A stretch of DNA of 64,000 bases. Origin: Thelephora terrestris. Taxonomy: Eukaryota; Basidiomycota; Agaricomycetes; Thelephorales; Thelephoraceae. A program made the translations under genes and the position numbers. Positions 1-64,000 of the stretch are shown one piece after another. How positions within the stretch are numbered: the first letter of the stretch is position 1; the number at the start of each line of letters is the position of its first letter. Under the pieces are notes generated by a model that saw nothing but the letters and a program-made list of their open reading frames with translations, had not been told where the DNA came from and made no database searches. The stretch covers positions 1,054,001 through 1,118,000 of the forward strand of contig WIUZ02000003.1 of NCBI GenBank assembly GCA_015956445.1, read 5' to 3'.

Positions 1-203
1 TCGTACCCAGCTTGTTCCCAGAATTCGGCAGGAGCATTGTGAGCGGTGAGAAAGTCGACGGCGATTTGGTTATCGTGAGCGATGTTGGCAGGGGAGTCAT
101 ACAAATGTTGCTCCACATCGTAGGGAGCATCCGTCTCGAAGGACGGAGTAAAGGGGGTGGCGGCAACATTGAGCACGGCGTTGTTGGCAACGAAGGCAGA
201 CAT
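1..203 (-). CDS. Family A minus-strand protein, N-terminal part (cut by window edge)
   Basis: From the ATG at 203-201 the minus strand stays open to the window edge, about 67 codons. The translation starts MSAFVANNAVLNVAATPFTP and continues through a segment ending FWEQAGY, closely matching the minus-strand ORF of copy 2 (11237-10632) and the ORF of copy 3 (from 26549). The start is supported by all three copies beginning with a similar MSxxxAN motif. Function is unknown. The gene is divergent from the 207-residue ORF at 864, with an intergenic region of about 660 bp that holds the GAAATCCCC repeats. Confidence 0.6.
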   Translation of the reverse strand, partial: MSAFVANNAVLNVAATPFTPSFETDAPYDVEQHLYDSPANIAHDNQIAVDFLTAHNAPAEFWEQAGY

Positions 204-413
204 AGTAGTAGCAGATGTTTGAGAGAGGAGAGTAGTACTGGTGATTATGGGAGGAGAAAAGAGGCGATGGGAGGAAAAGACCAATAACCTCCTGGATTAT
301 ATACGGCTGATTCAATAAGAAACCAAAAGGGGAAGACAAAGAATCATTAACCATTCAAAGCCCGATTAGGATAAACGAACCCTTAGCCCCAATCGCAATC
401 CCATCAAACCCTG

Positions 414-545
414 AGAAATCCCCATCGATCAAGAGAAATCCCCAGCATGCTTCTATTACCACCATGAAACAGGGAAAATCCCCGTTGATCAACAGAAATC
501 CCCATCACGCTTCTATTGCTACCATGAAACACGAGAAATCCCCAC
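414..545 (+). repeat. GAAATCCCC repeat cluster in divergent intergenic region
   Basis: Several copies of the short motif GAAATCCCC(A), often followed by TCGATCA or preceded by GAG, are spaced irregularly between the two divergent ORFs. The same cluster recurs in copy 2 (about 11447-11575) and, on the other strand, in copy 3 (about 26200-26340). Its position between two start codons suggests a shared regulatory region; that role is inferred. Confidence 0.6.
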
Positions 546-711
546 CATTCCCATAAATGACTCATTCGCTATTGTTTCCCTGTTCCGTACTCAGTATCGG
601 TCGTCCTAAGCCCCACTTCCCTGACTCATCCATCCTACCCTAAAGTATGCACAGACCATGTTGACTCCTGTTTGACTCGTTGTAGAATTATGACTCCTGT
701 AGAGAACTGGG

Positions 712-718
712 TATATAA
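712..718 (+). promoter_or_regulatory. TATA box of the 207-residue ORF
   Basis: TATATAA lies about 145 bp upstream of the ATG at 864. The same sequence, in the same context (GGGTATATAAGGAAGAGCG), is conserved in copies 2 and 3. Conservation across diverged copies supports a core promoter. Confidence 0.55.
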
Positions 719-863
719 GGAAGAGCGTTCGCTCCTTTCTTTTCCCCATTCTCAATCTCTTCTGTACTCCTCTACCCACAACCTGAATAAAAAGTAAGCT
801 GAGGAATTCTCCTCACGTCTTACCTCTTCTGACTCATTTCAGCAGGAATCCTCCTGCCAGTGT

Positions 864-1487
864 ATGTTTAGTGCCCCTAATCCCTTCCCCTCTACAAGTC
901 CAGTCCAACGACCAGTCGTCCCTGACGCTAGGAGATCTATTTGGGAGTATAAACTCATCAGAAGTCTCCAAGTAAACCGAACCACCGGCTTACTTACCCA
1001 TTTCCCTTACTATCGACCCTTTGCAGCTCTCGACGCAGGAGTCACTACTCCTCCTTTCCTTCTGGGCGCAGATCATCAATTCCTTTGGAATTCGGATCTT
1101 ACTGAGAGCGTCCTCGCGACTGTCTACTTCAGTATTAGCCCAGCCTTTTACTTCCCCTCCCCACGTGTTCATCTCACCACTAACATCCATACTCATTCCC
1201 CCGCTATCATTGTTCTTTGGTGGGAGATCCCAACTGAATTACCTTATTCAGTTATAGAATATCTTGTCAATTTCGAACGCCTTAGCGATCAAGACTTCGA
1301 ACCCTTCGTGCAGCAACTAAATCAGTTCTGCCAAGACTATCACTCACCCGTTCACCCTTATCAGACAGAGTCACCCCTCTCTCTTGATATTCCTCCTCCC
1401 CTCGTCTCTACACCCGGAACCCCCTTCAAAACTAGACCCGACACCCCTCACCCTTCCGCTAATCCTCTAGCGCCCCACAAACAGTAA
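864..1487 (+). CDS. Family A conserved 207-residue protein (copy 1)
   Basis: Complete ORF from ATG 864, 207 residues, no recognised domain, no obvious signal peptide; the centre is rich in aromatic residues (for example AFYFPSPRVHL and IIVLWWEIP) and the C-terminus is proline-rich and low complexity. Comparing codons by eye with copy 2 (11889-12512) gives roughly 59 differing codons, of which only three change the residue (I/V, S/P, P/L). This is a strong sign that the protein was maintained by selection while the copies diverged. Copy 3 (25885-25262) differs from copy 1 at about five residues. Function is unknown; similarity to retroviral proteins was not recognised. Confidence 0.7.
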   Translation: MFSAPNPFPSTSPVQRPVVPDARRSIWEYKLIRSLQVNRTTGLLTHFPYYRPFAALDAGVTTPPFLLGADHQFLWNSDLTESVLATVYFSISPAFYFPSPRVHLTTNIHTHSPAIIVLWWEIPTELPYSVIEYLVNFERLSDQDFEPFVQQLNQFCQDYHSPVHPYQTESPLSLDIPPPLVSTPGTPFKTRPDTPHPSANPLAPHKQ

Positions 1488-1507
1488 GCAGGCCCACAAC
1501 CCTGACA

Positions 1508-1581
1508 ACCAGGCTCCTCCTCACTTCTGGGAGCAGGCTGGGTACGACGACCCCAACAAAACTGTTATGAACAATGAACGG
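1508..1581 (+). other. Sliver of another family A ORF between two insertions
   Basis: The 50-odd bases after the end of copy 1 translate on the plus strand to NQAPPHFWEQAGYDDP, which matches the HNAPxxFWEQAGYEDP segment of the family A minus-strand protein. It is therefore a remnant of a fourth, opposite-orientation family A copy (or relative) into which copy 1 and the Gypsy-like element both inserted. It runs up to the presumed LTR start at 1582. Confidence 0.5.
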
Positions 1582-3001
1582 TGTCGGACATGAGAACAAC
1601 CATGTCATTATTTATGATAATTCACCACAACAAGATTAGATTAGATAAGATAACAGTCTTATCAGATAAGATTAGATTAGATAAGGACAAGAAACTCATG
1701 GAAAGTTACAGAATGTTACAGAATGTTCAGGAACATCCTAGAATGCGCCGGAACATCCTGGAACTTGCCGGAATGTTCTAGAAGGTGACAGAACGTCACA
1801 CCCCATGTGACACCGGTCACGCTTTTGTGACATTTTGTCACACTTGTGACGTCTGTCACACCATTAATTACCATAGAATACAGTAGAAGGCCATAGAACG
1901 TTCTAGAATAATCTCACATGAAAAAGTATATAAAGAACTCACCCCCAGTTCTAAGGAAAGGCAACTCACCCATAACCTTTTACCCCTCTCTCTCTCTACC
2001 CAACAGCTGTTGGCCACTGGCCAGTAGTTGTCCCCTCTATCCCCTCTTCTCTCTATAACTCACCCGCTTTTACTCTACCCCTTTTCACCAAGACCCCTAC
2101 TTTGCCTCACCTCCTTAGGCCTGAGTGGTTGAGTGATTTTCAGTAATCACATACCATTTTGAGCCCCACCTCTGTGTGAATAAGTTCTAAGTTTGGACTT
2201 CTGAATAAGCTTAGTACACTTGACTCTGTAACGTAGCAATATCCTTATCTCTGTTAGTGCTGAAGGCAGACCCTTCAGGCAGAGAGTATTCTACCTCAGA
2301 CTAGTGACTGACTAGGTGACAGACAGATTTAGTAATAGTACCACATTGGTATCCGACGTATCAGTATCTCAGACATATCAAGAAGTTTATCTTATCAAGA
2401 CAGGTTCTCAAGTTTCAGCAGTATCAAGTTATCAGACGTATCTCAGCAGCATTTGGACGTACCTCAGCAGTATATTGACAGATCATCAAAACTACTCAGA
2501 CATATCAGCACAGCCTCAGAAGTATTAGCACAGCCACCCCCTTAACACAGCCACAGCACAGCCACTTACACAGCCACAGTGCACAGCATTCTACACAGCC
2601 TTCTTCACAGCCTCATACACAGCCTCGATCGTATCCGTTTCACACATCAATATCTCCATTCCCGATCATCAGCGTAGATCAGGAACTCCATTCTTATCAA
2701 GATCAGCAACCCCCTTTACATTCTTACTAGGTGTTTGGACCAGGGAATATACGTGCAGTAGTGATAAAGGTTACTGAACCCCTCTGAACACATCTGAAGG
2801 ACCTACAAACTCCTTCAGCGAACTCATCAGGACAAGGAGCCGGAAAGTACGAAACCCCGCCCACCCTGTGGAGTTGATAGTTGGGATAACTGACTTCTCA
2901 ACCAGCCTACTTAGTTGTTAACGCTTAGCCTCTAAGTAAACCAAGAAGGACTAGTAAGAGTTCTTATAGACCTCTTCACTACAACCCCAGCCAACTCGAC
3001 A
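1582..3001 (+). repeat. 5' LTR of the Gypsy-like element
   Basis: About 1.42 kb starting TGTCGG and ending CTCGACA, an imperfect short inverted repeat of the TG...CA kind, directly followed after two bases by a tRNA-like primer-binding site. A TATATAAA box lies at 1927-1934. Upstream of it are repeated GAATGTTC/GGAACATCC and TGTGACA/TGTCACA motifs (about 1710-1860), which may be regulatory. No partner LTR is in the window, so the boundaries rest on termini and the adjacent binding site. Confidence 0.6.
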
Positions 3002-3003
3002 TC

Positions 3004-3021
3004 TGGAGCCCACGGCGAGGG
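3004..3021 (+). other. Putative primer-binding site
   Basis: TGGAGCCCACGGCGAGGG begins with TGG, complementary to the CCA end of a tRNA, and starts two bases after the LTR end. The tRNA species was not determined. Confidence 0.45.
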
Positions 3022-3108
3022 GCTTCAATAAAACACCATCTTATCACCACAAACACCATTCCCACCATCACACCTTCATCACCCTCCATCTCCTCTACAT
3101 CAACCAAC

Positions 3109-5973
3109 ATGACTTATATCTCAGATACAGAAAACGAACAACATCCCTTCAATGGAGTTGAAGACCTCCTTACTCAATCAAATTCCTACTTGGAATTACC
3201 AGCCCCCAACAAATCACGTGCACCAGAAACCTTCACAGGAGCTGCCAATACCTTGGAGCCCTTCTTGGAGAATTACAACCACCTATGCAACCGCTATGAT
3301 GTCACCTCATCAAAGGAAAAGTACCAAGGACTCATTCGATACTGTAGCCCTGGAATCGCTAACCTGCTGCGAACTTGGCCTTCCCATGCCAAAAGGGACT
3401 ATGGAACTCTATTGGTTGAGCTCGATTACTTCTTTGGGGACAAGCAAGGATCCCTGAATGTGGGAAAAATTGAAGCCTTCACTACCAAATGGAGAAAATG
3501 TCGAATGGACACCCTTGACAGATTCAAGAAATATCAAATCAAATTCCATCAGTTGGTAGGACGTGCCAGAGAAATGAGGAAGATCTCCACTAGAGATGTC
3601 AACAGATATTTCTGGGAAGGTTTGAATGCCTCCTTCAGGCGACAAGTTGAAGCCCAGATGAGAATGGTTACGCCTCACTTGGATGTGACAGTGCCATTCA
3701 GCATTGCAGACATAGTAGAAGGAGCTGATTCAGTCCTTAACCCTTATAGGTTTGATCAGCACCTGGCAACCAAAGGCGGATACCAGTCCTCTGAAGAAGA
3801 AGAGTCAGACCAAGAGGAATCCACTAAGCCATTTAAGCTCTCAGGATATAACTCAGAAGACGAATCAGATGATGAACCAAAGCCTCTTATCCAACACAAG
3901 TCACCCCTGACTCCACCTAAATCTCCTCCTAAGTTACCCACAAAGACCAAGAAGCACAAAGGAAAGCAGGATGAAGACTTCAACCAGCTAGTGGATGACC
4001 TGAGTAACCTCAAGATTGATGACCCCAAGTACTGGGTCAAATATGTACACTTTGCTCAGCAGTACCCACATCTCCAGAATTACGTAGAACCTCCTCCTAA
4101 CCGAAACTCAGCAAGACCAAATCAACCTAGAAGACCATTCCAGAGGGATCTACCACCTCATCAGAACTTTGGCAACCAACAATTCACCAACCCCCAGTCA
4201 CGACAAGGACCAAATCCCTCCTATCGACCACCTTTCAATCCATCACCCCAGAGAATGTCTCAACCCCCTCCTCAAAGTTTCTCTATGGCAACAGGCCCCA
4301 ACGCAATCAGACAGAACTACACCTGTTTTGGTTGTGGACAGCAGGGTCACCACATTAGGGCATGTGAGGAAATAAACAAATTGGTAAAAGCTGGGAAGAT
4401 AGTAAAGGACCCAACGTCAGGACGGTTACAGTGGCCTGACAACTCAAGAATCTACCGAGCACCTAATGAGACATGGATACAAGCTATTACTAAACATGTT
4501 GCAGCTGAAGTCCATTATGCTGAAGCCTTGCCATACAACCCTACTTTGGAAACTGCATGTAACTACATAGGAGTGGATAGGTATGAAGACGACGCTGATA
4601 CTGATGAACAAGAAGCGGAATTAGGATGGACCTCTGGGGAGGTAGAACACTGTCAAGCTTTTGGTGTTGAAAGGACCACCAAAATCAGCAAGGAACACAG
4701 GAAGAAGGTACAGCAAGTCTTACCTAGCCGACCCCAAGGGATGGAGAAGCTCCCCAGGAGCAGGGAAGCAAAGAGTCCTGGTAGGCCACAGCACCCAATC
4801 AAGAATCACGTCAATCTTAACAGCAACCAGACGGGGAACATCCGGTCTGCCTCTAACCCCAACAAGGGCGTAATTAAAGGTAAAACGGACAACCAATTGC
4901 TTCCAATGGAGGTTGACCAGGAGGTCACTGCAAAGCCTGCTAACCACAACAGGAAGGACTCGACGCATTTGGAGCAAACCAATGGTCCCAAAGTCACTAA
5001 TCCCAGGACTACCAAGAAGCCAGACAGTTCAGCAATTGCCACTAAAATACTAAACACCAACATTACCCTAACTGTACAGGAAGCAATCGATGCTGCGCCT
5101 TCTTTGCGACGAGGCCTTGTGAGCGCAATGAAACAAGGGCATGAGGTCTCTGTCCCAACGCAGCAGAAAATTGGCCTCCTCGCCAAGGTGATTGAGAAGG
5201 AAGAACAGCAACCATTTCAAGCTGTAGTCCAGGAACAATCAGAAGATGAAGAAGACTATGATCAAGAAGATGAAACAGACCTTGTGGAGCCTACAGTAAC
5301 AGTGCCCAGGGATGGATTGATCAAGATACCAGTCAATGTGGCAGGGACTATGATGACTGGAGTCTTTGACAGTGGATCCCAACTCAACATCGTTAATCAA
5401 AAGTTAATAGAAGCAGCAGGCATACCTTGGTCCAACGCCGAGGAACACAGGATTCCGATGATGTCAGTTGATGGAAATCTCTCCCAATGTGCAGGAATGA
5501 TACCTTGTGCAGAGATGACAATGAAGACTACAAAAGGAAGAGTTATGGCACCCGGAAATCTCTACGTAAAGAAGAATGCAGGATTTCAGCTACTGCTTGG
5601 AAGAGAATGGGGTGTAGACCATAAAGCCACTTGGATAGAAGATGGTAGGAATTCTCATTTGAGAATTATTAACAATAAAGGTTGGCGAAAAATCAGACCC
5701 CTTCCCTCTACATACGGATCTCGGGACAATGAAGAAGACAACAAAAATTTTAGGTATCAACCAAGGGATTATCAAGCAAGAGTATATGCAGTAGGAGGAA
5801 ATAAAGAAATTGAAGAAGGCGAGATACCGGACAGCGAGGAAGAAGAAGGAAGCCTCGTGATCGGAAGTAATATGGCCGGCGTCGAAACGGAAGCCCTGGA
5901 GGAAAGAGAAAATGATTTTATTTACTCACCAGTAACGATCGTGAGAGAAGACCCACCGACGCCCGCGCAATGA
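3109..5973 (+). CDS. Gag-protease polyprotein of the Gypsy-like element
   Basis: ORF of 954 codons from ATG 3109. Residues about 30-200 resemble the Ty3/Gypsy gag core (ETFTGAANTLEPFLENYNHL, then an LVELDYFFGDK-like stretch). A Pro/Gln-rich region follows, then a CCHC zinc knuckle at residues 406-419 (CFGCGQQGHHIRAC). A retropepsin-like domain has the active-site triad DSG at residues 754-756 (GVFDSGSQLNIVN) and a downstream LLLGREWG motif. This order is typical of Gypsy gag-pol, but the frame ends after the protease without reverse transcriptase. It would form the particle shell and process the polyprotein in the cytoplasm. Confidence 0.8.
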   Translation: MTYISDTENEQHPFNGVEDLLTQSNSYLELPAPNKSRAPETFTGAANTLEPFLENYNHLCNRYDVTSSKEKYQGLIRYCSPGIANLLRTWPSHAKRDYGTLLVELDYFFGDKQGSLNVGKIEAFTTKWRKCRMDTLDRFKKYQIKFHQLVGRAREMRKISTRDVNRYFWEGLNASFRRQVEAQMRMVTPHLDVTVPFSIADIVEGADSVLNPYRFDQHLATKGGYQSSEEEESDQEESTKPFKLSGYNSEDESDDEPKPLIQHKSPLTPPKSPPKLPTKTKKHKGKQDEDFNQLVDDLSNLKIDDPKYWVKYVHFAQQYPHLQNYVEPPPNRNSARPNQPRRPFQRDLPPHQNFGNQQFTNPQSRQGPNPSYRPPFNPSPQRMSQPPPQSFSMATGPNAIRQNYTCFGCGQQGHHIRACEEINKLVKAGKIVKDPTSGRLQWPDNSRIYRAPNETWIQAITKHVAAEVHYAEALPYNPTLETACNYIGVDRYEDDADTDEQEAELGWTSGEVEHCQAFGVERTTKISKEHRKKVQQVLPSRPQGMEKLPRSREAKSPGRPQHPIKNHVNLNSNQTGNIRSASNPNKGVIKGKTDNQLLPMEVDQEVTAKPANHNRKDSTHLEQTNGPKVTNPRTTKKPDSSAIATKILNTNITLTVQEAIDAAPSLRRGLVSAMKQGHEVSVPTQQKIGLLAKVIEKEEQQPFQAVVQEQSEDEEDYDQEDETDLVEPTVTVPRDGLIKIPVNVAGTMMTGVFDSGSQLNIVNQKLIEAAGIPWSNAEEHRIPMMSVDGNLSQCAGMIPCAEMTMKTTKGRVMAPGNLYVKKNAGFQLLLGREWGVDHKATWIEDGRNSHLRIINNKGWRKIRPLPSTYGSRDNEEDNKNFRYQPRDYQARVYAVGGNKEIEEGEIPDSEEEEGSLVIGSNMAGVETEALEERENDFIYSPVTIVREDPPTPAQ

Positions 5974-5985
5974 CGCGAAGCGCTA

Positions 5986-8306
5986 GTGCTTGATGAAGAC
6001 AACAGAAGAAGCGAGACAGATGATGAAATCGGACGGATCGGGACGGAAGAAGATCCACGGAAGCCGGAGGAAACACGCGCGGAAAAGGAGACAGAAGAAT
6101 ATTCAGACGAGGATATAAATGGATGGTCGAACGAAAATATTATTAGTTCAGACCTATATGAAACTTATATTAAAATGGTCCGGAAAGGAGCTTCCGACGA
6201 GGAATGGAACGCGCTGTGCAAACTCGAACGAAAGAAGGCCGTGTGCGACCAGAAGCCGTGGACAAGGCTATGTAGTGAAGACTTGGAGAATGAAGACAGG
6301 GCCGCAACAAACGACCCTGCCCCACACGAAGCCGAACTATCTACGCGACCCCACCCGGAAAGCCCTCAACCCTCTCAAACTCTCGCTACCCCTGAACTGG
6401 ATCCGCCCTCAACCCTACCAACCTCCAGGAAGCGAAGATGGAGCCTGAAGGAAGAAGATCAGTCCACCATCGCCAAGGTAACGCGAATGCGACGGACAAG
6501 AAAACTTACAGAAAAGGCCCAAGGAGACGAGTTCCGAAGGTACTTGCAAACGTTCGAGCGGCAGGATCAGAAGCAGGTCAAAGGCCGTAAACGACCAGTG
6601 GTTGTGGAAGCCTGTGCATTTGCGACAGAAGCAGTACCAGGTAACCGGCATGCAGACCTAGATAGCGCAGACAATGAGTTGGAAAATGAGTGGGAAAGAG
6701 AATTCAATAGAACCGCACTTACCAATGTGGAGAAAATTCTAGAACCAAGCAGAATGGACATGGATGGGTCAGACGACCTGGAATCTAGCCCGAATAGCCC
6801 TGCTGGGCCAGACGAAGAAGACGACGAAAGGTCTAATCAACAAAAAATTACCGATCACGGAAAACACAAAAACGACATATCCGAACTTACTGACACAAGA
6901 AACGTATGGAGACCGATGGGAATGGAAAGAGATGGGTCAAACGACCCAGGATCCAGTCCGAATAACCTCGCGGGACCCAGCGTTGACGAAGAAGAAAGTT
7001 CTGTGGAATCAAGGTTAACCGATCACGGAAAACATGAAGAAAACATATCGGGACTTACCACGCGGTACGGGAAACTTGAGACAATTCACGAAGAATGGAA
7101 TGGGTCAGACGACCCAGGATCCAGGCCGAATAGACTTGAGGAGTTGAGCACGGACGAAGAAGACGAGAATGAAGAACAGTGGTTACCCGATCGCGGAAAA
7201 CACAGGTCCAACATATCGAGACTTTTCCCAAAAAGATACACATCAGCAGAAAACAATGGCCCTAACGACAAATACAAACGGCCCACCCTGGATAAAGGAA
7301 AAGTAGCGCACGAACACGTAGAAGAATGGGAACCTTACCAAGTAGGGACGAAAGAAGATAGCAAGAAGACAAGAAGGCGCCAGGCACCGAATGACACAAC
7401 ATTCGGAACCGGCAGTCAATCATTACCCGGAGATGACCATGCCTGGTATGGGGAACAATGCCGCCACACCCAAAAAGGCAAAGGCCGCGAAAGCGCCCGA
7501 CCAGGCGCGCAGGAATCCGACATATTGTCAGAATATCCTGACGCATTTCAGTACGACCCAGACAACGGAATAGAAAAAGGATACATACCTCCGCCACCAG
7601 AAACCTTGAGTGGAGTGCTGGCAGCCAGCGAAATGGTAATATTTGACGAAAATAGAGCGCAAAAACAAAGGTACTTCTACGCCCGAGACGTAGACCTGAT
7701 AACGGCAAGCAATCAGACCGGACTTCCAACCAGTTTTCACGGACACGTGACCATACGCCTAGATGAAGTGTCAGACGGAACGGCCGTATTCTTACCAAGA
7801 CAGACTCGGCTAGATAGAGCCCGGAAATATGTGTTCCATCAAAGAAGACATGCGGCCCCGAAAAGACGGATAAAGGTGTACGGGTCGGAACAGAAAAACA
7901 AAACCGCCGAAGGAAACAAGGTGATCTGGAATGTAATGGAACAGGACGAGCTAGAAGGAGTGCTAGATGAATTGAGCAGGGACCCGATGGTCGTGAATGA
8001 GGAAATAAGAACTTACACAGTCAGTAAATTGGACGACGGCACAATCGAAGTCCGACGCGGACTACCTGCGAAGAATGGAGGTAACGAGCCCTCAACCCAG
8101 GATCCAGAGAAACCTAACCTAGATAAGGAGAATAAAGAGGTCAGCAACGCCGATGAGGAAACGAAGAAAGCAGAAGAAGAAACATTTACCCAATTAGGAA
8201 GTAACCCACAGACTTCCGATCACGCGCCTAAATCTGAGGCCCACATGGAACGGAAAAGGGGCTTGGAAACGTGCACAACCGGTGGAGACCCTGTAGAAAC
8301 CTTTGT
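5986..8306 (+). CDS. Second ORF of the Gypsy-like element, first stretch
   Basis: Long, strongly charged reading frame directly downstream of gag-protease. No recognised enzymatic domain. About 6746-7240 encodes three imperfect repeats of about 50 residues with the pattern GSDDPGSxPN ... DEE ... DHGKH ... NIS, and the rest is Glu/Arg/Lys-rich. Near 7530-8060 a less repetitive part (EYPDAFQYDPDNGIEKGYIP onward) could be a folded domain. The stretch is interrupted at 8306 by a foldback element; coding-like sequence resumes at 9535. Its place between protease and the expected reverse transcriptase is unusual, and the function is unknown. Confidence 0.5.
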
Positions 8307-9531
8307 CACTGGGGACAAACCCCAGTTTCCCGGCCCAGGACATCGTAAATACATTGTAAGGAAATGGAAAATGTGCCTGGCAATGACCCACCTGGTACAT
8401 CATAAATACATTCAAAATGTCCAGGCCAATTTCCTTAGAGTGTTGCCAGCACAGGAAATGCTCAGTACATTCATGGTGTTCCTGGTCATGTGATCTCAGT
8501 GTTCCCATTAGGTAATCCATGGGAACACCATGAATTTTCCCAAAGAAATACCCATGATGTCCCTGAGTGGCTCATTGAAAGAAAACCTTGAGTGAACCCA
8601 CAGTTTCCCAGGTCATGTGACCTTGATGTCCTGATTAGGTAATCTGAGGGTAAACCATGAATTTTCCCAAAGAAAGTAACCATGGTGTTCCTGAGTGGCT
8701 CATTCACAGTGTTCTTTCCAGTGTTCCCAGTGGTGTGATCACGGTGTTCCAAGTCGGTAAAATTCAAATTGAGCCTTAACGGTGCGCCGGAAGTGTACCA
8801 GTGTGGTAAATCCTGAAAGTACTAAGGCCTTCGACCATGATGTACCAAAATTCGGCAAACCATCAGGAAACTGTGGGAACACTGAAAGGAAACTGAGAAA
8901 TTGGGAACATTTTGAATGAGTTTATGATGTTCCCAGTGTCCCCAGTTTCCTTTCAGTGTTCCCACAGTTTCCTGATGGTTTGCCGAATTTTGGTACATCA
9001 TGGTCGAAGGCCTTAGTACTTTCAGGATTTACCACACTGGTACACTTCCGGCGCACCGTTAAGGCTCAATTTGAATTTTACCGACTTGGAACACCGTGAT
9101 CACACCACTGGGAACACTGGAAAGAACACTGTGAATGAGCCACTCAGGAACACCATGGTTACTTTCTTTGGGAAAATTCATGGTTTACCCTCAGATTACC
9201 TAATCAGGACATCAAGGTCACATGACCTGGGAAACTGTGGGTTCACTCAAGGTTTTCTTTCAATGAGCCACTCAGGGACATCATGGGTATTTCTTTGGGA
9301 AAATTCATGGTGTTCCCATGGATTACCTAATGGGAACACTGAGATCACATGACCAGGAACACCATGAATGTACTGAGCATTTCCTGTGCTGGCAACACTC
9401 TAAGGAAATTGGCCTGGACATTTTGAATGTATTTATGATGTACCAGGTGGGTCATTGCCAGGCACATTTTCCATTTCCTTACAATGTATTTACGATGTCC
9501 TGGGCCGGGAAACTGGGGTTTGTCCCCAGTG
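8307..9531. mobile_element. CACTG-ended foldback DNA transposon, CACTA-like, non-autonomous
   Basis: A 1225-bp palindromic element: left arm 8307-8895, spacer 8896-8942 (47 bp), right arm 8943-9531. Both arms are 589 bp and symmetrical to the base; the parts compared read as identical. The ends are CACTGGGGACAAACCCC and its reverse complement, and the element is flanked by TGT at 8304-8306 and 9532-9534. Removing it restores a continuous coding-like stretch of the host ORF. CACTG/CACTA ends with a 3-bp duplication are the hallmarks of the CACTA (EnSpm) superfamily. The spacer contains its own small hairpin (GGGAACAT ... ATGTTCCC). There is no transposase inside. Arms contain repeated subterminal motifs such as GGAACACCATGA and TCATGTGA. 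Confidence 0.75.
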
Positions 9532-9534
9532 TGT

Positions 9535-10223
9535 ACACCTGGAAAAGGATAGGACCACCCAGGAAATAAAATTATTAGGAGCACCAGAGGGTATAAAAGA
9601 GGTCGAACTCACCTTGGACGAAATATCACCAAATCTCGAAGAACAACCCCAAGAATCAGTCAAGACGGAGCCCACCTCGAATGGTGAGTGTTATTGTGGC
9701 TGTAGGAAGTGTCCTGCACCTAATAATCCTCAACAGCAGTCCCGAAACGACCCTCGAAGGGTAGTCAGCCTAGTCCGACCAAGTCTGAACCACGACTTAC
9801 CAGGGCAAGGCGACCAGCCAATGGAAGAAGTAATGGACGTCGAAATCCCATCTCCAGAAAACCAAGTTCCCGGACTGTTAGCGGCGGCCCACCTCGTCCA
9901 GTTAGAAGAGAGTATGTTACCCCCCGGAGATCACTCGTTCTTCGTGTTCAGCGCAACGCTACTAGGAGGCGAAGGCCCCTCCCAATACGTACGCCAGGGA
10001 CAAGCCTATGTCCGCCTTTACGCCTCAAGCTCGGCCAACCTCAATGAACCACCGAGGCCACCGCCAACGTCCCGCGTAGCTAACGCGCATGTCCAAGTCT
10101 TCGTGTCAAATGCGCCAGCCGGACCGGAGCCCCAAGAAAACTTAGCAGTTCCCCGCAATACCCCCTTTCATGATCAGTCCGTTACCCACAATGTTATCTT
10201 ACCTGATTCAGCGCCACCATACA
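9535..10223 (+). CDS. Second ORF of the Gypsy-like element, middle stretch
   Basis: Coding-like stretch from the right flank of the foldback to the GGTTC target duplication at 10224. It includes a cysteine-rich CYCGCRKCPAP segment near 9690-9720 and then a more hydrophobic region (VPGLLAAAHLVQLEES, HSFFVFSATLLGGEG) that may be folded. No family was recognised. It is interrupted at its 3' end by the family A unit. Confidence 0.45.
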
Positions 10224-10333
10224 GGTTCTGTCACGAACGCGTGACATAGTAGCCAAGATCTCACAAGTAATCCAAGACATTGGTCTCATTCGCAGTAATA
10301 ATAGTACAAGAGTAGTTAAAAATAACTACGAAC

Positions 10334-10888
10334 TCAGACAAGAACAAACAGGTCGATATCACATGAACAGTTCTGAGGAAGAGGGCAACGATGAGCGAAG
10401 TGGTGGGGGTTATGAATACTCTCAGGACAGTAAGACCACACTCGCGTCACCGGATCCTGCCAACACTCCCTACACCCCAACACATCATGAGACAAACTAT
10501 CATACATCTCTCGCCGCACGTCCGACAAGGCTGCGCTCACTAAGGCGAACCCATAGCGGTCTTGGAGACCCGCCACTTCCACCTTCAACTTCATCCTCAC
10601 CTGACGTGACTTGTCGGAGGGACGACAACGTTTACCAGAACGAGTCATCGGACTCTTGCGGGTCTTCTTCCTCTGGGACCTCTCCACCATCTGGCGAACT
10701 GGGGCAGGACTCCAGGGAGGGGATGGAGGGAGAGGAACGCCCTGATCCTGGCGGTGGCGAAGGGATGACTGGGGACTTGCAAGGGGGGTCGGTGCAATAA
10801 GCCCCGTGACATTGGTGTCCGAAATATCGGAAGAGAGATGCCTGGAAAGGTCCCCAATGTTCCAAAGCAAAGTGAGAGAAGTCATCAT
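10334..10888 (-). CDS. Family A overlapping minus-strand frame with Cys/His-rich end
   Basis: A second minus-strand frame, 184 codons, overlaps the 3' part of the 201-residue ORF and runs past it. Its last 110 residues are well conserved with the corresponding frame of copy 3 (26985-27521), including basic (KSPMTRSGKRCRPSDKSRQ) and Cys/His-rich parts (LGCRECWQDP, NPHHFAHRCPLPQNCSC) that suggest zinc binding. The non-overlapping end is conserved as protein and is therefore probably coding. How it is expressed relative to the overlapping ORF is not known. Confidence 0.45.
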   Translation of the reverse strand: MMTSLTLLWNIGDLSRHLSSDISDTNVTGLIAPTPLASPQSSLRHRQDQGVPLPPSPPWSPAPVRQMVERSQRKKTRKSPMTRSGKRCRPSDKSRQVRMKLKVEVAGLQDRYGFALVSAALSDVRREMYDSLSHDVLGCRECWQDPVTRVWSYCPESIHNPHHFAHRCPLPQNCSCDIDLFVLV

Positions 10889-11237
10889 TCAAACTGTTCA
10901 TGATGACGTACATGAGGTCCACCCGCTTCTCCAATTTCGCAATCCGATCCTCCCTCTCCCTCTCCATGGCGTCCAGTAAAAGGACGGCTCCAGGGTGTTG
11001 AGCTCGGACCACAGGCCCGGAAAGCCTGGGATCCTCGTAACCAGCCTGTTCCCAGAACTCGGCGGGGGCGTTGTGAGCGGTGAGGAAGTTAATGGCGACC
11101 TGGTTGTCATGGGCAATGTTGGCAGGGGAGTCATACAAATGTTGCTCCATGTCGTAGGGAGCATTCGTCTCGAAGGACGGGGTGAAGGGGGTAGCGGCAG
11201 CATTGAGCACAGCGTTGTTGGCAACGAAAGAAGACAT
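10632..11237 (-). CDS. Family A minus-strand protein (copy 2)
   Basis: ORF of 201 residues from ATG 11237-11235. It contains the segments AATPFTPSFETNAPYDMEQH and FWEQAGYEDPR, a predicted helical stretch (LLDAMEREREDRIAKLEKRV), the segment LEHWGPFQASLFRYFGHQCH, and an acidic/proline-rich end. Copy 3 has the same order plus about 25 extra residues before the helical stretch. No family recognised. It is divergent from the 207-residue gene with a shared upstream region. Confidence 0.6.
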   Translation of the reverse strand: MSSFVANNAVLNAAATPFTPSFETNAPYDMEQHLYDSPANIAHDNQVAINFLTAHNAPAEFWEQAGYEDPRLSGPVVRAQHPGAVLLLDAMEREREDRIAKLEKRVDLMYVIMNSLNDDFSHFALEHWGPFQASLFRYFGHQCHGAYCTDPPCKSPVIPSPPPGSGRSSPSIPSLESCPSSPDGGEVPEEEDPQESDDSFW

Positions 11238-11446
11238 AGTAGTAATATGTGGAGAAGGTGGTAGTGGTGTTGGGTGGGAGTGGAAAAGAGACGATGAGGG
11301 GAACGATCATTAATCCCCCTGACTTAAATACATCCTGACTCAAAGAAAACCTAAAAGGGGAAAACAAAAACCCATTATCCATTAACGTCCCCATTAGGGT
11401 AAACGAACCCTCAACCCCGATCGCGATCCCATCAATTCAGAGAAAT

Positions 11447-11575
11447 CCCCATCGATCATGGGAAATCCCCATTTATCCTCTACTGCCGCCGTGAAACGAG
11501 AGAAATCCCCACCGATCATGAGAAATCCCCATCAGTCTTCTATTACCACCATCGATCGTAAGAAATCCCCATTAT
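11447..11575 (+). repeat. GAAATCCCC repeat cluster (copy 2)
   Basis: Five or six copies of GAAATCCCC(A) lie between the divergent start codons, as in copies 1 and 3. Conserved position suggests a regulatory role; inferred only. Confidence 0.55.
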
Positions 11576-11737
11576 GCTTCTAGTGACTCCTTTACTATTG
11601 TTCTCCTATTTCATTTCGTTATTTGTCGCTCTAAAGTCCCACTCCCCTGACTCGTCCAACCTACCCTAAACTACGCACAGACCATGTTGATTCCTGTTTG
11701 ACTCATTGTAAAGTAATGACTCCTGTAGAGGATTGGG

Positions 11738-11744
11738 TATATAA
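11738..11744 (+). promoter_or_regulatory. TATA box of the 207-residue ORF (copy 2)
   Basis: TATATAA about 145 bp upstream of ATG 11889, in the same conserved context as copies 1 and 3. Confidence 0.5.
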
Positions 11745-11888
11745 GGAAGAGCGTTCGCTCCTTTCTTTTCCCCATTCTCAATCTCTTCTGTACTCCTCTA
11801 CCTACAACCTGAATACAAGTAAGCTGAGGAATTCTCCTCACGTCTTGCCCTTTCTGACTCATTTCAGCAGGAATCCTCCTGCCAGTGT

Positions 11889-12512
11889 ATGTTCAGTGCC
11901 CCTAACCCCTTCCCCTCTACAAGTCCAGTTCAACGCCCAGTCGTCCCTGACGCTAGGAGATCTATCTGGGAGTATAAACTCATCAGAAGTCTTCAAGTAA
12001 ACCGCACCACCGGTTTACTCACCCATTTCCCTTACTATCGTCCCTTTGCAGCTCTCGACGCCGGAGTCACCACTCCTCCTTTTCTCCTAGGAGCCGATCA
12101 TCAATTCCTTTGGAATTCAGATCTTACGGAGAGTGTCCTTGCGACTGTTTACTTTAGTATCAGCCCAGCCTTTTACTTTCCCTCCCCACGCGTTCATCTC
12201 ACCACTAACATCCACACCCATTCTCCTGCTATTATCGTTCTTTGGTGGGAAGTCCCAACTGAACTACCTTACCCCGTTATAGAATATCTCGTCAACTTCG
12301 AACGTCTTAGCGACCAAGACTTCGAACCTTTTGTGCAGCAACTCAACCAGTTTTGCCAAGACTATCACTCACCCGTTCATCCCTACCAAACCGAGTCACC
12401 TCTCTCTCTTGATATCCCTCCTCTCCTCGTCTCCACGCCCGGAACCCCCTTCAAAACCAGACCCGATACCCCTCACCCATCCGCTAATCCTCTAGCGCCC
12501 CACAAACAGTAA
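11889..12512 (+). CDS. Family A conserved 207-residue protein (copy 2)
   Basis: Complete ORF from ATG 11889. Compared with copy 1 (864-1487) nearly all of the roughly 59 codon differences are synonymous; only three alter the residue. No signal peptide or known domain was recognised. The ORF ends 20 bases before the unit's terminus, so coding sequence reaches almost to the end of the element, which is unusual for an LTR. Confidence 0.7.
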   Translation: MFSAPNPFPSTSPVQRPVVPDARRSIWEYKLIRSLQVNRTTGLLTHFPYYRPFAALDAGVTTPPFLLGADHQFLWNSDLTESVLATVYFSISPAFYFPSPRVHLTTNIHTHSPAIIVLWWEVPTELPYPVIEYLVNFERLSDQDFEPFVQQLNQFCQDYHSPVHPYQTESPLSLDIPPLLVSTPGTPFKTRPDTPHPSANPLAPHKQ

Positions 12513-12537
12513 GCAGGCCTCCAACCCTGACAGGTTC

Positions 12538-13899
12538 CCGAACGTACCAGTCGAGGACAAAGCTGACGAACCGATGACCGTGGACAGCGTCCTGGACAAG
12601 TTACGAGACGTTGAAGGAAGTGCCGACCCCACAAAGAAGTCCATCAAAGAAGCTCCCGATCTGGGGAAATTGAGTAAGCGACCAACTGGTATATCCCAAA
12701 ATCGCGAGATAACAAAAAATGACTTAGCCTTGGGAGAGCCCGAGCCACCTTTGCCCAATCAGAACGAAAGGACCACCTCGGACGTCCACGTAGCAAGGTC
12801 GTTTGCGGCCGGAATAATCCAGGCAAGTGATATGTCTAAAAATCCAGAAAACCGACATATGAGTACAATGATTCCACAGGTTGATATCGAAGAGCCCGGA
12901 AACCCACCTATTGCAGTTTTAGATCCCTCCATGGATCTTGCCCCAGATTCCCCACCGATGCTATACTACCCGGACGACATCGAAACCAACGAACTCTCCG
13001 AAGACCACGAGAAACTGCCGGACGCCAAGGATCACCAAGCAGAACTCAAGGCGTGGTCAAGATTGTACCCTGCCACTTTTGATTCCCCGCCCGAGGAACC
13101 GCCCTCGTCACCCGAAGAAAACGAGCAGGCCCTGGAACGGATTCAAGCAAATCTAAGTTTTTTAGCACCATACCTCGAACGCCTCCAGAGCCGGAAGAAT
13201 CGCCGTGAAGTCCTCGAGTGCCTAGGCGAACTCGGACTCCTCCAGTTGACGTACGAGATGACAAAGGACAACCTGGAGGGAGTTCAGCAAAAACGCGAAT
13301 ACTGGGGAGGAGAAATAGGGAAAGTTCTGTTCAACCGAAGGGAACACATCGCAACTTACCTTGAAGCGAAGCGCCGTGAAGAAGCCCTGAAACCGGCCAA
13401 GTCCGACCCCCTGATCAAGGAAGAATCACCCGAAGTACTCTCAAAAACTCTGGGTAATCATTTTGCCGAGATTACGTCTAACGTACCGAAGGTTCAGCAA
13501 ATCGCACCCGCACCGGGACCCGGATTTGAAGACCTTGAAGACGTCAAACAGCAGATCGTGGTACTCGAAGAACGGATCGATGGAACAACAAGCGATTTAA
13601 CGACCCGGTTGAGGGAGCTTGAAAATCAGGTATACACAGACGGATGTTTACTCACCGAACTCAACTGGAGGTCGAACGAGTTGAAGAAGCAGGAGAACAG
13701 AGTCCGAGCCGATAAGGAGAGGTCCTGGAAGAACAATCCGAGGGCAAACCACCGCTATGAGACCCGGTCCGTAACTGCGAACTCAAACGAAAGAGCAAAC
13801 GAGGTACGGAAGCAGCTGTCACAATTGACAGATCAGATCAAAGCGCTCGAAGTCAAAGTCGAGACCCTGCGCGTCGAATTGAGATCTGTCAAAGATAAG
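12538..13899 (+). CDS. Second ORF of the Gypsy-like element, last visible stretch
   Basis: Coding-like stretch resuming after the family A unit. It has an acidic, proline-rich first half and long helical, coiled-coil-like segments in the second half (EDVKQQIVVLEERIDG and RKQLSQLTDQIKALEVKVE). No domain recognised. It is cut at 13899 by the family B unit starting TGTCAGGG. No reverse transcriptase follows in the window. Confidence 0.45.
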
Positions 13900-15586
13900 T
13901 GTCAGGGCCACTCTACCCCAACAACTACCAGTGCACTGAGCCGACTCCGCAGAGTACTCACTAGTCCAACTAGCTTGTGAGAGAACGATCACGTCTCTAT
14001 TCTTCCGGTAGGTTGTCCGAGGTCACTACAAGTCAGGTCGAAATCCTAAAGAGAAACCCAACCTAAACCGTACTTCGTTCGGTTTAACAAGCAAGGGTTG
14101 ATCCCTACAACAGGATTGATGACTCCACCAGTTGATCGACTGGACGCTCGAGGTGTTCTAATATGACTGCTGGGAGTCTATAGTTACGAGGCGCAGTTGA
14201 CGCGCAGAGCGGGAGGGAGAGCAGATGGGGATGTCTTGGATCAAACAAGAAACTCTGACTTGTCCTTAACTGCAACTGGGCTGAGAAGGGCAGAGGATTT
14301 CCTGAGGTAACAAAACTAAGGTACTACGATACAGCCACAGTTGCTACTTATACTAAAGGAGTGGCCATGACGTCAATACCCTAATATACCCTTATCAAGT
14401 CCAGAACAAAGGGAGATAAGGAGTGTGTGAACGCAAAGTAAGGGAAGCGAACAAATGTGACGCGTGGGAGAATAAAGGACAAAGGGCCTTACTAGCGTGT
14501 GAAGGATTGCATAAAAGATAAGGAATGTCCGCATGAAACATAGGGGTAAAGATAACACTAGTTCAAAAAGAAAGAGGGGCATGGGGTCATGAAAGTTCGT
14601 ACCTGGGGATCACACCCAAGGGCTAGGTGAGAATCTTCTTGGATGCTTCCTTTGGAGAGGCCAAAGATAGAGACCATGCAGCATCCCTTGTTGTCTGTAG
14701 GCGGTAACAGCATCACAGACTAGTGGCAACCTTATCGTGCGTCCGAACATGAGGAGCGAGGGCCTAGACTCATGGGACATAAGGGATTACAGATTCGCCG
14801 GCGTTTCACGCTAACGGCTACTCCACATTCGCTGAGCTAAACAAAAGGAGTCTAAGGCACTCCTCCCGAATAACGGCGATTCCTTCCTCCGGTTAGGAGA
14901 CTGTGATGTGACTGTCCACGTGTGTGATCAGGGTCCAGGGTTGATCGTAATCGTAAAGTCATGAGGGGTCGTAAAAAGGGGTTCGTGATGTCATAAAGGG
15001 GTCATCAGGGTCTTGAGACCTATTTTTAGTGCGCGCGCGTTCTAGGCGTTCCGGAACGAAGTTCTTCCAAGGCCGTCCCGCGGGCCGAGGTGTCAGCTTG
15101 ATGTAGTAAGCCGACGATGATGGTACAGTGGCGGAAGTTGATGTGACCCGGACCAATGAGGTTCGTCGAGGTAGGTCACGTGAAGGATCACCGATCTAGG
15201 CTATAAGAAGGACGTCTTCTTGGAGCCATCCTTGATCAGCAACACCAGCAACTTTCCCATCATCTTACCACAACATGTCTTTCCCCAACAACCACACCTA
15301 CAAGGTTGCCAACGGCATCTCTACCATCTCCCGTATCGACCGTTGTGCCGCCGCTCGCAAGACCTACGCCTGTGCAGCTGGAACTCCCTATACCACTGAT
15401 GATCAGGTATGGGGGAGACCTAGAGCTTTGTGTGTTAGCACTAACGCCTTCCTCTAGGTAGAGGACCGTTCTTTCGGGCGTTGATGTCCAGCTAACGGCT
15501 TCTAGATCTTGGAGGTCGTCACAGAAGTGGACGCCGAACGTCTCAGGGAGACGATGCCTCATTTGATGGGGTTGACCTGGGACGAC
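13900..15586 (+). mobile_element. Family B LTR-type unit, truncated copy
   Basis: Starts TGTCAGGGCCAC and runs 1.69 kb in plus orientation before being cut at 15586 by a foldback element. It matches the reverse complement of 22977 back to about 21300, the first half of the complete copy at 19681-22977, with near identity. About 14000-15270 is upstream, non-coding sequence of the family B gene; no other gene is apparent there. The 5' flank is ATAAG; the partner duplication cannot be seen because the 3' end is missing. Confidence 0.65.
15275..15586 (+). CDS. Family B gene, first part only
   Basis: Begins with ATG 15275 (MSFPNNHTYKVANG), with a GT-AG intron of about 99 bp after the first 44 codons and a branch-point-like CTAAC near its 3' end. 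It then continues ILEVVTEVDAERLRETMPHL until the foldback element. The first exon differs from the complete copy (start 21603) by three residues in 44. The remainder of the gene is missing here. Confidence 0.55.
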
Positions 15587-16530
15587 CAGTAGTCCTTATT
15601 AGATGTAGATACACATTACCACGGTATCTCGTATTTGTGCAATCTAGCATGCGGTAGTTTGTGCAATGCTTTAGGCATTGCAATTGGGCCTGCGGGTTGT
15701 GCAATGCCGACGATATGGTACTACCGGGTGACTGGGTCAGCTTATATAAGCCAGTCATGTGATTTTCCCAAAAAGGAAATTTTTATGGCTGACATAAGCA
15801 GGTCATGTGACTGAAAAAAGTGGATGTTGCTTATGTAATCAGATCATGTGACTGACCAAAAAAGGAAAGTTTTGATGGCTTACATAAGCAACTCAAAAAT
15901 GATTTTGGCATCAAAATTTCCTTTTTAGGAAATTTTGATGGCTGACATAATCAGGTCATGTGACTGAAAAAAGTGGGTGTTGCTTATGTAATCAGGTCAT
16001 GTGACCGACCAAAAAAAGAAAGTTTTGATGGCTTACATAAGCGTCTCAAAAATGCTTTTGGAGGGGTCTTTCCTAAAAAAGAAATTCCTTTTTAGGAAAT
16101 TTTGATGGCTTACATAAGCAACTCAGAAATGCATTTGGCAAAAATTACCAAAAAAGGAAATTTCCTAAAAAGGAAATTATATGCTAGAAAATTCGGAAAA
16201 ATGCCAGAAAAATCCTAAAAAATACCGAAAAAATTCCCATGGGTCTGGAAAGTGCTCAAAATTGCAAATAAATACCAGAAATATTCAAATAAATCATTTT
16301 TCTGGCTGGAAAAATCCGGAAAAATTACCAGAAATTCCAGAATATGTGTAAATATTTTATAAAAATTATTCTCATTTTTTTGTTCATTAAATAGCTTGTA
16401 ATTTTGATATTAATGTATTTTCTGCTCCAAAAAATTAATAAAAGTTGATAATTACAAATATATTCATAGTCTTTATTATATCATAAAATACAGACCTGTT
16501 AGTGGTCATAAACTACCCCTATAACTGGTC

Positions 16531-16877
16531 CTAGACCTAACCTAACCTAACCCTAACCCTAACCCTAAACCTAAACTTCAACCTGCCCTAAACCTAACCT
16601 AACCTAACCTAACCTAAACCTAACCTAACCTAACCTAAACCTAACCTAACCTAAACCTAAACCTAACCTAACCTAAACCTAACCTAGTACAAAACCTAAA
16701 CCTAAACCTAACCTACCCTACACCTAACCTGGCCTAGTTTGGCCTGATCTTATCTTATCTTATCTTATCATGTCTTACCTAGCCTAAACCTAACCTAACC
16801 CAGCCTAGCCTAACCTGACATAGTCCACTTAACCTAGTCCACCACAGATCACCCAACCTAACCTGACCTAAAGTGGT
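16531..16877 (+). repeat. CCTAA (telomere-like) block, left arm
   Basis: Dense CCTAAC and CCTAAA repeats, including a run of three CCCTAA units near 16550 identical to the TTAGGG telomere repeat on the other strand. Density falls toward the centre of the palindrome. Mirrored at 17654-18000. Confidence 0.7.
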
Positions 16878-17653
16878 CCACCTGACCCAGCCTGATGCAA
16901 CTTGACTTGATCTTATCTAATCAGCTGTCATCTTATCTGCCCCTGATCTAAATACCTTAGCTGACCAATGTTTAACCCAACCTCACCCAGCTCACCAGCA
17001 CATGACTGGGCCACAGGAACACACTATGAGCTGTACCATCCCATACCCTGTATCCAACTGTCACTCAAGCACAACAACTGTGGTGGACCTACAAGCCCAC
17101 AGACCCACAACTTTAGACTGCTCACTCAGTGGAGACATCTGTTATCCAACCTCACCCATGTACTGCTCTCATCCTGTGTTCTGTGCCGGACCCCAACTTC
17201 ACCACAACTCAAGTTCAGCCGGGTGGCTGAACCTATAAGCCAGATTGATATAGACCACCAGTTGTGCATCCCTGGATTGGTAGGCCTGAGAGCACATGGT
17301 CCAGCCACCCGGCTGAACTTGAGTTGTGGTGAAGTTGGGGTCCGGCACAGAACACAGGATGAGAGCAGTACATGGGTGAGGTTGGATAACAGATGTCTCC
17401 ACTGAGTGAGCAGTCTAAAGTTGTGGGTCTGTGGGCTTGTAGGTCCACCACAGTTGTTGTGCTTGAGTGACAGTTGGATACAGGGTATGGGATGGTACAG
17501 CTCATAGTGTGTTCCTGTGGCCCAGTCATGTGCTGGTGAGCTGGGTGAGGTTGGGTTAAACATTGGTCAGCTAAGGTATTTAGATCAGGGGCAGATAAGA
17601 TGACAGCTGATTAGATAAGATCAAGTCAAGTTGCATCAGGCTGGGTCAGGTGG

Positions 17654-18000
17654 ACCACTTTAGGTCAGGTTAGGTTGGGTGATCTGTGGTGGACTAGGTT
17701 AAGTGGACTATGTCAGGTTAGGCTAGGCTGGGTTAGGTTAGGTTTAGGCTAGGTAAGACATGATAAGATAAGATAAGATAAGATCAGGCCAAACTAGGCC
17801 AGGTTAGGTGTAGGGTAGGTTAGGTTTAGGTTTAGGTTTTGTACTAGGTTAGGTTTAGGTTAGGTTAGGTTTAGGTTTAGGTTAGGTTAGGTTTAGGTTA
17901 GGTTAGGTTAGGTTTAGGTTAGGTTAGGTTAGGTTTAGGGCAGGTTGAAGTTTAGGTTTAGGGTTAGGGTTAGGGTTAGGTTAGGTTAGGTCTAGGACCA
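17654..18000 (-). repeat. TTAGG (telomere-like) block, right arm
   Basis: Mirror image of 16531-16877, with GGTTAGGTTAGG and GGGTTAGGGTTAGGG runs near 17960-17980. Part of the foldback element. Confidence 0.7.
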
Positions 18001-18939
18001 GTTATAGGGGTAGTTTATGACCACTAACAGGTCTGTATTTTATGATATAATAAAGACTATGAATATATTTGTAATTATCAACTTTTATTAATTTTTTGGA
18101 GCAGAAAATACATTAATATCAAAATTACAAGCTATTTAATGAACAAAAAAATGAGAATAATTTTTATAAAATATTTACACATATTCTGGAATTTCTGGTA
18201 ATTTTTCCGGATTTTTCCAGCCAGAAAAATGATTTATTTGAATATTTCTGGTATTTATTTGCAATTTTGAGCACTTTCCAGACCCATGGGAATTTTTTCG
18301 GTATTTTTTAGGATTTTTCTGGCATTTTTCCGAATTTTCTAGCATATAATTTCCTTTTTAGGAAATTTCCTTTTTTGGTAATTTTTGCCAAATGCATTTC
18401 TGAGTTGCTTATGTAAGCCATCAAAATTTCCTAAAAAGGAATTTCTTTTTTAGGAAAGACCCCTCCAAAAGCATTTTTGAGACGCTTATGTAAGCCATCA
18501 AAACTTTCTTTTTTTGGTCGGTCACATGACCTGATTACATAAGCAACACCCACTTTTTTCAGTCACATGACCTGATTATGTCAGCCATCAAAATTTCCTA
18601 AAAAGGAAATTTTGATGCCAAAATCATTTTTGAGTTGCTTATGTAAGCCATCAAAACTTTCCTTTTTTGGTCAGTCACATGATCTGATTACATAAGCAAC
18701 ATCCACTTTTTTCAGTCACATGACCTGCTTATGTCAGCCATAAAAATTTCCTTTTTGGGAAAATCACATGACTGGCTTATATAAGCTGACCCAGTCACCC
18801 GGTAGTACCATATCGTCGGCATTGCACAACCCGCAGGCCCAATTGCAATGCCTAAAGCATTGCACAAACTACCGCATGCTAGATTGCACAAATACGAGAT
18901 ACCGTGGTAATGTGCATCTACATCTAATAAGGACTACTG

Positions 18940-19680
18940 AAGACGTTGACGAAGACGCGCTCGAAGCGTGGGAGGAGAACAACTCCAAAGCCCTAGGAAA
19001 TGTATTCCTGAGGCTAAGTCCTGACATCCAGGCAAAACACAAGTCCGAAGAGGATGCTTGGGCTTTGTACCAGGCAATCGATGCGGAGTATGGGAAGCCC
19101 GGTGTAATGGGGATCTATTTGGAGTTCAAAAACGCTCTGGACATACAGATCCCTGGAAATGCGGACCCCATTCCGGCGATAGACAAAATCATGGCCCATT
19201 TTGGTCGACTTGCTGAAGCAAATGCAGCAATCCCAGATTTCATCAAGGCCATGATGATACTCTCCCGGATGCCTCCTGCCTATGATTACCTTGCCCAGAT
19301 CCTCTGCCAGGCCGACGATATCAGTAAAGTCAATATCGATGAGCTAAGGAAAATGGTCAAATTGGCCTGGGAGCAGAAGTCCAGCTCCCGTCGCTCCGGA
19401 CAACAAGCACAGAAGTTGTCCAACGTACAGCGCGCCCCTGGGAACCCAAATTTCCAGCAGCAACAGCAGCAGCACGACGGGAGCCAGCCCCAGGGCCAAG
19501 GCCGAGGACGAAACCGTCGAGGACAAAGAGGAGGTCGAGGAAGATTCCAACAACAGGCTCAGCAAACTGACGAGTCTCAAATGCCACCTCCCCCTCCACA
19601 ACCTCTGGTTCCCTCCAGCTCTAACATCTCAGTCTCGGATTATGGCTTTGCCTCCATGGCGGCTTTTCCCATACGCCATT
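18940..19680 (+). CDS. Copia-like gag fragment
   Basis: Encodes a UBN2-type Copia gag: EDVDEDALEAWEENNSKALG, the segment DAWALYQAIDAEYGKPG, and a later MKMxILSRMPPAYDY-like region, then a Gln-rich and RGRG-rich nucleic-acid-binding tail in place of a visible zinc knuckle. The N-terminal part of gag is missing at the left junction. The fragment stops at the CCATT target duplication of the family B unit. Confidence 0.65.
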
Positions 19681-22600
19681 TGTCAGGAACATGGTATTTT
19701 TAAACTTTTATAACACGCTCTTTCTTCGAACTCTTCTTACCAATTCTTATGTTTGAATGCTTCACATTCCTTATCCTTCACATCATTCATTCAAAACACA
19801 CAAACGCGCATACATTCACGGCAATACGGAACAACTGGCTATACAAGTGCTATCAACGTCCCATCAGAAATCGACTCTATCTACGGCAGGCCTCATGGTC
19901 ATCACCCTTCCATCCCGGAGATCGAAGTGCTGGCCCCTCCTCGCTAGGACCTCCCCGAACATGGCGTCACCATCTTCGGCACTCAGCTGAACGACTAGTT
20001 CAAGCCGATAGGAAGAGATACCTTCGAGCGGACCGATCAGCCTCCCAGATGTCACCGAACTGCTGAACACCTGGTCCCACATCTCCATCACCGGGTGACT
20101 GCTCGACAGCACTATCGACGTAGTCGGCAAGCGACCCTCCGTCTCCCTCGTCGGACCCCTGGGTGGGATCCTGTCTTGCGAGGCGAAGCTGGTGTCGGAG
20201 TTGGATCTCGGACTCGACCTGTCGGTAAGGACGGTGGACCCGATATCGGAATCCTCGCTCCTCACCTCGACCAGATTGGTCACCATCTGACTCGACTGGT
20301 CGAGGGTAAGGATTAGCCGATGGAGCCATACGATGAGCAGGACGGCGTCGAGAGCGTTTGCAACGTTGCCCCTTAGTCACCGGACGTACCTCGGCGACTC
20401 TCGGAGCATCTTCGGCTCGGTCAACCTCCATGACCTCATCCTCGATCTTCACCAACCGTTGGATCGGCTGCAAGACGCAGCGCCCACAGTTCTCCTTGTC
20501 GGAAGCAGCCAACGTAGAAGCCGGGCCCGGAGTCGGAACGGGAACCGCGTTCTCAATCGGAGGCGTCGCATAGGACGACGGGTTAGGCGATGGGAGTACC
20601 ACCTCGTCGGCGTACTCCAGCTCGAACGGAACATCGGCTGTTCCCTGACCAACCAATTTGGGACCCTCTTTACAGTTGCAGGTCTTGTCCTGCAAGGACT
20701 CGACCTGCGCTGTCAACACAGCCACCACGTTCTCAAGCTCTTCCGTCTAGAAGAAGTGTCAGCTTCCCTCATTTCGTCTTCGAGATGAGGAAAGCTACCT
20801 TTTCATCCCTCCTGGCCAACGCCCCCTTAATGTTGTTATCCCTAACCTTCAACCCGGCGATCAACTCTTGATGGTTGGCGACCATTGCCTCCAACGCTTC
20901 GTTCGTCCCCTGCTGGAAGGCCGCCAGAGTCTCCTTCATCTGAAGACCTTCTGCCGACAGACGAAGGACGTCTGCCTTTGCCTCCTTCACCTCCCGCTCC
21001 AAACGTTCAACCTAGACAGTTTGATTAGTCGAGAGTCATACTCGAATATTCAAACGGAGAACCTACCTTACTCTCCCCCTCCCGAACGAGCGACCACAAC
21101 AACGAGGTGGCGGCGGTGGCATGACGGACGGCCCGAGGAACGGTTGCTCCGTGCTCCAACAGGTCCTGATCGTAGATTCCCCTTTGCAGGGTATACCAGA
21201 GCTCCTTCTTGATCGGATGCTCCAACTCTCCGAACCTACCCCTCATCCGGAAGGCCACCTTCTCGGCGATGATCGTGCGGACCCAGAGTTCATCATCCCA
21301 GGTCAACCCCATCAAATGAGGCATCGTCTCCCTGAGACGTTCGGCGTCCACTTCCGTGACGACCTCCAAGATCTAGAAGCCGTTAGCTGAACATCAACGC
21401 CCGAAAGAACGGACCTCTACCTAGAGGAAGGCGTTAGTGCTAGCACAGAAAGCTCTAAGTCTCCCCCATACCTGGTCATCCGTGGTATAGGGAGTCCCAG
21501 CCGCACAGGCGTAGGACTTGCGAGCGGCGGCACGACGGTCGATGCGAGAGATGGTGGAGGAACCATTGGCGACTTTGTAGGTATGGTTGTTGGGGAAGGA
21601 CATGTTTTGGTAAGATGATGGGGAAGTGGCTGGTGTTACTGATCAAGGATGGCTCCAAGAAGACGTCCTTCTTATAGCCTAGATCGGTGATCCTTCACGT
21701 GACCTACCTCGACGAACCTCATTGGTCCGGGTCACATCAACTTCCGCCCCTGTACCATCCTCGTTGGCTTACTACATCAAGCTGACACCTCGGCCCGCGG
21801 GACGGCCTTGGAAGAACTTCGTTCCGGAACGCCTAGAACGCGCGCGCACTAAAATTAGGTCTCAAGACCCTGATGACCCCCTTATGACATCACGAACCCC
21901 TTTTACGACCCCTCATGACTTTACGATTACGATCAACCCTGGACCCTGATCACACACGTGGACAGTCACATCACAGTCTCCTAACCGGAGGAAGGACTCG
22001 CCGCTATTCGGAAGCATCGCCTTAGGATCCTTCTGGTTAGCTCAGCGCATGTGGAGTAGCCGTTAGCGTGAAACGCCGGCGAATCTGTAATCCCTCATGT
22101 CCCATGAGTCTAGGCCCGACCTCCTCATGTTCGGACGCACGTTGAGGTTGCCACTTGTTCGTGATGCTGCTACCGCCTACAGACAACAAGGGATGCTGTA
22201 TGGTCTCTATCTTTGGCCTCTCCAAAGGAAGCATCCAAGAAGATTCTCACCTGACCCTTGGGTGTGGTCCCCAGGTACGAACTTTCATGACCCCATGCCC
22301 CTTTTCTTTTAGGACTAGTGTTATCTTTACCCCTATGTTTTATGCGGACATTCCTTATCTTTTATGCAATCCTTCACACGCTAGTAAGGCCCTTTGTCCT
22401 TTATTCTCCCACACATCATATTTGTTCGCTTCCCTTACTTAGCGTTCTCACACTCCTTATCTCCCTTTGTTCGGACTTGATAAGGGTATAGTAGGGTATT
22501 GACGTCATGGCCACTTGTTTAGTATAAGTAGCAACTGTGGCTGTATCGTAGTACCTTAGTTTTGTTACCTCAGGAAATCCTCTGCCCTTCTCAGCCCAGT

Positions 22601-22977
22601 TGCAGTTAAGGACAAGTCAGAGTTTCTTGTTTGATCCAAGACATCCCCCATCTGCTCTCCCTCCCGCTCTGCGCGTCAACTGCGCCTCGTAACTATAGAC
22701 TCCCCGCAGTCATATTAGAACACCTCGAGCGTCCAGTCGATCAACTGGTGGAGTTATCAAATCCTGTTGTAGGGATCAACCCTTGCTTGTTAAACCGAAC
22801 GAAGTACGGTTTAGGTTGGGTTTCTCTTTAGGATTTCGACCTGACTTGTAGTGACCTCGGACAACCTACCGGAAGAATAGAGACGTGATCGTTCTCTCAC
22901 AAGCTAGTTGGACTAGTGAGTACTCTGCGGAGTCGGCTCAGTGAACTGGTAGTTGTTGGGGTAGAGTGGCCCTGACA
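19681..22977 (-). mobile_element. Family B LTR-type unit, complete copy carrying a spliced gene
   Basis: Complete 3297-bp unit in minus orientation: TGTCAGGGCCAC at 22977 reading leftward to ...GTTCCTGACA at 19681, flanked by the 5-bp duplication CCATT (19676-19680 and 22978-22982). It contains an apparently intact multi-exon gene (21603-20000) and about 1.37 kb of upstream sequence (21604-22977) with no other gene. The ends fit a solo LTR. An intron-bearing gene in the same orientation as the unit would, however, be hard to carry through an RNA intermediate, so a gene-carrying DNA element is a serious alternative. It looks whole. Confidence 0.75.
20000..21603 (-). CDS. Family B cargo gene, about 465 codons, spliced
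   Basis: From ATG 21603 the minus strand gives four exons with three short GT-AG introns, all in phase, ending at a stop at 20000; predicted length about 465 residues. The N-terminus is MSFPNNHTYKVANG and a middle region (LMGLTWDDELWVRTIIAEK, then ELWYTLQRGIYDQDLLEHGA) looks folded. Next come helical coiled-coil-like segments (LEREVKEAKADVLRLSAEG). The last exon is acidic and Pro/Ser-rich with an Arg-rich patch (KRSRRRPAHR) resembling a nuclear localisation signal. No known family was recognised. The first exons are also present in the truncated copy at 15275. Confidence 0.6.
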
Positions 22978-22982
22978 CCATT

Positions 22983-25236
22983 CCCCCGTCCATCGTCAAG
23001 GCGCAGGGGCCCCTTCCTTCTACCCCTCCGTACAGGAGGCTAGGGACCTTGCAACGCGCATAAGCGTAAAGCCTTCGATTGAGACCCTCAAAAGGCTGGA
23101 GCGCTCCTATGAGCAGACAGTTGATCCTCGCCCCCGCAAGAAGGCGCGTACCCCGCCAGGCGAGGATGAAGTAAGCCTAGGATGGTCGGATGATGAAATG
23201 GATGTTGTCTCCCCTGCGTCGGTTGCCGGACCGTCTGGCCTTGGCGGAAGGTATGAAACAAATTTAGTGTTGAGTAACGAAACTAACGACTCCACAGCAC
23301 CTGAAGATATACATAATTCTTCAGTAGTTGCTTCCAAATATATTTGCTTTACCTTGTCTGCCCCGAGTGAAACTGAGGCTGTGTGGATGCTCGATTCTGG
23401 AGCGTCCCGGCACTTTACTTTTGACATAAACGACTTCGTGGAGTACGAGGCTATTGAGTCCATTCCTTTGAGAACAGCGACCACCTTCATGACGATTATT
23501 GGTAAAGGAACAGTGATCCTCTACATAAACGAAAAGGCCGTTCGACTAAATCCTGTCTATCATGTCCCAGACATCGCCCATAGGCTGCTGTCCCTTGGTC
23601 AGTTCCTCAAAAGCGGACTCTTCTCGAGGGGGAGTGCTTGCGAAATCTCACTCTATGAGGAAGAAACAGAGTTTCTTACCTTCCACCCTCGAACCGAGGA
23701 TGACAGTATTTACGTCATTAGAACTCTCCTCAGAGCGCAACTTACTGCTGCTACAATTGAGACTATTTATAGTGCTGATTTTGAAATCATGCACCGCCGA
23801 CTGGCTCACCCCTCAAAGGAGGTGATCCAAAAGGCTGGGAAACATGTCAAGGATTTTCCTCATGTCGAAATCCCGAAAGAGCACCTCTGCACTGGATGTG
23901 CGCAAGGAAAGATGACAAACAAACCCTTTCCCCCATCCAACACCAGAGCAAGCGCTCCCTTCGAGCTGATCCATTCGGATCTAAAGACCTTTCCCATCGA
24001 ATCCTACCGCAAATACAAGTACTCAATCGTTTTTTATGACGACTACACCTCACACGCCTGGACCATGAATTTGCGCACTAAGGACGCTGCACTTGTGGCT
24101 ACCAGACACTTCCTGGCTATGGTAAAAACCAAGTACCAGAAGAGAGTACGTCGATGGATGTCCGATGCCGGAGGGGAGTACACGTCCCTAGGTTTTACAA
24201 CAATGCTCAAGGAAAAAGGGATAGAGATCCTCCAGTCTATCCCGCATGCACACCAACAAAATGGTCGCGCGGAAAGGATCATTCGAACATTGATGGATAA
24301 AGCAGAATCCATGAGATTACAGGCTTGCCTCCCTCAGTCTTGGTGGGAATTCACCCTTGACCACGCAACTCACGTTTACAATCGAACGCCGAACCGTCGC
24401 CTAAATTGGCAGACTCCATTCCAACTATTAAATGGAAGTAAGCCTTTGATTGATCATCTTCAGGTCTTCGGCTGCGGAGCCTACGTCTTCATCCCGGAAG
24501 AAGTACGGATAAACAAACTCGCGCCCCGATCAGAATTGATGACCTACCTGGGTACTCACCCAGGAGGAAAAGGATGGATCTTTATGCGCGGACCTAACAA
24601 CATCATTTTCTCTGCTGCTTAGGCCACCTTCGATGAGTTGCACTTTCCAAAGTGCCCAACTGCCAGTGTACGGCGGAACACACGGCTGCAATCTACTGCG
24701 CCACCTCTACCCAGTCATCACTGTCACAAAGACGGTGACTGCCAGTGTCCCCTTCCAGGAGGACAAGAGGGAGATGACGCAGCACCCTCAACGCGTCCCA
24801 AGCCTACCCCCAAGCCTTCCTCAAAAGGCAAGGAACGTGCTATTGAGCCCGTACCACGGCCACAAACGCCGGTACAATCCAGAGCGCCCAGTCCGGAGCC
24901 GCCGAGATCGCCTACACCCAGCTCTAGCTCTGATTCCGGCCCTGAGGATGCACCACCCGCCCCGCCAGCGATTATGCCTCCGTCACCTGTTAAGACTCGG
25001 AGGCCTCAGCGTGAGCGGAAAGTACCGGCCAAGCCCGGCAATGTTTACGGTAGTAAGCATCCGGTAGAGATAATTAAGTCTACCCGGCGTATGAAGGATT
25101 GGAAGAAGGTTGTTGGAGATTTTTCCGTAGCACCTAGGCACGGGCGAAGTTCAGGAGCAGTTCCCGGACCTAGCGCGCAGCCACTTCCTGAGAGAGAATC
25201 CTCCGCTGAGGAAGAAGCTGAAGCGGCGTCAGAGTC
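22983..25236 (+). CDS. Copia-like protease and integrase region
   Basis: Contains the Copia protease motif (WMLDSGASRHFTFD, near 23390), a GAG-pre-integrase HHCC zinc site (MHRRLAHPS ... CTGCAQGK, near 23790-23910), and the integrase core with its DDE residues (FELIHSDLK, WMSDAGGEY, NGRAERIIRTLM). A Pro/Ser-rich linker up to the CGAAG duplication at 25237-25241 follows. This is the usual Copia order. The region is broken and is interrupted on both sides by insertions. Confidence 0.8.
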
Positions 25237-25261
25237 CGAAGTGTCAGGGTTGAAGGCCTGC

Positions 25262-25885
25262 TTACTGTTTGTGGGGCGCTAGAGGATTAGCGGACGGGTG
25301 AGGGGTATCGGGTCTGGTCTTGAAGGGGGTTCCGGGTGTAGAGACGAGAGGGGGAGGGATATCAAGAGAGAGAGGAGACTCTGTCTGATAAGGGTGCACG
25401 GGCGAGTGGTAGTCTTGACAGAACTGGTGGAGTTGCTGCACGAAGGGGTCGAAGTCTTGGTCGCTAAGGCGTTCGAAGTTGACGAGGTATTCTATAACCG
25501 AATAAGGTAATTCAGTTGGAATCTCCCACCAAAGAACGATAATAGCAGGAGAATGAGTATGGATATTAGTGGTAAGATGAACTCGTGGGGAGGGAAAGTA
25601 AAAGGCGGGACTGATACTGAAGTAGACGGTAGCAAGGATGCTTTCGGTAAGATCCGAATTCCAAAGGAATTGATGATCGGCTCCTAGGAGGAAGGGGGGA
25701 GTAGTGACTCCGGCGTCGAGAGCGGCAAAGGGACGATAGTAAGGGAAATGGGTGAGTAAACCGTTGGTTCGGTTTACTTGAAGACTTCTGATGAGTTTGT
25801 ACTCCCAGATAGATCTCCTAGCGTCAGGGATGACTGGTCGCTGAACAGGGCTTGTGGAGGGGAAGGGGTTAGGAGCGCTGAACAT
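25262..25885 (-). CDS. Family A conserved 207-residue protein (copy 3)
   Basis: Complete ORF from ATG 25885. About five residues differ from copy 1 (two V/I changes, T/N, E/D, N/H), mostly conservative, in spite of clearly diverged nucleotide sequence. The stop lies 20 bases from the unit end as in the other copies. Function unknown. Confidence 0.7.
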   Translation of the reverse strand: MFSAPNPFPSTSPVQRPVIPDARRSIWEYKLIRSLQVNRTNGLLTHFPYYRPFAALDAGVTTPPFLLGADHQFLWNSDLTESILATVYFSISPAFYFPSPRVHLTTNIHTHSPAIIVLWWEIPTELPYSVIEYLVNFERLSDQDFDPFVQQLHQFCQDYHSPVHPYQTESPLSLDIPPPLVSTPGTPFKTRPDTPHPSANPLAPHKQ

Positions 25886-26548
25886 ACACTAGCAGGAGAA
25901 TTCCTGCTGTAATGAGTTAGAAAGGGTAAGGCGTGAGGAGAATTCCTCAGCTTACTTTTATTCAGGTTGTGGGTAGAGGAATACAGAAGAGATTGAGAAT
26001 GGGGAAAAGAAAGGAGCGAACGCTCTTCCTTATATACCCAATCCTCTACAGGAGTCATAATTCTAAAACGAACCAAACAGGGATCAACATGGTCTGTGCG
26101 TAGTTTAGGGTAGGTTGAATGAGTCAGATCGAGGGACTTAGGGCGACGAATGGTAATTGCTAATACGGGGTTAATAGAAGAACGGACTAATGGAAGCGTC
26201 TCAGGGGATTTCTCGTGTTTCGTGGTAGTAATAGAAGCATGGGGGGGATTTCTCCTGATCGATGGGGATTTCTCTTGTTTCGCGGTAGTAGTAGAAGACA
26301 GACGGGGAATTCCCATGATCGATGGGGATTTCTCGGAATTTTGATGGAATTGGATTGGGGCTGGGGGTTCATTTATCCTAAAGGGGATATTTGTTGGATA
26401 AATAAATTATTGTTCTCCTCTTTCGGTTTTCGTTGAGTCAAGGTGTATTTAAGTCATGGGGATGAATGATCGTTTTCCCTCATCGTCTCTTTTCCACTCC
26501 CACCAAACACCAGTACCACCTCCTCCTCTTAAGTCGTCATTCTTCATC

Positions 26549-27355
26549 ATGTCTGCCTCTGACGCCAATACCGCCATGCTCAATGCTGCCGCCACCCCCT
26601 TCACTCCGTCTTTCGAGACGGACGCTCCCTACCTCATGGAACAACACCTATACGACACTCCCGCCGCCATCGCTCAGGACAACGAGGCGTCCATCAACTT
26701 CCTTTCGGTCCACAATGCTCCTCCTCAGTTCTGGGAGGAGGCCGGCTATGAAGACCCCCGTCTTGATCGTTTCGATGCTCCCCATGCTGGAGCAAGGCGT
26801 CTTCTTAGCGTTATGACGGAAGCGGAGTATAACGATCCTATCCGGGCTCGTTTGGATCGCCCTGGAGTTCCTCGTTTGTTGGATGCTATGGAGCGGGATA
26901 GGGAAGATAGAATCTTTAGGCTGGAGAAGAGGATGGATACCATGTACGTGGTTGTTAACAGTTTGAACGAGGATTTCTCTCACTTTGCTTTGGAACATTG
27001 GGGACCCTTCCAGGCATCTCTCTTCCGGTACTTCGGCCATCAATGTCGAGGGGCTTATTGCACCGACCCCCCTTGCAAGTCCCCAGTCATCCCTTCGCCA
27101 CCACCAGGATCAGGGCGTTCCTCTCCCTCCATCCCCTCCCTGGAGTCCTGCCCCAGTTCGTCAGATGGTGGAGCAATCCCAGAAGAAGAAGAACCGCAAG
27201 AGTCCGATGACTCGTTCTGGTCAACGTTGTCGTCCCTCCGACAAGTCACGTCAGGTTCGGATGAAGTTGAAGGTGGAAGTGGCGGGTCTCCAGGACCGTT
27301 ATGGGTTCGCCTTAGTGAGTGCAGCCTTGTCGGACGTGAAGCGGGAGATGCATGA
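26549..27355 (+). CDS. Family A second protein (copy 3)
   Basis: The ATG at 26549 (MSASDANTAMLNAAATPFTP) is chosen because it aligns with the starts in copies 1 and 2; the frame is open further upstream but that part is not conserved. It encodes about 268 residues. It shares the FWEEAGYEDPR and LEHWGPFQASLFRYFGHQC segments with copy 2 but has an additional stretch (ARRLLSVMTEAEYNDPIRA). The C-terminal part after about 27230 is unlike copy 2 because the frames end differently. Function unknown. Confidence 0.55.
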   Translation: MSASDANTAMLNAAATPFTPSFETDAPYLMEQHLYDTPAAIAQDNEASINFLSVHNAPPQFWEEAGYEDPRLDRFDAPHAGARRLLSVMTEAEYNDPIRARLDRPGVPRLLDAMERDREDRIFRLEKRMDTMYVVVNSLNEDFSHFALEHWGPFQASLFRYFGHQCRGAYCTDPPCKSPVIPSPPPGSGRSSPSIPSLESCPSSSDGGAIPEEEEPQESDDSFWSTLSSLRQVTSGSDEVEGGSGGSPGPLWVRLSECSLVGREAGDA

Positions 27356-27521
27356 TAGTCTATATCATGATGTGTTGGGGTGTAGAGAATGTTGGCAGGA
27401 TCCGGTGACGCGGGCGTGGTCTTATTGTCCTGAGAGTGTTCACAACCCTCACCACTTTGCTCATCGTTGTCCTCTTCCTCAGAACTGTTCATGCGATGTT
27501 GACCCGTTTGTTCTTGTCTAA
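26985..27521 (+). CDS. Family A overlapping frame with Cys/His-rich end (copy 3)
   Basis: 178-codon frame overlapping the end of the previous ORF. Its last 110 residues match the copy 2 frame at 10888-10334 with only scattered changes, keeping LGCRECWQDP and the NPHHFAHRCPLPQNCSC segment. Conservation in this frame supports coding; expression mode is unknown. Confidence 0.45.
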   Translation: MLWNIGDPSRHLSSGTSAINVEGLIAPTPLASPQSSLRHHQDQGVPLPPSPPWSPAPVRQMVEQSQKKKNRKSPMTRSGQRCRPSDKSRQVRMKLKVEVAGLQDRYGFALVSAALSDVKREMHDSLYHDVLGCRECWQDPVTRAWSYCPESVHNPHHFAHRCPLPQNCSCDVDPFVLV

Positions 27522-27631
27522 GTTTGTAGTTCCCTTTATTTACCTTTGTATTATTATTACTGCGAATGCAACAAATGTCTTGAATTATTTGTGAGATTTT
27601 GGCTATTATGTCACGCGTTCGTGACACGAAG

Positions 27632-28236
27632 ATGAGGTTGAAAAATCCGTTGAACCATCCGGATTCACCACCCCTGAGGAAGACACTGACGCCCTTCTAG
27701 CTAGGCTATGCCGGGAAGGGGGAGTAGAACTCCAAAACCTCTTAATTTCGAAAGCCGTCTCACCAACCGCCAACGAAAAAACTCCAAAAGAATGGAAATA
27801 CCGAGACATCGCCACACTACCACAGGCAGAGCTCGAGGAATGGAGGACAGCCTGCAACGAAGAGTTGGAAGCTCTTCGCAGGCGCAAAGTATACGACCTG
27901 GTAGAGCGCCCTCGAGGCCGCAAGGTTATCAAAAACCACTGGGTATTCGACCAGAAACCAGATGGTCGCAAGAAAGCCCGCTTAGTAGCAAAAGGCTTCT
28001 CACAGGTTGAGGGAATGGACTACGATGCTGTATTCTCCCCCATTGTCCGATTCGAGACAGTGCGCCTAATATTTGCAATGGCCGCCCTCGGAGGATGGGT
28101 CCTCAAAAGACTTGATGTTCGAAACGCGTACCTATACGGCGAACTCGATGAGGAAATATACATGGAACAACCAGAGGGATTCATAGCTCCAGGAAAAGAG
28201 ACTCATGTTCTCCGCTTAAAGCATGCCCTCTGGAGG
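27632..28236 (+). CDS. Copia-like reverse transcriptase, N-terminal fragment
   Basis: Matches the first part of a Copia RVT_2 domain: a KEWKYRDIATLPQAELEEW segment, NHWVFDQKPDGRKKARLVAK, GFSQVEGMDYDAVFSPIVRF and a LDVRNAYLYGELDEEIYMEQ segment, ending in RLKHALW. The catalytic YADD part is absent because the element ends near 28236, where unrelated sequence begins. Fossil fragment. Confidence 0.8.
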
Positions 28237-28493
28237 GAACGATCTTGGAGGAGTGCGGCCCCAAAATCGGACGGTGATGGGAAAGACGACGGCACAGAGT
28301 GAGATGGTGTGGATAGTGTGGAGGATAGTGTGTAGGATAATAGAGGGTTGTATGATGAAGGGCTTGAACTGGCAATCAACGGCATCGGCGTTTGAGGTGT
28401 CAAAGGGGATAACGACTGTCAGAGTGGTGCAGCCAAAAACGATGGATGACCTAACCTCTAGTAAATGACAGACCTCCTTTTGGTCGACCTCAT
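28237..28493. other. No recognisable gene
   Basis: Unique sequence directly after the Copia truncation point. Minus-strand frames exist but none resembles a known protein; possibly decayed continuation of the fragment at 28494. Confidence 0.4.
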
Positions 28494-28772
28494 TCATCGT
28501 CGAGTATTGTTGGCGGAGTGCCCACTAAACAAGTTACATGTGAGTGGGATCGAGATTGAGAAAAGAAATAGAAACGAAGGGCGGAGATGGGGAAGGTGCT
28601 GCATCACGGGTAAGGGACGTTCGAAAGAGACAAGCAGCTCGGACACATACCCGGTGTCGAGAGCAAGTGAGGGACCCTTCAAGTTGAAAGTGGAAGCGAT
28701 TCGGTCAGCGCGAACGCCTACACATTTTCCGGCATGGCTATTGTCGTCGACTTCCTGACGGACACCCTGCAA
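28494..28772 (-). pseudogene. Possible remnant of a polyketide synthase ketosynthase
   Basis: The minus strand near 28730-28640 reads VGVRADRIASTFNLKGPSLA followed by LDTG. This resembles the conserved stretch of type I ketosynthases (pattern xANRISYxFxLKGPSxxxDTA before the active-site cysteine). The neighbouring residues do not continue the ketosynthase match and the active-site CSSS motif is not seen, so if the identification is right it is a decayed fragment. The identification rests on one short motif. Confidence 0.3.
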
Positions 28773-29008
28773 CTCGGCAACGGACGTGAGGAGTTGGCCG
28801 CCGGTGTTTGGGCTACGGCAGCCAAACCGGAGTCGTCAAAACCAAGAGCCGGGCCTCGCTATTCACGCCAAGCGGACACAAGGTGCACACGATGGGAACC
28901 TGCGTTGTGACGTCAGTAACGTGTCTCCGATTCAGACAGAGGGAGCACGACGAAACACAGACAAGTCGCCAGCTTGATATCGGCGAGCCGAGGACCCGTC
29001 CGCTAGAC

Positions 29009-29510
29009 TACCTCCTGAGATCGTTGCGCGGCGATGCAGAACATTTGGCAGCAGCGCAAGATAAGGAATCCGTAAACTAAGAGTGGATGAGCATCACGAC
29101 GGCGGACCTAAAAAATGTTCGAGATAGTCCCGTCCTCGAGCGTCAGGGGCGACGCGAGTAGGTGTGGATTGATAAGCTATCTCCTATGGATTCCTGGCGT
29201 AGGAAAGGTTCAGAGTAGGATCAATCGGCCATGCAACGAGCGAACGCACCTGGACTTGTGTCGATACACGTCCACGAACTCGATTCTCGTCGCGAAGCAA
29301 GGTTAGTTGGGCAGCGGGTAGTGCGAATGGACCAGATCGCGGGCTAGATAAGCATGCAACACGTCGGGATGTGTTTGCTGTCCATGTCTTGTGGCGGAAT
29401 CTGGCGTCGATGGTGGAGGAAAGAGAAAGGCGATGGGAGGGAGCGAGTCGGGTACGAGCGCAACTTGCGGGTAACGATTTTCTCACGACGACTTGTTCGT
29501 GAAGGAGGGG
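29009..29510. repeat. Duplicated block D, uninterrupted copy
   Basis: Positions 29009-29180 match 30460-30617, and 29181-29510 match 32811-33100, at roughly 85-90% identity by eye. In this copy the two halves are adjacent; in the other copy they are separated by the SF3B1 fragment. The short phrase TCTCCTATGGATTCCTGG recurs again in diverged form near 33150. No protein function is recognised; a short minus-strand frame end ([13 protein letters not shown]) is shared by both copies. Confidence 0.65.
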
Positions 29511-30459
29511 ACGAACCTTTGATTTGTCAAAAGATGTACTTGACTATCGCGGTTCAGACAAAAGACCTAGGCGTGGTTAGAGATACGCACCAGTCAGGAG
29601 CCACAAACTTCGAGATGGAACTCCCCATCGTACTTCCTATCGTAGCAGATCGTCAACGTTGAGAGTGCGGATGGTGACGAGGTATACGATGTTCGCAGCA
29701 GCGATGGTGGAGAGTGGAGAGGTTTGTTGTGCGTTTCGGTTGTGCGTTTTGTCCCTGCGTTATTCCCACGCTTACTCCGCCGAAACATCAATAAATAAAA
29801 TTTTCGAGTGCAACGGATATCCAAATATGGATCAAACTCCTATACGGATAGACATGGAGTACAAGAAACATCTGATCTAGGTGTCGACACACGGAGCGAT
29901 AGCGATGACTCTACCAGTTGCATTGCATGGACGTACGCTACCCCACGATAAGCAAAACGATGTCCGAAAACCAGACAAAGCCAGAGCTACGCAGCGGTTG
30001 CGTGAGCTCGCACAAGCCGAGAGTAAACGCCAGATATGCACCAGGATAGCACGACGAAGGGAAGGATTGGCACGCAATGGACCCGCGATAACCCCCCGAT
30101 TGAGGGTAACGTTGACGCCAGCGGTGCGAACAGACGCTCTCGGACGAGAGGGTGACGGCGTTGGTGATTGTCGAGTGGCCGTGCGATACCGGGATGAGTA
30201 CCGACAGGACCGACGCTAGCGCGGAAGCGTTCTTGAGCTTTTGCAGAGTCCAGGAGGAGCGCCAGCACCGTCTTCGGCCCGGAAGGGGGAGGAATGGGTC
30301 GCCAGTCGCAGTGGGAGGGTGGTTTGCCACAGGAGGTTGGACCGAACGGCGTCACTGCTGACGGAAGCCTTAGGTTTCAATCAAACGAGCGGGATCGCTC
30401 ACCAGCTTGAAATCGGGGGCCAATCGCCAAGGGCGAGTTGAGGCCGCTGGACTACCTCC
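29511..30459. other. Region without a firm gene
   Basis: Several overlapping frames of 70-130 codons occur on both strands (for example minus 30330-29938), none with a recognised motif or convincing exon structure. It lies between the two copies of block D and may be decayed coding sequence. Confidence 0.35.
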
Positions 30460-30617
30460 TGGAATCGTTGCGCGGCGATGCAGAACATTTGGCAGCAGCG
30501 CAAGATAGGGGATCCGTAAACTAAGAGCGGACGAGAATCACGGCGGACCTAAAAGATATTCGAGATAGTCCCGTCCTTGAGCGTCAGGGGCAACGTGGGT
30601 AGGTTTGGATCGATAAG
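30460..30617. repeat. Block D, left half of the interrupted copy
   Basis: Matches 29009-29180 and ends in GATAAG; ATAAG at 30613-30617 is repeated at 32811-32815 on the far side of the SF3B1 fragment. Confidence 0.6.
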
Positions 30618-32810
30618 ACGAACCTTCGCGCTCTTGTTGTTGAGACGCCAGAGAATCGTGGAAACAATCTGGGTAAGATAAGGTTTGACACGAATACCTG
30701 GAGTCAAATGTGAATGGTGGATAGATCAGGAGAAATACCACGAGCTTACCGAGAGCATTAACGACGGTTCCGAAACCGTCCAACATGACCTGGTCCTCCG
30801 TCGTCTGCTCCTGGAACGAATAGATGATACCGTCCACGAGCTGGACCTCCAATCGCTCATTGATGTCGGAAGCGCCTAGTGAGGAGATGACCTTGGTGAT
30901 TGTCTCCATAATCATCTTCCTGTACGGTTCCGCCTCGTCCTTCAGGTCGTTCACGACCCTCCCGACGATCACCGCAACGCCAGTCTTCTGCGCCAGCTCA
31001 ACGGTAGTGTCAACTACCTGTCGGTAATTCCTCCTGTCCAAAGCCATCCTCCTGACCCAGAAGCTCTTAAAGAAGTCCGGGAGAATATCCTGCTTGATGT
31101 ATTGAGGGCAAGGGCAGCGATAGCCAAAGCAGTCATCGTCTTGACTTTCTGCTGTTCGTCCTGAAGACCGTGAGCGATAGTCAACAAGATTCCTGAGGTG
31201 GGGTAGGACGGCGCATCCCATCATGATGGCGATTTGTTGGATAATCCGGACGCCAGTATGTCGAGCCTGCCAGGATTTTTTGCTCCGGCACACGGCTTTG
31301 AGGAAAGGTAGGAGAGAAGGGATACCGAGAGCAGAGGCTACAACAGAGAAGGCACGAGCTGTTGTGTTCCTAACGTACTCGTCGGCGTGGTTGATATCGG
31401 GTCGCATGGTAGAGATCATGTGGGCAAGGCCTGCAGCTTTTGAAAGGTTGGAGATAATTTCACGGCCTTCAACACGAGCGTAGGAGGCTTCGTCGATAAG
31501 GAGGGGTTCGATGACAACGAGAATTCTGTGAACGTAAGGTCGGACGAGATCGTCAAGTTTGTAAAGGACACGGTCAATGACCTTAACAAGCAAATGACGC
31601 TCCTGGTCTTCGAGAGTACGTTCCATGAGTAGAGGGAGGATCTTGTCAAAAAGAGGACCGGCTCCAAACTTTCGAGCCTTATCAGTGATCTGTTGAAGCG
31701 CGGTTTTACGGACAGGAGGGGTGCCGTTCTTGATTTTGAGAAGGAGCCGCATAATCTTGCGTTCCTTCATTTCGTAGATGGATAACTCCGTCTCGTCCTC
31801 CTCCTTGGGGATTTTGGCGAAGTATTGAGCATCCTCCGCCTTGAAAAACGCGAGGTTCCCGACACTGGGAATCTCGGTGGGGAGTTCAGGCTAGACCTGC
31901 GGCGGCTGCCATAGCAGCAGCATCGGAGCCTTCTTTAATTTCAAAACCCCCAATGGTCGTGACGGGAGTAGCCTGGAGTTTACGAGGGGCAACGGCAGGG
32001 GCATAGCCAGGTGGTGGAGCCACAATCAAGTAGCCGGAGGTCGGGAGGAGAGCGTCGAGTTCCTCGTCAGTGAGATAACAGTTATGTTTATCGTCCTGCA
32101 TGAAACCAGGCGCGTTCATGATGATTTGGACCATGGGTGTGTCGTTGGGGATTTGGTGGGGAGTCTGATCCCATCTAGAACGTTTGGGAGCATCGTTGGC
32201 ATCAGTCATAGGGGCAGCATCCCATCGGGAACGACGCTTTTTGGGAGCAGCATCGGCAGGGGGTTCGTTTTCCTCCATCTTGACATCTGTAGTTTCCCCA
32301 GCACCGTTCCCAACATCCCATCTCCGCTTCTTCTTTCCAGAACTCGCAGCTGCAGCAGCGACCTCAACCAAGATCTTCTCAGCCTCATCAAGCTCTGCCC
32401 TGGGAGGAGTCCTGGCGAGATCCATCTTGTCGCCACCTTCCTCTCTATCCTGCTTCTCCTTGTCCTCAATAGGTTTCCTCACCCTCGCCTCTTCTTTCTC
32501 CAACCTTTGCAACCTCATCGCGTCTTTGTAGCCTCCTTCGACCTCCGTGCCATCTTGTTGGGCGGCAAAAGCGTCAGTGCTGTCGTGAGCGGAATGGTCA
32601 AACCTCCTGAGGTGGTAATCGGATTGGCGTGCCGCGATTTGTCGTGTTTTGGCAGTTTCGGCAAAAGGGTCGATGTCGTCTTCTTCAGCGAGGTCCGCGA
32701 ACTCTCGCAGGACCTCTTTCGGTGCAGTGAAAGAGTCGACGGAACGGGGAGATGAAGGAGCGGACATGGCCTCTTGTGAGTCTTGGGCGAAGAGGGTGGG
32801 TTTACTTGGT
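30618..32810 (-). pseudogene. SF3B1: Truncated, decayed copy of splicing factor SF3B1
   Basis: The N-terminal part (ATG 32767 to 31886) has the RWD-type motifs (RRSRWDAAP, PKRSRWDQTP) and the LTDEELDALLP segment of SF3B1, the U2 snRNP component that binds SF3b14/p14 and U2AF. The HEAT-repeat part follows ([19 protein letters not shown], then [20 protein letters not shown]) to [12 protein letters not shown] near 30630. The real gene is about 1300 codons; this copy stops at roughly half and lacks the C-terminal HEAT repeats. There is a frame change near 31890, another near 31185, and a deletion of about 85 codons near 31105. One GT-AG intron is retained (about 30700-30750), so it is a genomic fragment and not a retrocopy. 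It is flanked by ATAAG direct repeats. Confidence 0.8.
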
Positions 32811-33100
32811 ATAAGCCGTCTCCTATGGATTCCTGGCGTAGGAATGGTTCAGAGTAGGGTCAATCGGCCTATGCAACGAGCGAACGCACCTCGACTTGTG
32901 TCCACGAACCCGGTTCTCGTCGCAAGGTGAGGTCAGTCGGATAGTGCGGATGGACCAAATCGTGGGCTAGATAAGCAAGCAACACGTCGGGGTGTGTTTG
33001 CTGCCCATGTCTTGTGGCGGAATCTAGCGTCGATGGTGGAGGAAAGAGAAAGGCGTTCAACTTGCGGGTGACGATTTTCTCATGGCAACTCGTTCGCGAA
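32811..33100. repeat. Block D, right half of the interrupted copy
   Basis: Starts with ATAAG and matches 29181-29510. A further weak repeat of its first 35 bases lies at about 33150-33190. Confidence 0.6.
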
Positions 33101-33692
33101 GAAAATTTTATTCAGAAATGTACTTAAGAAACAAGTTAGAAGCTGCCATTCTCCTATGATTTCCTGGTGTGGGAATGGTTCAGAGAATTGGCCGACACAG
33201 ATAATATTTTCAGCTTCAATGGTCGTGACGTCGACGATAAGTACGACGCCGAAGATCGATACAGTCTTCGACCGCTGATCATCAATCATCGCTCCAAGCG
33301 TACCAAATTACCAATTGAGAGAGGCCAGGCGAGAGGAAGAAGCTGTGATGTGGGACGGAAACTGGGGCAATAACAAACAGCAAGACATTACAATCACAGT
33401 ACTCCCAGTAGATACAGAGACTAAGATCATACAGCCTAGGGTACAGGTACTTTAGGTCTATTCGCGTTTCCTGCGTTTGGGAAGACGCTGCTCTGCAGGA
33501 GTCGACCCGTCTGACCCGTCGGGGTTACGCACTTCGTTCGAGCACCTCTTCCCTGAAGATTCTGGGGGTGACGGAACGATGGTGACAGGTCGTGCAGGTT
33601 AAGAGTGTAGTTGGTGGGTGGGCGCTGGCCCGTTGTCGTGGGCGGCGCGAATAATCTGGAAGTTGGTCAGTAAATCGCGAGCGATTTGAAGA
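33101..33692. other. No recognisable gene
   Basis: Unique sequence with only short frames on both strands. It may contain the 3' untranslated region of the minus-strand gene R1. Confidence 0.35.
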
Positions 33693-34412
33693 CTAAAAAA
33701 CAAAACAAACATCGTCCAACCCAATAATTGGTGTCTCGTCAGTATCCTCTACACAATGAAGGAAGGGGTGGGTTTGAGAGCCAGCAAAATTGGCGGATTG
33801 GCGTGTGAGGCGTTTGACATCGTCTTTGAGGAGGGCCTTTTCCCTGAGAACATTCCGGTACGCGGCAAGAAGTGAACCATAGTCGTATTTCAATCGACCA
33901 AGAATCCCAGCTGTCACGTCCAAACCCGAGGAACCGCGTCGTGAGAGATCTTCAAACTGAGACTCGAGTATCCGACCCTCTTCCCTACAGACGATAACTG
34001 TGCACCAGTCAGGGGCCGGAGGTGACCCCGACTCAGGATGCTCTTGCATCAGTTTGTTGATTATTTGGTGGTATTGAGTCCTCAACTGGGCGTTCTCGGC
34101 TTCAAGTCTTGAGAGTGTATGGTGGTTGGATGAACAATGCGCAATAGCAGTTGCAAGGGTAATCGGATGGCGCAGTGGGGCCCTAGATGATAGTGAGTTC
34201 AGGAAAAGAGGAGGGTAAGCAGAACAGACCCGAAAGAAATTGATCGCCCTGGGACCGCGGTTACGACTCCGGTACCAGTTGAAGCCGTCTGCGAGGATTG
34301 TCCGGGATACCCACCAGACACCGTTTGGTGGAAGGGGTCGGGGACCCCGTGCAGGATTGTATGAGTGGCGTTGATGTTGGTAGCGCTGATAAAACTCAGT
34401 TGGCTCTCCCAC
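33693..34412 (-). CDS. Gene R1, unknown coiled-coil-like protein
   Basis: Minus-strand frame whose last 130 residues look like a real protein: a leucine-zipper-like start (SRLEAENAQLRTQYHQIIN), then a DWCTVIVCREEGRI segment and a helical tail (YRNVLREKALLKDDVKRL). It is a diverged paralogue of gene R2 (46704-46171) with matching spacing of Trp/Tyr-Cys, Gly-x-Ser and helix segments. DNA similarity extends upstream to about 34870 (R2: to 47510), so the upstream exons are also duplicated. The true start and introns were not resolved. Function unknown. Confidence 0.45.
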   Translation of the reverse strand: MGEPTEFYQRYQHQRHSYNPARGPRPLPPNGVWWVSRTILADGFNWYRSRNRGPRAINFFRVCSAYPPLFLNSLSSRAPLRHPITLATAIAHCSSNHHTLSRLEAENAQLRTQYHQIINKLMQEHPESGSPPAPDWCTVIVCREEGRILESQFEDLSRRGSSGLDVTAGILGRLKYDYGSLLAAYRNVLREKALLKDDVKRLTRQSANFAGSQTHPFLHCVEDTDETPIIGLDDVCFVF

Positions 34413-35106
34413 AGGCGAATTTCTCGCACGTTACCTGTCCGTGTCCGAATCAGTCCGGGAATATCCACAACGCTGAGTGTTCTGCGATCCGTTGTTCGAC
34501 GCCATTGTTGTTCCTTGATTGCGATCGTGAAAGGCAAGTCAGCGGCGAAGCCAAGCCAAAGAACAGGGGGACAGACGCACTTTGAATATGGAGATGGACT
34601 TGTGGGCGGAGATCCTTGAAAATTGGAGGGAGTAGACGTTGGAAGTAGAGTGGTAGAGAGGAATAGAGGAAGAGAGGGTGAAAGAAACCGCAAAGAGATC
34701 CAACACGTGAGGCAACACGCCCCCAATATGTTTTCGCGACAGACGATACTGCCGGTGCGCCGTCTGCGTACAGCGATAGGAGTAGCCCACGTACTGGTCG
34801 GTGCAACTCTCTGGATATGACCGGACTGCCTCGGAAAAGCGAGATCTGGGTCGTCAAGTTCTGAGGTACGGTGCAGATTGATTTATTTGGAAGGGAAAAG
34901 TACAAGAAAATTTTATACAAATGGCGCCCCAGGCATTCAAATCAGCGTCGACCCCTACGATTTGATGTGCCTGATCAAAAAGAGTGCATCAGAAGTCGAT
35001 GTCAAGTGGTGCAAATGGAACGTGCCCTGACCCTGAGACTTCTTTCGTGAGTCTTCCATTAGCTGGACGTAAGAAGCCAAGCTTTCGAAGGAGACTGAGC
35101 TTTTAG
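34413..35106 (-). other. Upstream part of the R1 duplication
   Basis: About 34200-34870 is recognisably similar to 46750-47510 upstream of R2. One shared minus-strand frame contains HGVPDPFHQTVSGG here and GGVPNPFHRTTSIG there, suggesting an exon. The boundary between exon and untranslated sequence is not clear. Confidence 0.35.
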
Positions 35107-36316
35107 TTATTGGCCTGCCTGTGGAACTGTAAGGGATGAATGAAGATACTCCCCACAAAACTCACTGGGTGGAGTCGACGCCCCATCATTCTGACTTGAG
35201 GACTGGCTGGGGAGAGGGACAGAGAATTGGCTCGTGGCCAGAGTGGGAACCTGGTGTTGAACAGGGGTAGAGGATCGGGTTAGGACCGGAGTGGAGGATC
35301 GGTTTGAGGCCGGAGTAAAGGATCGGTTTAGAGCCGGAGTAAAGGATCGGTTTAGGGCCGGAGTGGAGGATCGGTTTATGGACGGAGTAAAGGATCGGCT
35401 CAGGCCCGTAGTGAAGACTGGAATAGAGGACTGGCTATAAACTGGAGTTGAGGAATGGCCGAATGAATGCTCCCTGGCCAAGGTGGTAGAACGTCGGTTG
35501 CGCTGGGGAAAAAGGCGGCCAACCAGACGAGGATCCCTCTTGGCAGTGCTCACACCCGTGGTACTCGTAGGCAACGTGAGATTTATAGGTTTTCCCCCCC
35601 GGAGAGGCAAGTTGTCCGCCCCAAGCTTTGTGTGGGGTAGGAGTGACTCCTGCGTAGATGGTCGGCCGTGATCTGTTTCTTCCGGGAAATTATCGCGCAC
35701 TGGGTCGGGCACATAGGCCTGAAGGAGCTCCTCCCAGGTCGAGCGATACTCAGATTGCGTCTTCCCGTTCTGCTGAGGCCGCAATTGGAGTGAGTAAGCA
35801 ATCCGGTTGTGGAGAAAACAAAGAGCACCTCTCCTTCGTCCACATCCGCGTCTGGGTCAAAGTATGTTAACGGGCGGTGGAGAGGGCTTGAAGAACGGTG
35901 TTCCTAAAAGAGCTATCAGGCTGTATTTGAGCCAGAGACGAAAAAAGGTACCAGTCTTGGTGATCCTGGGCCCTGGGTAGGCATGCCTGGAAAGCATGAC
36001 TGGGATCCTGAGGCAGTGTTACTCTCAAAGACCTTCTGGCCTTTGCCGCGTTCTGTGGCCGTTCCCGTGATAACAGAAAGCCTGGGGTGCTTTCGTGGAT
36101 TTGAGGAATCTGCTTGAGGGCTAAGAGAGCGCTTTCGAGGGGTTGATCCCACAGCTTCTTCCTCGCGGCTGAGAAAACTGGTCTGTGAGGTTGGCGCTTC
36201 AGAACCCTCGTGGAGGTTGGAAGAGCGTTTCCAGGAAGGATGACGCTGGGGCCGTTTTCCCTTGGAAACCGCAGAAGTCGAGGGAGCGGTTGAGTCCAAC
36301 GATCCAGCGGGCTCAT
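35107..36316 (-). CDS. Gene T, unknown low-complexity protein with 8-residue repeats
   Basis: Two minus-strand coding stretches (36299-35916 and 35784-35107) probably belong to one multi-exon gene. The first is basic and Ser-rich (SKGKRPQRHPSWKR, TPRKRSLSPQADSSNPRKHP). The second has about six tandem copies of an 8-residue unit of the type NRSFTPAL (about 35240-35460), a 24-bp tandem repeat in DNA. Such Ser/Thr-Pro repeats suggest a disordered, possibly phosphorylated protein. No family recognised and exon joints were not resolved. Confidence 0.4.
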
Positions 36317-36910
36317 CCTAGTTAGATGTATCAGTGCTTGAGAGAGATCCGAAAAGCTACGAAAAAGCTTACGGCTATGGCATCGTAAAACCCTGCAAAC
36401 AAAGCACGATTTATTGGCGTAGCTGAGAAATTCGACGCAAAGTATACAAGACGATCAGCAAGAGGAGCAGGGGACCCAGTTCGGATCATTTCCTTGGTCC
36501 ACGCATAACCCTCAGTGTAGGAATCCCTCCTTAGCTGGTGGAGGGAATGCCACATTTTACTGCTGTCGTCAGAGAGTCGGGTTAACAGCGCTCCAGACGA
36601 GTGGGTGTTGTATGTAGAAAGTATGTGCTTGTAACAACGATTGGCATGACACGATTTGCAATTGATAAGGGAGAGTTCGGGAACGCGGTGGGAGGATTGA
36701 ATCCGTGGCGTACATGTCCTAGAATCTCCCTGGTGACAGAAATAGGGATGAGGAGGACGAGTTAAGATTGGAGTGAGATGAACCTAAGTACGAACCGTGG
36801 TTTTTGATCGTTTGGAACACAGAGCAATCCCCGCTCTGAATATCGAAAATTCCCCACTATGATTGATAAGCCCTAAGGGTTAGGTCACTTCTTTCCGTAG
36901 ATCATAACAC
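36317..36910 (-). other. Short coding-like stretch then no clear gene
   Basis: Minus-strand frame 36555-36331 (MWHSLHQLRRDSYTEGYAWT onward) may be an upstream exon of gene T. About 36560-36910 holds nothing recognisable. Confidence 0.3.
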
Positions 36911-38445
36911 TTACTCGCTCAAGAGATCTTCTTCCACGTTCTCCGGTAGATCACGCAAGACTTCAATGACGTTATTCCTAAAGTCGAGGAGGTCCGATAG
37001 AGCCCCGGTCCGAGAAGGCGCCATATTGCCGCAACGACACACGCGACCATCAATGTAACAGGAAGTGCAGACGATGATCGCCGATTCATGGTTCGGTTGG
37101 TCATCCCGAATGCATGAACCTGTACAGCAAAAGACAGACCGGAAGAGCTCCCCGCCACAGAATGCACAAAATGAAGATGGGCCCAGATCAACCAGGGGCA
37201 GATTGTCATCGTCTTCGCAGTAGGTCGGCCTCACAACCTCGTCGAAGAGTCTTAGCCATTGTTGGAGAACTTGGGCCTTGTCCGATACCCATGAGGGATC
37301 ACAAGCTCCGGCTGCTTGCATATCCTTGAACGCGGAGAGGCGTCGGGAAATGGTATCGCAGACGGCCTTTTTGATGTGGTACGGTGAACCGATACATAAC
37401 CTGAACAAGTAAGATGGAGAAAAGTAAAAGCTGCGGGAACAGAAGGTAACCCATACCGTTGCCTAATGATCTGGTCGTGGTAGACGAATGACTCCAAACC
37501 TTTCATCGTCACGCGTTGCCATGAAAGGCTCGCGCTTGTTCCACAGTGAACCTTTTGAGAAAAACTTCACGAAGTTGAGAACAAGCGGAAACACCCACGG
37601 CACAACAAAACAACGTACCACCTTGATGGGATAACAACAAGATCTCCTAGCTTCTGTTCATGAACGTAGACTGTGAAAGGGGCAGATTGCAGTTCCGCCG
37701 ACGAGAGATTGCGTAATCGAACAGTATTCGATCCATCCTTGGCACGGAGGTGATCCCAGACATCGAGGTAGCTCCCAGCGGCGGTAATAAACCAGGATTT
37801 GGATGCGTCGGTACCACCAATGCACAGCAGGTCGTGAACGACAGTTGCGCACGATTTATCCTGGAACGGGGTATCTGGTGCGCGTCAGTCGACCTCCTGA
37901 GGTTTCTGGTTGACAGACTCACCAAACTCCCTCTTTCCGAGCTGGAGTATGGCGCCCCCCTGGCCATGAGGCAAGGTCATACAATCCGACCCAGGGGGTG
38001 TGAGGTGGCTTGGAATGATGCGCGCGTCAATCAACCAATTAGACCACTCAATCGGGCATGGAAGGTCAGATGCTGCCGGCGGTGACACAGGCAATCAAAT
38101 CAGCAAAAGTCGAAGTGTCTGACGCAAGGGCGCTGGGACATACATGGCCCTTCGTGGCTCTCGGGTTGTGTCACAGAACTCACTAGTCACGAGAGATAAG
38201 AAAAATCGGCCTCCCAATCCGGCAAGGTACGCACCACGGAGTTGACTGAGACGATCTAACCATTCGATAGACGCGTCGGAAGCTACATGAGCGGCGTCGG
38301 TAGGGACCCCGGTGATGACAAAAGGCATCCCAATATCTTCGTATTTTCGCGTCATTGCTGAGATCCTTTCTAGCGAGAGGGTGTAGCTGATAGTGGGGAC
38401 CACGCCAAGAACTTCGTCCGTTGGCTCAACGTCGTTGTCGGGCAT
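36911..38445 (-). CDS. Gene U, JmjC-like protein with cysteine-rich C-terminus
   Basis: Several minus-strand exons. The first (MPDNDVEPTDEVLGVVPTIS onward) contains MPFVITGVPTDA and IEWLDRLSQLRG, as in the N-terminus of fungal JmjC-domain proteins. A central part (about 37860-37640) reads DASKSWFITAAGSYLDVWDH and APFTVYVHEQKLGDLVVIPS, resembling the end of the JmjC cupin fold. The last exon (37400-36911) has a cysteine-rich cluster (FCAFCGGELFRSVFCC ... CTSCYIDGRVCRCG) that may bind zinc. JmjC proteins are Fe(II)/2-oxoglutarate oxygenases, often histone demethylases. The HxD iron ligands were not clearly identified, so activity is uncertain. Middle exon joints are unresolved. Confidence 0.45.
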
Positions 38446-38648
38446 GGTGGCTCAGGTTTGCGCGGCTGAAAGGCCACCGATCATCGACATCGATCAACGT
38501 TGGCGGCCGATGCCCAATCTTTCAATCGTGAGAAAAAATGCTTGTCGCTCATGTGGAATGATGTTTATCAGGAGGTTTTCTGTGCTTATTATCAAGGAAA
38601 GGCATTCCGCTCAGCAAATCCTCCATCTTGGATGTATTCTACTCTAGT

Positions 38649-39501
38649 TCATTCTTCTATATACCGATTAATTGTTTCCGTTGCCTTCTCAATGAATTCG
38701 TCGAAAATTTGTTTCATCTCGGACCGAAACCTTTGTATCTCCGCTGCGGAATCGCGAGGGGCCTGACGAGCAGTAATGAAGTACTTAGATTTCTGGACGT
38801 GAGACGTACCAACATGCAAACATACCTGCCCGGGATTCTTGGGAGGTCTTGGGCCGGCCTGCGGCAGGGTCGCCACGGAAGACACTAGTAATGGACCTTT
38901 TCCGGGACTCGATTCAGGTTGGGGCAAACCACGCCCACCCATGTGCACGGATTTCCTCGGGGAGCCGGAAGAGGATGGAAGTCGGTTGTTGCTCGAGAGA
39001 ATGCTCATGTCAGGCTGTTTCGTTTTTAGTGTTACTTGTCTGTAGAACGAAAGGCTGACGTACCCCTTCAGCAATTCTTTGTGCGGCCTCCATCAATGTA
39101 TCTCCATCACTCGCGAAATCCAGCCTGGCATTAAGTGGGTCTAGGTCTGTCCCGGCCTCTGGGTCGGAAAATGAGACCTCCATCGTCACTTGATTGTACC
39201 AGATGGAAGTCTTCTGTCCTGAAGAAGAAGAAAGCATTACCCATTTCCCGTCCTTCTAGGGTCAGCGAGAAACAAAGATGAAACTGCCGGTGTTGGAGAG
39301 CCTCACATTGTTCTTTGCAGGCGATCCAAGTGCTGTACTAAGAGTGGAAGATCCTGAGGGATCCTCAAGATCCTCAAGATCCTGCCCCGCCACTCCAACG
39401 CCTATACGGTGAACTGGTACGTCACGTTTATAAGGATGGAACTTGCGTGTCGTGTTAGGCGTGTTGCGAATCGTGTTAGTCGTGTTGCGAATCGTCGACA
39501 T
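38649..39501 (-). CDS. Gene V, unknown 229-residue protein
   Basis: Complete four-exon model on the minus strand: 39501-39307, 39255-39064, 39014-38826 and 38762-38649, all introns GT-AG of about 50-60 bp and in phase 0. The protein starts MSTIRNTTNTIRNTPNTTRK and has a middle segment with KDGKWVMLSSSSGQKTSIWY, a Pro/Ser-rich linker, and a C-terminal amphipathic helix (AAEIQRFRSEMKQIFDEFIE). No signal peptide or family recognised. It may be a small accessory or regulatory protein; its neighbours are the duplicated unknown genes. Confidence 0.6.
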
Positions 39502-39728
39502 TGTCCACGGTGAAACCAAAGATGTTAAGAGTTAAGGCGATGGAGTGGAGTGGGCCCGGACGTGCTTGCTTTATCTGGGCGTTTGCGGCAACCGCCGATT
39601 CGCAGACGGCGGGAACGACAGGCCGATGCCAAATTCCTCGATCAAATTCCTCGGAAGTCATGTAAAAGGCATCAAAATAGACTCAAACAGTACGGAGTTG
39701 GGTACAAATTCAAAATAAGCTGTTAGAA

Positions 39729-40543
39729 CTAGTGAAAGAAGTCTGTACTTAAAACACGGCTCAGTATCACCGGGTCGTATTGGTATGTGAGGCATGGGAC
39801 GAAAGGCAAGATACCTTCTGGATCCTGACGGAAGTGGAACCAGGTCTCTAGAGAACGATAAGTTGGGGAATATAACGTCAAAATGGTTGGCTCACCTGCA
39901 GCCAAGTGTGGGGGGTATATGTTGGTTAACTTGCAAACGTAAGCCGCGAGCGCATCAACGGGATCGTCAGCGCGAAGTATATCGCTCCCCCAGGGAGGAA
40001 TCGGAAACACGATGGGGAGGAGAGACAAAAATCTTGGGTCGGTCTTAAGGTTTAGGAGAACCGTCCCGCGATATGCTAGGTCATTTTTGTACGCATTCGC
40101 AAACGTAGGGCTGAAGAGAGGCGGTGGGTTGGTAAAGTACCGACGGCAATGGGAAAGGTCGCGAGTGACATCGGGACAGTAAGCCAGATGCGAAACAAGC
40201 TAGTGGACAGCCATTCCGCTGTGAGTGCGCACCGCCATAAAAGGAGAGCAGAAGGGCTTAACATACAGGGAGAATGTGCGGTGGCCCTTCACCGGGAGGG
40301 ATAGAATGGCTCGCCTCATCACCTGTGCTGTGATCCCCAGCAACAGTCTGGTCACGACACGTGAGCCTTGATGCGCGCGGCATTTCGGAATCGGAAGCGG
40401 ACACTCACATCCAGAAATGAGGGGGATAAGAAATTGAAGAATCTCCGAGGGTGACAAGCCAGTTGCATCTGCGATCGGCAACTCGACGAGAAGCTAACTG
40501 GATTGGACTGAAGTTCGGTGGAACTGGCGAAAGATTGGCTCAT
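39729..40543 (-). CDS. Gene S1, unknown protein (paralogue of S2)
   Basis: First exon from ATG 40543 (MSQSFASSTELQ ... PRRFFNFLSPSFLD, 45 codons), followed by a GTGAGT donor. A later exon contains FLSLLPIVFPIPPWGSD and DALAAYVCKLTN, ending at 39729. The same order is found in S2: PRRIYNFITPSFMD then FLSFLPVVFPIPPSP. Middle exons are short and not resolved. Function unknown. S1 and S2 are on the same strand and about 3.3 kb apart. Confidence 0.45.
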
Positions 40544-41134
40544 GTTATGGAGGCGACGACGTAAGCACAGAGTACTGGAATTAGCGGGAGTGCGTAGGAG
40601 AATGCCATACCGGGGGTGCTCTTTTATCTAGGTGGGTTGTCTTTCAGACTGTAGTGTTGTCCACTGTCCACGCCGACGGACTGTGGTCAAAGACTTGTCA
40701 GGCGCGGCGCCCATAAATCGAGACCGAATCCTTTGAGCGCAAAGGGACAAAGTTTGGGTAACCAATGAACATATCAACGCTTTGCCACGCCGACGGCCCG
40801 GGTATCGGGAGCAACTAAAGTTGGAATCGACGAGTCCAGACATCACGGTCCCGACTGTGGTGGCCGAACTTACCGGGAAACCGCAGTTGAACGTTCTGAA
40901 CGTTCAAGTCGGGAGTGCTAGTGAGGGCGCGACACTTCTTTCTGCATGGCCTTGGCCGCACGCCGGGTGGAAAATTTGTCTGCCACTGGATTTCCGATCA
41001 TCGGGGGTCGAGAGGCGAGAAGCCGTGGGTTTCATTTCAAGATCTGGAGTCGATTCGATGGGATGCAGGCTCAGAGCTGAATTATTTCGAGGCTACAGAC
41101 GAGTCTTAGACATACAGATATGAAGTTACGGCTT
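40544..41134. other. Intergenic, no clear gene
   Basis: Short frames only. An A/G-rich tract (about 41138-41180) lies just beyond its right end. Confidence 0.3.
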
Positions 41135-42117
41135 TCAGAAGGAAAAAAGAAAAAAAGAAAAAAAGAAGAAAGAAAAATAAAACAGAATCGCTGGTCTCTC
41201 GTCCTCGACATCTCTGTCATCAGGGTCTTGAATACCATCTCTAGCTTGAGGACGAAGGCCCTGAACAATTGCTTCTACCATCTCTCTCTGGCCAGCCCTG
41301 ATAGATTCACCCATGTTGAGAATGTCGTCCATGGTAGCAGGGCGATCCTACCAGCCAGTAGAATCATTAGTAACGCATCTATCAGTCGTAGTGGACCACC
41401 CACATGAGCAGGACGACGTGTTACTCTCTCCCTCACAGGACGTTTTCCTTTTTCGGCCGCCGAAAACCGTGGCCGAGAATCCGTATCGCTGTCAGAGTCA
41501 GGGAGGTCAGGAGGGCCTATTCCGGTGTCTGGCACAGGCTGGGGAGTGGTCCAGGTCTGTGATGTTGGATTGAGATGTGGAGTAACCATTGAATATGACG
41601 CATTGGTGTGAGAGGAGATGTCGGGTTGGTGTAAAAAATGGATTGCAGGGGCATCGGGCTGGAGCATTCGAGTTGGCGCTGACCATTCAATATTCAACAG
41701 TTGTTTGGAGACATACCATCCTTGCAATTCGGGCTGCCATTTCGATACCGTCATCACCGGGGTCCTCTCCCAAACGTTCGTGTGTTGCGGGGCCGTCGAA
41801 CTGAAAAAACTGGGTTTGTAATGAGCTTTTAATAACTGGTTGGAGACTTACCATCCCCGCGATTCGGGCCGCCATCTCGATATCGCCATCCTCGATATCG
41901 CCATCGCTGGGATTTTCTCCCATGGGGTCTCGCCAAATTGTAGGACTCGACCTTGAAGCCACACCCAGGCGACCGATATTTCTCTGAGAGTGTACTATCG
42001 AAAGAAATTGGTGACTTAGCAACTGGAGGGCCCCGAACGTAACCAGCAAAAGGATCTACCTATTGCAGAGATATTCGGAGTGGAAAACGAAAGGTCTGAA
42101 CGACGGTTCATGCTGCG
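41135..42117 (-). pseudogene. Q2, partial paralogue of gene Q
   Basis: Minus-strand exons match gene Q (54981-56962). An exon with MGENPSDGDIEDGDIEMAAR corresponds to Q's MGDGDNLYDEDIEIASRIAN. A Pro-rich exon with RPRFSAAEKGKRPV corresponds to Q's FTAAQKGKG. An exon with DRPATMDDILNMGESIRAGQ corresponds to Q's DRPATVKDIIHLGEVIQRGQ. The short DIEMAAR exon occurs twice here (near 41900 and 41740). Similarity stops near 41160, so Q's last 260 residues are missing and the copy is probably non-functional. Upstream, 42327-42118 may hold a different first exon. Confidence 0.55.
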
Positions 42118-42330
42118 TGTACTGATGTTTGTTTGGGCACATCCACGCCTTAAATACACACCCGGCGAACAGGGCCACATTACGATCCAACCGTCACAGA
42201 GGGACGTGTGACTGATGGATTCTGCTCCCATTGTCGAGTCTTTGGAGATCCGAGCTTGAAGTTCCTTTCGGTCCTTTGTCGTGTGATGGGAGTAGGTGCG
42301 AGATTTGACCACCGCACGTTGGGACAAAGA

Positions 42331-42888
42331 TCTTTTTGATGAGAAATCGTGTGAAGGTGTGAAGGTGTGAAGGTTGTGAAAACCTAGAAGAGATGCACTA
42401 CGGCCGGACCGATGTCCGGGAATTTGGGCAGAAAGAAAAGTTGCCCAATCTGGAAGCGGTTGCGATGTCGATGCAACGGGCGTATCCGACGGGCGTACGG
42501 AACAACAGATTATTCAACGGATTCAACGGATTATTCATACAGGCCTAATATTCGTAGACATAGAAGTTTGTATCACAGAATCAAAAAGGACAAACGAAGA
42601 AGAGCGCAGTCGAGAAAGGGGTAGACAAGAAGAGGGACGCCAATGGTGGTATGCCCAATGCATATAGAATCAGGAAGGAAAACGCGCCCAAAAGGAACGC
42701 AAGGCAGAGCGAGCTGATGATTACTTTTGAAAATATCAACTCTATCTGATACATCCCGTCTCCTGACTGGAACTGGAAGGGTGTCGATCAGGACGGCAGA
42801 GAAGGAGCAGTCATTGCCCGCTTACGTACATTGATATAATAGATCTGCCATGCTTTGCTATACTCCGTAAAGCGACAAGAGCCCTGGA
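42331..42888. other. No clear gene
   Basis: Short frames on both strands, none recognised; probably intergenic between Q2 and S2. Confidence 0.3.
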
Positions 42889-44047
42889 TCATCTATTCGG
42901 GGAAGGATTAGGGTGATTCTCGAGGTATGGAGAGACTCGTACGCGAGAAAGTAAGGAAGGCAATTGGCCCCCTTCCTTGTATCCATCCTCGGATGATTCG
43001 TCGACCTCGGTCGAAGAGGCGGAGATATCATTGGCCGCTGCGTTCCTCCGTCCACGAGAGGAGGTCCTTGAGGTTTCTTCGGATTTCCCGAAACCGCCAG
43101 GCTCATTGCGGAAGAAACTCCCATCGAGAGGTTGAAGGGGCGCTAGTTGGTCGCGAGTGCCGCTAGATTCGATATCATTGTCCACCTACAAATTTGGTGA
43201 ATGCTAAATCAACGAAATTGTGAGAGACGAGCTTACACCAAGTATATCGGGACTTAGGTGGCAACTGAGGTCGCGCGGATCGTAATTGGCTTCTGTTATA
43301 TAGGGGATAAAAGGCATTATACCCGCCAGATTGAAGCGGAGGTGTCCCTGTATAACTGCAGCCGCTGAGGTGTCAGATCGCGGGAATACGAGGAATGTGG
43401 GGGATGTGGCTCACTGCTTGTAGGATGCCCAGCATACAGTGCTGCGAGCTGCTTCGTGCAAAAGGCCAACGCGGCTGCTGAATCTTCGGGTTGTGGTACG
43501 CAGTGAGGGGACGGCGGGATAGGAAAAACTACCGGCAAGAATGAGAGGAATCGAGGGTCGTTTTTGACGTCGAGAAGGAAGGTGGCACGGCGGTACAGAG
43601 CTGCCCTGCGCGCTTTCATCCAAGGGGACTGGGCGAACCAAGGAGGGGGAGGTCCTTGATCCTGTGCGAAACTTGAGGACAGAGGAGGCTGTGGGGAGTC
43701 AGAATTACTTGAGCCGACCCTCACGGCATCCGGATCCTGCGCGAAGACATCAGGGGAAGCCAAGAGGGAAGACAATCAGGCTACATACAGTATGATCATC
43801 CCGAGGGTCACGGGGAGCGTTCTCCTCAACACCTTCATAAACCTGAATATAAGGCGGTGTTAGTTCTACTGAGCGAGGCAAAACTGTTTGTTGCGGTGAA
43901 AGTACACACATCCATGAATGATGGTGTGATGAAGTTGTAGATCCTGCGCGGAGTCTCAGACCCCAGGACAAGATCGCTCGACATAGAGGTTGGTCCAGCT
44001 CGGCGGACGATACGCTGTTCAAGCAAAGCAGATTCGTTAGATGCCAT
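42889..44047 (-). CDS. Gene S2, unknown protein (paralogue of S1)
   Basis: Exons on the minus strand: ATG 44047 (MASNESALLEQRIVRRAG ... RRIYNFITPSFMD); a short exon VYEGVEENAPRDPRDDHT; a long exon from DPDAVRVGSSNSDSPQPP through FLSFLPVVFPIPPSP to near 43320; and a last exon from about 43187 (VDNDIESSGTRDQLAP) to 42889. Introns are GT-AG. Near 43330 the part equivalent to S1's EGILPFVPCLTYQYDP continues in a different frame (AGIMPFIPYITEANYDP), so either an intron is missed or the copy has a frame change. Function unknown. Confidence 0.45.
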
Positions 44048-44099
44048 TGGTGCAGAGGTGATGAGGCGAGGAACAAGAAGACAGAGAGATTTGGTGATG

Positions 44100-44570
44100 T
44101 AAAGCTCGAGGAGGAACAGAGGACGATGGGGGGAGACTTACATTAGGCACCCGTATTTATATTGTTGAGGACCATTTTGGCCTCTTCTGCTTTGTTCTTT
44201 GAGGTTTAGGGACCAACGACATGAACATTTTGGCGTCTATGCGTCGAAAGAGCTGGGAAATGAAATCGAATTTCCAGGCTTACCGCCGCCAGTTGCCAGA
44301 TCGCACATTCATTCTCCACGCTTAGACAGAGACACGGGTAGGGCGATGGACTTGGGCTTTTCGACTCGTTGATCACGGCACAGACCTCTTGTCTTGAAAA
44401 GTGGTTGGCCCATCGAGTCGTTTCCCAAGGACACGTTTGTCACACGGTGGTCACTTGTGACAAGCATGACTACTGGTGGTCCCTCTCACCCTCTGACAAT
44501 GGGCACGGCCGCAACAAAACAGGTACATAAGAGTCCGTCCGTTAGAAGCTGGAGACTCACCAAACATTGA
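44100..44570. other. Intergenic region between S2 and P1
   Basis: No coding features recognised; presumably the divergent promoters of S2 and P1. Confidence 0.35.
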
Positions 44571-45736
44571 ATGTCTAACAAACGTCCCCCGACAGTGATT
44601 TATCTGCCTTCGTCCGGTGGTTACACAGGTTCCAGGATCGTTTCTGAGGTGAGAGACTTCTTCGCGTTTCAGTAGGGCGACATGTATGACGTGCCGATTC
44701 TGCAGTCTGAAGATCGTAGGAGATTTCCATTCCGTCGATACAGCTTTGACGAAGACGGTGGCTTGGTGGTGAGGACGCGAAATGTGAGCCGTGACAAGTG
44801 CGTCTCGTCCGACCTCGCGTCCGATGATCTTATCTAACTATCAGACAGCCGTACCCGTCCTTACGTGAGACACACAGTGAGGTTCTCCACCCCCGTGTCT
44901 CGTAGTGGGTCCCTGTCGGAACCTCCGGAGGCTGAATCACCCCAATCACCCTCAAGCCCGAGGCAGGATGACAGGGCAGACCTTTTGAAGACTCTGGTCC
45001 CTGCGCTCATCCGGGACCCTGCCATGTACAAAGAGTCAATCTCCTCGATTTGTACCTCGCACAACATCGATCCTTCTGTCGTTTCCGCCATCAAGTCAGC
45101 TGTTGAACAGGGTTCTTCAAGTCGTCCGCTCGAACGGTGTGTATCGCGCATGGTGTTTGGACTTCCGCAGCCACATCCTAACATACCCCCTCACTGACGT
45201 TCAGGACTACATCTGGCATTGCCGCCATCAAGCATCCTGTTGGGCAGGGTTCTTCAAGTCGTCCGCTTGAACGGTACGTACCTCATTTCGGTATTCGAAT
45301 CTTGCGCGAAAGTGCTGATGAATTGGTTTCAAGTCGCCGGACGCCCGATCTCCCAGCCGCATCCTCACATATTCCAATATCGAAATCTGGTATGGTTACC
45401 ATCAAACAGGACCGACCATTTCCGTCTGGATCTCCCGGGGTCACTACCTGGTATAGCTCCTACTCCGTCGACAACATCGATTCCCCCCCTTCCAACCTCA
45501 ACCCTAATGTTGGGGATCTCTACATCCACACAAACCGCGCTGAAGATTTCCACCATATCTGGCTTTTTGGCCTTGATACAAGCTGGAGTAAAGTCGCGGT
45601 TTCCGACAAGGTGTATCACCCCGTTATTGCGGACAGGGTTTTGAGCCTGCGAGCGAATGGCACACCAAGTTGGATTACTGCGGCTAGTTACACAACCATC
45701 AAGGGGCGTAAGGATAAAGCAAGAGCACACTCTTGA
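44571..45736 (+). CDS. Gene P1, unknown protein (paralogue of P2)
   Basis: Begins MSNKRPPTVIYLPSSGGYTG at 44571. Later exons include a Ser/Pro-rich stretch then LLKTLVPALIRDPAMYKESI with NIDPSVVSAIKSAVEQGSSS (to about 45137). The last exon has VTTWYSSYSVDNID, GDLYIHTNRAEDFHHIWLFG and WITAASYTTIKGRKDKARAH before the stop at 45736. About 70 bases around VEQGSSSRPLER are tandemly duplicated (45097-45140 and 45228-45275). Introns are only partly resolved. The C-terminal Trp-rich part (IHTN ... IWLFG ... W) may be a small beta domain. Function unknown; P2 is its inverted paralogue. Confidence 0.45.
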
Positions 45737-46170
45737 ATGAATCGGATACGACCATCCGGAATGTTCGTGTCAGGTTATACTTCCATACTTCCTTGCCTTT
45801 TCACTTGTATCACGACGTCGCTTGTATCACGTGATCAGTGCGGTCTCGACTTTTTCAATTTTGTAAATTGTAAACATCATGGAACACCGGGCCGAATGAT
45901 CAGAGTCGCAGTAAATTTATGGCATTTGCAATAAGGGGTAATTATCGTGAAGAGAACATTTCAACATTTCAACAAAACACAGTCCTAAAACTATATCGTC
46001 TCGGGGGGATGACGCGTGTCGCGAACAAAGCTGATCGGAAACGTCTGGCGGGCATCGGTGACCACTTCTTCGGGCGGGTAGAAGAGGTCGGGTGGGGAAG
46101 TCCCGGTGGCGTTGCCGGCGTCCAACTGTTCCGGAGGCGGGGATTGGGGAGGACAGGCCGGTGTGTGCAC
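45737..46170. other. Between the convergent genes P1 and R2
   Basis: No gene recognised; likely 3' untranslated regions of P1 (plus) and R2 (minus). Confidence 0.35.
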
Positions 46171-46704
46171 CTAGTCGTAGACAGGGTCAATGAAGTCAAC
46201 AGTGAAGGGAGGACAAGATTCGACGCACGACATGAGTTGCGCAAATGGGCGGAGTCTGGAAGGGGACGTATTAGCCTGATTCAGTTGCAGAGTGAAATCA
46301 AATACTGATGTTGATGGAGGGTAGTAGACACGGCCAGCTTTTATAACTAGTCGTTGTGCGTGATATCGGGTCACGACAGTGCGGGCAAGAGCGAGGCGAT
46401 ACAGCTTCTGGAGAAGGGCATATTCGAAAAAGAGTTCGTAGTAGTTCTCGGCGAACTCTCCATGGACAGAATTGCAATGGGCCATAACCAAGTCCAGATA
46501 CGCTTTGCCGCGGAGGGACAAGCCCTCGCGAGCACTTGCTGCTTGCTCCGACATGTGGCGTTGGGAAGAAGGAATGAAACTACAGTAATCGTCATGAACG
46601 ATGCTGTGGGAAGTAAGGGAGTTGATCTTCCGCCTCAGATACTGTTGTTCCACCCGCAGGTTAGCGATCGTGGCCCGAGTTGCCCAGTATCGCGACATCA
46701 ACAT
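46171..46704 (-). CDS. Gene R2, unknown protein (paralogue of R1)
   Basis: Minus-strand frame of 177 codons: ATIANLRVEQQYLRRKINSL, then HDDYCSFIPSSQRH, helical parts (FAENYYELFFEYALLQKLYR), and a C-terminal LRPFAQLMSCVES. It aligns with R1 by similar spacing. Upstream DNA to about 47510 is also similar to that of R1. The start is uncertain because upstream exons may exist. Function unknown. Confidence 0.45.
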   Translation of the reverse strand: MLMSRYWATRATIANLRVEQQYLRRKINSLTSHSIVHDDYCSFIPSSQRHMSEQAASAREGLSLRGKAYLDLVMAHCNSVHGEFAENYYELFFEYALLQKLYRLALARTVVTRYHAQRLVIKAGRVYYPPSTSVFDFTLQLNQANTSPSRLRPFAQLMSCVESCPPFTVDFIDPVYD

Positions 46705-47510
46705 TGGCAGTGGGTCGGGAGTTCGATTAAGCGAGAAAGTAATGACGGGACTATAAAATTATGAGATTCAATCCAAACGAGGAAGGCGGAACAAACCCGA
46801 GGGATACTGATTGACTTGGGACCTCGATTCCAACGACAGGACCATCCGAAGTGGGCTGCGAGAATTGTCCGTGGTCCCCAATGGACGTTGTGCGATGGAA
46901 GGGGTTGGGAACCCCGCCCATAGTTGTACGAGTGGCGTTGACAGTGGTAGCACTTTTGATGAAAGTCAGTTTGACTCTCTCGCAGGCAAAACTATTGAAC
47001 ATTACCTTACTACGCCCGAATCAATGTGAGCATGTGCACGGCGCTGAATGTCTCATGATTCGGTGTTCGACGCCATTGCTGTTCCTAGATCGCGATCACG
47101 AAACACAAGTCAGGGGCGTAGCCAAGCCAGAAAGGAAGACGGCCAACGCACTCGAAAAATAGCCAACAGGGGGAAGACTTGTGGGTGAAGGTTTTGGTTC
47201 TTGACAAGAGTAGATGCAGAGAGTATATAGAGGAGGAGCGGTGAAAGAAATACCAAAGAGTATCCAACACCAACACGTGGGGCAACACGCCCCCGATCTA
47301 TTTGGACAAAATCTTGGGCATTCGGCTCAAACATACCTACCGGTGTGTCGTCTGCGCACGGCGATAGAAGTAGGGCACCTACGGGTTGGCGCAGCTCTTT
47401 GGGTCCGATACGGTTCCGCATCCCTCAGCCCCAACTTCGCAGGATACCCGAGGATATCTCGGAAAAGCGAGATTTGGGACTCAGAATGTCGGACTGGCAG
47501 CTAGGGCCCA
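46705..47510 (-). other. Upstream part of the R2 duplication
   Basis: Similar to about 34200-34870; see R1. May include further exons (the frame with GGVPNPFHRTTSIGDHGQ is shared with R1). Confidence 0.35.
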
Positions 47511-47689
47511 CGATAGAAATCAACATTAGTGATTGTCTACTAGGCCATGGGGGACGAGGGTCATGATGTTGGGGGATGGTGAAATCAAAATTTCGGGCAA
47601 CGCCGGTATGCCTCCTGTCGGACGGACGGACGGACGGGCAATTCCTCAATAACAATTGTTGAATTGTTCTCTCACCGTGTCTTTCACCC

Positions 47690-49265
47690 ATGCCTTATGA
47701 GCCCACAGCAACCCTCTCCGGACACACCGACTCTGTCAGAGTCCTCCGTTTCTCACCCCACGGGAATTATCTCGCCAGCGGTGGGGACGATGGACTCATT
47801 CTTGTGTTTTCAACCGACACCTGGAGGATGGTGGCGAAGATCGTGAACGTCTCTCCGGTCACCGCGCTACTGTGGCATTCGGCGTTCCCAAAGACGATCA
47901 TGTGCGGGTTTCATAGCGGCGCAGTGGTCACAATCTGTCTTGATAGCGGGGATCGGGTGCGATACTGTTCCACTGCCCCGTACCTTGTCTTACCGATTTA
48001 CTCCTCTCCTAGGATGTGGCCGGCAGGAAAATATGGACGGATACATTTAATGGACCGATCAAGTGTGTCACTTCCCACCCCTTTGGCAAGACTTTCGCAA
48101 TCGCCCATGGTGGAGATGTGACGCTTCTGGACCAGACTACAATTTGTCGGTCATTCATTGTTATGTTGATATTGACATTAACGACCTACAGCCACTTGGG
48201 AGAACTTACGAAAGCTTCCAGACCCCCCCGAATTCTCGCGAAATCTGCCATCCCCCAGCGTGCGGGCGACGCACTTTACCCGAAATGATCGAATTATTGT
48301 CTGCTACCTAGATCATGGCATTGTGTGAGTGCAATTCGTTCTATCAATTTCCCCTCTCATCACATTTACAGTTGCTGGGACTTGGCTACGTTGGGTGTCC
48401 TATGGCGTATCAGGCCAAGGACATGTAACATGTGTGTGTCGGCGTGTCCATTCATGCTGCGCCCTTTGTCACTGACCCGTTTAGTGGATACTCGGCAATA
48501 TCGCCAGACGAGAAACATCTGGCCGTTTCCAACTTGTTTGACGGCCTCGACTGGTATTCATTTACCGAACACAAACTCAGCCACTCTGTACCCTGCCCAA
48601 TCAACCTCCAGAATAATGTGCCTATCCCAGTTCGCTTTGGTGCTGATGGAGGTATCATTATCGTGGGGGGGTCCTCAGGGAATGTGAGGATCTTAGATTC
48701 GATGACAGCCGAGACTATGCAAACACTGTCACACGATGGTACTTGAGTCTGCTATTCATTTCCACGATTACAACTCATTGGGCGCACAGGCGACTTCATT
48801 CAAGCACTGGTTCGGATCCACAACTGACTCACACTTCCCTCTCCTGCTCAATCTTGTATTAGGATTATTACACAGCTGAGGATGTGAGCACGATAGCAAC
48901 AGGGGTTTCGGAACTTGGTACCAAAACGACAGTGAAGATATGGAAGTCTGTCGAGGAGGCAGTCCCGCAGGAATTCCCGCCTCCAGGAAGCCGAGAAGTC
49001 CCGCCTCCAGGAAGCCGAGAAGTCCCGCCTCCAGGAAGCCGAAAAGTGGAAACCAAGGTGATGATTGTTTACCTTCTACGCTCGTACTTATTTATGTTAC
49101 CACCAGCATCGCTCCTACCTACAGGTGGTTATCCCCATCCTGACAGTTCTCCTCGCAACCGTCTACCACCTGTCTGTGACTGGGTCACAGGTGGCCTTGC
49201 AGGAGAAATTCGGTGCGCGACTTAGTGCCTGGAGGGGCGGAGAAAGCGGACCGGAAGTTGCATGA
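47690..49265 (+). CDS. WD40-repeat protein with C-terminal membrane anchor
   Basis: Complete eight-exon model: 47690-47956, 48013-48145, 48192-48324, 48372-48431, 48485-48738, 48790-48809, 48863-49057, 49125-49265, giving 400 residues with all phases consistent. WD40 signatures are clear: TATLSGHTDSVRVLRFSPHG at the start, GGDDGLILVFS, then a central HGIVCWDLATLGVLWRI and LAVSNLFDGLDWYS, and VGGSSGNVRILDS. Exon 7 has three tandem copies of a PPPGSREV unit. The last exon begins with a hydrophobic helix (VVIPILTVLLATVYHLSV) that could anchor the protein in a membrane. It matches a WD40 family I associate with Agaricomycetes. It would act as a scaffold; partners are unknown. Some donors (GTCGGT, GTTCGG) are non-consensus. 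Confidence 0.7.
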
Positions 49266-49449
49266 CAGGAATCATTTTTTGCGATCATTTATTTGTATTA
49301 GATTTCGAATCGACAATGATGCTGGACCTCTCGTCTTATCCTTCCAATAAATCGCGCGAATTTTTAACTATTCAGATTATCTCTACAAGTAAAGTGCCCT
49401 CGTTGACATCGATGACGGCAGTTCTGGAGGCGGGTCGTTGCTGTGCTCT

Positions 49450-50237
49450 TCATAGGCGGCTGAGCTCGTCTTGGACATCATACCGCTCTCGTTCCTCTTT
49501 CTCAGCATAGATTTTAGCGAAGAGTGAGGGATCGAAGTTTTCAGAGAGGTTGGTTGGCGCATTACGTCCCTGGGCTTCGTACACCATAGAGAGAATGCCG
49601 CTAAGCACGAAATCGCGTTGGGGTTGCCCGATGCTTTCGGCACGGCATCCAGGGCAGTTTGTATTGCCCTGGGAGGTGAACCACTCGATTAAGCACGGGC
49701 CGCACCAGACATGACGGCAATCCAGGCTACAACAACGGCTTAGCCTCTGAATACGGATGGCATGTTCCGGGATGGGCGTACCTATACGGGAGGGCATATA
49801 CATCCAAGCAAATCATGCATTTCAACTTCTCGCAAACCTCGTCCATAACCTGAAAGACGTGTCAGACGACAGTGAGAGACGACAGTGAGATCGTAGATCC
49901 AGGCAGTGGAGTGTACCTCCTGAAGACACGTCAGGAAATAGATCCATAGGTAATGAGGGAAACAGACTTTGCGTAACGCGTGATCAACGTAGTTGGTGAC
50001 CACAGCCCGATCCCGTAGTTGCTGGCAATCGTCGTGACAGCCGTTGAGCTCTTTGCGACAGCCGTCGAGTTCTTTATCCAGAGCCGCGACCCTTGCAGTG
50101 GATTCAGCATACTTCTCGTGGAGCTGGATGAACCCCTTCTTCAGGGTCTTATGATCCTGGGGCACGGTCAGCACAACTTCTCAAGGATTATGCGTGCCCA
50201 CCTCTTGGAGTTGTTTGATGTAAGCCTGATTCTGCAT
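49450..50237 (-). CDS. RING1, RING-type E3 ligase-like protein
   Basis: Four exons on the minus strand: 50237-50202, 50156-49968, 49849-49782 and 49738-49450; 193 residues, phases consistent. The N-terminal coiled coil (YAESTARVAALDKELDGCRK) is followed by a C3HC4 RING: CMIC, CSLDCRHVWCGPC and CPGC, with an intron inside the RING. The short C-terminal tail contains FVLSGILSMVYEAQGR. RING proteins transfer ubiquitin from an E2 to substrates; the substrate is unknown. It is a tandem paralogue of RING2, about 330 bp away, with the same domain order and the same intron position in the RING. Confidence 0.7.
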
Positions 50238-50563
50238 GGGGGAGGGCGGCACTGGGGGATGATGTGAAAGGATGATGTGAAAGTGGGGGGTAGGGAAGGT
50301 ACATCTCGGCCCCAAGGCGACCCCAGGGGTTTAAAAACGTGTCGAGATGTGGCGACGTGGTCACGAGTCGCGACGCGACACGATAAAGAGCCCTTTGACC
50401 AGGCGCGAACCGGAGCTCAGAGATTGCGGCGATCGCCGAAATCGATGGCTGACATCGATTTGGCGGAACGTGGGTTGGGAACGATCACGCTTAAATTGGC
50501 GACGACGTCTGTGGGGCTGAACACTTGTCATTAAATTCAATTAAAGATGTATGTATCTAGAAT

Positions 50564-51710
50564 TCACAGTTCCTCGTCCGACTCTTCATCACCTGCTTGA
50601 GGTCCCCAATCCGACTCATCGCTCTCCAAGCCCATTTGGATATCCATGTCATTCTCCATGTCGTCCTCAACGACAATAGGCAGGTCAACTGCGCCGAGAA
50701 GCTGATCCTGATCTGCCACCAGTATCTCCAGCCGCCTATTCCTACGTTCTTCGCGCGCCATCAACCACATTTGTGCGAACACGTCAGTATCGAAGGTTTC
50801 AGATGCGGGGGTCGGCTCTGCCCGGTTCTGGGCTTGGAAAATGAGGGAGAGGACACTTTGCAAGACGAATTCGCGCTTTGGCTCGTGTCTGCAAGCAGCG
50901 CGGCATTCTGGACACGACCTAGCAGGACTATCGTTAAAGAATTGTAGGAGGCATGGTCCACAAAACATGTGTCTGCAATCAAGACTTGAAAGACATCAGT
51001 ATGACCCAACTGCAGCGCAGGCGTATGTGCTTACCTGTACGGAATCGTGTACAAGTCGAGACAAACCCCACATTTGAAGCCCTCGGCAAGCCCTCTCAAC
51101 AACTAGGAGAGCGTTAGATGGGCTGACTCTGATTGTCATGGGAACGATAGACCTACATTATGCGCGGCGTCAGCAACTCGCTGATCTGCGTCGTGAGCCC
51201 GACGTTCTGATTCCTGGAGACGAGCTTCCACCTCGCGAGCCCGGTGTTCGGATTCTCTTAGCTGAATTTCTGTCTCTTCCGACTTTTGCTCGGCAGCTTG
51301 GACACGGGCCTGAGAATCTTGGAACCGTTGCTCCACTAGTTGAATCTGACCGTCTAGATCTTGATCTTTGGCAACCAGTAGGGCGTGGTCTTCTTGAAGT
51401 GACTTGAGGCGCGCCTCCGTGGCGGTAGCCGTGGCGATTGCTTCCAGGTGCTGTTCCCTAAGTTTTATGAAACCCTTCTTCAGCAAACGGTGATCCTGTG
51501 AAATTCTTAAGCTCATGGGTCGGCTAGGGTGAACGACGTTCACTCTACCTCTTCCAACTGCGTTATTCTTGAGTCCTCACCACGATAAAACGCGGGGTGG
51601 GACGGCCCAGATATGGCGGCGCCTCTTCCACAGGAGCCAGAGGAACTACCAGAGTTGGTGGCACTAACAGCAGCTTCAAATCCCTTCACTAACCGAGCCC
51701 GCCTAGACAT
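50564..51710 (-). CDS. RING2, RING-type E3 ligase-like protein
   Basis: Four exons on the minus strand: 51710-51549, 51495-51157, 51102-51035 and 50984-50564; 329 residues, phases consistent. The N-terminal disordered part (MSRRARLVKGFEAAVSATNS) is followed by a long coiled coil (VEQRFQDSQARVQAAEQKSE and on), then a C3HC4 RING (CGVC, LDCRHMFCGPC, CPEC) and an acidic C-terminus. The tail segment FVLQSVLSLIFQAQNR aligns with RING1. Longer than RING1 mainly through the coiled coil. Probably formed by tandem duplication; both copies keep all RING ligands. Confidence 0.7.
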
Positions 51711-52090
51711 GTCAACGGTGAGTGACGATAGAAGTAATGGTAGGAAGATGCGAGCGATAGGATCGAGGACAATCGAGGGGGTCAGATTTTAGAGCTTTGC
51801 TGGAAGCCGGAGCCTTTAAATCATGGATTTGGGATCATGGTCGGAGCGCAATTGGGTGGACACCGTGGGGGTGGACACCTCGCCTTTGGTCCTTTGGATG
51901 TCACAATCACGATATCACACACGTGACATATGCTGTATCGGTGTATCGGCGGGGCTGGGAGAGTGGAGAGTGTCGATAATCATTATAGTATAGCACGGAC
52001 CACGGTGGTTGTGAGGAGGAAAAAACAAAAACAAACACGACTTGATATATGACGAGTTATCGACACACAACCAACTGCATATTTATGTAA
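51711..52090. other. Between RING2 and P2
   Basis: No gene recognised; the 5' region of RING2 and 3' region of P2. Confidence 0.35.
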
Positions 52091-53139
52091 CTAAGCACGA
52101 AAGCTATGCGATTTGGCGCGACCTCGTCGGTGTTGTATTGAAGTAAAGCCGGAGGGAGTAATCCAATTGGGGGTCCCATCTGACCGGATGTTCAGCACAC
52201 GATCCGAAAGGGTTGGGTGGACAGTCTTCGCTTGGTCTGTGACCGCAACCCAGCAAGCGTTTGCGTCGTAGAACCAAACTTGGCGAACCATGGTCGACAT
52301 ATTCGTGTGGATGTATATGTGTCCTGCAGTTGCGGGAACAGCTGGTGGCTTCACCATGTCTGCATAGGATTCAGTGGAATACCAAACAGTCGATCCGCGG
52401 GGCCCGGAGAGAAACGCTCGCTCGTGCCGATGGGGAGTGAGGCGGACAACGGGCACAGTACTAGAGGATGCGGGATTGTGCAAAGATGAGGTCGGGAGGT
52501 CTAGCGTACGTTGTCTTTGGAAGCTACGCGTCAGCGCCTTATAAAACAGAAAGCCCACAATGCTCGTACCGCTCGAGAGGACGGCTTGGCAAGCCCTGCT
52601 CAACTGCGTATCTGAGGGCGAGTACGACGGAAGGATCCACATTGTGCGCAGCACAAATTGATGATAGGGACTCCTCGTACGTGGTGGGGTCGTGGATGAG
52701 TGCGGGAAGCAGGGCTTTCAAGAGTTCCGCCGTGCCGCCCTGCCTTAAGCTGGAAGAAAGTTGGGGAGATTCAACATCTAAGGGCGCTGAAATGGATCCA
52801 TTGCGAGGTAAGGGTGTCGACAACATCGTGGGGTGTTTCTCATAAGGATGCGTGCGGCTGACCAGAGTTCAGTGTTAGATAAGACAATCGGAAGCGAAGG
52901 TCGAACGAGACGCACTTGTCACGGCTCACATTTCGCGTCCTCACCACCAAGCCACTGTCCTCGTCAAAGCTATACCGACGAAATCGGAATCTTCTGCGAT
53001 CTTCGGACTACGATCGGGATGGCATGCAATCACCTTGTCAAAACGCAAAGGAGTCACCCACCTCGGAAACGATCCTGGAACTTGTGTGACCACCAGAAGA
53101 GGGTAGATAGATCACTGTCGGGGGGCGTTTGTCAGACAT
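52091..53139 (-). CDS. Gene P2, unknown protein (inverted paralogue of P1)
   Basis: Begins MSDKRPPTVIYLPSSGGHTS at 53139. A middle exon contains LLKALLPALIHDPTTYEESL and NVDPSVVLALRYAVEQG; the last exon contains STVWYSTESYADMV, GHIYIHTNMSTMVRQVWFYD and WITPSGFTSIQHRRGRAKSH, with the stop at 52091. The order and the terminal ITxxxxTxIxxRxxxAxxH pattern match P1. Intron boundaries are only partly resolved. Function unknown. Confidence 0.45.
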
Positions 53140-53390
53140 TCGACATTGGGCGAGAGTTCGGGCTTCGAACGGACTCTGGACTCTTATACGCCCGTTTCGC
53201 CGTGGCCACCAAGTTCATCGAATGATCGATACAAGGGTCATTGGGGTCACGTGAATCGCACCCAAAGGTTCTTTCAGGATGACCGCCAATTCCTCGTCGG
53301 TGAGTGAATAAAAGCAAATCAACAAGGGATGCTCTGCCAGCCACTCTTTCCTTTATCTCACCAACTCAACCGTCTGATCGCCTCTGCACT

Positions 53391-53964
53391 ATGCGCCTAC
53401 GACAGAAACCAAACGGACGTACGGTGCGTAGAAACTAGTCTCGTAGAAGATTGTTCTCTCCTGACGTGCGCTCACAGAAACGCGGAAGCATCAAGGGCTA
53501 CCTCTTCACGCCGTTGCTTATCCGCAGAGCCTTGATTTCTTTTGAATCCATGGTTCCTCGTAACGAGGGTTACAAGAACCCTCAGTATTTGAAGATCGAG
53601 GCTGCTTTTGCGAAGACCGTGGAGCCTGAAGACGTCCACGACTGCATGGTGTCCGTTGGCAAGGACCGGTTCCTTGTCACTGCCTATTGGGCCGGAACAG
53701 AAGATCCGAATCCCGCGGTCGAAATGGTGTGCGGCGGATTAGAGTGGCGTGGCGAAATTGCCGTCGTTCAAGTTGGTCGAGTTGTCACGTTCTACAAGCG
53801 GGTTCGCCGTACCACCGCAGTCAAGAAAGTCGTTGCTAAGTAAGTCGTCCACTCCCTCTCGCTCACCGACCCCCTGCCCAACCCCGTCCTTTAGATTCGT
53901 CACAGAGTTCATGAGATGCATGGTAGTTGGGGATCCGTTCCCCACCTCTCTCGTTGCGGGCTAG
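53391..53964 (+). CDS. Gene X, small unknown protein
   Basis: Complete three-exon model: 53391-53423, 53478-53839 and 53895-53964, 154 residues, GT-AG introns of about 55 bp. It starts MRLRQKPNGRT KRGSIKGYL. The core has SFESMVPRNEGYKNPQYLKI, VEPEDVHDCMVSVGKDRFLV and GLEWRGEIAVVQVGRVVTFY, suggesting a compact alpha/beta fold. The C-terminus is FVTEFMRCMVVGDPF. No family was recognised; upstream sequence (53140-53390) has no other gene. Divergent from P2. Confidence 0.6.
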
Positions 53965-54015
53965 GGCCATGGTGTTGCGGGCTAGGGCCATGGTGTTGCA
54001 GGCTAGGGCCATGGT
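53953..54015 (+). repeat. Three 21-bp tandem repeats at the 3' end of gene X
   Basis: Unit GTTGCGGGCTAGGGCCATGG plus T, three copies with one base difference; the stop codon of gene X (53962-53964) lies in the first unit. Confidence 0.7.
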
Positions 54016-54980
54016 ATCGAACTCGAAACACCCATGCTCTTGCAATTCCCGTTGTCGTATTTACTCTGTTTTGCGATTACTATCTCTCTGTAATAACAAC
54101 TTTGGTTGTGTCGAATGTACTATTGTGGAACTCGTTGTGCATGCGAACACCTTCTCGTTAACCCGACCTGCGAGGAAATAAGAAGTCGAGTTGCAAGACT
54201 AATTATCGATATCGATATCCTTCATGCTAAATACTTATCTCCGGTCCGATTGAGACATCTGACGTTACGTTCAACTAGAACCGACGGTCGTTCCCAGACG
54301 GTCACGCTCTCGGATCCGCCGTGTGAGCTTTGACCGCCGTCCGTTGTGACGAAAATTCTTCGATGTGAAGGAGCATGTGACGAGATGCACCATGACCGGA
54401 ATCGGAACCACCCAGATGTCTGGGTGGTCAACAAAATTAACAGCGCCAGCGATTTCGGTGAACGAGTAGATCCAACTACAACTGGATTATTAGCACAACA
54501 AAAGCACAACTCTTCTCTCGTTCGAATTATCTGGTCGATGTCGATCATCGATCATCTTCTCTTGGCTTATGACCCCATCCCTGCTAGGCATGACATCCCA
54601 TAACCTAGATGCGGTGAACAGCCTCTGCGCTCGACGACGTTCAGCCGTGGTGAGTGTTTTAGGAGTGTGTTCTGGATATGTCGATTTTTTGCTCATCCTA
54701 GGTAGGTGATGGATCGGCGTTTCATCTTTTACTCCGTTTCTTTCGGGATTCCAATTTTACAATCTGCTTGAGCCAGCCCTACTTTGTGCCGGTGCCATTG
54801 AAACGACGTGGCCCCCGATGTGGCCTCATCCAACCCCTTATAATGGACTGGATTCTGTTCATGTTCACGTCAACACAGCTCGCGTCTCGAAACTCGCCTT
54901 CCTCTTATCCCCTCCCTACTCTTACCACACCTACTCTTACCACACCTACTCTTACCACACCTACTCTTACCACACCTCCT
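54016..54980. other. Intergenic region with 15-bp tandem repeats
   Basis: Short frames on both strands are not convincing. At 54916-54975 the unit CTACTCTTACCACAC is repeated four times just upstream of the ATG of gene Q, probably in its 5' untranslated region or promoter. Confidence 0.4.
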
Positions 54981-56962
54981 ATGTCCTTCAGCGCAATGAA
55001 CTCAATGATTCCCGAGGGCTCAAATCAGGGATCTCGGTTCAACGTCTCTAATGTGAGCAGTCAGCTCTTACCTCTCGCTCGATTTTTTTTTCACTCCTTG
55101 TTTAGGTAAACGGTACGGATGACCCACAGAATGTAAGGCGCTCTTGTGCTGCCCCGTGACCGATTGATGCTCAGTCATCTTGCAGCGCTCTCATTGGATA
55201 CCCCTTCATTCTGAGGACGGAGCTATCACCCTCTATCTCGATCAACAAACCCAGTGCATTTGGCGTTTAGATTCTGATGAAGAAATCGGAATCGAAGAGG
55301 ACGCCGAAATAGCGGTGCAGGAAGATGCACCTCCACTGGAGGACCACGTCATGGGCGACGGTGACAACTTATACGATGAAGATATCGAGATCGCGTCTCG
55401 CATCGCGAACGGGGTGAGTATTGACTAAAATTTCCGTTGTAGTCCTGCACCTAACCCGCACGACCCCACGCGCTCCTGCTCAGTGCAACACAACCAGCGC
55501 AAATGATAACAACGCACAAGCTTACGCCCCCGCCAACTCGCTCCGTGATACTACGCGCCCCGACGGTCCAAGTCGAACACAGGGTCAGAATTCGACCCCG
55601 TCCCTGTCTCGTGGACCTTCAATTGAGCCTGACCCCAACCGGAGAGTCTCTCAATTCACCGCTGCTCAAAAGGGTAAAGGACACGTTGCCTTAGGTGTTA
55701 GTGACGAGGAGATGGACGACCTCGACGACGCGGGTGGCGTGGCTCCGACGCCTCAAGTTGAAGTGAGTTTTGGTTGGTTGCCCTTGTTGAGGCGTCGCTC
55801 ATGTATAACCTTGCACACTCAGGACCGTCCAGCAACAGTTAAGGATATAATTCACCTTGGCGAAGTGATTCAACGCGGCCAGCAGCAGATGGCCCATTAT
55901 ATTGTCGAGGGGCTTCGTCCGAATCACACAAACACACGATCAAATGCCAATGCTGACCGCGATACCGGCGACGATGGAGATATTGAGGACGAGGGTGAAT
56001 GGGACGGCGAGCGTACGGGAAGGGAACGACGTAGGAAGGCTCGCAAACCTTGGGAAAATACTCTTTCGGTATGTTCCCATCTGCCTACTTCCACTTGCAT
56101 CTTCCTACCAGTTGTTCAGGAGAGGATCCGGGACCATCTGAAGGATCTGACGAAAGGGCGCACTGCTACCGATGCAGATATAACGTACTTTGACCCCACC
56201 TTTGGACCGTGCTGCGACGTTGAGGACTTTCGGTTACACCTCGCAGGGACGCCTTGCAATCTCTGGAACAAATCAGCAACTGAGGTTTTCATGGAAAGTT
56301 TCCTCGAGAAGTATAAGCTTGATTACCCTCCAGAGTACGACGGGGTGGTCCGCATGGTCGGGTTCAAAGTCCATTCGACGATCGCCGCTCTCATCAAGAG
56401 GTATCGCAGTACAGGACCGGACGGGACCGTTGACCCAGAAACGAGGAAGCAGCAGAACCGTCAAGAGAGGAAGAGGAAGGTGCGTTCATATTCCCCAATA
56501 TCTCGGCTCCGGGATCGTGGCTTATTCATGTTCTAGCTCTTCCATCGTCGCCACAACATGACTTGGTTCTACCCACTTCTTCAAAATCAGCGACCGTTAC
56601 TGGAAGAGCTCGGTCCTGATGGCATGTCCAGTGACGAGGAAAGAACGGTAGGAGCGACCAGGGAGTACGACATATTTGTCCCCGCCTGGAGAGCCCCCGT
56701 CGTCACTGCATGGCTTCGTGTCTTTGATATCCTCTACGTGAGGGCAAGACGCGATGGAGTATTCAAAGACCACCGTGGCTCATATCCTCGCACTCGGGTG
56801 ATCGAAGAAAACGCCCAGGTTTCGACTTCCATCAAGTTTGTCTCGGGGCTTCCGCTCAATGCCTATAACGAGGACTGGCTGCGCAGGCGAGTCAACGTCA
56901 CTAATAGCGTTCGTCCCCGTCCCCCGGTGGAGTACTACCATGACCCTAGGGTTATTGAGTGA
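54981..56962 (+). CDS. Gene Q, 545-residue protein linked to a CACTA transposase
   Basis: Complete seven-exon model, all phase 0: 54981-55052, 55106-55132 (27-bp micro-exon), 55186-55413, 55484-55762, 55823-56068, 56120-56479, 56537-56962. The acidic N-terminal part contains DEDIEIASRIANG; then come a Pro/Ser-rich part with FTAAQKGKG, a helical segment (DIIHLGEVIQRGQQQMAHYI), a basic patch (RERRRKARKPW), and a C-terminal domain (ERIRDHLKDLTKGRTATDAD, GPCCDVEDFRLHLAG, WNKSATEVFMESFLE, and a basic KRYRS...RKQQNRQERKRK tract). From memory the C-terminal domain resembles proteins found beside Tnp2 genes in basidiomycete CACTA elements (the TnpA-like partner). It is co-oriented with Tnp2, 313 bp downstream. 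A partial paralogue is Q2. Confidence 0.6.
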
Positions 56963-57274
56963 GTGAGACCCCCCAATTCAATCCGAGATACCCTCTAATA
57001 TGTATGAACAGATTGGCACACCAGACTGCACGGCCATCCCATTAACGAGAAGGGGCACTGTTTCGTCGAAATTAACTGCATCTGTGTTTCCCCTCCTTTT
57101 TTCTTTTTTGTATTATGCTCTCTGAAGTTTATGAACCTCTGTAATTTCCTTTAACAAATTAATAAAAAACCGATCTCGTCGTCGAAAAAAAATAAAGGAA
57201 CCCCCTTTTTTGTACCCTCATCGATCAAATCATCCATCGTCTCACTGTCGCCCAACGCTCACCCTCCCCCCGGT
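56963..57274. other. Spacer between gene Q and the transposase
   Basis: 312 bp; AT-rich around 57100-57200 with AATAAA near 57190, which may be the polyadenylation region of gene Q. No gene. Confidence 0.4.
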
Positions 57275-58628
57275 ATGAAAAAACTGGTGCGATGCGTTTG
57301 CAAATCGCACTGCCGTCCGTTCAATCCCGACACTCTCTCCTTCGAAGGCGACGGAGCTCTGGTTCACAAGTCCACCGCCTATAACCACCGGCTCGATGAT
57401 CAGATGGCAGAAAGTCTGGATACCTTTGCTGGGAATGTCGCCGCTAGGGTCCTCGGACCCCCTCCCCCCATAGATTTGTCAGATCCCGAACTAGTGGAGG
57501 GTGTCTCGGATGAAGAAACTCTCCTCGAAATGGAGCTCGCGTACCGGTGCTCATGGACGCCAACTGAGCAAGCTCTCATTTTCGTTTCCACCCCTTCTCC
57601 CCATTGCAAGTACCAATTTCCTTCCATCAATGAGCTCCACCTTTGCAATCGTGGAACTTATGCCCTGAAACCCGGTCACCGTGCGAATGAAGTGTATCTG
57701 GAGAACGAAAGTAGGCTCTGCGAAATACTGATTCGTCTGCGGGAGCTTCCGTCCACGGGAACACGGGAGTTGGAACCCAAGGTTCAAGAGGGCTTGCTTC
57801 GGATGCGAAGACATAAGGAGGTCGAATGGAATAAACAACGAACATATTCTATTGCCCGACAGAACGGCTATACGGTCGTTGATGCAAGTACGTCCTCCCC
57901 CATATCTTGCGCTGCTTCCCTGAGTGTTAACTATCACTTCACTAAGGTCCTTACTTCTGCGCGTCACTGCCTACCGATCCAATCCTTTCGGCTTCTTTGC
58001 TCACAATTCTCCTTCTCCACCTGTTTTTCCGAACATCAAGACGAGCAACTACAGTCATGATCGCTGGTATTCACTGCGTCTTGTTGGCCTCGCAAGTATC
58101 CAAACAATACTCAACCAACTTCCCAAGGACCCCAGGACCATCGTGCACAAGTTGGACTTGGACCCCCGAACCACCTCCTATCTACAATGCCCCGCTTGCT
58201 ACGCACTCTACTCGTATCCAGGAACGGGAAGTTTCATCCGCTCTGATGATCAAATCCAGCATTGCACCCACCGCCCAACACCAGAAAGCAATCCCTGTGG
58301 CTCGCCCTTATGGAGGGAGCGTAGGATTGGCAACGAGACGGTGAAGACTCCCTGCCGGAAATACGTTCATCAAAGCTTAAAGGAATGGGTGGCTCGACTT
58401 CTTTCCAGACCCGGAGTTGAGGAGGTCCTTGACGCTGCTACCAACTCTCCCACCTCGGATCAAATTTCAGACGTATGGGGCTCCCCTGTCTTCAGGGGGT
58501 TTCTTGACAAGGACAAGACCCGTTTCTTCGCAAAACACGGGAACAATGCACGCTTTGCATTCAGTCTCGGTGCAGATAGCTTTCACCCTCTGGGATCTCT
58601 GGAGGCCAAACAGGTTCTGTCAGCGACA
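57275..58628 (+). CDS. Tnp2-type CACTA transposase, N-terminal part, cut by an insertion
   Basis: The first exon starts at ATG 57275 with a Cys motif (RCVCKSHCRPF) and a long helical region to about 57888. The second coding stretch from about 58040 has HDRWYSLRLVGLASIQTILN, CPACYALYSYPG with a further CTHR...CG zinc-ligand set, HQSLKEWVARLLSRPGVEEV and FAFSLGADSFHPLG followed by SLEAKQVLSAT. The latter matches the start of the Tnp2 catalytic region (SLGxDxFNPFG). The exon joint between 57888 and 58050 is uncertain. The match stops near 58628, where the foldback repeat begins, so the DDE core and the rest are lost from this copy. Tnp2 cuts and joins CACTA elements in the nucleus. Confidence 0.7.
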
Positions 58629-58649
58629 GAGCCCATTCAGCTACTTTTT

Positions 58650-60240
58650 CCCCATGACCCATGGACCGTACGGCGTGACAAAATCCCATGACCCATGGGC
58701 CATACGTCGCCGTACGACAGGTACAAATCCCCATGACCCATGGACCGTACGATGGTGTGTGGGCCCCATGACCCATGGGTTGTACGGTGCTGTATGACAG
58801 TATGGCCTGTCCATGACCCATGGGTTGTACGATGCCGTACGGTGGTATGCCCTTCCCATGACCCATGGGCCGTACGGTGGTGCTGGACAGCCATCCACCC
58901 TGCCCATGACCCATGGGGCGTACAGCGCCGTACGGTGGTATGCCCTGCCCATGACCCATGGAGCGTACGGTGCCGTACGGTGGTATGCCCTGCCCATGAC
59001 CCATGGGTCGTACGGCGCCGTACGGGGGTTTGCCCTACCCATGACCCATGGAGCGTACGGCGCCGTACGACAGTATGCCCTGCCCATGACCCATGGAGCG
59101 TACGGCGCCGTACGGTGGTATGCCCTACCCATGACCCATGGAGCGTACGGCGCCGTACGGTGGTATGCCCTACCCATGACCCATGGAGCGTACGGCGCCG
59201 TACGGTGGTATGCCCTACCCATGACCCATGGGTCGTACGGCGCCGTACGACAGTATGCCCTACCCATGACCCATGGGTCGTACGGCGCCGTACGACAGTA
59301 TGCCCTACCCATGACCCATGGGTCGTACGGCGCCGTACGACAGTATGCCCTGCCCATGACCCATGGAGCGTACGGCGCCGTACGACAGTATGCCCTGCCC
59401 ATGACCCATGGAGCGTACGGCGCCGTACGGTGGTATGCCCTACCCATGACCCATGGAGCGTACGGCGCCGTACGGTGGTATGCCCTACCCATGACCCATG
59501 GAGCGTACGGCGCCGTACGGTGGTATGCCCTACCCATGACCCATGGACCGTACGACACCGTACGACAGTATGCCCTGCCCATGACCCATGGGTCGTACGG
59601 CGCCGTATGGGGGTTTGCCCTACCCATGACCCATGGAGCGTACGGCGCCGTACGGTGGTATGCCCTGCCCATGACCCATGGAGCGTACGACGCCGTACGG
59701 TGGTATGCCCTACCCATGACCCATGGGTCGTACGGCGCCGTATGGGGGTTTGCCCTACCCATGACCCATGGAGCGTACGGCGCCGTACAACAGTATGCCC
59801 TGCCCATGACCCATGGAGCGTACGACGCCGTACGGTGGTATGCCCTACCCATGACCCATGGGTCGTACGGCGCCGTACGACAGTATGCCCTGCCCATGAC
59901 CCATGGGTCGTACGGCGCCGTACGGTGGTATGCCCTACCCATGACCCATGGAGCGTACGGCGCCGTATGGTGGTATGCCCTGCCCATGACCCATGGGTCG
60001 TACGGCGCCGTACAGGGGTTTGCCCTACCCATGACCCATGGAGCGTACGGCGCCGTACGACAGTATGCCCTGCCCATGACCCATGGAGCGTACAACGCCG
60101 TACGGTGGTATGCCCTGCCCATGACCCATGGGTCGTACGGCGCTGTATGGTGGTATGCCCTATCCATGACCCATGGAGCGTACGGCGCCGTACAGTGGAA
60201 TGCCTTGCCCATGGCCCATGGGTTGTACAGTGCCGTACGG
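58650..60240 (+). repeat. 45-bp tandem array, left arm (about 30 units)
   Basis: The unit contains CCCATGACCCATGG, then (A/G/T)xCGTACGGCGCCGTACG, then a variable GGTGGTATGCCCT / ACAGTATGCCCT / GGGGTTTGCCCT tail. GTACGGCGCCGTAC is a perfect 14-bp palindrome. Because 45 is a multiple of three and no stop occurs in the unit, every frame is open for more than 1.4 kb; these are not genes. Variants of the tail are interspersed in a mosaic order. Confidence 0.85.
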
Positions 60241-60264
60241 TGGATTACCTTGAAAAAAAATTTT

Positions 60265-60510
60265 AATGGATTACCTAATAAGGAACTATATGATGGATTA
60301 CCTAAAAAAGAAATATTTGATGAATTACCTAAAAAGGAAATATTTGATGAATTACCTAAAAAGAAAATATTTGATGCATTACCTAAAAAGGAAAGATTTG
60401 ATGAATTACCTAAAAAGGAAATATTTGATGCATTACCTAAAAAGAAAAATTTGCTTGACTGCCTAAAAGAGAAATAGTTGATGGATTACCTAAAAAGGAA
60501 ATATCTGATT
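60265..60510 (+). repeat. 27-bp AT-rich tandem repeat, left arm
   Basis: About seven units of the type GATGAATTACCTAAAAAGGA plus AATATTT. The right arm has fewer units (about 61780-61975). Confidence 0.75.
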
Positions 60511-60624
60511 GATTCTGGAAAATAGCAACATCCTAACCTAACCTCAAGGCACTGCCAGATCAGGAATCCATTCACCTCTTGCATTAGTTTTCTGTTTGTA
60601 GTCCTGACTGACCCAAAGTGGTTA

Positions 60625-60690
60625 AGCTAACATCATCCAATCTAACCTAACCTAACCTAACCTAACCTAACCTAACCTAACCTGAAACAG
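60625..60690 (+). repeat. CCTAA block, left arm
   Basis: About eight CCTAA units followed by scattered ones. Mirrored by a longer block at 61505-61640 which also contains GGGTTAGG units. Confidence 0.7.
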
Positions 60691-60699
60691 CCAATCTAA

Positions 60700-61504
60700 C
60701 CCATTTCACCCTAACCTAAACTGCAGTGGTCTATCCAACCTGACTATAGCTTTGCTTAAGCTGACCCATGACAAACAAGTCCTAACTTAAACTTGACCTT
60801 GCCTAGCACACCAACATGTAACATGGGTTACAGGAATGCAGTGCAAAGTGCATACCCCTTGGGGGACCTCCACTTGTATTTAGCCATAAGCTGGCTATCA
60901 CTTGAACACACCTACTAACCTGGACCTACCAGTTGGTGGACCTGCAAGCCAAAAGGTCCTTGGACTGGTATTCCATAAAAGATCCTGCCACTCAATTACC
61001 ACCAAACCACATTCACAAAACATCTCTTGCCCAGGCCAAAACTCAGCAACAACTCAAATTTACCTACCTGAACAGACCCAGAATCCAGCTGGGTGTGTTC
61101 CTCCACATTACAGGCCCACAGACCTATAGACTTATGAATTAATGAGTCCACTGGGTCATAGTTTCAGCCAGGTGGATTGGCTTTATTTGTCATCAAGTTA
61201 ATATCTGGTACAAGAGAGGTGAATATGGTTGGGTGGCAGGCACAGCTTATGGAATATAGTCCATGGACCTGTTGGCTTGCAGGTCTACCAACTGGTAGGT
61301 CCAGCTTAGTAGGTGTGTTCAAGTGATAGCCAGCTTATGGCTAAATACAGGTGGAGGTCCCCCAAGGGGTATGCACTTTGCACTGCATTCCTGTAACCCA
61401 TGTTACATGTTGGTGTGCTAGGCAAGGTCAAGTTTAAGTTAGGACTTGTTTGCCATGGGTCAGCTTAGGCAAAGCTATAGTCAGGTTGGATAGACCACTG
61501 CAGG
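60700..61504. other. Centre of the giant foldback
   Basis: Unique sequence. The arms can be followed to about 60995 and from about 61224, with identity decaying toward the centre. Both arms carry CAAGGGGTATGCACTTTGCA or its complement. The unpaired centre is about 230 bp. No gene recognised. Confidence 0.5.
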
Positions 61505-61640
61505 TTAGGTTAGGTTGAAATGGGTTAGATTGGCTATTTCAGGTGGGTTGGGTTAGGTTAGGTTAGGTTAGGTGAGGGTTAGGTTAGGGTTAGGTTAGGG
61601 TTAGGTTAGGTTAGGTTAGGTTAGGTTAGGTTAGGTTAGA
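61505..61640 (-). repeat. TTAGG block, right arm
   Basis: GGTTA and GGGTTA units in tandem, longer than the left-arm block. Confidence 0.7.
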
Positions 61641-61779
61641 TTGGATGATGTTAGCTTAACCACTTTGGGTTAGTCAGGACTACAAACAGAAAACTAATGC
61701 AAGAGGTGAATGGATTCCTGATCTGGCAGTGCCTTGAGGTTAGGTTAGGATGTTGCTATTTTCCAGAATCAATCAGATA

Positions 61780-61975
61780 TTTCCTTTTTAGGTAATCCAT
61801 CAACTATTTCTCTTTTAGGCAGTCAAGCAAATTTTTCTTTTTAGGTAATCCATCAAATATTTCTTTTTTGGGGAGATCCATCAAATCTTTCCTTTTTAGG
61901 GAATTCATCAAATATTTCCTTTTTAGGTAATCCATCATATAGTTCCTTATTAGGTAATCCATTAAATATTTTTTT
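61780..61975 (-). repeat. 27-bp AT-rich tandem repeat, right arm
   Basis: About five units of ATCAAATATTTCCTTTTTAG plus GTAATCC type, more diverged than in the left arm. Confidence 0.7.
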
Positions 61976-61989
61976 CGAGGTAATCCACC

Positions 61990-64000
61990 GTATGGCACTG
62001 TACAACCCATGGGTCATAGGCAAGGCATTCCACTGTACAGCGCCGTATGGTCCATGGGTCATGGGTAGGGCATACCACCGTATGGCACCGTACGCTCCAT
62101 GGGTCATGGGCAGGGCATACTGTCGTACGGTGCTGTACGGTCCATGGGTCATGGGTAGGGCATACTGTCGTACGGCGCCGTACGCTCCATGGGTCATGGG
62201 CAGGGCATACTGTCGTACGGTGCCGTATGACCCATGGGTCATGGGCAGGGCATACCACCGTACGGCGCCGTACGACCCATGGGTCATGGGCAGGGCATAC
62301 CACCGTACGGCGTCGTACGCTCCATGGGTCATGGGCAGGGCATACTGTCGTACGGCGCCGTACGGTCCATGGGTCATGGGTAGGGCATACCACCGTACGG
62401 CGCCGTACGCTCCATGGGTCATGGGTAGGGCATACCACCGTACGGCGCCGTACGCTCCATGGGTCATGGGCAGGGCATACTGTCGTACGGCGCCGTACGC
62501 TCCATGGGTCATGGGTAGGGCAAACCCCCATACGGCGCCGTACGACCCATGGGTCATGGGCAGGGCATACTGTCGTACGGCGCCGTACGACCCATGGGTC
62601 ATGGGTAGGGCATACCACCGTATGGCACCGTACGCTCCATGGGTCATGGGCAGGGCATACTGTCGTACGGTGCTGTACGGTCCATGGGTCATGGGTAGGG
62701 CATACTGTCGTACGGCGCCGTACGCTCCATGGGTCATGGGCAGGGCATACTGTCGTACGGTGCCGTATGACCCATGGGTCATGGGCAGGGCATACCACCG
62801 TACGGCGCCGTACGACCCATGGGTCATGGGCAGGGCATACCACCGTACGGCGTCGTACGCTCCATGGGTCATGGGCAGGGCATACTGTCGTACGGCGCCG
62901 TACGGTCCATGGGTCATGGGTAGGGCATACCACCGTACGGCGCCGTACGCTCCATGGGTCATGGGTAGGGCATACCACCGTACGGCGCCGTACGCTCCAT
63001 GGGTCATGGGCAGGGCATACTGTCGTACGGCGCCGTACGCTCCATGGGTCATGGGTAGGGCAAACCCCCATACGGCGCCGTACGACCCATGGGTCATGGG
63101 CAGGGCATACTGTCGTACGGCGCCGTACGACCCATGGGTCATGGGTAGGGCATACCACCGTACGGCGCCGTACGCTCCATGGGTCATGGGCAGGGCATAC
63201 TGTTGTACGGCGCCGTACGACCCATGGGTCATGGGCAGGGCATACCACCGTACGGCGTCGTACGCTCCATGGGTCATGGGCAGGGCATACTGTCGTACGG
63301 CGCCGTACGCTCCATGGGTCATGGGCAGGGCATACTGTCGTACGGCGCCGTACGACCCATGGGTCATGGGTAGGGCATACTGTCGTACGGCGCCGTACGA
63401 CCCATGGGTCATGGGTAGGGCATACTGTCGTACGGCGCCGTACGACCCATGGGTCATGGGTAGGGCATACCACCGTACGGCGCCGTACGCTCCATGGGTC
63501 ATGGGTAGGGCATACCACCGTACGGCGCCGTACGCTCCATGGGTCATGGGTAGGGCATACCACCGTACGGCGCCGTACGCTCCATGGGTCATGGGCAGGG
63601 CATACTGTCGTACGGCGCCGTACGCTCCATGGGTCATGGGTAGGGCAAACCCCCGTACGGCGCCGTACGACCCATGGGTCATGGGCAGGGCATACCACCG
63701 TACGGCACCGTACGCTCCATGGGTCATGGGCAGGGCATACCACCGTACGGCGCTGTACGCCCCATGGGTCATGGGCAGGGTGGATGGCTGTCCAGCACCA
63801 CCGTACGGCCCATGGGTCATGGGAAGGGCATACCACCGTACGGCATCGTACAACCCATGGGTCATGGACAGGCCATACTGTCATACAGCACCGTACAACC
63901 CATGGGTCATGGGGCCCACACACCATCGTACGGTCCATGGGTCATGGGGATTTGTACCTGTCGTACGGCGACGTATGGCCCATGGGTCATGGGATTTTGT
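61990..64000 (-). repeat. 45-bp tandem array, right arm (about 40 units)
   Basis: Reverse complement of the left array with about ten more units. A block of 12 units (540 bp) is repeated without visible change (about 62080-62619 and 62620-63159), a recent unequal exchange. The last lines carry the same degenerate outer units as the left end. Confidence 0.85.

What the first reader, a model, noticed from the sequence alone, without database searches (positions are those of the whole stretch)
864..12512. A 207-residue protein inside LTR-type units evolves under strong constraint
Copies 1 (864-1487) and 2 (11889-12512) differ at roughly 59 of 207 codons, yet only three differences change the residue; copy 3 (25262-25885) changes about five. 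LTR sequence is normally non-coding and drifts. This pattern implies a protein kept functional through many rounds of copying, in an element with LTR-like ends and no capsid or polymerase genes.
Basis: seen in the sequence. Interest (0 to 1): 0.8.

Follow-up and report, generated by a model that had tools for sequence, protein, structure and literature searches.

The report
Protein-coding solo LTRs in one genome
Retrotransposon-like end pieces, scattered in many copies through this genome, carry genes that natural selection has preserved, although such ends are normally thought of as non-coding.

Summary
Over 33 genomic copies median dS is 0.50 and dN 0.022. The constraint is frame-specific: common variants show 0.03 of the neutral amino-acid-change ratio, against 0.85-1.16 in the unit's spacer.

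The ORF lies in a 2.3-kb unit, TGTCACG...CCCTGACA; 24 of 29 units have perfect 5-bp target-site duplications, and 250 exact right ends exist. The unit also carries a constrained antisense gene, predicted to be spliced.

Insertions are young (private changes about 1%), while copies differ by 19-25% at spacer and third positions and are mosaics. So selection acted on mobile lineages; the copies are not conversion products of one locus.

Best reading: solo LTRs of a Ty3-like retrotransposon with accessory genes inside its LTRs. A second family here has gene-bearing LTRs with gag-pol attached. No full-length partner was found for this family, so membership is unproven.

The parts
1..1507 (+). Unit 1 (LTR-like), cut by the window start; full unit 2,313 bp, begins outside the window; TSD ACCAG on both sides
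864..1487 (+). ORF207, copy 1
10224..10228 (.). Left TSD GGTTC of unit 2
10229..12532 (+). Unit 2 (LTR-like), complete, 2,304 bp
10912..11237 (-). Antisense gene of unit 2, exon 1 (frame A)
   Evidence: constraint; predicted intron
10842..10911 (-). Predicted 70-nt intron (GTACGT...TTTCCAG) of the antisense gene; spliced frame open to its end in 26 of 29 units
10334..10841 (-). Antisense gene of unit 2, exon 2 (frame B; Cys/His-rich C-terminus); predicted spliced product 277 aa
10632..11237 (-). Unspliced frame-A ORF of the antisense gene, 201 aa in this copy, overlapping exon 2
11738..11744 (+). TATATAA, present in 29 of 29 units at -150 to -153 from the ORF207 ATG
   Evidence: position read
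11819..11870 (+). Predicted 5'-leader intron (GTAAG...YAG), both signals in 29 of 29 units
   Evidence: position read
11889..12512 (+). ORF207, copy 2; a GTAAGC donor-like signal overlaps the stop codon in 29 of 29 units
12533..12537 (.). Right TSD GGTTC of unit 2
25242..27626 (-). Unit 3 (LTR-like), complete, 2,385 bp, TSD CTTCG on both sides
25262..25885 (-). ORF207, copy 3
19681..22977 (+). 3.3-kb LTR of the other (chromovirus) family, used here as comparison

Best explanation
The 2.3-kb units are solo LTRs of a Ty3/gypsy-like retrotransposon whose very long LTR is itself gene-bearing. Layout inferred from the signals: U3 holds an antisense gene (277 aa if spliced as predicted, Cys/His-rich end; the unspliced frame is 201 aa in window copy 2 and 245 aa in 12 of 28 units). 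A conserved TATA box starts the genomic RNA at R. U5 holds the sense 207-aa ORF, so it would be the first ORF in the 5' leader of the genomic RNA. Each round of reverse transcription copies the LTR, so only lineages with working LTR genes persist (shown: frame-specific purifying selection). Copies exchange segments freely, most strongly across R, as strand transfer between two packaged RNAs would do (shown: mosaicism and the linkage minimum; inferred: the cause). LTR-LTR recombination then removes gag-pol and leaves coding solo LTRs (inferred from the other family). The two proteins are most likely accessory or regulatory factors of the retrotransposon, acting perhaps in trans from solo LTRs (inferred).
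For: 5-bp TSDs: 24 of 29 units; 25 of 28 short end-pairs perfect against 0.8 by shuffling. Constraint: median dS 0.50, dN 0.022 over 528 pairs; frame controls; antisense gene exon 1 at 0.21 and the unique part of exon 2 at 0.14 of neutral for common variants. TATA, leader-intron signals and the terminal GTAAGC in 29 of 29 units. Another family in the genome has the same kind of ends and 5-bp TSDs (GATGC and ATCAC perfect in two cases, one mismatch in a third), antisense coding sequence in its 3.3-kb LTR, and a full-length copy with RT, RNase H, integrase and chromodomain between two 99.97% identical LTRs. Only 2 of 97 readable left flanks of that family carry the flank seen before its 3' LTR, so solo LTRs dominate there too. 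Linkage minimum at unit position 1600 or 1675 at three thresholds, in or next to the predicted R; 0 of 200 circular shifts as low. The test was run after R had been placed from the signals; a coarser first look had the preset 1580 point lowest of seven in 4 of 5 distance bins.
Against: No LTR pair with gag-pol was found for this family. The 100 left and 100 right flanks that were listed show no recurrent PPT or PBS. Of 24 Ty3-type pol matches one (C11) has same-strand ORF207 copies on both sides, 18 kb apart, but that pol is of the comparison family, pieces of the comparison LTR lie between, and one of the two copies has its own TSD; the other 23 are not bracketed by listed copies. AATAAA near R occurs in 17 of 29 units only. 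The antisense protein shows no homology to the other family's LTR protein (hhalign probability 0.1). The linkage minimum may simply reflect crossover in the best conserved stretch; in 200 bootstraps it fell in 1475-1675 in 110, above in 48 and below in 42. In the overlap of the antisense frames, frame B alone shows no constraint (1.42, 14 variants). Five of 29 units lack a matching TSD. The sampled copies were the best matches to copy 1's ORF or to the copy-2 antisense protein, which favours intact ones.
Confidence: 0.68

Rival explanations
1. The 2.3-kb unit is the whole mobile element: a non-LTR, integrase-type DNA transposon or passenger with short TGTCA/TGACA inverted ends, whose two genes are its own mobility or accessory genes, possibly moved in trans by the chromovirus integrase that recognises similar ends.
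For: 24 of 29 units stand alone with their own TSD, as do 25 of 28 short end-pairs. No two-unit element with shared TSD was seen and no recurrent PPT or PBS in the listed flanks. The end sequence CCCTGACA is shared with the chromovirus LTR. Young insertions without visible full-length donors fit a self-contained unit.
Against: No Pfam transposase or other significant domain in either protein. Terminal inverted repeat of only 5 bp (read). The TATA-R-like layout and the linkage minimum near R fit an LTR. The same solo predominance is seen in a proven LTR family.
Confidence: 0.2
2. A host gene family: dispersed copies kept in place by selection on the host, with gene conversion making the shared variants.
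For: Low dN/dS, mosaic copies, and 141 of the 150 best-scoring matches without a stop.
Against: Copies sit inside units with intact TSDs, so the sites are young. Units nest in other repeats and are themselves interrupted. Private changes are much less constrained (0.35) than variants shared by 4-16 copies (0.055), as expected once a copy has landed.
Confidence: 0.05
3. Chance open frame, or constraint on the DNA or RNA sequence rather than on a protein.
For: About 100 bp around the promoter is conserved without being coding (unit 1501-1600).
Against: Variation is concentrated in third positions over 620 bp. For common variants, four of the other five frames give 3.9 to 14 times the neutral ratio; the fifth, an antisense frame that shares third positions, gives 0.08 but with 12 changes that make or remove a stop.
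Confidence: 0.02

Closest known systems
Ty3/gypsy chromovirus family of this same genome (3.3-kb LTR, C4 copy)
   Same: TGTCA...CCCTGACA ends, 5-bp TSD, very long LTR with antisense coding sequence under constraint (dN/dS 0.11 and 0.13 for two ORFs, 11 copies each, no stops), mostly solo LTRs
   Different: It has full-length copies with gag-pol (one read; 8 pol matches at 99-100%). No sense ORF of 100 aa or more is listed at the right end of its LTR in L037. Its LTR protein is not detectably related to ours
Mouse mammary tumour virus sag (LTR-encoded superantigen)
   Same: A protein encoded in the LTR of a retroelement, with recombination between copies (passages of PMC11998498 seen)
   Different: sag is a vertebrate virus gene for which that paper reports positively selected sites (and calls it also under purifying selection). 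ORF207 lies in the presumed U5 and is strongly conserved; no sequence relation was tested
Additional ORFs of plant LTR retrotransposons (Grande, Retand; review PMC7264820)
   Same: Extra, often antisense, conserved genes of LTR retrotransposons, thought to be accessory factors (passages seen)
   Different: There the extra ORFs are described as lying most often between pol and the 3' LTR, in the internal region. The phrases 'in the LTR' and 'within the LTR' do not occur in that paper. Here they lie inside the repeat and so survive solo-LTR formation

Membership tests
LTR of a retrotransposon (general) | TG...CA ends | tested here: met
   First seen at BLAST-defined boundaries in 18 copies, where the TGTC and TGACA ends recur within a few bases of the boundary. 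The 29 units were found by an end pattern with mismatches allowed, so for them it holds partly by construction
LTR of a retrotransposon (general) | Constant-length target-site duplication | tested here: met
   5 bp, 24 of 29 units; 25 of 28 short pairs
LTR of a retrotransposon (general) | Two copies in direct repeat around an internal region with PBS and PPT | tested here: inconclusive
   None found in 100+100 listed flanks, 41 end pairs and 24 pol loci. The survey is incomplete: listings stop at 100 rows and at the 150 best matches
LTR of a retrotransposon (general) | U3-R-U5 signals (TATA, poly-A signal) | tested here: inconclusive
   TATATAA 29 of 29; AATAAA 17 of 29; no transcript data
Ty3/gypsy (Metaviridae) | gag-pol with RT-RNase H-integrase order in the element | tested here: inconclusive
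   Met for the comparison family; no internal region found for this one
DNA transposon with TIRs | Transposase gene and terminal inverted repeats longer than the terminal few bases | tested here: not met
   TIR 5 bp (read); no significant Pfam domain in either protein

The most novel reading that the evidence does not exclude
Gene-bearing LTRs are the real unit of selection here. Solo LTRs in very many copies, with no gag-pol partner left in the genome, persist and spread as a freely recombining population of two-gene elements, moved in trans by the integrase or reverse-transcription machinery of related chromoviruses that carry the same kind of LTR.
Probability: 0.2. Interest if true: 0.85.

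Novelty: new variant of a known kind. Interest (0 to 1): 0.62.

Why it matters
LTRs are treated as regulatory, non-coding sequence, and solo LTRs as dead remains. Here the LTR-like unit holds two constrained genes, so losing gag-pol would leave many coding loci behind (141 of the 150 best-scoring ORF207 matches have no stop). That makes a testable case for accessory proteins supplied in trans from solo LTRs. The combination of young insertions, old and reshuffled variation and frame-specific constraint also offers a way to see retrotransposon recombination, possibly including transfer at R, from one genome.

Tried and rejected
Reading the 9.6-kb C6 locus (L041) as a full-length element: rejected, it is two separate units, one interrupted by a foreign solo LTR. 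Reading the recurrent 5.6-kb units (L037, L038) as an autonomous form: rejected, they are the 2.3-kb unit plus a nested 3.3-kb LTR. A cluster of seven same-strand ORF pairs 10.2-11.0 kb apart as LTR pairs: not supported in the 3 of 7 where a member's TSD was read, since that member has its own TSD; the other 4 were not read. Homology of the antisense protein with the other family's LTR protein, suggested by eye: not supported. AlphaFold of ORF207 from one sequence: mean pLDDT 37, unusable, so no fold search was run. PDB, PHROGs and viral contigs: no significant match. Paper searches were made; one search returned none. In those listings I recognised no report of conserved genes inside LTRs of fungal retrotransposons, but for nearly all papers only the listing was seen, and subscription journals are mostly not held. 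Passages were seen of PMC12037069, PMC11998498 and PMC7264820.
Full report
What is there. The window lies in a 40.6-Mb assembly of 60 contigs. The three 207-aa ORFs exist as described, copy 3 on the minus strand.

The unit. Comparing 20 ten-kilobase loci showed that similarity to copies L028 and L009 ends about 20 bp after the ORF stop and, in uninterrupted copies, about 1,660 bp before its ATG. The ends are TGTCACGAACGCGTGACA...GCAGGCC.ACAACCCTGACA, usually with 5-bp duplications outside. In the window, unit 2 is 10229-12532 (TSD GGTTC), unit 3 is 27626-25242 (TSD CTTCG), and unit 1 ends at 1507 (TSD ACCAG) and starts outside. Genome-wide there are 170 exact left ends and 250 exact right ends, with 0 in the reversed-pattern control. 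I paired 65 of the 100 listed left ends: 33 have an exact right end 2.2-2.4 kb away, 21 have one farther off and 11 have none within 25 kb. Four of the longer cases were read, and in all 4 the unit is interrupted by the comparison family (L037, L038, C4, C6).

Age of insertions. From flanks printed by pattern searches (64 of 100 left and 100 right flanks used), 28 pairs under 2.5 kb could be formed: 25 perfect TSDs, 1 with one mismatch, 2 with more. Shuffled pairings give 0.8 perfect on average, at most 4. Of 13 longer pairs, 8 are perfect and 5 are mismatched, which in a nearest-end pairing includes mispairings. Among 29 units taken whole from the loci, 24 have perfect TSDs; the 5 that do not are L012, L020, two in L027, and L034. 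Even the most divergent unit (L026, ORF 74-75% identical to copy 1) has a perfect TSD. With that unit left out, private changes amount to 0.9% per site and copy over the unit, and 1.2% in the spacer and at third positions. Mean pairwise differences are 12% over the unit, 19% in the spacer and 25% at third positions of the ORF (28 units). So the copies diverged largely before they landed where they are now.

Selection. From the loci I took 35 distinct full-span ORF copies. Two have length changes; of the other 33, three contain internal stops. Twelve partial matches, some in overlapping loci, were left out. Over the 33 copies (528 pairs) median dS is 0.499, dN 0.022, ratio 0.051; nearest-neighbour dS is 0.086 or more. 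By frequency, with one outlier dropped (32 copies), N/S relative to the neutral expectation is 0.35 for singletons, 0.26 for variants in 2-3 copies and 0.055 for variants in 4-16 copies. The rise for private changes is what decay after insertion would give. Frame controls on 28 units, common variants: 0.03 in the true frame, 3.9-14 in four other frames, 0.08 in the one antisense frame that shares third positions, and 0.85-1.16 in the six frames of the spacer. Of the 150 best-scoring genomic protein matches, 9 carry a stop. These 150 were the ones scored of 414 candidates, and my loci were best matches too, so intact copies are over-represented.

The second gene. Variation by codon phase changes from frame A (unit 701-1000) to frame B (101-400) on the minus strand, with a very conserved overlap between them. 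Among signals conserved in over 90% of units, the only donor-acceptor pair of 40-400 nt that joins A to B is a 70-nt intron, which gives a 277-aa product open in 26 of 29 units. Common-variant ratios are 0.21 for exon 1 and 0.14 for the unique part of exon 2. In the overlap frame A gives 0.41 and frame B 1.42, on 14 variants each. So the overlap is conserved as a whole, and frame B is not separately supported there. Neither protein has a significant Pfam, PHROG or PDB relative.

Signals. TATATAA at -150 to -153 from the ORF ATG, GTAAG at about -70 with YAG at -18, and GTAAGC over the ORF stop codon occur in 29 of 29 units; AATAAA just after the predicted start occurs in 17 of 29. Read as an LTR, this puts the antisense gene in U3 and ORF207 in U5. 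Whether the terminal GTAAGC is used as a splice donor into a downstream gene is a guess.

Recombination. At 248 informative sites in 28 units, r2 falls from 0.10 below 20 bp to 0.039 beyond 1.5 kb (unlinked expectation 0.037), and 0 of 200 permutations match the decay. Recurrent mutation at such divergence may add to the low r2 at short range. L031 and L036 are identical at 62 of 62 sites in the first block, differ at 3 of 62 in the second, and have other nearest relatives in the last two. Having placed R at about 1510-1660 from the signals, I asked whether linkage breaks there. Of seven preset points, 1580 had the lowest ratio in 4 of 5 distance bins. In a scan the lowest ratio lies at 1675, 1600 and 1675 for three thresholds, and 0 of 200 circular shifts are as low. 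The bootstrap puts the minimum within 1475-1675 in 110 of 200 resamplings, above it in 48 and below in 42. Strand transfer at R between two RNAs explains this, but crossover in the conserved promoter stretch would also do so.

Comparison family. At C4 our unit is interrupted by a complete element: LTRs of 3,307 bp, 99.97% identical, TSD ATCAC, around a 5.08-kb interior with zinc-knuckle, protease, RT, RNase H, integrase and chromodomain matches. Its LTR also carries antisense coding sequence with dN/dS 0.11 and 0.13 and no stops in 11 copies each of two ORFs. A third family, with 60-61% identical pol, has an LTR that encodes a relative of one of these ORFs (33-38% identity, E 2e-7 to 3e-9), although by BLASTN the two LTRs share only two matches of 33 and 23 bp. 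So genes in LTRs are found in at least two related families here, and they outlive DNA similarity. In the first of them 8 pol copies stand beside at least 307 LTR left ends, so the lack of full-length copies in ours is less odd than it looks.

What is not shown. No two-LTR element of our family was found. Of 24 Ty3-type pol matches, one (C11) has same-strand ORF207 copies on both sides, 18.1 kb apart, but it is a comparison-family pol with pieces of its own LTR between, and one of the copies has its own TSD; the other 23 are not bracketed by listed copies. Only the 150 listed copies were compared. Recurrent PBS or PPT flanks are absent from the 100 right and 100 left flanks listed; two repeated flanks there look like duplicated loci. 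Hence I say that it looks and behaves like a solo LTR and do not file it in a named retrotransposon family. The functions of the proteins are inferred, not shown.

Verdict. It is a new variant of a known kind (LTR retroelements with accessory genes), unusual in that the genes sit within the repeat and survive in many solo copies.

Noticed in passing
window 13900-22977: A 3.36-kb, 98.5% identical palindrome (15587-18939) lies between two inverted pieces of the 3.3-kb chromovirus LTR; a copia-type gag ORF (18768-19703) begins in its end.
   Followed up: partly
window 8307-9531: A 1.2-kb stretch, 98.5% identical to its own reverse complement, follows a Gag-like ORF with weak zinc-knuckle and protease matches (3109-5973, below Pfam's cut-offs) and an 835-aa ORF (5986-8493) without any Pfam match.
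   Followed up: no
window 58641-64000: Two inverted blocks of tandem repeats, period about 45/90 bp by the spacing of self-matches, that keep long frames open on both strands.
   Followed up: no
L042 169-3102 and L037 687-4010: LTRs of two chromovirus families (pol 60-61% identical) share an antisense LTR-encoded protein at 33-38% identity although BLASTN aligns only 33 and 23 bp of the LTR DNA.
   Followed up: partly
L028, around unit 1: Window unit 1 appears inserted in the antisense gene of another unit of opposite orientation (ORF 78% identical): by eye the two flanks code for the same peptide stretch as that gene.
   Followed up: partly
window 31886-32767: Minus-strand ORF with an SF3b1 match, probably a host gene piece in this repeat-rich stretch.
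   Followed up: no
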